Shown: piece by piece, positions 1 through 64,000 of the stretch
How positions within the stretch are numbered: position 1 is the stretch's first letter
How the letters are laid out: the number at the start of each line of letters is the position of its first letter
Source of the DNA: Apostichopus japonicus
Lineage: Eukaryota > Echinodermata > Holothuroidea > Aspidochirotida > Stichopodidae
Direction: 5' to 3'
Length of the DNA: 64,000 bases
Assembly (NCBI RefSeq): GCF_037975245.1
Contig: NC_092569.1
Span: 6,566,501 to 6,630,500, forward strand
Program-made: the position numbers and the translations under genes
The notes under the pieces: model-generated
Databases searched by the model: none
Told to the model about the DNA's origin: nothing
The model's input: the letters and a program-made list of their open reading frames with translations, nothing else

Positions 1-884
1 TTTACAAATTACTTCCTGTCCAAACTTGACCTCATAATTTTGATTTCCATTTAATGGAAATATTTGTTGTAACCGATAACGCTGTCTCTGTAACGCTGAC
101 AGTATTCAAAAGCATGGTTTAGAACGCACTTTTCATAACAACTAGTTATAAATCAATTAGCTGATCAAACAATGCTGGTTTCCTCTGATTACCTCAAGTA
201 TCAAATGCACTCGTAGATGAGTATAACACAATTAATTACTGCTAATAACAACACTGATTACAACAGGCGCGTAGCCAGAAATTTGCCAAGGGAGGGGCGA
301 AACTAGAGATTCGGCATTGCAAACTATCTAAGCGTAGCGCCACAATGGTTGGCGTGGAGCGTACAAGAAAATTTTGGCTGTAAATGCCTCCCAGATCGCC
401 GGAAATGGCACTTCCCATGCGTTGTTAGTTGCATCTTAGCATCTTCTCTTTTGAAAATACTAGCGATTTCATAAAAACCTTAAAAAATTTTGTAAAAAAT
501 ATGCTCAAGGGGGGGGGGGCGGCTGCCCCCTTGGCTACGCGCCTGGATTACAATAGACAGTAGGAAGGATAGGTTTAACAAGATTGAGAAGAAACTCATC
601 AATAATAAACCATGACCTGGAAGAAACTGTTTCACATACTTTCATCATTTATGAATCGTAATGCCAATGCTTTACAGATTTTTAGAGAATTATTACATCT
701 TAATATTACCCTGACCACCGAAAAAAGTCTGGTTTTATTAACAACAACAGAATGTTACTTCCCTAGTCCTGTAAATTAGAGCTATGAAGTGTTGTGACTT
801 TGTTAATTTGTAAAAGAAACATTTACACAGAAAACAATGAAAGTACTTGTAGGGGGTATACTTTTAATCTCATAGCTCAAATGG
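1..884. other. 3' flank of the glutaredoxin-DEP-DUF547 gene
   Basis: No exon is recognisable here. The stretch lies downstream of the minus-strand stop codon at 885-887. An AATAAA on the minus strand (TTTATT at 734-739 on the plus strand) lies about 150 bp past the stop and is the nearest candidate polyadenylation signal. A small transposon occupies 264-545. Nothing else is seen. Confidence 0.5.
264..545. mobile_element. hAT-like MITE, 282 bp
   Basis: The two ends form a perfect 14-bp terminal inverted repeat (CAGGCGCGTAGCCA and its complement). They are flanked by an exact 8-bp direct repeat GATTACAA at 256-263 and 546-553, the duplication length typical of hAT transposases. There is no ORF, so the copy is non-autonomous. 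Its interior (about 328-415) carries, in reverse orientation, a conserved core also present at 19890-19995, 26033-26130 and 26942-27050, including the segment TGGCGCTCCGCTTAGATA and its variants. A poly-G run lies near 510-520. Confidence 0.85.
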
Positions 885-3800
885 CTAATGTTGAGAATTA
901 ACTGACCAATCATAATGCATGTAGATGACTTTAAACTGATTGCTTTCAATTACTTTCTTTAAATCATCTTTCTTGGTTCCTTCTCCCATGTATTCGTAAA
1001 CCCACTTCGCAGTCTGAAAATAAAAGTAATAACAATAATAATTATACTCTAATAGGAGATTGTTAAAATCAATCGAGTCAGAAGTTCTTTATTGTCCATC
1101 AACCAAACCAGAGGAAGCAAACGTTGCCAACACAGGTCACTTGGAGCCAGTCCTACCTGTTTCCCTTTAATGCTTGCATAATTGAAACCTCTTAAAGCAA
1201 GTCTGAGAGCACTTTAAGTACTGACAAGAGATACATCCAACAATGTCAACACCACCTCACTACAAACTATAAAGTTCCATTATGATATTTTAAAGCAAGA
1301 CTTTCATGCCCAAATATTGGCTGCCCCAATTCACCTCTCCATTCTATACAGAACTGTGCCATGCTATTTTTCCCCATTTATGGTTGGCTATATATCTGTA
1401 CTGACTAAACAATTTCGGGTGTAATTTCAGACACACAGCAAACTCAGTCGATAAATGAGATAAACAACTGGACCTTTAAATTGGAGAACTTACCTCTTGG
1501 TCATTTCCCCCAAAGTCCTCTTGGTACCATTTAAAGATACGACTAAGGTGGACTTCACTCTTCTCTGCTTCCACATGACATCCGTCTTCACTCTCCAGGA
1601 ATGCTTCTGCGGCCACTTTTAATTGGTCGTGAACGCCCTGATTAATGAGGTAATTAAACCAAATGTATCGACAAACTGTAGTTTCATTGTTAATTTACTT
1701 TGTTTTTACCAATGGGGATCTTCCATCCTTTCTAGTTCCACAAAACTTGACAAGCCACTGTCTCTGAAATCACTGAGAATTCTGTTTTGTGATGGACACT
1801 TTTGGCAAAACTACCTGGAAATTCCCTAATTCACAGTTTCACCCATAGTGTGACATATTCCAGCTAACATTGTACAAGCACATTTTATCAACAAAATGTT
1901 GCCCATCCTTTCGTTTGGGCAAACTTAACAAATGTCTGGTCGTTAACTAATCAAAAAGCTTCTTTCGGGTACTTTCAATCATGTCATGCCTGCAAATCTT
2001 CTCATAATTAGGGAAGATTAAATCTTTTTAGACATATGAAATCAACTGGCACATAGATTGAGATGTACTGTACTACAATGCTTTACAAACTACTTGGAAA
2101 TCTTTAACTAGGACAGATCATGCGCACTAGGACCCAGAGCCGTATCCATGGCTCTGTTGGGACCAAACTACCACATAGATTGATATGTAGGCTACAACAC
2201 TTTACAAACTAGATCTGTAATTAGGATCGATCATGAGCATTAGGACCCAGAGCCGTATCCATGGCTCTGTTGGGACCAAACTACCACATAGATTGATATG
2301 TAGGCTACAACACTTTACAAACTAGATCTGTAATTAGGATAGATTATGAGCATTAGGACCCAGAGCTGTATCCATGGCTCTGTTGGGACCAAACTACCAC
2401 ATAGATTGAGATGTAGGCTACAACACTTTACAAACTAGATCTGTAATTAGGATTGATCATGAGCATTAGGACCCAGAGCTGTATCCATGGCTCTGTTGGG
2501 ACCAAACTACCACATAGATTGAGATGTAGGCTATAACACTTTACAAACTAGATCTGTAATTAGGATATATCATGATCATTAGGACCCAGAGCTGTATCTA
2601 TGGCTCTGTTGGGACCAAACTACCACATAGATTGAGATGTAGGCTATAACACTTTACAAACTAGATCTGTAATTAGGATATATCATGATCATTAGGACCC
2701 AGAGCTGTATCCATGGCTCTGTTGGGACCAAACCACCATATAGATTGAGATGTAGGCTACAACACTTTACAAACTAGATCTATAATTAGGATATATCATG
2801 AGCATTAGGACCCAGAGCTATATCCATTGCTCTGTTGGGACCAAACTACCACATAGATTGAGATGTAGGCTACAACACTTTACAAACTAGATCTGTTATT
2901 AGGATATATCATGATCATTAGGACCCAGAGCTGTATCTATGGCTCTGTTGGGACCAAACTACCACATAGATTGAGATGTAGGCTATAACACTTTACAAAC
3001 TAGATCTGTAATTAGGATATATCATGATCATTAGGACCCAGAGCTGTATCCATGGCTCTGTTGGGACCAAACCACCATATAGATTGAGATGTAGGCTACA
3101 ACACTTTACAAACTAGATCTATAATTAGGATATATCATGAGCATTAGGACCCAGAGCTATATCCATTGCTCTGTTGGGACCAAACTACCACATAGATTGA
3201 GATGTAGGCTACAACACTTTACAAACTAGATCTGTAATTAGGATAGATTATGAGCATTAGGACCCAGAGCTGTATCTATGGCTCTGTTGGGACCAAACCA
3301 CCATATAGATTGAGATGTAGGCTACAACACTTTACAAACTAGATCTATAATTAGGATATATCATGAGCATTAGGACCCAGAGCTATATCCATTGCTCTGT
3401 TGGGACCAAACTACCACATAGATTGAGATGTAGGCTACAACACTTTACAAACTAGATCTGTTATTAGGATATATCATGATCATTAGGACCCAGAGCTGTA
3501 TCTATGGCTCTGTTGGGACCAAACTACCACATAGATTGAGATGTAGGCTATAACACTTTACAAACTAGATCTGTAATTAGGATATATCATGATCATTAGG
3601 ACCCAGAGCTGTATCCATGGCTCTGTTGGGACCAAACCACCATATAGATTGAGATGTAGGCTACAACACTTTACAAACTAGATCTATAATTAGGATATAT
3701 CATGAGCATTAGGACCCAGAGCTATATCCATGGCTCTGTTGGGACCAAACTACCACATAGATTGAGATGTAGGCTACAACACTTTACAAACTAGATCTGT

Positions 3801-6800
3801 TATTAGGATAGATTATGAGCATTAGGACCCAGAGCTGTATCCATGGCTCTGTTGGACCAAACTAGCACATAGATTGAGATATGCTACGACACTTTACAAA
3901 CTAGATCTATAATTAGGATATATCATGAGCATTAGGACCCAGAGCCGTATCCATGGCTCTGTTGGGACCATTATGACAGAAACGCTGAGGATCCCTGTAG
4001 CATAACTCAAACGCAATGGAAGAGGTCCACACGTCTCAATAACAGCAAACTAAAGATTGCATTAATGCTTAAGGTCTAGAATAATACTGGTGAACTGGAA
4101 ATATTCAACCCAAAGATTCAGGTATAATAAAACACTAAGAAGTGCATATTGTAAATCCCATTGCCTGCCACTTTCTTGGTTGTGTCCAATGAAAGTATGT
4201 AAAGAAATTTGTATTAACTAGCCATAGCCATGCTGGTCCGGGTTTCTTTAGTCAGGGAAATCTGACCTATCGTGTCCAACATCTTTATTTACTAGCCATA
4301 GCCATCTCAACAGTGGCAAAGCTATAAGGACTTGGTTGATAAGGAAGTGAGGGGGTGGTGGTGGTGGGGGAGAAACAAACAATATGATAACCAAGATCTT
4401 TGATATTCATAGCCTGGAGGATGAAGTGGTAAGCTGTTAGGTGACATAAATCCAGCATAATTCAGAAGCCTGACATATAGTCTAACTCTATTTAATGTGT
4501 ATTTTATCTGTCCTCTGATTCTTTTAGTTGTTTTTTTCATACACATTCCAACTTCAGGTCTAGATCACTTCAAAGTCAAATGTCGTAAGACGACATCACC
4601 TTTAAAGGGGCTATACAATGAATCCATCCAAGCAATTAATGACAGGCGCCCTCTATTTTTCTCCAACTTCTGATTCTGTCCGATTAAGGGTTGTACCATT
4701 GTGTGTGTGTGTGGGGGGGGGGGAGCTCAGGCAGTGAAAAGTGCTGTTTCACCTCAATCATAGTAGAATGACTGTGGAATGCTGTTTAGGCCTAGATGTT
4801 TATGTTATTGGAGAATGCCAAGGGAGTTGTTATATGTTCTACTTGGAATGACCTGTTACAATTTGTAGTGTCGGACATGTGGGTAAGTTTTACACACATG
4901 GAAGGTTCACCTCTGCACTGTGGGCAAACAAATTTATAAATTTTTGGGTCGGCCAAGTGCATGATGTGATGCCGATTTATATTTTTAGTTATTTTTACTG
5001 ATGTAATACATAGTGGTATTTCTATATGACATATGTATGGGTGTAATATTCTTCACCTTGGAGGGACATATTTTGTTGGGACATGCGTTCCCCTCCAAAG
5101 ATCAACAATTCCGCTTTCGACAAAAGTGTGACACCGTAGCAGATTTTTCAGATAAGGGTATGGGGGAGGGGGGGAGGTTGGTGGGGATTGGGCAGGCCCA
5201 TATTAGCTACAAAATGGAAAAATTTAGAAAAACAAAAAGGTGAAAAAGAAACAAAGGAGATCTGACAAGTGTTTCAAAATTTTACTTTTTTAATTTCAAA
5301 TTGATGATTCAGGGGCAAAGGCTGGGGTGCTTACCAAGTACCCCCGGCAACCAGTCCGGCACTAATAATTGGTACAATTTTCCTACCATATTTTGTCAGA
5401 GTATAGCCTACTGCAGGAGCAGTGTAATGAGATTGACTGGCCAGATCTCACTGAAACTTTCTTTCTATTGTGAAACCTTGCGATGGATCCACTGTGGGAG
5501 AGGGAACTGGGTTTAATGCCTCCCCTAATCCCCTTATTAATCCGCTTCTATGAACATTTTACAATAATGACGAGGCTGATATTAGGGTATGATTGAATTA
5601 ACAACTTGTCATACATTTTTTGGAGGCATATGTTGCAAACAATATCCATAAATCATATTTTATTTTGGAGAAGTGATCTTATAATTTAGTGAACTTTTAA
5701 GAATGTATATATATGGCAACACCAATGTGAGTCTTTGTGAGAGAATTCATCACATCAGCCATACAGAAAATAACTCCCTTCTATTATTTAGGACAATTTT
5801 ATAGATTGGACATCATTTTACAAAAACATTTCATTTTATATAGTCTTATTTTAGAGTATTCCTGTACATAGCATGCCTCTGGAGTATTCATTAAAACAGT
5901 GTCACAGCAGATACCTTAATTGTATACAAAAACAACCGGTACTCATGGCTCGTAACTACTGTTCATGTCCTGATACACATGTTAAGAATACAAAGTAGTT
6001 ATTACTGATGCACGGTTGTGGGAGAGTAGTTGTTGTATCCAATCATTGAGTGCGAGTTCTTTAATACTAATTGTAATATGAAGTCGTATCTAGTAATTTT
6101 TTGCTGTAAGTAGGTCTACTGATATACCCTAACATGGCCTTTCTTTGTTATCTTCATGACGAATTGGAGTCATTTAAAGAGAGGCAAGGGCGTAGGAACC
6201 GAGGGGGCTGGGGGGCGCCAGCCCCCCAGTGAAAAATATGGGGGGGCGGAAGTATCATTCCGCCCCCCCCCCCGCTCCGCAAGTCAGAAAACCCCTTTTT
6301 CATTTCTAAATGAGAAAAAATCTCATTTGGAGCACCAAATTGCATTTAAGGCCAGGTGAAAATGCAAAATTCTTTACAAAATGGAGTGGGAGTTAAAGTG
6401 TGCTATATTGGACCAAATTGCATCTGAGGCCACCTGGAAATGCAAAAAATTCCAAAGGGGAGGGGGACACCCCCTCCCCTTAGACCCCTCCCCTAGGCCG
6501 GCCATCAGTCTTCAGCCCCCCCCCCCACTCAAAAGTACCTTCCTACGCCACTGAAGAGAGGTGTAACTGTAATCAAGAGGTACTGTACCTAGTTACTGTA
6601 CTAGCTATGAGTATTGGCTGACAATAGTTGCTAAATAATATTATAGTGGTTAATGTTGCTAGTTTTACATGCTAATTTATATTTGAGATTAGGGTTGCAA
6701 AAGCCCCTTCATAACATTCATTTAGAACTCGAGAACCAAGCAGATCATATCAAGACATTTGCTTCCTACATTAAACAAACGTTCATTTTCGGTCATTAAT

Positions 6801-9800
6801 AATGGACCTGAAGCTTTGAATCTGGCGATGGTCCAAAGATATAACCTACTGATACTGGGACACAGGACATGTTATAGTACCTACAGGTACACTGCATATC
6901 GGTCCTTTATTTACTGGAAAGCCGTCAGAACTGGACGTTACAATAGTATTGTCATCCCATCCTGTGCAGTTTGGTGCATAAGGAACATGTTTCCATCAGA
7001 GGATTGTCACTACAGTACACAGGAATTAAAGTTGGCATATTTTAGAAAAACATATTCAAATTAAGAAACATTTATGTTTTTCAATGCATATCATGGATTG
7101 TAAGATAACTTTCTTTGAGGGTACGGAAAGGACCAAATATTGTTTAAGGGAAAGACAATACATGCTAGACATGTTTATTTTGACATATGTAGGCCTTAAT
7201 ATATTGACCTATTTAGACTACACTTCTCAATGTCATATGCATGAACAACTTTGAAAAACAAAGGATAGGTAGTTGTGGAAAATGGGATAGTTTTTCTTCC
7301 AAAGCAACTATCCATACCTCGCCGATATGTCCACAAAAACTGCCTCACGTGTCTCACTTTCACCAGAAATGTACTATACGCACAACTTCAGAAGTGTTAT
7401 ACCATTTTGGTGACTTCAGTTGGTGAGATTTAATTTTATGGGCATCAATTTAACAACGATGTTTGATGTTTGCTTGCAGTATTTTATCTCCTGTGAAATT
7501 AAAGAGCTTACATCCATAACATTTGGTCTAATGCAAGCTGTGATAACGAATGGGAAAGAAAATAGCAAATTATAGTACAGTTTTGAATGTTCCTTTGTCA
7601 AACCGATCTTTTAACTGCAAATAATAATTTTACTTCCACTGTTTAATGTTTGATTAATCATATCATATATTTGTGGAAATGAGCTTAAGAATCTACAACC
7701 ACTGATTATGTGTGCTCTGTAAAGTCTTCAATTGTTGGCTTATGGACGGTGGACAGTCTTGGTATAATTTTTTGGTTCATCAATAGGGTTTATCAAGCCT
7801 GTTTGGATGAACATAGATTAACTACCAGAACTTTCACAATGTTCTCCAGAAATGCAGAATGTATCCCTAGGTTTTGGGCTCTTGCACAGGTACCAGATGC
7901 CATTGTTTGGTGGCTGTGGAGTACTTCACCTTGACCCTGAAAAGAAATCATAAGAGGTGGTTGTGATTTGCATATTCCTTTGTGCACCTCCAGATAATCA
8001 ACTCAGGGTATTTTAACAAATATCTTCAATAAAGCTCTAAGGCTGCTGTCAATTAAATCTTTATGGTTTTCACTATGAAATACTACCTAGAAACAATTAA
8101 CATCATCAAAAGGAGTGTAGAACTGTATGTTCATGTACTAGGTAAATACCTTGAAAGTGTTTCAATTTAGTTATGCATTTAACCTCTGGTTTAAGACATA
8201 AACGAATCCACAAACCACCAATTGCATCTATGGTAATAATGTAAATATTCTGTTGTGAAGTGAGTCAGAAGTGTGCCTAAAAGGTATCATTTGAAATGGG
8301 TTGTACATCTAATGCCATTCACTACACATATTAAATAAGCATATAATGAGGGCATAGACAGAAACACTTACTCATCATTCCCATCTCCATCTCTCTTTGG
8401 GACGGTTTCTGTGAAAGTTGAAATCAATGGCTGCCAAGTACTTTCTCGCCACATACAGTATCCAACGTAGCTGTGATAAAGAACGAAAAAGTTGGGGTCG
8501 TATGTTATTTATAAGGTTTGATTATGCAAACTTTTATCAGGGTTTCTTTGCCAGAATATATTTTATACTAATATTTACCTTTTCAGTAATTGTGTTTGCA
8601 AGCATTTGTCTTACCATGTACACAAATACACACACACACAACATTTCCATCAAATTCTTGGCCTTTTGGCAAGAATTCAACAATTATTCACAGACCGTCA
8701 TGAGCCATTATTTTAAAAAATTGTCAGCTGGCAGGGTAGTTGAAGGATGTCCATGCAACCCACTGTTGCCATGACAGGGCTTTTAGGTTTTGACATGGGG
8801 CATTAAGGAACCATGATGCAATGCTACTTCTGCATGTACTGTCCTGACTCTCTAAATTCACTCTGATAAAGGGCCACCTGGGCTGGATGTCCAGGAAGTG
8901 GCTCACCATCCCACCATAATATATATTTCTCCTTAAGGAGAGGAAGGACTTCCAGGTGTCAACATGGGCTATTCATTGCAATCAGCTAATGAGCTAACAT
9001 GACTTTATACTGCTAACAAGAGACTACTGTAACTCTATGTACTGAAGGTAGTTTATATGTAGGATGACTTCCTGTCAATGCTCTCAACGCAGATGTTGTA
9101 CATGTAGAAGGTGAAGTGGAGATGAAGGGCAAAAGCTGGATTTGAATACACTAGATGTATTACTTGCAAATATTACAACAGTGACAGAAGGGTATTCCAT
9201 GCAAATAGACCAAATCTAATCCTCCTTCATCTCTTGTTGCAACAGTGCATGCCTTGGTAAACAGTAAATAATGAATAGTACAGAACTTGGTGTATTCAAA
9301 TTTGGCCAAGTATAATTTGTTCCATTGGAAAGTATGCATGTAGCATTAGCATTGATAGATTTTATGAGAAGTTTGCATCTCTGAAGCATAGATCTACTGA
9401 AAACTAATACAAAAAAATAAATGCTGATGAAAACATGGCACAAAAAAATGTTACATACCATAGGGCTATATAGTGCAGACTAAATAAAGAACCAAAACAG
9501 AATGTGACTTTCTACAGTATGTTGGGTTTCACTGACCTTAGAATGAAGCTTAGCCTAGCTATACATACCAAGCAAAATAACTAGATCTATAAAGGAAACT
9601 AGGAAAGTGAATGTGGTGGAAGTACAGCCTATACCTACCTTGCAATGCATGCATAGGACAAACAGTAAATTAGTTCAGTTGGCCTTTCAACCAAGTTAAT
9701 AGTATCGTCAACTATCCTAAATTCATGCACTAGTATGTTAAATTATTCTATAATGTCCATTGTAATATTCTAGCCTAACCATTTTTGCAATCTGATACTT

Positions 9801-12800
9801 ATTCTTCACCATTATGAACACTTTAAAGTTTGCTTTTGCAAAACTTCTGCTAAAAACTTTCTTGTTGCTTTATACAGTTTATTATTTCATAAGCTACACT
9901 AAGTTATAGGCAGAATCATATGCTGGGAGTTAACCACAAAATGTCCATCCTTTGGAACATTGTTTTGTTGGGAGGTCTTTTTGCTGATTTTAGAGTGTTA
10001 ACGTCGCCTGGGGAGTAGGAGAAGGCAAGAAAACAACATCTACTTTCCATTAGTTTTGTACAGTTGGTGCTTATATCTAAGGGTGAGTAGTAGTGCTGCA
10101 TTGAGTTTGGTCATACTTCCTGCATTTTCAGCAAGCAATGTGTCAATTATATATCAATCATAATTTCTGGATTTTCAGTGGGCCATGAGTCAATTATACA
10201 TCAATCAGAAAGGGAAAAAAAGAAGTCACATTAGTAATAAAGTTAGGCCTGTCCTTAGTCACCTACAGACTACTATTAGTCTATGTTCGCTAACTACATG
10301 CACCCAAATGTTTGCTCCTAGCTAGGAAGGCATACATATTTTAACCACATGTACCTACATCCTTTCCTTCAAAATGATGACTCCTGATGTAAATATCATT
10401 TTGTAAAACTTGAAAATCATCCACTTTCTTTACGCTTCAATAAAGCATGTGGGCCAGGCTGCCCAGGCATTACCTTTTTTTCAAAGTAAGCAAAACCAAC
10501 AGAAAATAAAGATTGCTACCTAGTACTTTGATCTGGGATATGCAGTCTGTCATAGATCTGTGATATTGGGAAGGCCTATCAAATGTTCGTATAATTAGTA
10601 GGTCGACATCAATTTATTTATCTTCTTGTGGATTTTTGGAGGATGCCAAATACCATGAACGAAATAAGGTATCTTTGCCATTTGTAGAAATGTAAGGCTA
10701 ACAGTGATGTTAACTGCACTAATAAACACAGGTATTATTTTGTAAGAAATTTTGGCAGGTAAGAAGTTTAAGACACGAAAGGCATTTGAAACTAGATAAA
10801 AGATTCAAAGTGGCTATTCTTATGACTAGTCGTAAGAATAATTTCCGACTAAGCATGCGCAATTCCTATTTTTATGACCAGGAGTACTATTTTTACGTCG
10901 AGGAGTAACAATAATTTCCGGGTAGGGTTAGCGTTAGGATTGACGTTTAGGGTAATGTTTAGGGTTAGGGTTACCCCTACTACATGCGCAGTTGCTTTAT
11001 TTACTTTACTGCGCTTGAATTCGCCTTTGTCGTAAGAATATAGTTTATAAATAATTGTTACGACTAGTTGTAAGAATAGCCACAGCCTAAAAGATTCGCA
11101 CAGTTTAATTGATTCCATAGTTGCACAAAATTAGGTTAGTAAGGAGTAGCCTAGTAATACTATATTCCTATTCAACTCCCGAGTCCTTGTTGAATACCCT
11201 AGCTGACAATGGTGGCTGCAATTCACGATCGTCTAGACTAGATACAACTACATTTGGCCCATATCAAATATTCAGGATAGGCCTAGTCACAGTATTACAG
11301 ATACTTTTAACATGTGTCCTGACAGTGACACTAACTAAGATTACCTGAATGCAACTTGTAAGGCCTAACTAACATTACAGGCCTAGCCAAAAGTGCTTGT
11401 ACTTGTAGCTAGGCCATCAACATCCTTACCGTAGTTGAATCGGTAATGAAAGTTATTTGACTTACCTAGGCCTAAGCTACTTCGACTGCGGTATAGCAAC
11501 TTCCGACCTCCTTCAGCGTTTTCCAGTTTTCAAAAGAATCTACCAGAGAGATTTTGCCGTCTTGTTTCAATTCATTCTTCTAGTCCTACTTTGCTTTGTA
11601 GAGCTAGACACAATTTCGATGTGTATTTCGAGTAGACTGTGTCCCGGCCCTATATGCACCTCGACCAAGATATTTGGGTATAAGTGTAATAGTAAAGTTA
11701 ATTACGGCCGTGTACGTACGAGCGGGGAGTTGTTACACACAATTCCCTAGTATAGTACGTACGAGCGTTGCGACTCGGCAATCTAGCTAGCGCTGTATAT
11801 GTGGTACTCGGCTACATACAGTACTGTAGATCAGTGTGTATATATATATCGTACATACTGCGTGTATACTACTGTATCATGTAGATCAGTATCTGTCTAC
11901 ATTGTTGGGAGTCGAGTTTCAGTGTGTTGCCATAGGGATGATTTGCACACGGCATTTCGCTCCCATCAAGCGATGCTTCTCTCGGATTCATTCTATAGAC
12001 CCTTTAACAGTAATTATTTATATTACGATGTTCGTAGGTTAATTTCTTACCTCTGCAGAATATGTCTTGATGGGTGGACAGCTCTTTGCTCCACAGACAA
12101 GGGCAAAATGAATCAAAGGTTCATTCTTGGCGAGAGCTACTTTCAATCTTGGATCGTTCTTCTTGAAGGGGAGAGAGAGGGCGCCAACCGCTTTACGGTT
12201 GCTCCTCAAGATACCGTTTTCAATGTCTTGTAAGGAATATCTGTGGCCCCCAATGATGTAACTTGTGTAGTTAAAAAACTATAGAAGACAAGAAAAGACA
12301 GGAAATCTCATTATTATGAGCAAATACCTTCCTGCAGGAAATTGAGGCAACATTTCATCAAGTGTTGAAGGCTACTGAGCATAGTTGTGATGAAAACTTT
12401 GGGGAATGTGTACATGCCTCCTATCCCTCCATCTGCCCTGCCTCCCAGCCACACCCATCCCCCCCCCACCTTACCTTCATCCCCACTCTATTCAAATTGG
12501 CCTCTTTTTCTGTAAGTACAGAATTTTTCACATGAAAGAACTTCAGTTCTGAGAACGTAAGACGTATTCAGTTTCCATGTTTCATGCATCAGAATAGTAC
12601 ATATCCAAACATCAATCAATCAATCATCAAGATTATAAGTTTTTCAGACCTTTTTGGTAGTAAAGGGTGTGAAGACTCGCGCTCAAAGAAACGTCTCATG
12701 CCGGTAATCTGAACTAGTTTCGAAAGAGGTATAACAAAAGTGTTAGACACCACCATCGATCCCAGAAAATACACACACAGCTTGCTACCGTCGGTAATTA

Positions 12801-15800
12801 GACACTAGTGTACAGTCAATACATACAGCTATGGTCAATACCCACAACACAGCGTGGACATCTTAGGTCTGGATAAAAAATAACAAGGTATCACGTTTTA
12901 TTACTGTCTGCATTTTGTAGCGACAAGAAGAAAACTTTTTCAGAGCGTGGCATGCGGTTCGGGGCGAGTCTTCAATGCCTTTAAGTGATTGTGCATTCAA
13001 TACAGTGCAGTATCAGTTCTTTTCCATCTAGCCATGATACCCCTTTAACAAGTCATGATTCATTATTACATGTAATCAGTTTTCACAGGACAGTTCTGAA
13101 GGCTCTAAATTTTGTCTCGAAATAAAGTACTGTACTCCTGGTTCCTGTGTAAAACAAAACTGCTATGTACATCTTTGCACTTTGTATAGCAATTTGAACA
13201 TTTTGCATAGCAGTTTGCGATGAGGTACCAGGATCCCTGACAACTGAGTGTGCTAAAGTCTGGAGAAAATGAGAGTTGTTGATCTGTTGTGCTCAGGGGC
13301 TATCTTGGGTGACTTTTCTTAACTACTAAACTCTGCCAAACACCAGAGTGGAGTTTACCTGGTTGATGTAGCATCAAGCTTTCCTATCAGCAGTCTCTTA
13401 TACTATACTATCAAAACAAAACATCAAAACATATATACTGTATGTGTGTGTTGCACTATGTATGAATCTGTATACTACTATTATTATTGTATTTGAGTGT
13501 CATTTTGATTGTAAGAGATCACCTGGTACCCTACCAGAAATCAGATCTACCCAAAATGAGTCCATCGCAATCGTGAAATTTCAATTTATATAACTTTCTT
13601 TACTGGCATACCTTGTATCGTTGCCATAGGGTCCTTGGTGCACCCACTCGGACATTTCCATGTATTACGAGGGCGTTATAGATGTTGATGAAGAAGGCTA
13701 GTTTCTCCTCCTCAGAGGAATCTTCAACAGCTACTCTAGTCAGCTCAGCAGTTGCTTTGACATATTTTTCAAACTTGGGACTTGAAGCAATACCCTTATA
13801 GTCTACACCCTGCAGAAAGAGTTCAGTATGTACAGACAAAAAAGGCAATAAAATAAATGCATACTTGATACAGATACATACTTGTTTTACATAACTTAAC
13901 TACACTTTTGGAGTCGGCAGTTACATGGCTGGTCTTACCAATGGGCCAGATGTGTCCAGGCCCAGGGTTTCCAGAGAAGGGGGGGGGGGCATTACATTGG
14001 AAGGCAATGAGTGAAGTGAAGAAAGTGACAAAGTTTCATCAAATATCTCTCCATAAATAATTAATTTCCCAATTACAGTGCATAGCAAATTATAAATCAA
14101 TCGGAAGCTATGCATGCATCTATTATATCATGCAGTCCGGCCCCTTCACATGCACTGCATACATAAATTAACAGTGAACCTTGAGTAACATGTCAACGAA
14201 AGGTCTGCCTTGGTTGCCTCGCAGGCCATTGGGGTCCCCAACATTTACGTCTGGCCCAGTGTTCCAGCCCTATAGGGTACTCATCCCGTATTGAAGGATA
14301 TAAGTAAAATGGCTTAGTAGGATGCTTCAGTGGTTTGAGTGTGTGGGGCTTGCAATTCAATGTCATTATCTGAAAGTGGGTTGTGTTAGGCTGTACAAAT
14401 GTGTGAGTTTATGTCAGTGAATAAAACATAGTATGTATCTGAACATTCAATAACTGGAACTCCTTAAGTTTGAACACTCATTCTTGAAAGTAGAATACAC
14501 AGCTGTCAGGAGTGAGGCTTTTATTGCCAATGAGAGCATGAGGATACCTTTATGTATAACAGTACTGATATACTGTATGTCAGCTTGTAATAATGGCTGT
14601 ACCTTACTGTATTACTGATGCAGGGATGTGCTCACACTGGGCGACACCAGGCGGCTGCGCCCAGCAGTTCTGAATGCGGCCCAGCACAAACAATATTTTA
14701 AACATTTCCGCCCGGCACTTTTTTTATGATAATTTCACAAATGCTACCATAACCAAAATCTGGGAGAATACATGGCACAGAATAGGAAAACTAGCACCAC
14801 CTAAGCATACTTCATGTGCAAAATTTGTCCAGTGGGGAGGGGACACCCCACCCATGAGATCCCTCTCCCAGGGTGTGGATCACACTACCGCACAATCTGC
14901 CCGGCACTCAAATATTCCTGAGCACATCCCTGCTGATGTTACACTAAATCACAAGAATTTGAAAATCCACTGGTACTAATTATGAAAAATTAATTATGAA
15001 GAATTACTACAGCATTTAAGCTTAACACACAAAAGCAGCACATATATCTCTGAGTGAATCTATGGCCATACGCACGGTATATATATTTAATGATTGGTTG
15101 CATACCTTTCCATCCTTTGATAGGAAGTCATTATATATGGACAGAATCAGCTTTCTCAGGCTCTCACTCAATTCCGAAGCTACCCAAGAAGAACACGAAG
15201 AGAAACGGAAGGAAAAAAAAGCAAGCATGATGGAACTCATACTCCATAAAACTTAATAACAAAATTAGACGTGAACATTGCAAATCTTTGAACAAGTCAT
15301 GTACATATATGAAGTCACTATCCTGTTTCCAGGAGATGCCAGCTTTAAAAAGAAGAGTTTACTTTGCCAATGCCCTGAAGCTGTAACAGAGTTCATGCAA
15401 GGAAAAACAAACATGGATTTTGGTGTTGAATATAAAATTCCTTAATTTAACAGGAATGTAACTCAATTATTCTATTCTGCATAAACATTTATTTTCACCT
15501 ACATCTAAATGGTCCCCTCACCCCCTCCCCCACCCCCCCCCCCACATCTTGTCCATCTCTTGGGTGCCGATTTCTTCATACTTAACGTTAAGACCAAAGT
15601 AAGAAGATGATGATACATTTAAATACTAGTATGCTTATGAACAGATAGTATCCAATCGATGCATACTTTACATATCCAAGTCTTATCATTAGATAGCTAG
15701 GCAAAGCTAATATTTGACACAATAGTGAGAACTTCCTTGCCAAGTGTGCCAACATTCATTCAATATCCTCTGTATACTGTAAATATATCTGGAAATTATA

Positions 15801-18800
15801 GGATGCTGCAAGCATGAGGGGAATATTATGAACTGTGAACAGAACTAATCCTGAAAGACACATTGCTTAATTACTGAATACTCCACGCTGCCTTAATATA
15901 TAAACTCATTATCAAAAGTAAATAAGAACTTACCAGGCCTGGACTCACAATCAGAAACCAAACCAGAGTTGAGGGCTGAAGTTTCTTCATGCTCATACAG
16001 TCTACACAAGTTACTACTATCTGTGAATTCTCCGACCGGTTTTCCTTTCACAATGTGGAAGAACCCTTTATCGAACAGATGCTTACCAATTTCAAGCGCT
16101 TTGTCTCGATCAGCTAGGATATGAAGAGAGTGGAAGGTCAAATAAAAATCTTTTTTTTCTTTACTAGTTGTAAAGATTATATGTGACTTTACTTGTACAT
16201 GTGTCAGATGATGTTGACATTTGACCCTCCAAAGCAAAACAACTGCATCTGGGACCTTGTCAAGTTAGAAACAGATGAATAATTAACATCTCACATCATC
16301 ATCATCAATTGATGCAGGTCAGGAATCAGTGAGTCTTTGTTATAGTAATCTCAGGTACATAAAACATAACAACGACAGTTGTGTTGATCGTGCTGACTGT
16401 TGCTCTATAGCACGCTGAGCACTGTTTGACCTAACGTGCTGCATGGTGTCAGGTATTCAGTGCTTAACATAGCTGTCTGAGTAAGTGCAATTTTGCTTCT
16501 TAGACTTGGTCATTGTTTTCATCAAGAATAAACCCAACTTCTCACCAAACTATTACAGCAGTGTGTATGTAAGTTACAACAAGATGACAGCTATAATTCC
16601 TCTCATATATATATACAGGATGTACAGTACACCTTCTAAAGGGGGGTGGGGGTGGGGAGGGGGGAGGGAGACAACGATTAATTTCATATTGATAAACTAC
16701 ATCAGTTGCATCCTCACCTATACTTTTGTGTTTCATTATCCAATCCACCAAATCTGTCCCGGCAAAAGTATTCTTGTTGGAGAAGACAAGCAGGTAGGAA
16801 TGGTCTTTGATGACACCACTGGCTTTCAGATCATCAATTAAAAGAGCATCCTCATCCTTCTCACAGGAGAAGTCAATCTCTCCTAAACGTAAAACGCAAT
16901 CAAATGAGTCAATCAGTCGTCAAAGTGCATTTTGGTTACATACTACATTAAGTGGCCTGATATATGATCATCTAAATCAGGGGTGGGCAACCTTTTTGAA
17001 TGAATGGGCCAGAGTTTAGGGGTGAAAGATTGACGAGGGCCGCACCTAACCAACGACTTGCTGTTGATTTCACACCTTTGATTCCGAGGACTTTCAAGCA
17101 ATAGGTGTGTGTACTATTCTGTATTCACAAAAACATAATGTCAATACAGTACTACAGTTGATAATTAATGGTGATAACAGGCCTACCTGACAGCATCATT
17201 AGTGCAGATAAATTCTAAGCAGCTAGCTCTGTGTTTGTGAAGATGATGGGCCACAGAAAAATCACTGGCAGGCGGCATGTGGCCCGCGGGCCGTAGGCTG
17301 CCCACCCCTGATCTAAATTCTCTATGTAGACTGTACCATGTCAGAGATACATACAGAGATACACACTTGCTATATCCTCTTTCGTGCCTCGGTCCAGACT
17401 GCTGCAACATCCAATAGTGAGCGTGTAGAAGGCCTTACTTGTTTAATGTAATATTGTGCTTTACAATTAACACTTGAGCAATAGTACCAATTTTCCTCTG
17501 TCACAATTAATAAAAAAAAAAAGGAAGACTTAATTAGAACTATGTACATGTAGGCAAAAAGTGAAAACACTGCTCTTCCAAGGAAGATATTTTGTGATCA
17601 AGAATTGGGTTGTGAAATATTGGTGAGAGAGATGTGATTCATTTTGAACAGCAATTCTTACCATCCTGATCCTTGAGCAACAAGCTTTCATTTGGAATCT
17701 GAGGCGCATCAGACGTTGGCTCATTATTTCTGACTTCTTCAAGAAGCTGTTCAAACTTTGATTTGTCTTCTGTAATCTGCATAAACCAGAGACGACATGA
17801 TTATTACTTCACAGAACATGACAGGATCAGAGGTTGTCCAGATATAACAGAAATAATCAGGCTATAGTTAAGTTACCTACAGTAGATACTTCTTGATACA
17901 TCTTGAGGTATACTAGTAACTCACAAGTTTTGTTACTTGCTCATCTTGTATGGCAAGTGCTTTTCAGTAAATTTCCTTTCAAGTTATATTCATTTCATAT
18001 TAGGTTAGTATGCCCTATGGTTGAATAAATCTTTTAAGAAACTTGTATTTTTAGTTTGAAATACTGAAGTTTGTATTAATTGGGATATTAATTGGGTGCA
18101 AAATTCTTATTTTATCACAACATAAGAATAAAATTAGAAATCCAATGCATTCCTAAACTTTTCAAAAGTGGGGGATCCCTTCCCCTTGGAGTTAGACCCC
18201 TCCCCAGGACAGACATTAGCCAACATTTGTGCCCAGAAGAATTCATGGTCTGATTACGGGCCTGTATTCGCTAGGCCTAACATTAGGCCTACAGTAGGCT
18301 TTCAATTTTTTTGGGTGTCTTCTTTTCCCTTTCTAAAGGGTGTGAAGACTCGCACACAAAGAAACGTCTCATGCCGGTAATCTGACCTAGTTTCGAATTA
18401 GGTGTAACAGAAGTGTTAGACACCACCATCGATCCCAGAAAAAAAAACACACAGCTTGCTACCGTCTGTAATTAGACACTAGTGTACAGTCAGTACATAT
18501 ACAGCTGTGGTCAATACCCACAGCACAGTGTATAAACGATACAGCTATAGACATCTCACTCAGGTATCATGTTTCATTACTGTCTGCATTTTGTAGCGAC
18601 ACAAACAAAATGTCACTTGCAAGCAACAGAAAGTTAACTTTTCAGATGACCGCACGCGGTTTGGGGCGAGTCTTCAATGCCTTTAAGTTCTAGCCTCGTA
18701 CTCTGACAGTCTTGACACACAGTCTAAGTCCTTAGATTAAGAGTTCTGTAGGCTACAAGTACAAGTACAACTGGTACTGTGGTAGCCTAACTTGAGTTAG

Positions 18801-19233
18801 GATATTTTCATTTGTTACCAGTTCAGTTGGTATATACCCAGGGCCTACAGTAGGCCTACTGCAGTCAACGCAGTAGTGTTAGGTGGTCGATGACAAACTG
18901 AATTGGGCCTTGGTGAAGAGAAGGGTTGCAATAAACTGCATTTTTATTTCGTTAATTGCACTGTACGCCCATGTCTTACTACACTAGTCTTAGTCTTACC
19001 AACTTCTGAAATTCATCATTGCCACCAATAAGTGTAGCATTGAAGAATATCTGTGGAACAGTTCTGCTACCGGTTTTCTCTCTCACTTCTTCCCGAACCG
19101 TGTCGGCGTACGAGTCCAGGCTAATTTCATGATATGGCAATTTCAACTCCTCAAGAGTTGACTTTGCTTTTTTGCAGTGTGGACAACCCACAATGGAATA
19201 TACAATGATCCTGCCCTTGATTTCAGAACTCAT
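885..19233 (-). CDS. Glutaredoxin-DEP-DUF547 domain protein (9 exons, 488 aa)
   Basis: Coding exons, 5' to 3' on the minus strand: 19233-19000, 17776-17662, 16882-16718, 16113-15934, 15179-15106, 13809-13612, 12278-12051, 1637-1494, 1013-885. All introns are GT-AG, phases agree throughout, and the sum is 489 codons including TAG. Residues 1-78 are a glutaredoxin: CPHC dithiol motif at 17-20, TVP with the cis-proline at 58-60, and GGNDEF near 70-75. Residues about 117-205 are a DEP domain (FAGTDLVDWIM, then ALEIGKHLFDKGFFHIV). Residues about 232-486 are DUF547, with FFINIYNALVIH, YIIGGHRYSLQDIENGILR, IHFALVCGAKSCPPI and a C-terminal IFKWYQEDFGG...YDWSVN. Glutaredoxins reduce disulfides with glutathione; DEP domains often bind membranes or GPCR/Rap partners; DUF547 has no settled function. 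No signal peptide is seen, so the product is probably cytosolic (inference). The 10.4-kb intron 7 holds a satellite array and transposons. Domain calls are firm; the role of the fusion is unknown. Confidence 0.93.
2128..3970. repeat. 113-bp tandem array, about 17 copies, higher-order
   Basis: TAGGACCCAGAGC recurs every 113 bp (2128, 2241, 2354, 2467 and so on to 3933). Unit variants alternate in a fixed order from about 2570. A unit with CTGTATCTATGG is followed by one with ACCACCATATAG, then one with CTATATCCATTGC, giving a roughly 339-bp trimer repeated several times with some scrambling. The array is wholly intronic and has no ORF. It resembles a short satellite block. Confidence 0.95.
6185..6553. 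mobile_element. hAT-like MITE, 369 bp
   Basis: The left end CAAGGGCGTAGGA pairs with the right end, whose complement is CAGTGGCGTAGGA. The element is flanked by an exact 8-bp repeat AAGAGAGG at 6177-6184 and 6554-6561. The interior is G/C-homopolymer rich and non-coding; the overlapping ORFs on both strands are by-products of these tracts. It belongs to the group with CAnnGGCG ends but lacks the conserved core seen in the others. Confidence 0.85.
10810..11083. mobile_element. Foldback MITE with internal TTAGGG-like repeats, copy A
   Basis: It begins GTGGCTATTCTTATGACTAG and ends with the near-complement CTAGTTGTAAGAATAGCCAC. An internal stretch at about 10940-10975 contains GTTTAGGGTTAGGGTTA, matching the metazoan telomere unit TTAGGG. 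A second copy lies at 56607-56872 in the opposite orientation. There is no ORF and no clear target duplication. Confidence 0.75.
12661..12984. mobile_element. Short TIR element, TTAA-type family, copy 1
   Basis: It starts AAAGGGTGTGAAGACTCGC and ends GCGAGTCTTCAATGCCTTTAA, which are imperfect inverted repeats of each other. The same roughly 325-370-bp sequence recurs at 18335-18686 and 33526-33894, with shared interior blocks such as GGTAATTAGACACTAGTGTA and TACTGTCTGCATTTTGTAGC. It is non-coding and lies in the intron between exons 6 and 7 of the minus-strand gene. Confidence 0.75.
14621..14932. mobile_element. CAGGG-ended MITE with 6-bp TSD, copy 1 (312 bp)
   Basis: The ends CAGGGATGTGCTCA and TGAGCACATCCCTG are inverted repeats, flanked by CTGATG on both sides (14615-14620 and 14933-14938). 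Other copies are at 35635-36086 and 37912-38224. There is no ORF of its own; the 101-codon plus-strand frame through it is shared with the 37912 copy only because the copies are similar. It sits in intron 5 of the minus-strand gene. Confidence 0.8.
16978..17310. mobile_element. hAT-Charlie-like MITE, copy 1 (333 bp)
   Basis: The termini CAGGGGTGGGCAACC and GCTGCCCACCCCTG match the widespread hAT/Charlie end type. An exact 8-bp target duplication ATCTAAAT lies at 16970-16977 and 17311-17318. It is non-coding and lies in intron 2 of the glutaredoxin-DEP-DUF547 gene. A relative is at 43362-43730 with its interior in the opposite orientation. Confidence 0.88.
18335..18686. mobile_element. Short TIR element, TTAA-type family, copy 2
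   Basis: Same family as 12661-12984. The left end is AAAGGGTGTGAAGACTCGC and the right end is GCGAGTCTTCAATGCCTTTAA. It lies in intron 1 of the minus-strand gene and is non-coding. Confidence 0.75.
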
Positions 19234-19639
19234 GATTTTAACATGAACGAGTTAGTTCGAATAATACGAACTTAGATTAACTACAGTACAGGCTGGCTAT
19301 AGGACTCTGAATTCAACAATTGGAAAGTTGAAGTGCGACACCAATTTGCTACATGTTGTATTCAGGGAGTGCGTGCACTACTCACATCTCATGGTTAACC
19401 AGGCCGGTCCACCCGTTTCACATAGTATCATTCAATAATATTGTATCATAATAATGTAGCATTCACAATAACATTGTTAAATATAGGCATTAGTATAACA
19501 TGGTGCAATCTTATATTTTGATTACAATTATATCGTCAATTTTTTTTTTATTATTACAGTAAAATGGTATGGTATACTAGCATGTGAATCGGTCCAAAGG
19601 ATTCCCTCTCTTGTGCATGCACACGTGCCACCATTGACA

Positions 19640-20030
19640 GTGCAGTGGCGGAGCGTCCATACAGACAGGGGGCGGATGCCCCCCCCCCCACCCCCTCCGG
19701 CCTGACGGACTCAAATGGACTGCTGGCGCCCTTTTCAGCTTTTTACCACTTTTTACTTATTCGCGATTATTGACATTTTTTACTGCGCTCTCATCTACCT
19801 ATTGACATTTGTCACATTTTTTTTGGTGTAATTTTCTGACAAAATGCTCTAACGGCTATTTATTCTTCGTTTATCTGCAAATTAGCAAGGCCCTGAAAGG
19901 GTAATTTCCGGCAATCTAGGGAGTATCTTTACTCAAAAGAAAAAATCTGTACGCTCCGCGCCAACCTGTGGTGGCGCTCCGCTTAGATAGTGTCAAAAGC
20001 GCCCCTGCAGACCATTCTTGCCCCCTCTGA
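19640..20030. mobile_element. Truncated CAnnGGCG-ended MITE carrying the shared core
   Basis: The left end is CAGTGGCGGAGCGTCC, followed by G- and C-homopolymers. The core at 19890-19995 (ATTTCCGGCAATCT, then ACGCTCCGCGCCAACC and TGGTGGCGCTCCGC) matches the elements at 264-545, 25518-27106 and 25894-26544. No right terminus or target duplication was found; the sequence runs into the TGACCTTTG repeat near 20030, so the copy seems cut. Confidence 0.6.
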
Positions 20031-20510
20031 CCAATACCCCTATCTCGAAAAAGACGACCAGGTTCTCAGCGGTGTATCGATCACCCTCCCACACATCCCT
20101 ATCAATCAACAAGAAGGAAAAACTCGTTATTCAATATTCAACCAAGATTCACTTTTTGAGTTCTAGTGTTTATGGTTTACAGACTTTAGTGATCAACGTT
20201 GGCTCCAAATGACATGTGACCCGCATCCATTTCGATATAGGGTTCTTATAATTGCACTTAGTACCAAGATGTATCGATGTACCCTCTCAAGTAAACCCTT
20301 CATCCAAGCTTTACTTGTGAGTTATTATATTTTAGAGGTTTTCGGACTTTGACCTTTGTTGTCATCAAATGACCTTTGATTTCCAACAAATTACAAAAAA
20401 AAAAAGTTTTGTACTAACCAAGCGGGATCTAAATAACATGTACGAGTAAGTTCATCCAACCTTCACTTTTTGAGTTATCGTGTTTGAAAGATTTTCGCCC
20501 CCCCCCCCTT
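20030..20510. repeat. Degenerate TGACCTTTG-type repeat
   Basis: It consists of loosely repeated units of roughly 100 bp containing TGACCTTTG, CATCCAAGC or CATCCAACC, and TTCACTTTTTGAGTTA. A similar block is at 58975-59330. The pattern resembles a dispersed repeat common in marine invertebrates (recollection, not checked). The ORF at 20018-20212 is not considered real. Confidence 0.5.
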
Positions 20511-21205
20511 TCCTTTTTTTAAAATTTCATTTCATTTTCATTCATTTAGCCTAATCATTTCCAGCAAGTAGCATCTTTTGACCTGCAGAATCTGATGTTT
20601 TTGTGGTTTGGATGTTGAAGATCATTCTTGGAATTACATGTTGTGCAAAAGTTGGGTCAATTGAGGCACTTGAATTTTAGACAGCGTACGAAATAGTTTA
20701 CATCTGAGTAAAAAGGTTCATTAACAAGTGACGAAAACTTCAGGCTCTCATAGCCAAAAATTCTGCATGGTCATGATATCGAAATTGATGATGCTATGAA
20801 TGGCCAATTTGTCAGCTATAAACAGTGATGGGTAGCGTGAGAACTTGTGAGAACTTCGATCTGGATTTAGAGACCACATTACTTTTACGATTTAGTGTAT
20901 AAGTCAATGGGCTTTTAAATAAGCGTATACTACCATCAGCAACACTTCACGAGTTGCACAATATTTATAACGATGACGTAATTTATCTTCTTGACTACAG
21001 AACGTGCATATGATTTACCATATAAGGTTAGGCAGTTTGGTGCAAATACCGTATAAGGATTTTCCCAGGTGAATGTAATACGACTTCAACTATAAATATC
21101 CTGGACCAATTGAGACCAGATGCACAGCCACACTGCCACTTGCGTTAAGTTACATACATTTTAAAGTACGTGAAAGACGACCAATTGTTCATAAATACAA
21201 TTATT

Positions 21206-24200
21206 ATGCCTTTCTGCGGTCAAGATCCAAGGGGGCCAGGCCCAGGGAGTATTTGGATACGAACAAGCTCCGGGTGGCGTAAGGTAACGGAGGTCGGTGG
21301 TCAGCTCAATCGCCAGATTAAGAAGTTTGCAAGGGATCGGTAAGAGTATTCTATAATCCGTAGTAGTACAAGTACCCTTAACTTTAATGAATAGAGAATT
21401 GGTTACATTAGTCATAAGCTACATTTATTTAGCCTAGTACTATACTTATAGGCTATATGTACTTAGTATACGGCTATAGCCTTGCAGGCTAAGATAGGCT
21501 TAGGCTAGCTTGGTTCAAGGCGGTCGGCCCTAACGTTCATGTTATAGTCACTAGGCCTAAAACTAACTTGGACTGAGCTGCTTAGTACAGTAGTTGTAGT
21601 TGTTAAGTGTAGGCCTAGCACTAATATCGAAATGTGTCTGGCTGCGATGTGATTCTAACACATAGTTGACATCACCTGTGGTTATACTAAATGCCTAGGC
21701 TAGGGGCCCATTATCCCCAACTTCTGTTGACCAGCCTTTCGATATATGTGAGTTTTCATCCAGTTCAAAGTTGGACCTAGATATGCAGGAAAAATAATTA
21801 AAGCTGGTGCACTAATTGACATAGTCTGACCATCAGTTAGCCCATGCATGGTGAGTTTTTGTCCACGTCTGGGTACAGTATCACAATAATCAGTGGGTCT
21901 ATAGGCCTAGTATATAAATATAGATGGCTATGTAACATTGTGGCCTGATGGCTAAGAAGTGTCTTAGGTAATCTAACAGACTTCTAGAATTCCACTAAAT
22001 TCTACTTCTTATTGTACAGTTCCATCCATATTGCACAAATGTCAGACTTCTTCGTCTGACAGTCAGATGTGTTGGTAAAGTCCACTTTTCTTGGACTGTT
22101 ATTCTTGTTTTCTTTTATGTACCTACTTTGTTTAACCAGTTGTTTAACTCGTATATATATAAGTGTACAGTAAGCAAGTCCTCTAACCTATAAGGAGATA
22201 TTTTGTTTACGTGCTACTGTACGATTGCGAAATATCATATTGATATTTCGTCATGTTTTTTCCATCTACATGTTCCAATGCTGAAAACCTCCCGATAAGA
22301 AGCAGGGATTAAATGAACACTTTTATTATTTTTGAAGTAAACTACATTTACGTGTTTGACTATTTAATCTCTTCTGGAATTGTTTTGTACTTCTCTCAAC
22401 GCTACAAAGTTCAGTCAACTAGTCGTTTTGTGGCTACGAATCACGTCTCTGCGTTCATCTCTGCCAATAAGATGTACAGTATAAAGGAAATGTGTCATGT
22501 TATCCACAAGGCTGCAGTACATATAAGAAGTACATCAGTGCCCTCACAGTCATGTGGCTGCCATGTTATTTTCTCAGCCATGTTATGCACCTGTTATCTT
22601 ATTCACCCGGCAACTTGGACAAAGATGGATTCCTAGGTTTTCACAGTTAATTCAGTTAAATATGTTTTGTTTCTCTATTTATAATGTTTGCTCACTTATT
22701 CACAGTTGGAAATGTTATTTCTACAACACAGATGCAATTTGACAGAACTTTTCAGGGTAAATTCCAAGTGTATCAAGTTTGAGGGATAATTGAACAAGAA
22801 AAATGAGAAAAGTGAAGCTTTTGAGGAAGATTTGTCGACGTGACATTGTGGACCACCTTCTGTGATTTACTTCAGGGTATTATGCTAAGCCAGCTAAAAT
22901 AGGTTTTTATCCAATCAACCATATCTTGAGTTTAATAGCCCAGACAAGATCTTGTGAAAGGCTTTGCACCTAATTTAAGTGTGTAATATTACAAGTGCTT
23001 TTCCACTATTTAGATAAACTTCTATATGTATAGTCAAATCAATGAATTAATAAATGAGATAAAACTATAAAGTAGCATCAAACAATTTCTAACAATCACT
23101 ACCATTCTTATTTTTTTTATTGCAGGATTGCCAGCAATGCCAAGTTTGGTACCAACTATAATGCAGAGGCCAACAGAGATGTTAGCCTCCTCCCTTCAAG
23201 TATCCCAGATCATTCATGTAAGTACAGTACATCTATGAAACCTTTCTCAATATTCATTATGTTGTTGATCCTTTGCTCTTCTAGCACCATCATGTAGCTG
23301 CTTCAGATTAGTGTTAATAAGTATACCCAGCCACTGATGGTTGCTCACATGTATGTGTAATGTATTGATATGGTAATCGTGGTGTTCACTCGCACCCTTG
23401 TTTAAGTATGGAATCTTATTAGATGATAATTTATATGTGTACACCTTGTATTGACCTGAATGTGACCTCTTGAGTCTGGTAAGCAAAGCAGAAAGTGATC
23501 CTTCTCAATCGGTCAAGTCGAACCCGAAACATAACAGTATACATACTCTATCAAGCCATCACTGTTATAAAAAATCTCTTTCAAATGGCAGCCTTTAGTA
23601 AATCATGGTACTGTATTAAGTGTCTCTCTGCATGGAGGGTAAACTATACCTTGATACAGTAAAGATGATGCTATGTTTCCTTGTTCTTCATTTCAGATGA
23701 AGGGGACACTACCAGAAACTATCTGTTTATCCCATGTGCATGGAGATCATCGAGGCAGGTAAAGTAGTTCAAGGTGTACAATGATTTTTACTTTTAATTA
23801 AATTTTAAAATTTAAATATTAATTAAAATTTAAATAATAAAACATCAATTTTATAGATTAGCCACACTTAACTCAGTGGCTGGATCACCCAACCAAGCCT
23901 ACAAGCCTCCCTTGCACATTGCAGTAAGGGAGCATGGAGACCCTTAGGCTGTAAGATGGAGCAAACTATCAGCCTACAAGCCTCCCTTGCACATTGCAAT
24001 AAGGGGTCATGGAGAATTCATATAACAGTTTAGAAAGGAGGTTGAGATGTAGTCGGGGAAGGTGCAAGGGGTAAGGGGAGTGAATGATCAGTGGATGATC
24101 AACACTGAACTTATTTTCTGAAATTCAAAGAGCTGTCCATAGTTTATAGTGTAAGTGCCATATAGCACAAAGCTTCCGTAAGCCACTATATAGACATATA

Positions 24201-27200
24201 ATACAGTATGCTCACACCACTTTCAAAACTATCTTGGTGATTTATTTCAGAGTGGATTATTTGTGACTGCTTGTGATATAATTAGAAGCTTTGACCTCTG
24301 CACCGCAGTGAAGGATCCAAGAAGGTTCCACTTTGTCTGTGAGGTAATATTTTGCTTCGGTAACAGTCATAAACATAAGCAATCATGATGGGCTGTAGGC
24401 CCTATGTGACACCATGCATAGAAAAATAGTATCTTAATAAGGTAAAATTGGAGGGACCTCATCCTTAGTGTAACGATGCTCTTTATTACAACAACGCAGC
24501 AACAATGATAGCAGCATTATCTTCTATATTCCAACAGTAGACGTTCTCAATAGGCAGCCTTTGAAAGATTTCAGTCTGGTCAACAAAAAGTTAACTGGCC
24601 CATAATCTTGCAATAAGCAGGTATGGAGACCCTAAGGCCATAAGCTGGATCACCCAACCAGCCTACAAGCCTCCCTTGCACAGCACAGTAAGGTAGCATG
24701 GAGACCCATTGGCCGATAGCTTGAGCAAACTATCAGCCTACAAGCCTCCCATGAACAGCTCAGTAAGGGAGCATGGAGACCCATAGGCCGATAGCTTGAG
24801 CAAACTATCAGCCTACAAGCCTCCCATGAACAGCTCAGTAAGGGAGCATGGAGACCCATAGGCCGATAGCTTGAGCAAACTATCAGCCTACAAGCCTCCC
24901 ATGAACAGCTCAGTAAGGGAGCATGGAGACCCATAGGCCGATAGCTTGAGCAAGCTATCAGCCTACAAGCCTCCCTTGCACATAGCAACAAGGGGGCATG
25001 GAGACCCTTAGGCCTAACTTGAACAGCTTAAAAGCCTCCTGTAGAACTGTATCTTTTTTTCAAGGGAGACTCCATTAGTGTTTACACGGGTCCAAAAATC
25101 GGGAACTTGGTACCCGAGAGCCGTTACCCGTCGGGTATCCAGGTACCCAGAAAAAAATTGTTTACCCTCGAGTATCACGATTTTCAAGAAATGACAAATT
25201 GGATGCTATTAAAAATGAATCATATTCTCTACTGACAATGTTTTCATATTCAAAAATGTAGGTGTAAGATAAGGTATAAAACCTTCCTCAATAATTTCTA
25301 TTTGCTATTGTTTCTTTCATTAACTTGTTAATAACTTCATATAATTAACATTACTACTAACATCGCACTGCCGTCGCTGCTTATGCTTGCTCTCCACGTC
25401 TATTGATCACACCATATAAATATCCAATTTTAGGCTCGTAAACAGTTGTTACTACTACTATCTAATATGCAGGCCCAGGGTTCGCATTAGCCGCGAGATT
25501 TCGCGATTCGCGCAATTCATAGGCGTACGAGGCGGGGGGCAGGGGGGGCAGACTGCCCCCCCAAATTTCCAGAGGACAAGAAATTCGGGCAAAAGTCCTG
25601 AAAAATTCGGGCAGCCTAAGAGGAGAAAAAAAATATATATATATATATTTTTTTTCTGCTCTTAGGCTGCCCGAATTTCTTGTCCTCTGGAAATATATAT
25701 ATATATATATAAATATGCAGTAGCTTGCCCGAATCTTTTTTCAAATTTTTGCCCGACAATTCCATGATTTTCTTTATTTAGCATCATGATGCCCGAATAT
25801 TTCCGTGTAACACCACCATAAGCGCAGTTCATCTGGGCTACCACGCTTTTTGAAATCAATTTTTTTTCTAACTAGTCAATTGTATACCTGGACCAAGGGC
25901 GGCGGAACCGGGGGGGGCACAGGGGGCACGTACCCCCCACTTTTCCTCAGGTTAAAAATGTGCCTTTTTTTCTACATAAAAATTGAGGTGACTCAAGTTA
26001 GCAAGAGGCCAGGGAACCAGAATGAACACTCGGGAAGGGCCGTTTCCGGCCATCTGAGGGCTTTGTAAAACCAAAAATTTTCTAGTACGCTCCGCGCCAA
26101 CCAATGGTGGCGCTCCGCTCAGATAATCGTGCATACAACTTTGCAAATCCTGGCTAAGCCCGTGACTTTTCATGAATTTCTGTGGGTCAAACTCAAAGCT
26201 ATTTCGAATGGAAAAGATTTGTTTAGATATTAACAAGAAAAAAACTCTAATTCGAAAGATTCCTACATTAGCAACTAGCATGATTTCACCTCATTTTGTC
26301 TCAAAAGAAAACTTGTTCTTCGTTTCCCAATTTGCGCATTGGATATTGCAGTGCTAGTATGCATATTTTCCTTTGGGGGGGGGGGGGGCGTTGATGGAGT
26401 GATGTGTTTACACGAATAAGATAATACAATAAGAGTTATAAGGGGTACTAAATATAAGGCTGCATCAGTCCAATCGAATATCTGCAAAGTGCCCTTTGAT
26501 GTCGGTGCCCCCCCCCAAGATTAAAAGTGCTTCCGCCGCCCTTGACCTGGACATCCCCAACATGAGTGTATATAAGAAACGTCATGTTCATGGACGGTGG
26601 GGGGGGGGGTGCCTACAAGCCTAGAAGTACAGGTTTATCATATTCTTTGTTATATTTTATACTTGTTTGTGAGACAAATTGCAGTCTCACCCGACACAGC
26701 GACATTATCCCGCCTACGTGTCGTTGAACAATGTATGTTTTTTCTGGAGGTAGCTGAGTACTGTGTTAAAATAATAAATAAGGTAACTAAATAGGAGCTT
26801 AAAAAGTATACTGTCCCATTTTTCCCCTTCAAAGTGATGGTACCATTTTTTCTTCTTCTAACTTACCAAATTTTTGGGGAAGTGTAAATTTCTAAAACGT
26901 GAGATTATAAAATAAAGAATGTTTAGATGCAACTTGCAAGGCCTCAGAAGTGCCGTTTCCGGCAATCTGAGAGGCATTGTGTGCCAAAAATTTTCTTGTA
27001 CGCTACGCGCCAACCGATGGTGGCGCTCCGCTTAGATAGTGTCACGGGAACTTTCGGGCACAAAAAGTTCTGCCCCCCCAAACTGAAATGGTCCCGTACG
27101 CCTATGGCGCAATTTCATCGCATTTGTAATAAACGATCAGTAAACAGCCACTTGCTATTATTATTTTTTAGTTATCCTGTCTATAATCCGTACACATCTC

Positions 27201-30200
27201 GTAAAATTCCTTGTCAGCCTTTCCTTCCATGAAACAAACGAACGAATGAATAAATAATAACTTCTTCCACATGGTAGCCTAACACCACAGTAAGTCAATG
27301 AGAAATCTAGCTAGGCCTAACCATGTTTATTCACTGAAATTGTGACGCAGTTATAAGATATCCATGGATATTTTCATAATTGTTGTTACGTTCGACCACA
27401 TGGTTGCCTAACACCACACTAAGTCAATGAGGGAAATCTAGCCTATACTGCTGAAATTGTGACGCAGTTATAAGATATTTATGGAATAATTTCGTTATTG
27501 CTGTTATCTTCGACACATGGTAGCCTAACACCACACTAAGTCAATGGGAAATCTGCCTAACCATCGGTTTGCCAAAAAAATTCACACTTTGCATAGGATT
27601 CGGGTAATAATTTAGGAATCGGGTAGTATGGCGTCGGGCGGGTACCTTCGTTATTGCTGTTATCTTCGACCACATGGTAGCCTAACAACACACTAAGTCA
27701 ATGGGAAATCTGCCTAACCGTCGATTTGCCATTTTTTTTTATATTTTAAATCACACTACGTAGGATTCGGGTAATAAGTTAGGAACCGGGTAGTATCGCG
27801 TCGGGCGGGTACCCGGATACCCGGATAACCCGTGCAAACACTAGACTCCATGAGTCCCATGTTTTATAGCTTTCATGAGTGTTTCCAGTTGTTCCATGAG
27901 GTGTATAGCTGTCACTATTTGCATTGCACACATGAATTGCTAATTTTACCACTTTAAGTTACATTTTGTACCTAATAGTATTTTGCTCACCCTCATTGTT
28001 GTATCTTTGCTTTCCTTTCCTGTGTTAGCTGTTAGAAATTGTTGCCAGGGATTATATTGGTACTTTGAGTGGATCAGCTATGAAGCATCTCTTCTCTATC
28101 TTGGAGGAAGCTGTGGACCAAGGTAAGTGGAAACAGCCAGTCACTACGGTAACAGCTGCACTGATTGGTCAAATATTGTACACTTGATAGCTACAAAGTC
28201 TTCATAAGTGTAGTCTGTCTTTTTGCTTGTCAGGAGTGGTAAAGTGCTTTGTACCTGTTCATATTAATTAAAATAACTATTTAAACATGTTGGTAATAAT
28301 GTGTAAGTAATCTATCACATCAACTACTATATTGCTTGTAGAGTCATTGTCATATGATTCCATTGTTATCATCCCTTTATTGTCCCGTTACTGAACGTAA
28401 AAAAATAACGGAATATCGTTCTACCGATTGTGGAAATTGAATAAAAAACTGCATCAAATATTCCTTTCATTTGCTTTTGTTTTGATTTAGTTGTGGGTAC
28501 CCAGTTACATTTCAGACGTGTCATACGACTACTGACCGACATCCGAACCAAGATGATGTTGAATAAAGGAAGGCTCATTGGCAGCCAAGTGACATATAAC
28601 TGTCGTCTGCACCTCCTTGACCTGTGGTTGGGGCAAATAGAACAAATGGAACTTTACCAGGTAACCATAACATTATCCTCCTTAAGTTGTCGTGACAACA
28701 GAGTATGATATATTTTGTCCAAAATTCGTGCATTGATACCCCATTAAAAATAATCCAGTGATAATTTATATTTTGATCTGCTCAAGACCCACCAAAAGTG
28801 TTTGTTATCCACTTTTGGGTCCTGCACCATAGTTTGCAGAATGTCCTTTGTAAAGCACCTACTCTTTGTCCTTTGTAATGTCCTTTGCAAAGCAACTACG
28901 TAGCCTTTGTAATGTCCTTTGTAATGTCCCTACGTCCTTTGTAATGTCGTTTGTAAAGCAACTACTCTGCCTACAGTACTGGCTACGTGTATAGACAGGA
29001 CATAGCTAGTACATGAATTACTGTACTTCAACTTCTTAAGCATATATGGAATCATACACCAAAACAAAACTGCCCAGAACCTCAGATATATAATAATATT
29101 CAACAAACTTTATTCATGAAATATTTTTTAGTGGTAAATGTAAATGGTAAATGTAACCGACACTTTTCAAAGGAGACTACTTTGTAATATTCTCAACATT
29201 AGATGGACCAATAACAATTGGTTATCAAACGATGAGCTCTACAATGAAACCAACCAAACATCTTGGTCATCCATAGTCGCACATAGAAGATTGAGATTTT
29301 TCGGTCATGTAGCAAGACTCCATGAGGACGCTCCAGCAAAGGTTGCTTTAAGAGAAGCATTTAGAGATACTGCTAAACCAGTAGGACGGCCTGTGACTAC
29401 CTTGCTTGGAAAAATAAAGTCGCAATTTAAGGAGGTTAACATTAACAATTTCGAGGAAGCAATAAACCTTGCACAAGATCGTGATACGATCACTGAGCAT
29501 GTCGGATAGACGAGACTCAACTTACTACTACTACTACTACTAGATGTAAATGAAGTTATCATATTTTCCTTTTGCAGAGAGAAGAAGATGGTTTGCTAAC
29601 ATTGCTTGATCTGCCTCTGGCTTGTCTGCACAGGATCTTTAGATGTTTCTCCCAACCGAGGGATATCATTCATTTATCACAAACCTGCCAGCACCTACAT
29701 ACGATTGGAAACGACACCTTTCTCTGGGAAAGTTTGTTTTGGTATCATTTTACAGATGCACAGGTAATTCAATCATCTCAGTATCCCAAATATTATTGAC
29801 TCAGTTTATAGAACGGTGTTAGTCCCATCCGGGGAGGCAGTCATTCTGTAACACTAAGCTAGCTGCCTTTTAAATTCATATATGTAGAAATCCCATGGGC
29901 TTGTAGCTTGTACTACACATTTGATGTGTTTGAATTTACAGGGTTATAGCTCATTGGATTTGCTTTATCAGATGGAAGACCATTTCAGGTGGACTGCTTC
30001 TGGATGCAAATACCAATTTACTTTAGCCAATCAGTGCTCAAACCTACCACCTCACAATGTTAGGTTTCATTCCTTGTTATGCCACTGCTTTAATTCTCCC
30101 CACTCATAGAACTGGTAACTCCACTGCAAGATATCATCAATTCTGCTATCAAAAGTAAATTAGAGGCTGTATAAATAGTTATTAAGAAACATAATAATAT

Positions 30201-31748
30201 AGATTCGTGAATATTAATTTCAATGTTTGGATTGCAATTATGCCTGTTTTATTGCTTAAAAGAATCGTGTTGTAGACTTGTTTTATCATCATTACATGGT
30301 GTCTCTGTTGGCAGAACAACCCCAAGTTTGACAGCAAAGAATACATGCTAATAAGTTATTTTTTTGTATTTTTTTTAAATTAATTATTGTATTATGTAAA
30401 TTGGACAATCCCTTGTATTACACGATTAGTTGAAAGCTGCAAATGGGTTGAGCTATACCAAGTGAGTACATGTATATAGACAGTTGTATGTTTGGTGTTG
30501 GATGGGAGAGCCCCCTTAGCACCATAAGAGGGGCTGGGTGGGGGGGGGTGGAAGGGGAAGACCTATTAACTGGGAGGTCATTGACTGTGACACCTGACTT
30601 GCCATAGTTGGGTTGGTTTTCATTCAAATATAATCCACACTTTTCACATATTTGCTATCTACAATTGTCTTCAAGCTTAGTGTAGCAAATCCAACATGTC
30701 CAGCAGAAATTGTTGAATGAATTGACACCTGAAGTGAACATATATTAGACTGATTCGTATGTAAAGAGGCCTATTCCTATTCAGGCCACGGCCTATTCTG
30801 ATTTTTGTATGGAATCACCGTTTGACTGATCAAACTTAACATTAGGCTTGTATGTCTTTTGAATCATACATAGGAAGCTACATGTATTTTTGTTATTATA
30901 TTTGTTGAGTAGGCATCAACCAATCTTTTGCTTTGCTCAATTTTTTTCAGCTACCAGCTGTTCCAGCTCTAAGCATCGGAGGCTACCTTGATTGGAAGAA
31001 AGGGTTTCAGAATCTGCGAAAAACAGAGCTTGTTCCTGACGCTCATCCAGAGCTGTTGGAGTTATGTGGTCATTGCTCTTGTATTTATTGGGAGGTAAGA
31101 CACATCCCTGGTCTTCCTGTAGTCTCAAATCTTCTTCACACAAGCTCCATATATGTTGCTTATATAGCTATTTTATATCCTGTGCGATGTATAATGATAA
31201 ATGAGACTTATATAGCGCCAAAATCAGTAGCCAAAAGTCACTGCTCAAGGCGCTTTACAAAGAAAGCAGATTAATTTACAAAAGAACAAGTGAAAAGATT
31301 GGTCTGAAGTAGACTTTTGAATGTAGAAAGTTTATAGCAAGTTCGAATGTGATCTGGTAACTTGTTCCAGAAATAAGAGCTAGAGTATTCAAAGCTTCTG
31401 TAACCATAGGTCTTCAACCGTGGTTTAGGAACAGTTAAATAGAGTTTGTTGGAGGAACGAAGTATATTTATCATGTACATTGGAAAAGCAACTTATCTTC
31501 TTACCAGTAAAATTTAATTTAAGCAAATTTAATTATTTTTGCTAGAACTGAAATACACTAACAGTTCAGCACTCAGACATAATGAAATCTATTTGATGAA
31601 TGTGTGTTTTTTATCCTTGCAGGGACGATGTCACCCATGTTCTCGTGAGACAAACAAGGAACGAGAGGAACCAAGGCAGGAGAATCGAGAGATTTCCACA
31701 ATGACCTTTACTCCTCAAGAGCTTATATCAAGGACCATTATGCTTTGA
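21206..31748 (+). CDS. FBXO25/FBXO32-like: F-box protein of the FBXO25/FBXO32 family (9 exons, 366 aa)
   Basis: Exons: 21206-21339, 23126-23217, 23697-23758, 24251-24343, 28029-28122, 28491-28660, 29578-29763, 30951-31094, 31623-31748 (TGA). All junctions are AG/GT and in phase; the total is 367 codons with the stop, close to human FBXO25 and FBXO32. The start is fixed by the family N-terminus: MPFCGQDPRGPG...WIRTSSGWRK resembles the conserved MPFLGQDWRSPG type. Further family blocks are CDIIRSFDLCTAVKDPRRF, LLEIVARDYIGTLSGSAMK, the F-box at about residues 221-270 (LLDLPLACLHRIF...LSQTCQHL...LWESLFWYHF), LDWKKGFQNL and the cysteine pattern ELCGHCSCIYWE-GRCHPC. The F-box recruits SKP1, making the protein a substrate receptor of an SCF ubiquitin ligase; relatives act in muscle proteolysis (FBXO32) and the nucleus (FBXO25). 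The C-terminus, TPQELISRTIML, keeps the PQ(E/D)(L/F)I block but not the vertebrate FKF end. ATTAAA at 31869 is a possible polyA signal. Whether the gene is one or the other paralogue, or pre-duplication, cannot be told here. Confidence 0.93.
23890..24005. repeat. 75-bp minisatellite, two outlying units
   Basis: Two units containing AGCCTACAAGCCTCCCTTGC, about 75 bp apart, lie in intron 3 of the F-box gene. They match the larger array at 24655-25000 in intron 4 and point to a common source. Confidence 0.8.
24655..25000. repeat. 75-bp tandem array in intron 4 of the F-box gene
   Basis: GCCTACAAGCC recurs at 24661, 24736, 24811, 24886 and 24961, an exact 75-bp period; the middle copies are nearly identical. 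Because 75 is a multiple of three, the minus strand stays open (24991-24650) and would encode a 25-residue repeat (CRLIVCSSYRPMGLHAPLLS and so on). This is an array artefact, not a gene, since it lies inside an intron with no start context or splice partner. Confidence 0.9.
25569..25690. repeat. Long inverted repeat around an AT microsatellite
   Basis: The left arm runs from CCAGAGGACAAGAAATTCGG to GCAGCCTAAGAGG. The right arm is its complement, lacking one internal roughly 22-bp repeat, and the two are joined by A8(TA)nT8. The arms pair over about 45 bp. It lies inside the middle nested element. Confidence 0.85.
25894..26544. mobile_element. Inner hAT-like MITE of the nest (651 bp)
   Basis: The termini CAAGGGCGGCGGAA and TTCCGCCGCCCTTG are perfect 14-bp inverted repeats. 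The exact 8-bp duplication ACCTGGAC lies at 25886-25893 and 26545-26552. The shared core is at 26033-26130 and a poly-G run lies near 26378. It is non-coding and is the youngest of the three insertions by position. Confidence 0.9.
29140..29545 (+). mobile_element. 5'-truncated non-LTR retrotransposon fragment (RT C-terminus)
   Basis: An open frame at 29144-29509 ends with TAG and encodes a typical C-terminal tail of a non-LTR reverse transcriptase polyprotein. Its landmarks are RRLLCNILNIRW, SSIVAHRRLRFFGHVARLHE and GRPVTTLLGKIK. The frame starts abruptly, without the polymerase domain, as expected for 5' truncation. It is followed by 28 bp of tail and an (ACT)n run at about 29523-29541, a usual 3' end for such elements. 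It lies in intron 6 of the F-box gene, in the same orientation, and ends about 35 bp before exon 7. Confidence 0.8.
31190..31480 (-). mobile_element. 5'-truncated non-LTR retrotransposon 3' end
   Basis: The minus-strand frame 31480-31271 encodes a tail seen in many L2/CR1-type elements: VPKPRLKTYGYRSFEYSSSY, then FWNKLPDHIRTC and FKSLLQTNLF. The 3' UTR follows with GTAAAGCGCCTTGAGCAGTG and GGCGCTATATAAG. It lies in the last intron of the F-box gene, antisense to it. Family placement is from memory of the motif. Confidence 0.75.
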
Positions 31749-33525
31749 ATACCCTTAAAGTAGGGAAAAAGTAGGGAACTGAGGGTAGGCTGTTTACAGT
31801 TTTAATTTTGATTTAATTAATTTGATTTAATTTTAGTATTGAAACTGTGACAATATTCAGGACCTTGAATTAAAATACCAGCCTGCCTGTCATTCCTTAG
31901 CTTTGTGCATTGTTAGAGTCACTGCCATTTGTACATTCTTTGCTGAATAATACTAAAGGAATCGATGCAATGCTGATTGCACCTGTGCCTGTGCATTTTG
32001 TATGTGTTTGTATATATGTAACAGCTTGGGTATGTGTACTTGATACTTGGTATGTAGATCCCCATGGCAACTAAAGAGACCATTTGAAAATTTGTTACAA
32101 GGTCATGAGAGGTCAATCTTTCTTTGAAGTGTAGGTCAAAGTCTAAAAACATTGTAAACATGATAATTTCAAAGACTAAAATATTGTGGTAAAGTGAGTA
32201 CAAGTCTGATCTCCTGTTAAAGATGATTACATATCAAAAATTAAAGCTATGAGTGAACTTGGAACTATTATGTATAAATGTATTTATCTCCGGTCCACCT
32301 ACCATGTTTCCATATTATATGTCACTACAAGCCCATCCTATTTTGCAAATAGGAATTGGGGCTGAATTTGTAATTGTCATTAAATGTTGAAATGAGCAAT
32401 TAGAAGTAAATTTAAAACTCCTTTGGCTAAAAATATAAAAATGTATTATTTTAACTGAACATGGACTTTGTAACTTGGTTGTATTAGTGAAATGTAAACC
32501 CAGCTATGTACATGACCTCAAAATGTAACTCCTTTGATGGGATGGTCCATTTCTTCTTTGTTTTTAAATTACCTCCAGTTTTGAAAATGTGAATATGTGA
32601 CAACATTTTCTTCTCAATCAGAGTAAGAACTATTATATAAGTGTTCTATGAAAATGTTCAAAGTGATCCCTCTCTGTCAAAGAGGTTAATAATGGTTTTG
32701 GTTTATTCTGCTTTAACGCTGGTGCTTGATGCAGTACAACTATAAGTGTTGATTTGTTGACATTTTAAGATTAGATCAAATACTGAGTTTTCAAATTTTT
32801 ATACGTCTCTTGTAAACCTTTGAGATAAGAAATTATTGTTGTTATTATAGAGAAAACTATCCAAGTGCAATTTGTTCCCTCAGAAAAGTCCAGATCTTTC
32901 TTGAATATTTTAATATCATCTGAATATTTGTCTTTGTATATATATATATATTTGTATATATTTATTTACTTCAATCTTATTATGCCTGTTTAGCCCTAAG
33001 ATGGCTGCAGGGTGTTGGTCTGTATGTAAGTGGTGGATCTAGGAAGAGGGAGGCAATTAGCAGCAGATGCTGAAATGACTAACAAAGAAGCGCTGCGTAA
33101 GAGACAACATTGGTATTAGGCATGTCTGTGTGCAAACCCTGCTAAATGTTTCTACTACATGTGCTTTGTTTTGAACAAAATTACAACAAATAAGAACAGA
33201 CCCAGGTCCCCTCAGTGGATACACCCCTGGTGTCTATTATGTACATATTAAAGTGATTAGTAATGGTGTTGTACATGAGAGGTATTGAGTGACCAATCAA
33301 AGGTGATAGTTAACTAATTTGTACAAGTAGGAAGTTAAGAGACCAACAAGATATTGAAGATGTCCAGAGACTAGCAATATGATTTTTTCATCATCCTCTT
33401 TTTGTGGCAAAATTAGGAAATAAATAGTATTTGTACAGAATATACGACTGTTTAGTAGAGTGAGCCTGGTGGGTGTTTATGAAATAATGTTAATTGTAAA
33501 TCCAACTAACTGCTGAAAGGGTGAC

Positions 33526-33894
33526 TTAAAGGGTGGGAAGACTCGCGCACAAAGTAACGTCTCATGCTGGTAATCTGACCTAGTTTCGACTGAGGTGAAA
33601 AGTATTAGACACCCCCCTTGAGCCCAGAAAATACACACACAGCTTGCTACCGTTGGTAATTAGACACTAGTGTACAGTCAATACATACAGCTATGGTCAA
33701 TACCTCTAACACAGTGTACATAGCAGCGATGGACATCTCAGGTCCAGATATCCAGATGAAAGATAACAAGGTATCACGTTTCATTACTGTCTGCATTTTG
33801 TAGCGACAAAAAGAAAACTTCACTTGCAAGCAACGGAAAGTTAACTTTTTCACAGGGCAGAACGCTGTTTGGGGCGAGTCTTCAATGCCTTTAA
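33526..33894. mobile_element. Short TIR element, TTAA-type family, copy 3
   Basis: The copy is bounded by TTAA on both sides: TTAAAGGGTGGGAAGACTCG at the left and CGAGTCTTCAATGCCTTTAA at the right. This fits a TTAA target (inference; the left sides of copies 1 and 2 read GTAAA and CTAAA). The interior matches 12661-12984 and 18335-18686. It is non-coding. Confidence 0.75.
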
Positions 33895-34199
33895 GTTTGC
33901 ACAGAATAAATTTTGAATCTTGTAGACCATTAATAAAAACGACTGCTATCAGTTCAGGTTGTATTTTGATACCACTCTGAATTTTTAAGAATATTACCCT
34001 TTTAATCATGTGAATATCATTAATTATAAGTACTAACTAGACTATTCAATCTAATATATAGTCGATGAGATCACTTTCTCAAATGCAACACCAAACTGAG
34101 TAGAATGACAGAAGACTGCTATGGTTTGACCAAGTTTTCACTTTTTGTTAGACCATGACATATGAGGAAAAGAACCATGCCAACAATCATCCTTTGAGA

Positions 34200-34440
34200 T
34201 GTGCATGAGGTGTGTTACTGGTAACACTAGTGTTACATTTATTGTAAGTTGTATTCAAACCACACAGGGTCTGTGTACCATGCATGAGGTGTGTTATTGG
34301 TAACACTAGTGTTACTTTTATTGTAACTTTATTCAAACACACAGCTAGGGACTGCACCATGTATGGGGTGTGTATTTGGCAACACTAGTATTACATTTAT
34401 TGTAAGTTGTATTCATTCCACACAAGGTCTGTGTATCATG
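34200..34440. repeat. About 80-bp tandem triplet with a 16-bp palindrome
   Basis: Three copies of a unit containing GAGGTGTGTTA, then GTAACACTAGTGTTAC, TTATTGTAA and CACACAGGGTCTGTG. The palindrome is perfect in copies 1 and 2 (34221-34236, 34300-34315) and has two mismatches in copy 3 (34380-34395). It is intergenic. Confidence 0.85.
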
Positions 34441-35634
34441 CCTTTTATTCAATAAATAAGATAAGTGTATTTCATATATCATATGTGTTCTTTTACTTTG
34501 TCATTTCCACCAAACTTAAGTGATAATAAAAACACCAGCAAAAGCCTCCAATAATCAATTCATTTCACAAACAATATATCATGAACATCACTGGCCCCTC
34601 GGCCTTCAGTAGTCCTGCCATTATTGGGGATGGAGTAGTGGTGGAATGGAGAAATAGGGCAGTAATGTTGATGGGGGAGGTGGTGGGATGGGGGGTGGTG
34701 GGGCAGTGTGTAATCTCATTGACAGGACTTGTTTCACTTTCTCTTAGGTATGGAGAGGGTTTTGCTTGATATTACACACTGTACACACTTCTTCTAACTA
34801 GATATTGCATCATACTTATATCAAGGTATATAATCTTTAAGACTAAAGTTCCAATTTCTATGACCTGAGAAACCCATCCAAATGTTTATGGATTCCATGT
34901 CTGTCAATGTGACAAGTTTAATCAATTTCTTTTGTGCAAGTAACCCACAAATCAGAGATATGAAATTACATCGACACAAAAGTTTTGACTTTTTGCATAT
35001 AGTAGCAGATATTTTATTGAAATTGTCAGAGTGATAAATAAATCCCATTTTGAAATGTCCTGATAATGTAAACACATCTTATACAACAAACTTTGATATC
35101 TAGCGAGGTACATAATATGATGACTAACCATATTGTGAACAGAATCATGACTAGGAAATGAGAAGCAACATTTTGAGAGGGCAAACTATGTTTGGTATCA
35201 ACAGAAATTGAACAATTGGCCCTAACAAAAGAATACTAGTCCTGTACTCTGCATACTGTTGTTTGAGAATCTTGCAAACTTAAAAGTGAATTGGCATTGA
35301 CATTAATTGCGAAGTTTAGAACGGTAATTACTGATTTCTTCGTAAATTACCGATACAAACGAACAGCTTTCTTATTGATCTAACTTGCATGATTAAAAGA
35401 TATTCCAGTGGCAGACAATTTAACACCATTATATGGCAGCGAAAAATAGTCCATGCTGTTAGTTGAAAACTACATGGGAATGAAAAATATTACATACCAC
35501 AGATGCAGAAGAGTTCCATGATTCTTTTTTGAAGCAATCAACTTCAGCCCCTGGCGTATCACTTTATGTAAATGCAGATGATGCCTGACCTTAAGCAGAG
35601 AGTATTGATGCTGACATAACACAGATAATATTAT

Positions 35635-36086
35635 CAGGGATGTGCCCATGCTGGGGGACCCGGCCCAGCACTAAAAATTACCGCCCAGCACTGTCTTAAA
35701 AATTGTGAATCCGCCCAACACTATTTTCATCTAAAAACCTGACATTCCTAACAATATATTCAACATTAATTGAGCCTAGCCTATGCCAAAATCATACAGA
35801 CTAATAATGCATCAGTTACACATGCAAGAGACATTACTTACGGCTCTCAATTGGTCCCTTGTAAAATCTCTTTGAAACAAACTAATAACTTTTACCAGGT
35901 AGGCTACGTAATATATTTCACTAAAAATAAATGTAAAAATGTAAATTGTTAGCAAAACTAGTACTTGTGTATGTGCTTAAAAAGCTACACAAGTGCCAGC
36001 ATTTGGCATCTGGGCACCTTCAAAACCCCTCCCCCAGGACGGCGATCGTTATACCAGGCACTCAGGAAATCCTGGGCACATCCCTG
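35635..36086. mobile_element. CAGGG-ended MITE with 6-bp TSD, copy 2 (452 bp)
   Basis: The ends are CAGGGATGTGCCCA and TGGGCACATCCCTG. The 6-bp duplication TATTAT lies at 35629-35634 and 36087-36092. It is longer than the other two copies and diverged inside, but keeps the CGCCCAGCACT motif. It is non-coding. Confidence 0.8.
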
Positions 36087-36944
36087 TATTATCATACATT
36101 GGAATATTATCTACAGAGAATCAATCAAATTGTACATCACAGTTGAGAAAATGTAAGTTATCAAAAGCCGTACAGTAGAGAAAGTACTTTCATACAGTGG
36201 TCAGATTCAGCACAAACTGATCTTATTAACAACTACTTTTGAAACAGGTAAAATTCTGCCCACCTTTTGTCATAGATGGTAGGTGATTGGCAATATCATT
36301 AAATAATACAAGTAAGCAGCACAGCCTATTTATAATATAATTGTAATTCATAATCACAAGTTTTCCGGGGTGGAAACCACAAACTGATATAACAATGCAT
36401 TGGCATAGGGAAAGTTTACTTGGTACCAGTGGTTGTGAGGCATGTCAATAAGCACAGATACAAACTTTCATTTATAAAGAAAATTAATCCCCAAGTGGGT
36501 TTTTATGCCTTAAATTATTGCATGAGATAGAAATGATGTTACTAGTATACTTGCACATGTCTATAGTAAAACAGTCTGAGAGGAAATACAAGAGACCATT
36601 GATGATGTACAGACCTGTATGACCTGTCCAGAGAAAGCCATTCAAGAATCTTGGGATACAACCATCTCTGAATCCTATTAAATGTCTTGGATATAACTCT
36701 AATGCTCCAGTAGGGCAGCTGAATTACTGAGTGTGCCTTGTGTGTTCCCATCTGGTTCTGCTCACAAACCTCTAGCAATATACTTTGGTTAATATTCTGC
36801 TGTTTTCTATTTCTCTGGTATTTTATGTATCTATGAGCAGTTTTTAGTCTGTCTTGCTACTTGTCCCATGGAGGAAAATCTGCTTAGATACAAATATCCT
36901 GTACCACCCCCCCCCCCCGCCCCATCCAGCAGAGCATGGACCTG

Positions 36945-37432
36945 TAGTCACCCACCAGTTGAGTATAAACACCCCAGTTGAGTATGAACCCAACAGCTGA
37001 GTATGAACCCACCAGCTGAGTATGAACCCAACAGCTGAGTATGAAACCATCAGCTGAGTATGAACCTAACAGCTGAGTATGAACCAACCAGCTGAGTATG
37101 AACCCACCAGCTGAGTATGAACCCAACAGCTGAGTATGAACCCAACAGCTGAGTATGAACCAACCAGCTGAGTATGAACCCACCAGCTGAGTATGAAACC
37201 ATCAGCTGAGTATGAACCCACCAGCTGAGTATGAACCCACCAGCTGAGTATGAACCCAACAGCTGAGTATGAACCCACCAGCTGAGTATGAACCCAACAG
37301 CTGAGTATGAACCCAACAGCTGAGTATGAACCCAACAGCTGAGTATGAACCCAACAGCTGAGTATAAACCCAACAGCTGAGTATGAAACCATCAGCTGAG
37401 TATGAACCCAACAGCTGAGTATGAACCCTGCA
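36945..37432. repeat. 19-bp minisatellite, about 25 copies
   Basis: The unit is CAGCTGAGTATGAACCCAA with an A/C switch (ACAGC or CCAGC) and occasional ACCAT. The array lies 138 bp and more past the GNL2 stop codon, so it is in the 3' flank or possibly the 3' UTR. Because 19 is not a multiple of three, each frame of the minus strand reads the same 19-residue cycle (HTQLVGSYSAVGFILSCWV), which is why three overlapping frames stay open. No coding role is inferred. Confidence 0.95.
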
Positions 37433-37569
37433 GCAGAGATAGCATGGATTCATTCAGCTGAACTTGGATGAATTTCAGCAGACTACGACGGACTCCTTCA
37501 GCTGAATGGTGCCTGGGCTCTGATTCCATGAGCCAGTAGACACTCCTCCAGCTACTAGATGACTTGCTA

Positions 37570-40500
37570 TTATGTTGTCTGCTTCTTCTTCTTCCTTCTC
37601 TTCTCCACCAGTTCTTGTAATTGCCTGTTTCTGTTCCTGTTCTTGACGTTTACTTTTAGATAATAGTGCTGACCAACTTTCTTTGGTTTGGCTTCTCTCT
37701 CTTTCTTCCTCCTCTGAAAATATCAAAATGGGCAATCAACAGAAATATTGTATTTAACAAAAACAAAAACATTACTTCAAACAGCATATACATGATGTGG
37801 AGTTTGAAAGTATTTTAAGGCTCCTTTAACATCAATGCTTTTGTTTTGTGTATGTCATGTAATATTCATACATTATTTGTATATCCTTGAACTCATCAAG
37901 AGATCTATACTCAGGGTTGTGCTCACACTGGGCGGCACCGGGCGGCTGCGCCCATCAGTTCTGAATGCCGCCCAGCACGCACAGTATTTTAAACATTTCC
38001 GCCCAGCACTTTTTTGATGATAATTTAACAAATTTTACCATAACCAAAATCTGGGAGAAAACATGGCACAGAATAGGAAAACTAGCACCACCAAAGCACA
38101 CTTCATGTGCAAAATTTTTCCAGTGGGGAGGGGGATACCCCACCCATGAGATCCCTCTCCCAGAGTGTGGATCACACTACCGCACAATCTGCCCGGCACT
38201 CAAATATTCCTGAGCACATCCCTGTATACTATTACTATTATATGTCTCTCTCCAAAATCAGTCAACTGCAAACATTTTCAATTTGATTCAATGAGTGTTG
38301 TGTCTGAGAATAGCAATGCCTTTCACATAAAGTCCTTCCCAAACCTCTGCATTTGTTTTTTCATATTTTCAACATTCCTGGTATGATTTTTGATGGATTG
38401 CATTTTGGAACATTGTTTTTCTTTTGAGTGTCTACAACCAAACTGTGAAAAGACAGCTTTCAGAAGTGATACCCCAAGCCAGTAAAGTGTTTATTAACAA
38501 GAAACATGTCATGAAATGTCTATCAATTCTTGTTTTGGTTTTAGTTACATCAAAAACAGTCAAACCCCCAAACTTTCATTAATTCCCATCAGTATTAATT
38601 AAAAGATTGTTTACAGTGAGTGTAGTTTTGCTTAAAGATGCTAGGCAATTGAATTGCAACAATGCTTGCAAAATTACTCAAAAGAAAGGCTTGATTGATA
38701 TGCAAGTTCTACAAGGTAATGGAATTTGTTCTGATAGTTCAAACGGAGTACAGAAACAGTTTTAAAGCAAATACAAAATGAGAGCACTGATATTTCCAAA
38801 GGCTGTATAAGTTCTACCTTACATAAGATAGTGTATTGATTGGCTATGTTTCTCTTACCTGCTTAGATGTAAGTTCTACCTAACATAAGATAGTGGATTA
38901 TGTTTCTCTTACCTGCTTAGATGTAAGTTTCTTCCCTGAACCTTCTCCCTCTGGTTCGTTCTCCTCAAAATACCTCTTTTTCTTTGACATTGGTGGAGTG
39001 TCCTCATCTTCTGCATCATTTGACATTGGAACGAATGATTCAAGTCCTGTACAGAGGAGAGACAGTTTCACGGAACATAATCAAAATTTAAAACAAATGA
39101 TAACTCTAATAATATTTGTCAAGCCTATTTTGGAGACACTGATGAACAAGAAAAACCTCAAACGTTACCTATCCATTCTGTTGTTACATGACATACAAAC
39201 AGAGAAGTCTGGGACTAAAATCCAGTCTTTGAATAATCTCTATGATACAAAATGATCAGTTTTCAGTGATTACAGCCATCTTGTTTATAGCTGGGATATA
39301 ACCAAATTAAAATTTCACCACTTTTTCAAAAAACTTGAAGCTGCTATCAAACACTTATGGCATTCCAACAAAGAGTGTTGATAAAACACTACGGCAAATC
39401 ATCACAATGATGCAATATTCAATATTCATGTTTACTCACAGGAATATGACCATCACATGACACTTAATGAGCCACGGTGGTACAAGGTCAAAACAAAATA
39501 TTTTCATGGGTGGATTTTCACCAACACTTGCAATGAAACTGAATTCTCCACAAGAATGTATCAAACAGTTCCAACATTGCTCCTGTTTGCCAAACTCTAG
39601 GTGTTTATTGTCTTGTTTCTTAAATTTATATGCCCTTCACCAAACTGTTATAAGTACGTTGAAAACCTATTCCATCCACCCCAACAGAACAAGGAAATGG
39701 TGTGCTATCAATTTAAGTTCCTTAGTCACATAGTTACAGCAAACTAGCTATACACAAGTGTCGGTTGCTTGGTGGTCCGATAACCAAGCTTTCAATTTTG
39801 ATTTCTCGATCCGACCAATAGCAGTGAATATTTTTAAAGTGATGGTTTACTTCTGACAGAACTGAACAACTGGCAAGTATTGAAATGGAATTTTAAGGTC
39901 CGTCACTGGTTCCACAAATTGTAAAGACTAAGGCTTTTTTTTCTGGTCTCTGGTACCATGCATCCTCTGTCAATGTCTGGTGACAATCTCTTAGAACTCT
40001 TTGATCTACAAAGCACTAATTTTGCACATTAACGATTGTTGCCTTTCTCATGTTCGTCAGTTCGATATCCTAACTTCAGAGAAGACTGACCAACGACGTT
40101 TAACGGTGCTACTGTACCTTTCTTTTTCTTCTTTTTCTCGGTCAGGTTCTCCGGCTGCTGTTTGGGGCTGGTTGTTTTCTCCGTCTCCTTCTTCTTGAGG
40201 CGTTTCACTGTCTTTAAAGTCTTCTGGTTCTTCATGTTCAAGAAAGCTCTGGCTCCGAACGACACATTCATCCCCGGGGCGTACTGCCGCTTCTTCGGTT
40301 CTGTCTGATCTTTGGAGGCAACTTCTCCATCTTCATCCACAGGGCTGTTGCTTCTCTCTGATTATTATGTAGAATAGGGAGAAGCAAAAACAGATTTGCT
40401 ACGTATCACAGAATAAAACATCAAACTCAAAACAGGAGTAAACGACCGGGCAGTAATTCCCGTAGAAAGGACTGTCTACGTATTTTGAAACCTTTCACCA

Positions 40501-43500
40501 CATTTTTTCAAGAAAAATGTCATCTTTTCATCCGAATAAAGTTACTTGAAAATCATACCATCAGACTTATATGAAAAAACCTAGTATGATACACACAAAA
40601 CTATCACCCTCAGCTGCCTGTCCCCAGATGAGCAAAAGAAGCAATGTAACAAGAATTAAGACCTTTGAGTGTAACAGCCTCTCTTCATCAGATATTTTGC
40701 TCATCATGTGAGACACACACATCCCTGGATTCTCCCCCTGGTCCATGACCATGACATTAATATTAAATAAACAAGTATACATCAGGATTACATTATTTAC
40801 GGAATAATATGGTTTCACCTTGTAAATTCAATGGGTACCCTTAAGACTTGTCGCTTGAAGCTTTTCCGTAACATGAAGTGAGTACCAATTTAGTTTATAT
40901 CTGTATTGTCAATTCATCTCCATTGGATGATGCCAGCAATGACAATAGGTAAGGGAAACGGAAAATATAAGAGTCAAGAAATACTTACAGATTTGAGACA
41001 TTTGTCAGCAGAGAACATTTAATAAAAAAAAATTGACATTTAACCTATCAGCATATATCAATGTGTTTGGCTTTAATTTGAATCTAAATAAATTTTCGTA
41101 AATACCCCTTCAACACCTCTATACAAACATCTCAAAAGCCTTCAAGTCTAGTGTCCCATTACTTCAAGTGTCAAATTAATATGTACAATGTAAATTACCA
41201 ATCAATATGTTTGCAGCCACCAATGTTGTAATATTTACCTGTGTTCGGAGTAGCCTCCTTTGGAAGATCACTTTCCTCTGTTTTAATCTCTTCAGGTTTC
41301 ACTCCCTCAGCTTGCCCTTCCTCTCCAACCTCATCCTTCACCTCCTCCTCCTCCTTATTCAACTCCTCATCTTCTTCAATGACTTCTTCGTCACCAAGAG
41401 ACAGATCTCCTTCATCATCTGTGTTCTCCAAGTCCTCCCCTGTAAACTGGGGATCTACTTTAATGTCGCCCCAGTTCTGCTTCACCCTTCGTATCGTCAT
41501 CGTCTTTATGTTGGTGGATGCGGGGTTCTCTTCTCCTTTGGCGGTGGACGACTGTTCAACAGCAGACTCATTGGATGAGCTAGTGCCAGTGTCCTTAGTC
41601 ACTGCAGCAGAGTCGGTTATTTGGGGTACGATTTCATCTTTTGGAGCTTCCTGATCATGGTTAAAAATGATGGTTAAAGATGAAAACTGTATTATGAAAG
41701 TTGCAGAATCAACCTATCTATCCATGTTACCTCAGTACCACAGGTTATGATGTTGTATGTAGTAGGTGAGACTAGTACAGCATAATTAGACTTGCAACTA
41801 TGAAACAGACAGGTTAGAAGGGGATGATGGAGGAGTGGGTGGAACTTATACCAACTATTGAGCTAAAACGGAAAGAAAGAAAAGGATTTTGCAACCACCA
41901 GTTTCTCATTCTCCCCCCCCCCCCCCAAGTTGAAAAGTCACACCCTATGTCTAATGAATGACTAAAATGTGATTACCACTTTAAAGAATAACAGACACCA
42001 AGAACCAAGAAAGCTCATCTCTATGCCATCTACTCTAATAGGAGTGTTAGCTCAGTGGTTAACGCCGGTGCCTTTCAATAATAAGGTCCTCAATTTTAGT
42101 CACTCCAAGATTAACGTATGTCGTCCAGTTACAGAGTTGTCGACAATTGACAACTCAAAATCATGGACGTTAAATATGGATCTAAGAGACTGACTTCGGT
42201 CAGCTTGCGACTTTGACAAGCCAATGATGGCTTCTTCGCGAGTTCCTGCTCGCAGGAGGATCTAAAATACATACAGTGAATCAATCAAATCATGATGAAC
42301 AAATTCCTCTTCTTTCTAAATTAAAAGATCTATTTCTAAATCAAAAGATACAATAAGGTTTTCTTAGTACTGTAAGTACTCATCATAATATTTAGATTCT
42401 TAATAGGTACAAATGATGATAATATTTACCCACATGCTTTTGATTTGGTTTCTGCATATTTTAAACGTCAAATAACATCAACAATGAAGTACCAACACAA
42501 GTCTCAATGATGACTCACCCTCTCGCAGTTTGGTGGCTTCACAAAGAAAGGAATTTTCCCTCTCTGCCAGTCGTTCAGGACCATTTTAGCAACAGTTGAA
42601 ATGTCTGGTTCTCCTTTCTGCATATTGAAAATAATTAAACCACTTACATGTATTATCGAGCACTGGCAGTTGGTATGCAGTAACTGTTATGAGCACCTTC
42701 CTTTGCAATAAGCCTAACATCTTCAAAACCAGTTGATTACTATCGTATCTTTCTCTTCCACACGATAGATTTGAACTTGTGGCCACGACCTTCAAAATAT
42801 CCTCTGCTGTGTTATTTGGTTAACTTAATCGAATTACTAGCGACAGATCGACCGTGTTTAACGCAGTTCAAGGGTGCTCGGTTTAAGTTGTAACCAGCCA
42901 CATCATATTGATGTTGACTTGAGTCAGGAGGTCACCACTACCAGTAACTCTCTTGACTTGAAGCACTGCAAAATCTCTACGGTGAAAATATCACAAACCT
43001 AACGAAGAATTTTCATTTTGGTGACTGGGTGTATAAGTCATGACTTGTTATTACCATCTGAGGAGTACTGGAGACAGGAGAAATATCATATTTCTGAATT
43101 AAACTACTCAGTGAAGTACTGTATCAAACTAAACATGAATTACCTGCTTTAAATTTAAAAAGTAAAACATTTAAACTGCCCTCCCTGGATTGTTTGTACA
43201 ATAGCCTCTACTCAAGATAGGTTCTGCCCCAGCTGCATTTCAATATTTATTGATCACTCACTAGAACATACACACTTCCAAATAAGAGCAAACTACTATT
43301 AAATAGCATACCTTGCTTTCATCTGGTCTATTGAGAAGGGTTTTTTAACATGCCATTAGAGCAGGGGTGGGAAACCTACGGCCCGCGGGCCACATGAGGC
43401 CCGCCAGTGATTTTTTTGCAGCCTGTGAGATGTCTCAAGAAAAAGAAAAAAACTCAATCTATTTTACATCATCACAGAAACGAGCTAGTTGCTTAGAATT

Positions 43501-46500
43501 TAACGGCACTAACGATGCTGTCAGGTAGGCCTATCATCCCCATTAATTATCAACTGTACTGTATTGACATTCTGTTTTTGTGAATACAGATTTAGTACAC
43601 ACACCTATTGCTTGAAAGCCCTCGGAATCAAATATTTGAAATCAACAGCAGGTCGTTGGTTAGGTGCGGCCCATTCAATTATTCACTCCTTATATCTGGC
43701 CCATTTATTCAAAAAAGTTGCCCACCCCTGCATTAGAGTGATCGTAGCTCATTCTGCATGAGGGAATCCTATTAAATCATTCTAATTCCTACAGTTGGTT
43801 GTCTAGCATACCTTTAACAGTTTGCCAGTTCTCGCTGCTAACTGCTCCAGGAAGTCCTCCGTATCCTTCCATTCATCTATCCTGTACGTCTTCTTCATGT
43901 AGTCTGGCTTGACTCTCGCTAGAACATCGGTGATGTAATCTTCGGGAGCTTTAATGTTCTCAACTCTTACCTAGGGGTTAAAGGTCATAGAGAGAAAACC
44001 ATGTCACAAATATAGGTACAGTGTGCATAGCTTCACCAGTCTCAGTGGTAGTCAGAGATCAGATAGCTTACAACCACACACTCCAAACTTATCTATTCAA
44101 ATGCATGGACAGAATAAGGTGAGGTATTACAGCATGTAAGCAGGTAAGTTCAACTTATGTAATGCATTTCATTACTTTTTGACATGTAAATGTAGCATAT
44201 TAGTAGCAACGCTTCATGCTGCACTTATAATTGCATGATAAACGTACAAATGACCAATATGATAAAAAACAAAGTGCATGCTGAGACACTGTAGGCATAG
44301 CAATGACTAGAAACCTGCATTGTATATTCTCTGTGTAAACAGCATAACAGCTACTGTACAGCCTCTAGTACAGTACCTAAGCTAAAGCAGTGCTGCTAGA
44401 GCATTGCAGTAACAGTTACTCCTCTATTAGGGTACTATAGGGTTAGGTTCTGTTCATCAATTCTGAGGGGTGGGTGGTGGCTCAGTCTTCGTTGAAGATC
44501 CTGGGCCAAAGGCCTAAAATTTTGCAGACCGCTCTATTAAGTTATGCCAGCTACATACTCTAACGTTGCAATATACCAGCTACATACTCTGTTAGAAAGT
44601 ATCAGCTATATACTGTACTAATAATAGATTATGCCAGCTACATACTCTGTTAGAATGAACCAGCTATACACTAATGAAAGATTATGCCAGCTACTTACTA
44701 GTACTGTTACAATGAACCAGCTATATGCTAATAATAGATTATGCCAGCTACATACTGTTAGAAAGTATCAGCTATACACTAATAATAGATTATGCCAGCT
44801 ACATACTCTGTTAGAATGTACCAGCTATATAATGAAAGATTATGCCAGCTACATACTCTGTTAGAAAGTATCAGCTATATACCAATAATAGATTATGCCA
44901 GCTACATACTCTGTTAGAATGTACCAGCTATATACTAATGATAGATTATGCCAGCTACATACACTGTTACAAGGAACCAGCTATATACTAATGATAGATT
45001 ATGCCAGCTACATACTCTGTTAGAATGTATCAGCTATATGCTGATAGATTATGCCAGCTACATACTTTGTTAGAATGAACCAGCTATATACTTCTGATAG
45101 ATTATGCCGGCTACATACTCTGTTAGAATGAACCAGCTATATACTAATGATAGATTATGCCAGCTACATACTCTGTTACAATGAACCAGCTATATACTTC
45201 TGATAGATTATGCCAGCTACATACTGTTAGAATGAACCAGCTATATACTAACGAAACAAAAGATTATGCCAGCTACATACTGTTAGAATGAACCAGCTAT
45301 TTACTAATGATAGATTATGCCAGCTACATACTCTGTTAGAAAGTATCAGCTATATACTAATGATAGATTATGCCAGATACATACTCTATTAGAATGTACC
45401 AGCTATATGCTGATAGATTATGCCAGCTACATACTTTGTTAGAATGAACCAGCTATATACTGATAGATTATGCCAGCTACATACTTTATTAGAATGTACC
45501 AGCTATATACTTCTGATAGATTATGCCAGCTACATACTTTGTTAGAATGAACCAGCTATATACTGATAGATTATGCCAGCTACATACTTTATTAGAATGT
45601 ACCAGCTATATACTTCTGATAGATTATGCCTGCTACATACTCTGTTAGAATGTACCAGCTATATACTTCTGACAGATTATCAAAACCAGACTCACCACAC
45701 CCTTCAGAACAGTCTCTGCTTCTGTTTCACCGGTTGGATACACAACTCCTGGACAGTCTATGAGGTAAATCCTCTTCATCAGAGTGATGTACTGCCAGAC
45801 CTTTGTCTCTCCTGCGATGGGTGCCACATTACAGACCTTCTTAGATCTCAAGGTGTTAATGACAGAGCTCTTACCAACGTTAGGGTATCCAATGAAACCA
45901 ACACTGATCTGTCTCTTGTCACAATGAAGCTGAAAAACACACAAACATAAAAAGTCAAGATCTTAATGCAAATTTAAGAGTAAAATGAAAAGATGAATTT
46001 TATCTTCTTTATTGATCTATTTTCTATAAATAGTCTCACTGCCACAGTATGCTTATTGATTCCTTAATAATCATAAATCATTATAAGGCCTGCATTATAT
46101 TGTTTACACAAACAGTTACATATGTTACTTCCATAGTATTAAATTGGCATATATGATGTAACTATGAAACTTGATATTATGAATACATAATTACATAATG
46201 ATACACGCTGTGAATTCACCATTATAAAGTGTACCCTTAACATAACTACCCACCTTTGAGAACTGTCTTAAGAGTTGAATGAGGGCTCCCTTGCCAAAAG
46301 GATTCTTGACACTGGCATGGAATGCAAGGGTAGGGTACTCGGATGATAAAATGGCAACCCAACGTTTCTGGAGGAATAAGACAAATAAATACTTTGATTT
46401 TGCGGATGTCATGATTCTAAATTAATGCATTCCCTATGTCAACACATAATTGTGTCGAGTTTGACTTTTGAGTCATACTTTTGAGAGAACAACAAACAGC

Positions 46501-49500
46501 TAACAAAAATTCTAACTCTGTTTGGGAGATATCCTTAGCCTAAAATTTTGTGTCTGGGAGCAGCCATTTTGTAAATCTGTGAGTTGTAAATCTTAAGATC
46601 TGATACATTTTACTCTCCCTTTGTGTTTCTTTTCATTCTTCCAAAGTAAAAGGTTGACATTGTTGACAATGAAACTGCTTGTAATAATCTCTAGGTCATG
46701 TTAAAAACTTGAATACTTTAAATTCAGCAAAACCCATCTCTATCACGGCAAACAAATATTGTATTAAATAAAGGGAAAGAAACAAAATGAAGCCATGTGG
46801 CTTGATGATGTCATATTTAGACTTGATCAAGTCTCAGCCTTGTGTCTTAAGGAGTATTCAATCTATGATATCTCCAAATGGAATGAGTTTTTTCTCATCT
46901 GTTTGGGGAAGTTGTTCATGACAGTTACCTCTATCACATAAATAAATAATGATAGTTGGCTCTGTGTGCCCTTGAAGGAGATTCAACACTTATTGCATTA
47001 TAATAGGATTGGGCTGGCTAGATTAAGACAAATACAAAATGTTGATGCCAGGTAACGCAATGTCGAAATTAGGGCTGTGAGTTTTCGTTTAAAAACCTAA
47101 ACGTTAAACGGCCGATTTTTCGTTCGTTTAAACGTTTAAACGCGAAACGCCGAGCACGCGTAGCGTGCAAGCATAAAGGCGTGGGGTCCAGGGGACCGCC
47201 CTAGGGCCCTGGTGGGGCAAAGACCCCGGAAAATGAAAATTAAATTTTTGCATGTCTGGCGATAAAAAAAATCGCAGTTGAGGATGCAAAATACTGACAA
47301 CTTTTTAAATTTAAATTGTCACGAAGCTGATGAAAAATTTTAAATGAAAAGTTAGAGTAGCTATATTATGTTATAAAATGAAAAGAGATTTAATCTGTCT
47401 TACAATCTTTAGAAAGTTTAACTTACAGAACCTCCGATATTATGAATCAAAAAACGTTCGGCAAAGCCCCGTTTCTAGACTGCCTAACAATGAATAGCGC
47501 GCACTAAACGTACATCAGCTTACAACTGCAGTACGGTTTAACCCAACTTAAATACAACGGTAGGATACTGTACATGTGCTCAGAATTTTCCCAGGTACCT
47601 TGCCAAACAACTGTGCGCTCATGCCCTGTCTAACACCTGTTTGTTAACATTTTTGGCACGTTTCTAAGAAACGTTTCATGGAGTATTCCCCCATGATACA
47701 CGAGGCACAGTCATACCATACACGCAGCACAAGATATCAAGCTATGGCCATCATTATGAAAGTAAACCTTGTAATAAAATATGTTTTAGGCCACACGGCA
47801 TGATTAACTAATGCTTAACATTATTTCCATGTTCTTGTAGAAAACGTCAAGTTCGCAAAATACAATTAGTGGTGTTTTTGTAGTTACGTGAGATTCGTAA
47901 CCGACGAGGTGGTTAGGCTATTTGCTATACACTTAACTATGGTAGGACATTATTTTTTCCATATTTTTGGAAATTCTGTAAAGTACTTTCTATTCCCCCC
48001 GCTTAACACCAGATGTGGTCTTACGGTTTATTCATAAATAGGTGTACTAGAGCCTTGTTTACATGACATTAGTTGCATTTAGCACAATATGCCAGTTTCG
48101 CGTGAATTTTTCGAAAGTGTTTTGCTCGATCTTTCGTAAAATTTGAAAGGTGTACCAACTTACTTTTCGTACACAATTGGTAATTTCTCTACTGATTTTC
48201 AGACTTTTTTTTACAATCTCCAATCGATACATTTTCTTTGATCATGTATAATTTGAACAACTATTACCAAGTCGAGTATTCGACCCGGTATTGTCTGGTG
48301 GGAGAATTCAACGTGATGGACAGGGATTGTAATCATTTCAATCGAACATGCATTGACTGGTTTATCTGCGCCGCCGCTGTCAGCTCGATCTAAAGTACAC
48401 TTGTGCCGCGAATCAGGAAGTTTTCACAAAAGGATAACAGCGTTCAAATTTAAGCCATTCATATCGCCGGATACATTGGGGGGGGGACAAAAGTAGGATT
48501 ACGTTCGCAGTTTATGATTCGACTGATCGTAAGTTGTGTTGTTATTTTGCGTAGTAGACAAAATACACACAGGAATTGATTATCGATTTTTGCCAATAAT
48601 TTAATTTTCAGTTGATATTATAGTTTCGTTTAAACGTTCATCAGGTTTTATTAAACGTTTAAACGATGTTTCGTTCGTTTACACGTTTAAACATGTAAAC
48701 GGCACAGCACTAGTCGAAATGCTGGCTGAAATGGTTGAAAAATTTCTCACTCAACATTACAGAAAATATACATTGTAAAGACAACCATAATAGAAAGGAA
48801 CCACATGTGGCTTGATGATGTCATATAAGACTGATCAAGTCTTCAGCCTGGTGAGTTAAGGAACATTCGATTTGAGATGTCGCCCAAACGGACGTTGTTC
48901 ATGATATTTATCTCTATCACATCAATCAATAATGATAGTTGAGTTAGTGTGTCCTATAAGCATCTAGGTATCATACAAGTCAATAACAATGTTTGAGTTT
49001 GTGTGTCCTATAAGCATCTAGGTATCATACAAGTCAATAACAATGTTTGAGTTTGTGTGTCCTATAAGCATCTAGGTATCATACAAGTCAATAACAATGT
49101 TTGAGTTTGTGTGTCCTATAAGCATCTAGGTATCATACAAGTCAATAACAATGTTTGAGTTTGTGTGTCCTATAAGCATCTAGGTATCATACAAGTCAAT
49201 AACAATGTTTGAGTTTGTGTGTCCTATAAGCATCTAGGTATCATACAAGTCAATAACAATGTTTGAGTTTGTGTGTCCTATAAGCATCTAGGTATCATAC
49301 AAGTCAATAACAATGTTTGAGTTTGTGTGTCCTATAAGCATCTAGGTATCATACAAGTCAATAACAATGTTTGAGTTTGTGTGTCCTATAAGCATCTAGG
49401 TATCATACAAGTCAATAACAATGTTTGAGTTTGTGTGTCCTATAAGCATCTAGGTATCATACAAGTCAATAACAATGTTTGAGTTTGTGTGTCCTATAAG

Positions 49501-52500
49501 CATCTAGGTATCATACAAGTCAATAACAATGTTTGAGTTTGTGTATCCTATAAGCATCTAGGTATCATACAAGTCAATAACAATGTTTGAGTTTGTGTGT
49601 CCTATAAGCATCTAGGTATCATACAAGTCAATAACAATGTTTGAGTTTGTGTGTCCTATAAGCATCTAGGTATCATACAAGTCAATAACAATGTTTAAGT
49701 TTGTGTATCCTATAAGCATCTAGGTATCATACAAGTCAATAACAATGTTTGAGTTTGTGTGTCCTATAAGCATCTAGGTATCATACAAGTCAATAACAAT
49801 GTTTGAGTTTGTGTGTCCTATAAGCATCTAGGTATCATACAAGTCAATAACAATGTTTGAGTTTGTGTGTCCTATAAGCATCTAGGTATCATACAAGTCA
49901 ATAACAATGTTTGAGTTTGTGTATCCTATAAGCATCTAGGTATCATACATGTCAATAACAATGTTTGAGTTTGTGTGTCCTATAAGCATCTAGGTATCAT
50001 ACAAGTCAATAACAATGTTTGAGTTTGTGTGTCCTATAAGCATCTAGGTATCATACAAGTCAATAACAATGTTTGAGTTTGTGTGTCCTATAAGCATCTA
50101 GGTATCATACAAGTCAATAACAATGTTTGAGTTTGTGTATCCTATAAGCATCTAGGTATCATACAAGTCAATAACAATGTTTGAGTTTGTGTGTCCTGTA
50201 AGCATCTAGGTATCATACAAGTCAATAACAATGTTTGAGTTTGTGTATCCTGTAAGCATCTAGGTATCATACAAGTCAATAACAATGTTTGAGTTTGTGT
50301 GTCCTATAAGCATCTAGGTATCATACAAGTCAATAACAATGTTTGAGTTTGTGTGTCCTATAAGCATCTAGGTATCATACAAGTCAATAACAATGTTTGA
50401 GTTTGTGTGTCCTATAAGCATCTAGGTATCATACAAGTCAATAACAATGTTTGAGTTTGTGTGTCCTATAAGCATCTAGGTATCATACAAGTCAATAACA
50501 ATGTTTGAGTTTGTGTGTCCTATAAGCATCTAGGTATCATACAAGTCAATAACAATGTTTGAGTTTGTGTGTCCTATAAGCATCTAGGTATCATACAAGT
50601 CAATGACAATGTTTGAGTTTGTGTGTCCTATAAGCATCTAGGTATCATACAAGTCAATAACAATGTTTGAGTTTGTGTGTCCTATAAGCATCTAGGTATC
50701 ATACAAGTCAATAACAATGTTTGAGTTTGTGTGTCCTTTAAGCATCTAGGTATCATACAAGTCAATAACAATGTTTGAGTTTGTGTGTCCTATAAGCATC
50801 TAGGTATCATACAAGTCAATAACAATGTTTGAGTTTGTGTGTCCTATAAGCATCTAGGTATCATACAAGTCAATAACAATGTTTGAGTTTGTGTGTCCTA
50901 TAAGCATCTAGGTATCATACAAGTCAATAACAACGTTTGAGTTTGTGTGTCCTATAAGCATCTGGGTATCATACAAGTCAAAAACAACGTTTGAGTTTGT
51001 GTGTCCTATAAGCATCTGGGTATCATACAAGTCAAAAACAACGTTTCAGTTTGTGTATCCTATAGGCAGCTGGGGTATCATACAAGTCAATAACAATGTT
51101 TGAGTTTGTGTGTCCTATAAGCATCTGGGTATCATACAAGTCAATAACAATGTTTGAGTTTGTGTCTCCTATAAGCATCTGGGTATCATACAAGTCAAAA
51201 ACAACGTTTGAGTTTGTGTCTCCTATAAGCATCTGGGTATCATACAAGTCAAAAACAACGTTTCAGTTTGTGTATCCTATAGGCAGCTGGGGTATCATAC
51301 AAGTCAATAACAATGTTTGAGTTTGTGTCTTCTATAAGCATCTGGGCATCATACAAGTCAAAAACAACGTTTCAGTTTGTGTATCCTATAAGCATCTAGG
51401 TATCATACAAGTCAATAACAATGTTTGAGTTTGTGTGTCCTATTAGCATCTAGGTATCATACAAGTCAATAACAATGTTTGAGTTTGTGTCTCCTATAAG
51501 CATCTGGGTATCATACAAGTCAAAAACAACGTTTCAGTTTGTGTATCCTATAGGCAGCTGGGGTATCATACAAGTCAATAACAATGTTTGAGTTTGTGTC
51601 TTCTATAAGCATCTGGGCATCATACAAGTCAAAAACAACGTTTCAGTTTGTGTATCCTATAGGCAGCTGGGGTATCATACAAGTCAATAACAATGTTTGA
51701 GTTTGTGTGTCCTATTAGCATCTGGGTATCTTAGAAATCAATAATGATGGTTGGGGTTGTGTCCATTAAACTCTTATCTTTACTTCTTTCTCACCCAAAA
51801 AAATTCTGGTATCGATTTAAACTTACCGTAACCCATGTAGGAACCAAATCCACTTTGTTCAGGACAAACATGAGGTGTTTATGAGGCTTGTCTTTCCGTA
51901 GGTAATTTTCGATAAACTTTGACCTTGTTCCCATTGGATCTCTGGCATCTAAAACTTGCAAAAGTACATCTGAGGAATCTATAACCTGTAAAAATAAAAA
52001 ATAGAAAATACCCAAATTACTATTTTCATGACTAGCTTGGGAATAAATTTATTTCTACGTCGGCAAAAAGGAATTGCCATCACCTTGCTTGAAATATATT
52101 AAAGAAATATATTAATATTCCTTTAAAAGAATACAACTGAATACTGAACATAACTCCAGCCTAAGACTGGAAAAAGCTGATACCAGAATCACACCTGCAA
52201 AGAATCAAAGATGACAACTGAAATAGAAAGATATTAGAACAAATTAGGAAGATTCTACAGTAAGCTTAGACAACTATTTTCTAAACAAATGTTAGGAAGA
52301 TTCCACAGTAAGCTAAGACCTACTTTATAAACAAATGTTAGGAAGATTCCACAGTAAGCTAAGACGTACTTTATAAACAAATGTTAGGAAGATTCTACAG
52401 AAGGCACAAAATGTTAGGAACATTCTAGAGTAAACTAAGACTTACTTTATAAAGTTCTCCCCAGATTCTCTTGGACTGTCCAGCTGCCATCACTGGCTCT

Positions 52501-55500
52501 TTTGCTGCATCCTTAAAGCCATCATACTCCACAACGATGTTACTATCTTTCTCTTCACTGTACGAATCGTGGGATTTCTCCACTGAGCTGACCAGATCCT
52601 GGAGAACAACATTACAGAGACGTTAGAATTAAGAGTACAGTCTGCTGTCAAAAATGCAGCTAAATATGTACATGATTTAAAAGCTTGCAACACACATGGT
52701 ACTATGAATATTCAAACACAAATCGAGTTAAACCAAATGTTATCTACCATAATTCTTATTCCAGTTCCCATGAAATTCTCTCAAGTTAATAGAGCAATAG
52801 CCTGTGCAAACTATATCCACAATAATGCAATACCATGATATTTATGATATCATTTATTTAAAGTAACCATTTTTAACAGCAATTCTTGTATGCAGTGTAC
52901 CTTAGGCTAGGTTAATATGCTATGTAAGTGTGGTAGGTGTAGTATTGTTGTTTATTTTCAAAGAGTTTTTCAATGTTGTAAACATTGATGGACCACAACA
53001 AAAAAGGGGGAAGTTTACATTCAAGTGTATTTTCAGGGTAATAGAAGTTATGATGCATACAAACTCGGTTGTTCAAACATTAAAGAACCGACAAGCTCTA
53101 AACCTTAAAATCAGCTTTCAAAAACTTAAATGAATAAAAGGCTTCACCAAGGTTACATCCAATAGTTCAAACATGGTACTTTTGATTGATCAACATGTGA
53201 CTAGACTACATAACAGATGGGATGAGTAAAATAGTGACAGCAGGTTGCTTGCTTTAATATGGGACGACTCATTATGCAACAATGTGTCCAGACTTCAAAC
53301 CAGCAAAGCAAGTTTAGAATTGAAACCAAACATCCACTACTAGGTCTTCATTGGAAGTTGATTTCATTCAAATAGGACTAAGTCATATCAACACAATCTT
53401 CACCTGAATATCTGCCACCTTTAAATTCACTCGCTTCCTTTTCCTCTTAGGTCCAAATGTTGTCTCAAAACTCTCTGTATCTAAGACATGAACCCTTTGA
53501 TGCTGAAAATGAAAAAAACAATCAACAATTAATGATAAATAATACACATCTGGAATTATTTATTTTTTAGATTTCATTTAAATGTCACACAGAAGTGAAA
53601 GTGTGGTAGATAAGAAGATAAGTCCCTTTCTGATCATCTTGGAATAATGCCTGTATCTTCATGGATTGTTTGGAGGATTGTCACGTATATAATAGTCACA
53701 TATTATTATTATTATTATCATCATTATTATTCCTCATTATTCTCAGCATGTGAAATCATCATTCTTTCCCCTTCACTGAGGGAGAGAATGGGGAAGTGGA
53801 GGAACAGAAATGGGGGCAGGATGGAGGGTCTACCAAAAGCTAAAGGCATATATATATTAACTTCCCTATATATATATTACTTTCATTTGTTAAGCCCTGA
53901 TTACTTCCTGGAATGATGAGCTACACTATTTCTCTGTGTTTGAAGGGGGGGGGGGGGGGGTTAAGAGGGGTGAGTGTGGTGGATGGGGGAACCCCACACA
54001 AGTTCTTCCACAGTCATGGCTATGAGTAGTGGTTACCTTTGCTCTCTCCTGCAGCAGTGTGATGGGTAGTTTGGTCTGCCTCATGACTACCTTGTAAGGA
54101 TCCTTCAATGCTTTACCCATCTCTTCTTGGAAGGTCTGCAAAGCAGTCTGAGTAATCACTCTGGTATTTCCTTTAAAGATTGAAGAAGGATCATTTCAGT
54201 CTGTGAATGCATTGTAATGAATATATAAACACAATAGCACATACATACATGTACCAATTCTACAAATACACACTAAGATATGACTTCTGGTGTGGAAGCT
54301 TAGTTGACAGTATGAGCATCTGGAGGTGTACAATCTAAAGTCCTGAACCCTGGGCTGTATACTTCTAAGTACCATCATTTGTACATAAATCAAGGTTTGT
54401 CGATGAATGGAAATGATGAGGGTATGGATGGGGGGGGGAGGAAAAATCAGGCACAATGGGGTTCTTCCTTTCCGGGTTTACTGCCTACATTAGTACATTT
54501 AGAACAATTGATGCCTGCAGCTTTCCTTCCTAAATTATATAAAAATGGTAACTTAATACTGAATACTTTTAGGAAATTGATAAAAAGTTGGTGCAGATTT
54601 CAACAGCACTTTATTTGACAGGCATATTTCTGGTTATCTTTGAGACTTTGCCAAATTATACACAGGTAAAAGTTAGAGGGCCCAACACTTCAGTCCAATG
54701 GTAGCAGGACCTTCTTCACAGGTTAACTATTAAACAGGTCACCTTGACAAACAGTGGCTAAATTAAAATGCAGTTAAGTGATGCTTCAGTCACAGTGTGT
54801 TCTTGACTTGCCTTCTTACTGCCAGACTTACTGGACAGACATCAGTACCAACCAGAAATCTGTAAAATAATAATCTTACCAAACCATTTTCTGTTTGGTT
54901 CCACTCTTGCTACTGTCCCTGAAGGTAATCTATTCTGGTAGGGGGCAGCTTGCACAATTCTTCCTTTCCTATCTCTGTTGATTTAAAAAGAATCAATATA
55001 CATATTATATCAATAAATAGAATCAAAAAGATATTTCACAATAGACAAAGGAAAGGTAGATGAAACATTGTTAGATATGGCCATCCACTCTTTGTGTACA
55101 TACTGTATATTTGTCAATGATACTCAGAAGAAACCAATTTCAATTACAAGTTTTGGTGTGGTCGTAGGGTGTGTATTTGTATAATTGTGAGCAAACACAA
55201 GAGACTAAGCATGTGTCTTGTGGGATTAATATTATTACTACTCATACTGTACATGCACAATTGAGTTTGGCCTGGGCTGGTCACAAGCTTGTGTCACAGA
55301 GGTCAGAATATTGGTATGTCCATCCAAAAAGGTGAAATGAAAGTTGTTAAAAAAAATAATCATGCTATTTTGATTTCTTAGACCATTAGCTTTCTTGTTC
55401 TTTAGTAAAAATTTCATTGGGTTGCAGAAAAAAAGAAGAAAAAAAGTGGTACAGACCAATAGCAGTCCCAACATTTTTGTTACACTTATTTTGCACACGA

Positions 55501-57268
55501 TTAATTTGTTTAAGTCTGTTATATCTAGATGATAGATTACTTGAATAAATGATATAGATTACTTACATAAATGATGGTGTATAAGTCAACTTAGCAGTGA
55601 CAGTAACTTAGACAGTGGGACTCCCCTAAAATAATTCATATAAAAAACAATGCAAATATAGAGTAATTAGAGTTCTGAATAATCCAATTCACAGTTTTGT
55701 GGTTTCAATTCATCGTTTTACAGAACAATCAGTGTCACCTCCAGCAGAATGATGACATTTTGGTATGACAATTGTGGTATGTTTTGTTGACCTTTCCTTG
55801 GATGTGTTTCATTGTAATACGCTAGAGTATGCCAAATAGATCTGTAACTAATACAAACCAAAGGAAAACGTCTGGAATTTTCTGAAACAGTAACATCGCA
55901 ATATGTCTCACACTTGCCAATATTCTTTTTACCTAAAGCAAATCATTTCCTTTTATATTTTAGAAGGTAAAATAGAGTACCTGGTTGGCTTCCCTGACTT
56001 ATACATCCTCAGCCTCTTAATGGTGGCTTTGTCTCTTGCATTATTGCCACCTGCACCCTTTGGGCGATCTGAGGTAAAAGAAATATGAATGTATGAATAA
56101 ATGTAACATAGCAGCAACATATATGTGCTCTTCAAAACAGCACTTAACTTTAGACAATTGGTGAGAAATTACTGAAACTTGACAAGCCTTAACATCTAAA
56201 AACTGCACATGTATTGAATTCAGCATGTAACATATAACACAAGGGAATTAGCCCGGTGAGGGGGTTGTAATAAATTTTGTTTACACCCTCTAAACGTTGT
56301 ATAAATTTGGGGGCGAAAGGATGTTGCGTTTTCCCTTGGGGGGCCGAAACTTTGTCAACCTCTCAGTGATCACAGACTTTACGTGCAAAGTCAATGGGTG
56401 TAAAATTGGCAAAGCTGACTTGCTTGACGGGCCCCTTGCCCCTTTAAAACAAGGGAATGAGCCCGGTGAGGGGGTTGTTATAAATTTCGAATACACCCTC
56501 TAAACGTGGAATGAATTTGGGAGCGAAAGGATGTCACGGTATTCACATGGGGGGGGGGACGAAAGCTTTGTCAACCTCTCAGTGATCATGGACTTAGTTG
56601 TTGGCCGTGGCTATTCTTACGACTAGTCGTAACAATTATTTATAAGCTATTCTTACGACAAAGGCGAATTCAAGCGCAGGAAAGTAAATAAAGCAACTGC
56701 GCATGTAGTAGGGGTAACCCTAACCCTTAACATAACCCTAAACCTCAATCCTAACCCTAACCGGAAATTATTGTTACTCCTTGTCGTAAAAATAGTACTC
56801 CTGGTCATATAAATAGCAACTGCGCATGCGTAGTCGGAAATTATTCTTACGACTAGTCGTAAGAATAGCCACTTTGTTAGTTGTTTTCGCAGAGATTTAG
56901 CCCTCGAAAGCGCTTTAGCCCCCTCTCCAATTATGAAGCCTTTACTATACTACTAGCATTTCTACATAGGCTGACAGTACTACTTAGTACTACTACTACT
57001 AGTGTTCTACTACTACTAGTGTTCCACTAGTATTACTACTAGTTCTAGTACAATTAGGGCCTACTAGAACTGAGTACTAGCTCGGTACGCTATGTAGTTG
57101 TGCCAAACTGCTAAGTGTTACTGTTAGTGTTAGGCCTAGCCTAACCAAGTACTATTTCGTCCAGGCAAGGAGTTTTTAATAGCATCAACCGTTCTTACCA
57201 GGATTCATGCTGTGGTTCGCTTTACTGACGAAATCCCTCTTCTTTCTTCTCTTAACTGTCTTCGACAT
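37570..57268 (-). CDS. GNL2: Nucleolar GTP-binding protein 2 (15 exons, 777 aa)
   Basis: Exons 5' to 3': 57268-57199, 56068-55981, 54974-54880, 54170-54037, 53502-53404, 52598-52446, 51985-51827, 46367-46254, 45929-45696, 43970-43812, 42617-42519, 41650-41239, 40357-40118, 39046-38913, 37713-37570 (TAA). Introns are GT-AG; all phases match; the total is 778 codons with the stop. It is a circularly permuted GTPase of the YlqF/YawG type, with motifs in the order G4 (NKVD, residues 256-259, after [10 protein letters not shown]), G5-like FHAS, G1 (GYPNVGKS, 318-325), G2 (APIAGETK) and G3 (DCPG, 362-365). The N-terminal NGP1 domain ([40 protein letters not shown]) precedes it. Exon 12 is acidic; exons 13-15 are lysine-rich with the conserved KKVGQHYY...NVKNRNRNR tail. 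The family exports and matures the pre-60S ribosomal subunit in the nucleolus (Nog2 in yeast). Human GNL2 is 731 residues; the extra length lies in the low-complexity tail. Intron 7 (5.5 kb) holds a hAT element and a 54-bp array. Confidence 0.96.
37912..38224. mobile_element. CAGGG-ended MITE with 6-bp TSD, copy 3 (313 bp)
   Basis: It begins CAGGGTTGTGCTCACACTGG and ends CCTGAGCACATCCCTG, with TATACT at 37906-37911 and 38225-38230. It is very similar to 14621-14932 along its length. It is located in the last GNL2 intron. Confidence 0.85.
38820..38930 (-). repeat. 54-bp duplication copying the exon 14 splice donor of GNL2
   Basis: The true donor at 38912/38913 reads AAGCAG|GTAAGAGAAAC. An identical exon end and donor lies 54 bp further into the intron (boundary 38858/38859), within a tandem repeat that also shares ACATAAGATAGTG. 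Use of the distal donor would add codons V-R-E-T and then an in-frame TAA, truncating the basic tail. The proximal site is therefore taken as the real one. Confidence 0.8.
42041..42275 (+). mobile_element. tRNA-derived SINE-like copy
   Basis: The head GGAGTGTTAGCTCAGTGGTT, then AACGCCGGTGCCTTTCAATA, resembles a tRNA 5' half with a box A (TTAGCTCAGTGG). TTTTAGTCACTCC at about 42093-42105 is a decayed box B and 3' acceptor. A non-tRNA body follows, with GACTTTGACAAGCC and GAGTTCCTGCTCGCAGGAGG. No target duplication could be fixed. It is intronic in GNL2, between exons 11 and 12. A true tRNA gene is unlikely because the anticodon and T arms do not fold cleanly by eye. Confidence 0.6.
43362..43730. 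mobile_element. hAT-Charlie-like MITE, copy 2 (369 bp)
   Basis: The ends CAGGGGTGGGAAACC and GTTGCCCACCCCTG are flanked by an exact 8-bp duplication CATTAGAG at 43354-43361 and 43731-43738. The interior matches 16978-17310 in reverse. It lies in GNL2 intron 10, so copies of one family sit in two of the three genes. Confidence 0.88.
44545..45680. repeat. Roughly 50-bp degenerate tandem array reaching GNL2 exon 9
   Basis: There are about 20 copies of GATTATGCCAGCTACATACT, then GTTAGAATGAACCAGCTATA, with spacing varying by several bases; each unit contains CCAGCTA twice. The array ends about 15 bp before the 3' boundary of exon 9 (45696), leaving little room for intronic signals beside the donor. 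Small frames inside it are array artefacts. Confidence 0.92.
46790..48960. repeat. Direct repeat of about 170 bp flanking the hAT insertion
   Basis: 46790-46965 and 48795-48960 share CATGTGGCTTGATGATGTCA, GATCAAGTC, TTGTTCATGA, CTCTATCACAT and AATAATGATAGTTG in the same order. Only the right copy runs on into the 54-bp array, so the array probably grew from its end. The hAT element 47070-48712 lies between the two copies. Confidence 0.75.
47070..48712. mobile_element. Non-autonomous hAT-like element, 1643 bp
   Basis: The ends are TAGGGCTGTGAG and a right end whose complement is TAGTGCTGTGCC. An exact 8-bp duplication GTCGAAAT lies at 47062-47069 and 48713-48720. Subterminal regions are packed with CGTTTAAACG palindromes at both ends (about 47100-47150 and 48630-48700), probable transposase-binding sites (inference). 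No transposase frame is visible. A roughly 100-bp interior piece (about 47995-48105) resembles 61590-61690. Confidence 0.88.
48945..51735. repeat. 54-bp tandem array, about 51 copies
   Basis: The unit starts TATAAGCATCTAGGTATCAT and continues ACAAGTCAATAACAATGTTT and GAGTTTGTGTGTCC. The left and centre are almost uniform. From about 50930 to the right edge the units diverge, with GGTATC, AAAAACAACG and AGGCAGCTGGGG variants in short mixed cycles, as expected if homogenisation works in the centre. The array ends about 90 bp from GNL2 exon 7 (51827). Because 54 is a multiple of three, short frames remain open on both strands, without coding meaning. Confidence 0.96.
52244..52445 (-). repeat. 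46-bp repeats carrying copies of the exon 6 splice donor
   Basis: Four to five units of TAGGAAGATTCTACAGTAAG...ACTTTATAAACAAATGTT abut GNL2 exon 6 (left boundary 52446). On the minus strand the real junction is TTTATAAA|GTAAGTC; the repeats carry TTTATAAA followed by GTACGTC or GTAGGTC. The units therefore look like serial duplications of the exon end plus donor, with the decoys weakened by point changes. Reading past the real donor meets TAG after six codons. Confidence 0.8.
56239..56596. repeat. Tandem duplication of about 210 bp
   Basis: Two copies beginning ACAAGGGAATTAGCCCGGTG and ACAAGGGAATGAGCCCGGTG share ACACCCTCTAAACGT, GCGAAAGGATGT and TTGTCAACCTCTCAGTGATC. They lie in GNL2 intron 1, directly before the foldback element at 56607. 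The opposed small frames at 56290-56503 are not considered genes. Confidence 0.8.
56607..56872. mobile_element. Foldback MITE with internal TTAGGG-like repeats, copy B
   Basis: The ends GTGGCTATTCTTACGACTAG and CTAGTCGTAAGAATAGCCAC are perfect inverted repeats over at least 20 bp. The interior at about 56710-56762 has CCCTAACCCTTAACATAACC and CCTAACCCTAACC. It is opposite in orientation to 10810-11083. It lies in GNL2 intron 1. Confidence 0.82.
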
Positions 57269-58004
57269 CTTGGATTAAATTGTCGTACTAACCTCAAAGT
57301 AATAATTCCACTCCTACGGTCTGTAGAAGATACAGTAACACTAACACAGATGTGATATAAGTAGATATTGTACGTGTACGGACCACAAAAATTCACATTG
57401 GACGGACAATGCGTTGATTGCAACATCACGGCTTGGCATACACGAACACATGCTTTAGACCTATGGAACGCCGACAATACCCAAACTCGATAATTCGTCC
57501 ATTATCGGGTGGATGATTCGCTCTGTATGTCAATGTTTAAACCATGCAAGAAAAACGAATATTAACCAAGCATCGTATCACAGGAGTACATATTTGTCAT
57601 CACTTCACCGTGACAAAGCAAAAAAGATTTTCCATTCACAGTCTCAATCCATCTTGTCAGCCTGTTGGGTCCGTCAAGAAATTCCCTTTCAATGTATTGT
57701 AACGCGCCGTCCTCGGTGGTGTGCGCAAGGAAGAGAGGAAATGCGGGAACACAGGAATGAGGCTGTCGAGTGTCGACGGGAGATATTAGAGTTTAAAACG
57801 TTTATTTACGATCTATATACATGTAAAGATGGTGCAAAGTGGTAGTGCACTACAGAGGCAATTATTAAATTACGAAACCATGTTTTAACACATGCTCAGA
57901 AGTCGATGAAGTTCAATATAACACAGTACATTACTAATGGCGGGTCTCGGCACGGAGGGCAGAACGATAGACTTCGGCGCTGAAGATTGGGGTTGACCCT
58001 CGGC

Positions 58005-58140
58005 GTAGTTGGCCGAATGGTGACCGGAGGCGCAGTTGGCGGAATGGTGAACGGCGGCGCAGTTGGCAGAATGATGAACGGCGGCGCAGATGGCGGAATG
58101 GTGAACGACGGTGCAGTCGACGGAATGTTAAACCTGGTCT
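58005..58140. repeat. 27-bp GC-rich tandem repeat, about 5 copies
   Basis: The unit is GGCGCAGTTGGCGGAATGGT plus GAACGGC, in a locally GC-rich patch. On the plus strand 58017-58145 would read a 9-residue repeat (GGAVGGMVN type) ending TAG; on the minus strand an arginine-rich frame (58206-57934) is open. Both openings follow from the 27-bp period, and no start or splice context favours either. Confidence 0.8.
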
Positions 58141-58974
58141 TCTAGACTGTTTTGGTACTCGGCGTCCGATCCGACTTCCTGGGCTGGTGCACCACTGTTT
58201 TCGCAAATAGATGACTCGTTCTTCTCCTAACTCATGGTCAGAATGGTTCGCCTCTTGTTAACTCCGATCCCAATTGCTTTTCAACAGAAACTACTCCCTA
58301 TACCTACAACGTGTGAACCTACACTTAACCCTATTAGAAACATAAGCCACGCCCAGTCTACAACCACCAACCAATAAAACACGATTAAATACGACATGCG
58401 TGCTGGTTAAGATTTAACCACACCTAACATTTTTGGCCCCTGGAACGTGACCTAGACGTCCTTCTCAGTGACGTCCAAAATCGGGCAAATTGAGAGAGTT
58501 CCCCTTAACAGTTGTTCACAAATCAAACAAGTGACACCCCTTACAAGGTTTTATCTAACAAACAATTCCCGTAAAGCGTCAAATATTGTAAAGAATCAAC
58601 CCAAGTTTTAACATTTGATTGGAGAAAATACTTGTTAACGCTAACGACAAAAAAAAAAGCTTTGACGTGTCGTTACAGTATTTTATTTTATAAAATGATG
58701 AATAGTAGTGAATTCTATTACGTTACAATGTTGGATTCCCTGTGACATCGGTTAGAGGAAAGGTAATTAATTAAATATATTATCAACAAAAGTCATTAAG
58801 AGACCTTCCAATTAGATTTATAATGCAGATATGACAAGCAGGCTGGGTGATTGCGACAAAGCTTACTGCAGATCGATAAGGGATACCACTATGATGGGAT
58901 ATTACATACTAACTCGTGATTGGTTAAAAATACGCCTACCACTTAAAAATATCATATTCACATATTCAGCTATT

Positions 58975-59330
58975 GACATATAATGACCTTGCACCTCCAA
59001 TGAAAACAGTACCGTTCATCAAGAGCATCCACATCCTATTTATGAGATTCACCCAAATTTTATCTTGAAATATCGTGTAAACAATATTTTCACATTCGTA
59101 TCTCTACTAACCTCAAATGACCTTGACATCTACCATATACAAAACGGTTTATAACTTAATGCGGTATTCACAGAGATTCATCAACGATATCCTTTTTGAG
59201 ATATCGTGTCACCCGTTCACATACACACACCATCGTAATTGTAAAAGTTATGATTTACGTCGAACGACCACCACGTCCCCCTCCCCTCCCGCCAAAATAA
59301 AGGCCAGGGAGTAAACATTAGGGTAAAAGC
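58975..59330. repeat. Degenerate TGACCTT-type repeat, second block
   Basis: It contains TGACCTTGCACCTCCAATGA, ATGAGATTCACCCAAATTTT, ATATCGTGT twice and TGACCTTGACATCTACCAT. The organisation resembles 20030-20510, with a period near 120 bp. It is probably a dispersed repeat. Confidence 0.5.
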
Positions 59331-60084
59331 ATTACCACAGCTAGAAAATTCAAGTTCCTGTTGCAATCCTTAATACCTGTCTATTTTCGAGAGACTATTT
59401 TCGAGAGCACACCGTAACTGTAAAGCATGGTTGAAGCCTGGATGCAGCAGCATTGCTCCACGTATGACTTAAACTGGACCGTATGTCCCACAAAACTAAA
59501 GTATTTTACATTAGAAAATATTTTATGACACATGATACGATTTTGATGGGATGCGTTTATAGAGAACGTATACAGGGAAAAAATTCTAGAGTAGTGAGCT
59601 GGTAACACTTACCAGATTATGACAAGTTTAACGAAACATGAAAGTTCGTGCTCACTGTTAACGAAAGAAAACAAGCAAAGTTTCATTACTTTAACATCAA
59701 CTTATTACGTAGAATTCATGCAAAATAAGTCATATTTTCCCCTGTCGTTCAATAAGAACTCATGCATTTAGAAGAACTACCACCCTGCAGAGCCGTATAT
59801 CACAGCCTTTGAATTGTTACACAAATGGCGTGCATTAGGATACTTTTTCTGATTGGGTCAATTCTGCTCTATATGGGTCAATGTCATTTCTGACGATGTC
59901 AGGCTACCTTCGAGGGTGACGGTGTCACAGTATGTTAGCACCAATCAAAATAGATCTTAAAGAAGGTTTGGGGTTTCAGCCAATCGCTGTCAAGCACCCC
60001 AAATCAAGATGTCTGCGCCCATAGATGTAAACAAAGTGCAAAGCGTATACGAGAAGAATGGCGACTTCCAGCCCGGCTTCAAGC

Positions 60085-60106
60085 CACTGATCTGTACAGA
60101 TCAGTG
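60085..60106. other. Perfect 22-bp palindrome between 9-bp direct repeats
   Basis: CACTGATCTGTACAGATCAG plus TG equals its own complement. It is bounded by GCTTCAAGC at 60076-60084 and 60106-60114. It falls in the CpG-richer patch at 59980-60200. Confidence 0.85.
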
Positions 60107-61589
60107 CTTCAAGCGTGTATAGTCAAGGTGAAGGAGCATAGAAATAGAGAAATGGCGAGCGGTCGATTCGGGCGCTTTGGAAGTGATGGAGAAGTCCGAA
60201 TTTCGATATAGCCTACCTATAACTAGTAGTAGTAGGCATAGTATTAACTACTGTAGTTACTACTAGTACTAGCCTACTACTACTAGGCGTAACTGTATTT
60301 TAGGAATGTAACTGTGTTAGCCTTACTTAGGCCTGCAAACTGTACTGCCAGTGTCATGCACGGCAATTCACTCTGGTATTTTAATAATTATTAGTACCCT
60401 AGGGCCTAGGATCAATACTTAGCTTCGTACTGGTGGATCCAAGGGGAGGGGTGTCGTGCTTTCCCAAAGGCGATTCACAATATGTCTAATGCCCCATTGT
60501 TTGTCCTTTGTACACTGTATAACAATGTGCAGCGTATTGTCTGCAATTTTGAAAAATATAATATTATTACCAAGTACTCCACATGTTCTTCAGCACTAGG
60601 CTATACTGTACGTATTTCGTGGACTTTTGTGGATGAAATTGGAAGCCCTCAGTTTGTAATGACTTTGTAAACTGCAGTGATTGAGATCCTTGTTTGGACA
60701 AGGTGTTGAGCTATTTTAATAAAATTGTGACAGGTGATCAGCATGAGATCCAAGAGAACTTGATATGTCATTCAAAAGCATGACTATACAGTCTGGCCTT
60801 AATTTCAAAAGATGGTTTACTGACAACACACCCTGGCAGAAGATGTCAATGATCGTTAACATGCTGATAAAAAAGATAGTACTAGCAGTATAGAAGCACA
60901 ACCAAAAAACATTGGAAAGGAAAGTTAAGCTGCACTCAAAGACACACAAAATATTTTGCATGGTTCCATGACTGGTCTATGGAAGTTGCCATCATGGTAT
61001 TGTATGAACGGAGACTCTGGAGCAAAATGTTGTTTCCATATTTAATGGAGTGGCACCTGGTTAATGGAGATCAAGCACAGTGTATGTAAAATACTGGTGT
61101 AAGTCTGAGCAACTGGATATTCGAAAGACTCCCCCATATTGGAATGTTACTTTTAGCTCGAACAAGCTATGCCACTTGAACTATTGTGACTCAGAATCTT
61201 CACTCTGTCAATCTATCTAGCTGTTATCCATCTGTTATTCATCTTTCTATAGTACCTTTTTGAAGTAACTACTGAATGGGTGGTGTGAAAGCCCCTCATA
61301 GCACTGGGACTGTATGACAGCCTTTGGCTTAGCCATCCTTTACCAACTTTAAACCGTGCAGTCTTGTGTTTGAGCAAGTGGGATTGCTTGACAAAAGATT
61401 GAACTATTAAGTTTATGTAGACAGCTCAAAATTGGCAAAATACAATTAGCTTCCTAGTTGTGTTAACATGTAATAGATAACCATCAAGGTGGTAATTTTG
61501 TTCACCATACATGTATCTGTGCTAGCAGCCTAGGAGTCATCATTTACAGTTTGTATTTAGGAATTCTATAAAAATTATGTCTATTTCTT

Positions 61590-61695
61590 TCAGGTTGACA
61601 CACGATGTGGTCGAGTACCTATTTATGAATCAAGTAGAGCCTTGTTTACAGGAAATCTGCAGCATATCATACAACATGCCAGTTTCAGGGTTTGC
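61590..61695 (+). other. Exon-like segment resembling the hAT interior at 47995-48105
   Basis: It is preceded by a polypyrimidine tract and TTTCTTTCAG. It shares GATGTGGTC, AGAGCCTTGTTTACA and ATGCCAGTTTC, in order, with the hAT element interior. One frame is open (VDTRCGRVPIYESSRALFTG and on). It may be a decayed relative of that element or a host exon captured by it; nothing here decides. Confidence 0.4.
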
Positions 61696-63229
61696 AAATC
61701 AATCAATCTTTTGGTATATATGACCAGTTTACAGCACTTGGTAACTTATCAGTAGTATTAAAAAAGCTATATAAATTTAGGGTTAAAATTTCACAACTTG
61801 AGTGTGGTATTACATTTATCTATGGTTGTTTAAGTGCTCTGGAAACTCTATTTGTGATGGATTTTTGTGAAAGTTGGATGCAATTTCCTCTGCAATGTCA
61901 CAATTGCAACCACAAGCATTCCTCTGGCAACTAGAAATGTTCATCCTCTCAGTTTAGTCACTGAGCCGGTGTTCGTTCAATCATCTGTTGGCAAAATTTT
62001 CAGACATTGAATGAGAAGAAATTCAATAATTTCACCTATGGCAGTTTGCAAAACTTTTGCCAAAAGTGGGCAAAACTGGCAAATACTCTACACAAAATAC
62101 AAGACATCACACTCATATTTTCATGCATATTGTGTTGAAACTTTTTATCTTTTCATTCTATTTATGTCAAGAGACATGCTGAAGGGCATAAGAAGCCTCA
62201 TAGAGAAAGGTTCATGAGTGCAGTAGTAGCAGAAAGAAATGACAGTAATCACATAGAGACTGATTTGGCTGGACATAACTGAAAATTATATGTTCTACTA
62301 GTTTTATCAATTTTTATGTCTTTCACCAGCCATGATTGCTAATAATGAAGGCATACTGTGCATACCTGAAAAGGCAATGGGTTGGGAGGAGGCATATTTC
62401 TTGGTTTTGCAGGTTTATGTGTATGTAGTTGTTTAAAGCTGCAGTATGGTATAATGCAGTTGAACCTCATATTGTGATAAGTTAAATACTGTCCCTGGAT
62501 ACAGTTAGTATTTTACCTTTGCAGACATTCTTAGATGTTTACTCATTTAGGTACTGTAAAACTTCATAGGATCAAGCAAATGATCCAAATAACTATGATT
62601 GATCACAATTCAAGTCAATTGAGAAAGCACTGTATGCAAGCAGAATAACAATTAGAATGGTTGTTCAGTGATGATAAAAAAAAGGGGGTGTGGCAGAAAA
62701 GGTTTGTAGGAATTTTTTCTCAAGTTGCTATCATAATTATCATATTTCTGCCACCTAATCATACAGTTAATCAAGAAGAATTTTATACTAGTGACTAATA
62801 ATTAGTAAGCAATGTTAAAATAAATAACAATTCTCAACATTAAAACGCTATAGAAATATGCCCTTTGCAAATCACAGGTGATATATGTTCTGTTCCTTTA
62901 TTGACAGATCTATTTAGTCTGAAAAGGTTCTTTTCACTGTGACAAGGTATTTTTTGTGGCATGAAATAGTTATCCTTCAGCAGGGTTCATATTATGTTAT
63001 TTTCTGAACATTGCAGTAAATGAACCCACCCATTGTATGTTAAGCATTCTGTGGTTTCAGTCAGTCTTTTCAGTCAATTAAAATTTCCTTGCTGTCAAGG
63101 TAGTATGCAATTACCTCTTTGTTTAATTAACAAGACATATCATGTTGCATTGTGCCTGGATCAAAAACAACAGTTAACTTAAATTTATGTGCATTTTGTG
63201 TACGGCATTTTGTAGTTTTGGTTCCTTGC

Positions 63230-63440
63230 TGAAAGCAAAGGAACCTTTGTAATCAGGTCGGTGTGTGTGTGTGTATATGTGTATGTGTGTGACACTTAAG
63301 TTTTTATGCACGATAACTCAACAAGGGCTATGATTGATCAATGCTATATTTGGTGGGTGGGTGGGTGGTCCATAATTTGTTGATAAAAATATTGATTTTG
63401 GTGCTCATATCATGAATATTAATGAGGTCACAGGGTTAAA
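63230..63440. repeat. Dispersed repeat with a (GT)n run
   Basis: It starts GAAAGCAAAGGAACCTTTGT with a (GT)n tract, followed by GCACGATAACTCAACAAGGG, ATTTGGTGGGTGGGTGG and CATGAATATTAATGAG. It resembles a dispersed repeat found in several marine invertebrates (memory only). Only one copy is in the window. Confidence 0.4.
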
Positions 63441-64000
63441 CCTACAGTAGACAACCATAAGTCACAGTCCCATCAAAAGTGAGTGTGTTATTGATAGGTA
63501 GCTTACACATGGTGATGTGTGTTACAATTGATAATGTGTGTATTTATGAGGAGGTGTGGCTTTGTAAGGCAATTATTGATCTTTCTTCATAATTACATAA
63601 TTGGAGTGTTCCCTGTATATCAATGAGCAGCAGCAGGAACCATGAAATATTTTCATTCTGGTTGACAGTACCTTGCTATGCCAAATGTATCTTGGAAATA
63701 CCATAGCTGGTTGTGTTTCATATGTAAATTAGTATGTGTGCTTTGTGCTTGCTTATTTCTACTTACGATCTAGTTGCTGGAAAAAAGCAGTGATTTGTTT
63801 TGTTATTCAAGTGATATCAAAGCATATTTGTGGTGAATAAAGGCAATACTTTAATCTGGTGACATTGCAACAAGAGGACTGTACTTGGCGATTTCAATAA
63901 ACTCAAGTCTCAATTGATAATGGTATTTGGTTGTTTATTTCATTAACTATTATTGACAGTTGGATAAAAATCCACATTCTTGACATTTTTATTATTACGG

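Follow-up and report, generated by a model that had tools for sequence, protein, structure and literature searches.

How did three short transposon-like sequences come to lie one inside another at a single locus of Apostichopus japonicus, and can the arrangement tell the order in which they moved? The locus is part of a 64-kb window (the whole stretch of DNA that was analysed, to which all coordinates refer), and a first-pass annotation had described it as three nested hAT-like elements with intact 8-bp target-site duplications (TSDs). The components of the stack are the following:

25068-25075 and 27844-27851, no strand assigned: left and right TSD of the outer element, GACTCCAT, exact match
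25076-27843 (2768 bp), no strand assigned: outer hAT-like non-autonomous element, ends TAGTGTTTRCACGGGT
25510-25517 and 27107-27114, no strand assigned: left and right TSD of the middle element, GCGCAATT, exact match
25518-27106 (1589 bp), plus strand: middle hAT-like element, ends CATAGGCGTACG
25886-25893 and 26545-26552, no strand assigned: left and right TSD of the inner element, ACCTGGAC, exact match
25894-26544 (651 bp), plus strand: inner hAT-like element, ends CAAGGGCGGCGGAA

Examination of the window sequence bore out the first description: all three pairs of 8-bp duplications are exact, and both the duplications and the inverted ends lie where the first-pass annotation had placed them. 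The termini of the outer element, TAGTGTTTACACGGGT and TAGTGTTTGCACGGGT, pair as inverted repeats at 15 of 16 nucleotides; pairing extends over the first 12 of 12 nucleotides in the middle element and the first 14 of 14 in the inner one. Once the middle insert is removed, the outer element is 1171 bp long, and its right half contains a tandem duplication. Removal of the inner insert leaves a middle element of 930 bp. Subterminal palindromes made of a G-run and a C-run are found in both the middle and the inner element. A blastn search (E up to 0.01) detected no further complete copy of any of the three elements in the 64-kb window.

Short repeats may pair by chance, and an assembly may join sequences wrongly; the case does rest on a single assembly. 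Two scans of the window bear on this explanation. The first demanded an exact 8-bp TSD and 12-nt inverted ends with at most one mismatch, and dropped TSDs with fewer than three different letters. It yielded 6 matches, three of which are the nested elements; 60 Markov resamples averaged 0.07 matches and never exceeded 1. The second scan used 14-nt ends, a weaker letter filter and 200 resamples, and the nested three were recovered again. With at most one mismatch, 6 pairs were found in the window and none in the 200 resamples; with at most two, 8 pairs against a resample mean of 0.09; and with at most three, 11 pairs against a mean of 0.8. The 8 pairs comprise the nested three, 28676-29436 and four further complete hAT-like elements (264-545, 6185-6553, 16978-17310 and 43362-43730). 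The element at 6185-6553 had been missed by the first scan because of its TSD letter filter. Three candidates that were added only at three mismatches (19544-23844, 56629-56850 and 57684-62015) were read as chance pairs. Considering the empty resamples and the presence of similar complete elements elsewhere in the window, an artefact of assembly or chance pairing is extremely improbable as the origin of the stack.

Smaller signals within the stack were also inspected. A search for TSDs of 2 to 10 bp within each layer (10-nt ends, at most one mismatch) returned, apart from the ends of the outer element itself, several short matches, which were attributed without a control to chance or to palindromes and ends already described. 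At 25476, immediately left of the middle insertion, the sequence CAGGGTTCGCATTA resembles another element end, and two other near matches to it lie elsewhere in the window on the same strand. A fourth nested element at 25476 was discarded, as no partner end was found inside the outer element with up to 3 mismatches.

The stack is placed between two groups of coding-type matches. On one side, pieces matching Glutaredoxin, DEP and DUF547 lie at 13603-19251, the DEP piece consisting of two partial matches below cut-off. On the other side, stop-free stretches of the minus strand match the Pfam families NGP1NT (53929-54195) and MMR_HSR1 (45648-45962), and the best solved match of the latter stretch is Nucleolar GTP-binding protein 2 (E 2e-42). 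We read these minus-strand stretches as probable exons matching nucleolar GTP-binding protein 2.

Searches beyond the window added little. Exact-pattern scans gave 0 matches in public genome contigs, which cover bacteria and archaea and are uninformative on animals, and a single match overall in public viral contigs, equally uninformative on animals. The viral match was taken as chance: beyond the 21-mer, nothing in the 221 bases inspected by eye resembles the element. One viral and one genome scan pattern mixed letters of different window copies and matched none of them exactly, so that their misses mean little. A full-text literature look-up of five end strings (12 to 15 letters) gave 3 papers, all of them for a single string and none transposon-related by its title.

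To which kind of transposon do the layers belong? In the excerpted account used here, hAT transposons are described as having 8-bp duplications, inverted ends of 10-25 bp and a length of 2.5-5 kb (PMC3942097). All three nested elements are flanked by 8-bp duplications, and the short inverted ends of the outer, middle and inner element fall in the 10-25 bp class. The layers, at 1171, 930 and 651 bp, are below the 2.5-5 kb of hAT transposons (PMC3942097), which counts against hAT unless the elements are non-autonomous. The ends of all three nested elements carry A at position 2 and G at position 5, as do those of the elements at 6185, 16978 and 43362. These letters are typical of hAT ends; the element at 264-545, with C at position 5, departs from the G rule. 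The earlier description of the architecture as hAT-like is upheld.

Short motifs accumulate toward the ends of two layers. The end stretches of the outer element (120 and 270 bp) hold 13 of the 29 ACCCG/CGGGT motifs of the window and its remainder, middle element excluded, holds none, while 7 of the 8 TGCCCGA motifs of the window are in the middle element (6 in its left part and 1 in its right); both motifs were picked after inspecting the elements, none was defined for the inner one, and the counts therefore describe rather than test. Clustering near the ends is likewise a feature of Hermes, whose subterminal repeat clusters are bound by its BED domains according to the portion of the report considered (PMC10368747).

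Transposase sequences were searched for among the 32 stop-free pieces of at least 42 amino acids that overlap the outer element. In the 20 pieces compared with Pfam no family scored above cut-off (best E 0.18), and none of these pieces yielded a transposase. No autonomous partner was found in the window.

TSD size alone does not decide the superfamily. P and Merlin types are also cut-and-paste superfamilies that make 8-bp duplications, and the layers might conceivably belong to such a group. Two target consensuses are relevant here. That of the Ac group is nTnnnnAn, which fits none of the three nested TSDs and, among the other complete elements, only 16978-17310. That of the Buster group, nnnTAnnn (PMC3517528, in the part of the text drawn upon), fits 264-545, 16978-17310 and 43362-43730, and fits neither the nested three nor 6185-6553. 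With one copy of each element, the mismatch is weak evidence, and it concerns the sub-group. Both unmatched consensuses and the lack of a transposase in the pieces searched would suit another superfamily with 8-bp TSDs; against it, the A and G positions in all three elements, the short ends and the end-motif clusters of the outer and middle elements fit hAT, and we regard a non-hAT origin as very unlikely. The nested elements are likely hAT-like, non-autonomous and MITE-like.

The first-pass annotation had also stated that the three elements are different families. For the outer element this holds: blastn (E up to 0.05) revealed no similarity between it and 7 other elements. For the middle and inner elements the claim fails, as both carry a common 92-bp internal segment and have similar ends. 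The copies of the segment and the related elements of the window are as follows:

26034-26125, plus strand: shared internal segment, inner copy, 87% identical to 26947-27038 (E about 1e-25)
26947-27038, plus strand: shared internal segment, middle copy, 87% identical to 26034-26125
264-545, minus strand: related stand-alone element, ends CAGGCGCGTAGCCA, TSD GATTACAA, segment at 325-416
19643-20060, plus strand: related remnant, left end CAGTGGCGGAGCGTCC, segment at 19897-19989 (the end coordinate 20060 was chosen by us)
6185-6553, plus strand: related stand-alone element, ends CAAGGGCGTAGGAA / CAGTGGCGTAGGAA, TSD AAGAGAGG, without the internal segment

The segment of 264-545 is 83% identical to both the middle and the inner copies, and that of the remnant at 19643 is 76% identical to the inner copy over 97 positions and 94% to the middle copy over 48. 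A right end and a TSD were looked for in this remnant and were not found. A profile of the four copies detected no fifth copy in the window (next match, E 3.9).

Kinship is also apparent at the ends. Those of the middle element, the inner element, 264-545 and the 19643 remnant follow the pattern CA-N-N-(G/C)GCG, and the variants CATAGGCGTACG, CAAGGGCGGCGG, CAGGCGCGTAGC and CAGTGGCGGAGC, together with CAAGGGCGTAGG at 6185, are forms of one theme. By eye, each of the five elements with CA-type ends shows a G-run/C-run palindrome immediately internal to one or both of its ends. Four of these five carry the segment, the exception being 6185-6553, in which 23 bp of the end are 87% identical to the end of the inner element; the segment is absent from the three others (outer, 16978 and 43362). 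The last two belong to one family: their alignment covers 269 positions at 88% identity and another 57 at 89%. The distance from the segment to one end is 68 bp in the middle element and 61 bp in 264-545; in the inner element the segment lies 140 bp from the left end and 419 bp from the right. Beyond the segment, the CA-type elements match only briefly, at or near their ends.

Because they have the segment and the end style in common, we read the middle and inner elements as most probably related sub-families. It follows that the inner insertion may be viewed as one relative landing in another. A function of the segment as structured RNA was considered and set aside: of the 22 pairs in the consensus fold of the four copies, two-sided change is seen in 2 and is absent from most others, and the covariation term (+0.25) lends the fold no support. 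Rfam gave no match in the window at the gathering score.

A tentative speculation, which we consider rather unlikely, is that the CA-N-N-(G/C)GCG elements are a set of short hAT-like families in which the 92-bp segment is conserved and the remaining sequence exchanged. On this view the segment might be something the elements need, such as a site of binding or folding for a shared transposase, or it might travel from family to family as a cassette; the nest would be a case of a family striking its relative.

Returning to the order of events, we consider it very probable that the locus is a stack of three non-autonomous hAT-type cut-and-paste elements, the outer one having entered first. An element with ends TAGTGTTTRCACGGG would have entered the locus, with duplication of GACTCCAT. 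A second element, with ends CATAGGCGTACG, would then have inserted into it, duplicating GCGCAATT, and a third, with ends CAAGGGCGGCGG and related to the second, would have inserted into the second, duplicating ACCTGGAC. As no transposase was found in the pieces of the layers that were searched, we propose that transposases produced elsewhere mobilised each of them in trans; for the middle and inner elements, which are relatives, a single enzyme or closely related ones may have served.

The first-pass annotation had held that the order can be read directly. This is correct for the insertion of the inner element into the middle one and of the middle element into the outer one. The outer TSD, however, marks no more than the most recent jump of the outer element. 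Since the ends of the outer element are intact (15 of 16 nucleotides) and its end motifs are present, the loaded element could still serve as a substrate and could have moved here after being struck. The middle and inner elements would in that case have joined the outer one elsewhere, the whole 2768-bp stack would have jumped to the present site, and the outer TSD would be the youngest scar. Against such a composite jump, no second copy of the stack lies in the window, and one step more is needed; we deem it improbable, and the simple order, with the outer element entering first, is more economical. In all three TSDs the left and right copies are identical, so no age difference can be drawn from them.

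A further claim, that the stack provides a relative clock for the activity of the families in this lineage, could not be sustained: only one locus is involved, and the nesting chronologies used for comparison rest, in the portions considered, on counts of many nestings (PMC3014933, PMC5657132). The logic by which an interrupted element must be older than its insert is the same in TinT (PMC3014933), which relies on counts over many nestings and deals with retroposons, and in TRANScendence (PMC5657132) and interruption analysis (PMC2517846), both of which count many nestings, whereas a single stack is available here. The excerpted account of TRANScendence adds that insertion can go both ways between families whose activity overlaps (PMC5657132).

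Is a stack three layers deep exceptional? When insertions were placed uniformly in the window by simulation, depth 2 was reached in 14% of cases with six insertions and 18% with seven (the complete elements at their observed lengths); depth 3 was reached in 0.18% and 0.27%, respectively, figures to be read bearing in mind that the locus was singled out as striking among an unknown number of windows. Transposon insertions need not be uniform. Because the window was picked for its oddity and the insertions may be non-uniform, we do not count the rarity of depth 3 as a sign of a special process; the stack looks like ordinary transposon layering. In the fly Calliphora vicina, too, nesting is routine: of 322 repeats surveyed over 600 kb, 11 are nested according to the section consulted (PMC3630058); the present stack differs in being three deep and made of hAT-like elements only.

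Among described elements, the Drosophila hAT MITE Mar resembles the nested three in being short and non-coding, with short inverted ends and 8-bp duplications (PMC3517528). Its inverted ends are 11 bp long, CAG(G/A)GGTAGGC (PMC3517528). In the excerpts of the same report, the TSDs of Mar fit nnnTAnnn and a full-length relic is described, whereas the nested three neither fit that consensus nor have a partner that was found (PMC3517528).

Altogether, the stack is an ordinary further case of known layered hAT-like insertion. As a single locus, it illustrates layered insertion cleanly and can serve as a presence/absence marker between individuals. The most interesting residue is the 92-bp segment, conserved in otherwise dissimilar elements, even if four copies in 64 kb are few. 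The more useful lead is the set of related short elements with a common core segment: one could test whether mobility depends on the core, and families and nestings counted genome-wide could yield a real order of activity.

A short hAT-like family is present in two copies that lie in opposite orientations and have the ends CAGGGGTGGGCA:

16978-17310, first copy of the short hAT-like family
43362-43730, second copy, in the orientation opposite to the first

The two copies share 88% identity across 269 positions, and their 8-bp target-site duplications are ATCTAAAT and CATTAGAG. A further element is possible at 28676-29436, where a duplication (TAACATTA) accompanies 14-nt ends with two mismatches. 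An open frame of 121 aa (29144-29506) overlaps this candidate and extends beyond its right end; no Pfam match was found for the frame.

Within the middle hAT-like element (25518-27106), a near-perfect palindrome was detected at 25565-25694 (38-nt arms, 97% complementarity, no spacer). It is overlapped by a perfect inverted pair of 27 nt, and (TA)n runs are found at its centre and edge. A guess as to its cause is that the palindrome may be an inverted duplication produced by template switching. Immediately left of the middle element's insertion, CAGGGTTCGCATTAGCCGCGAGATTTCGCGATTCGCG (25476-25512) resembles a hAT-type end, and a search within the outer element detected no partner for it. A tandem repeat at 24623-25014 (75-bp unit, 5.2 copies) stops 53 bp short of the duplication of the outer element.

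Other dispersed repeats fall into three sets, with identities of roughly 80-94% when compared within the window:

12661-12986, 18334-18689 and 33527-33897, repeat found in three places
14621-14932 and 37912-38224, repeat found in two places
10806-11087 and 56603-56876, repeat found in two places

Long minisatellite arrays are also observed:

2100-3970, 113-bp unit, 16.6 copies
44572-45680, 53-bp unit, 21.1 copies
48939-51762, 54-bp unit, 52.2 copies

Two stretches matching nucleolar GTP-binding protein 2 have the 54-bp array between them, and one of these two is found next to the 53-bp array.
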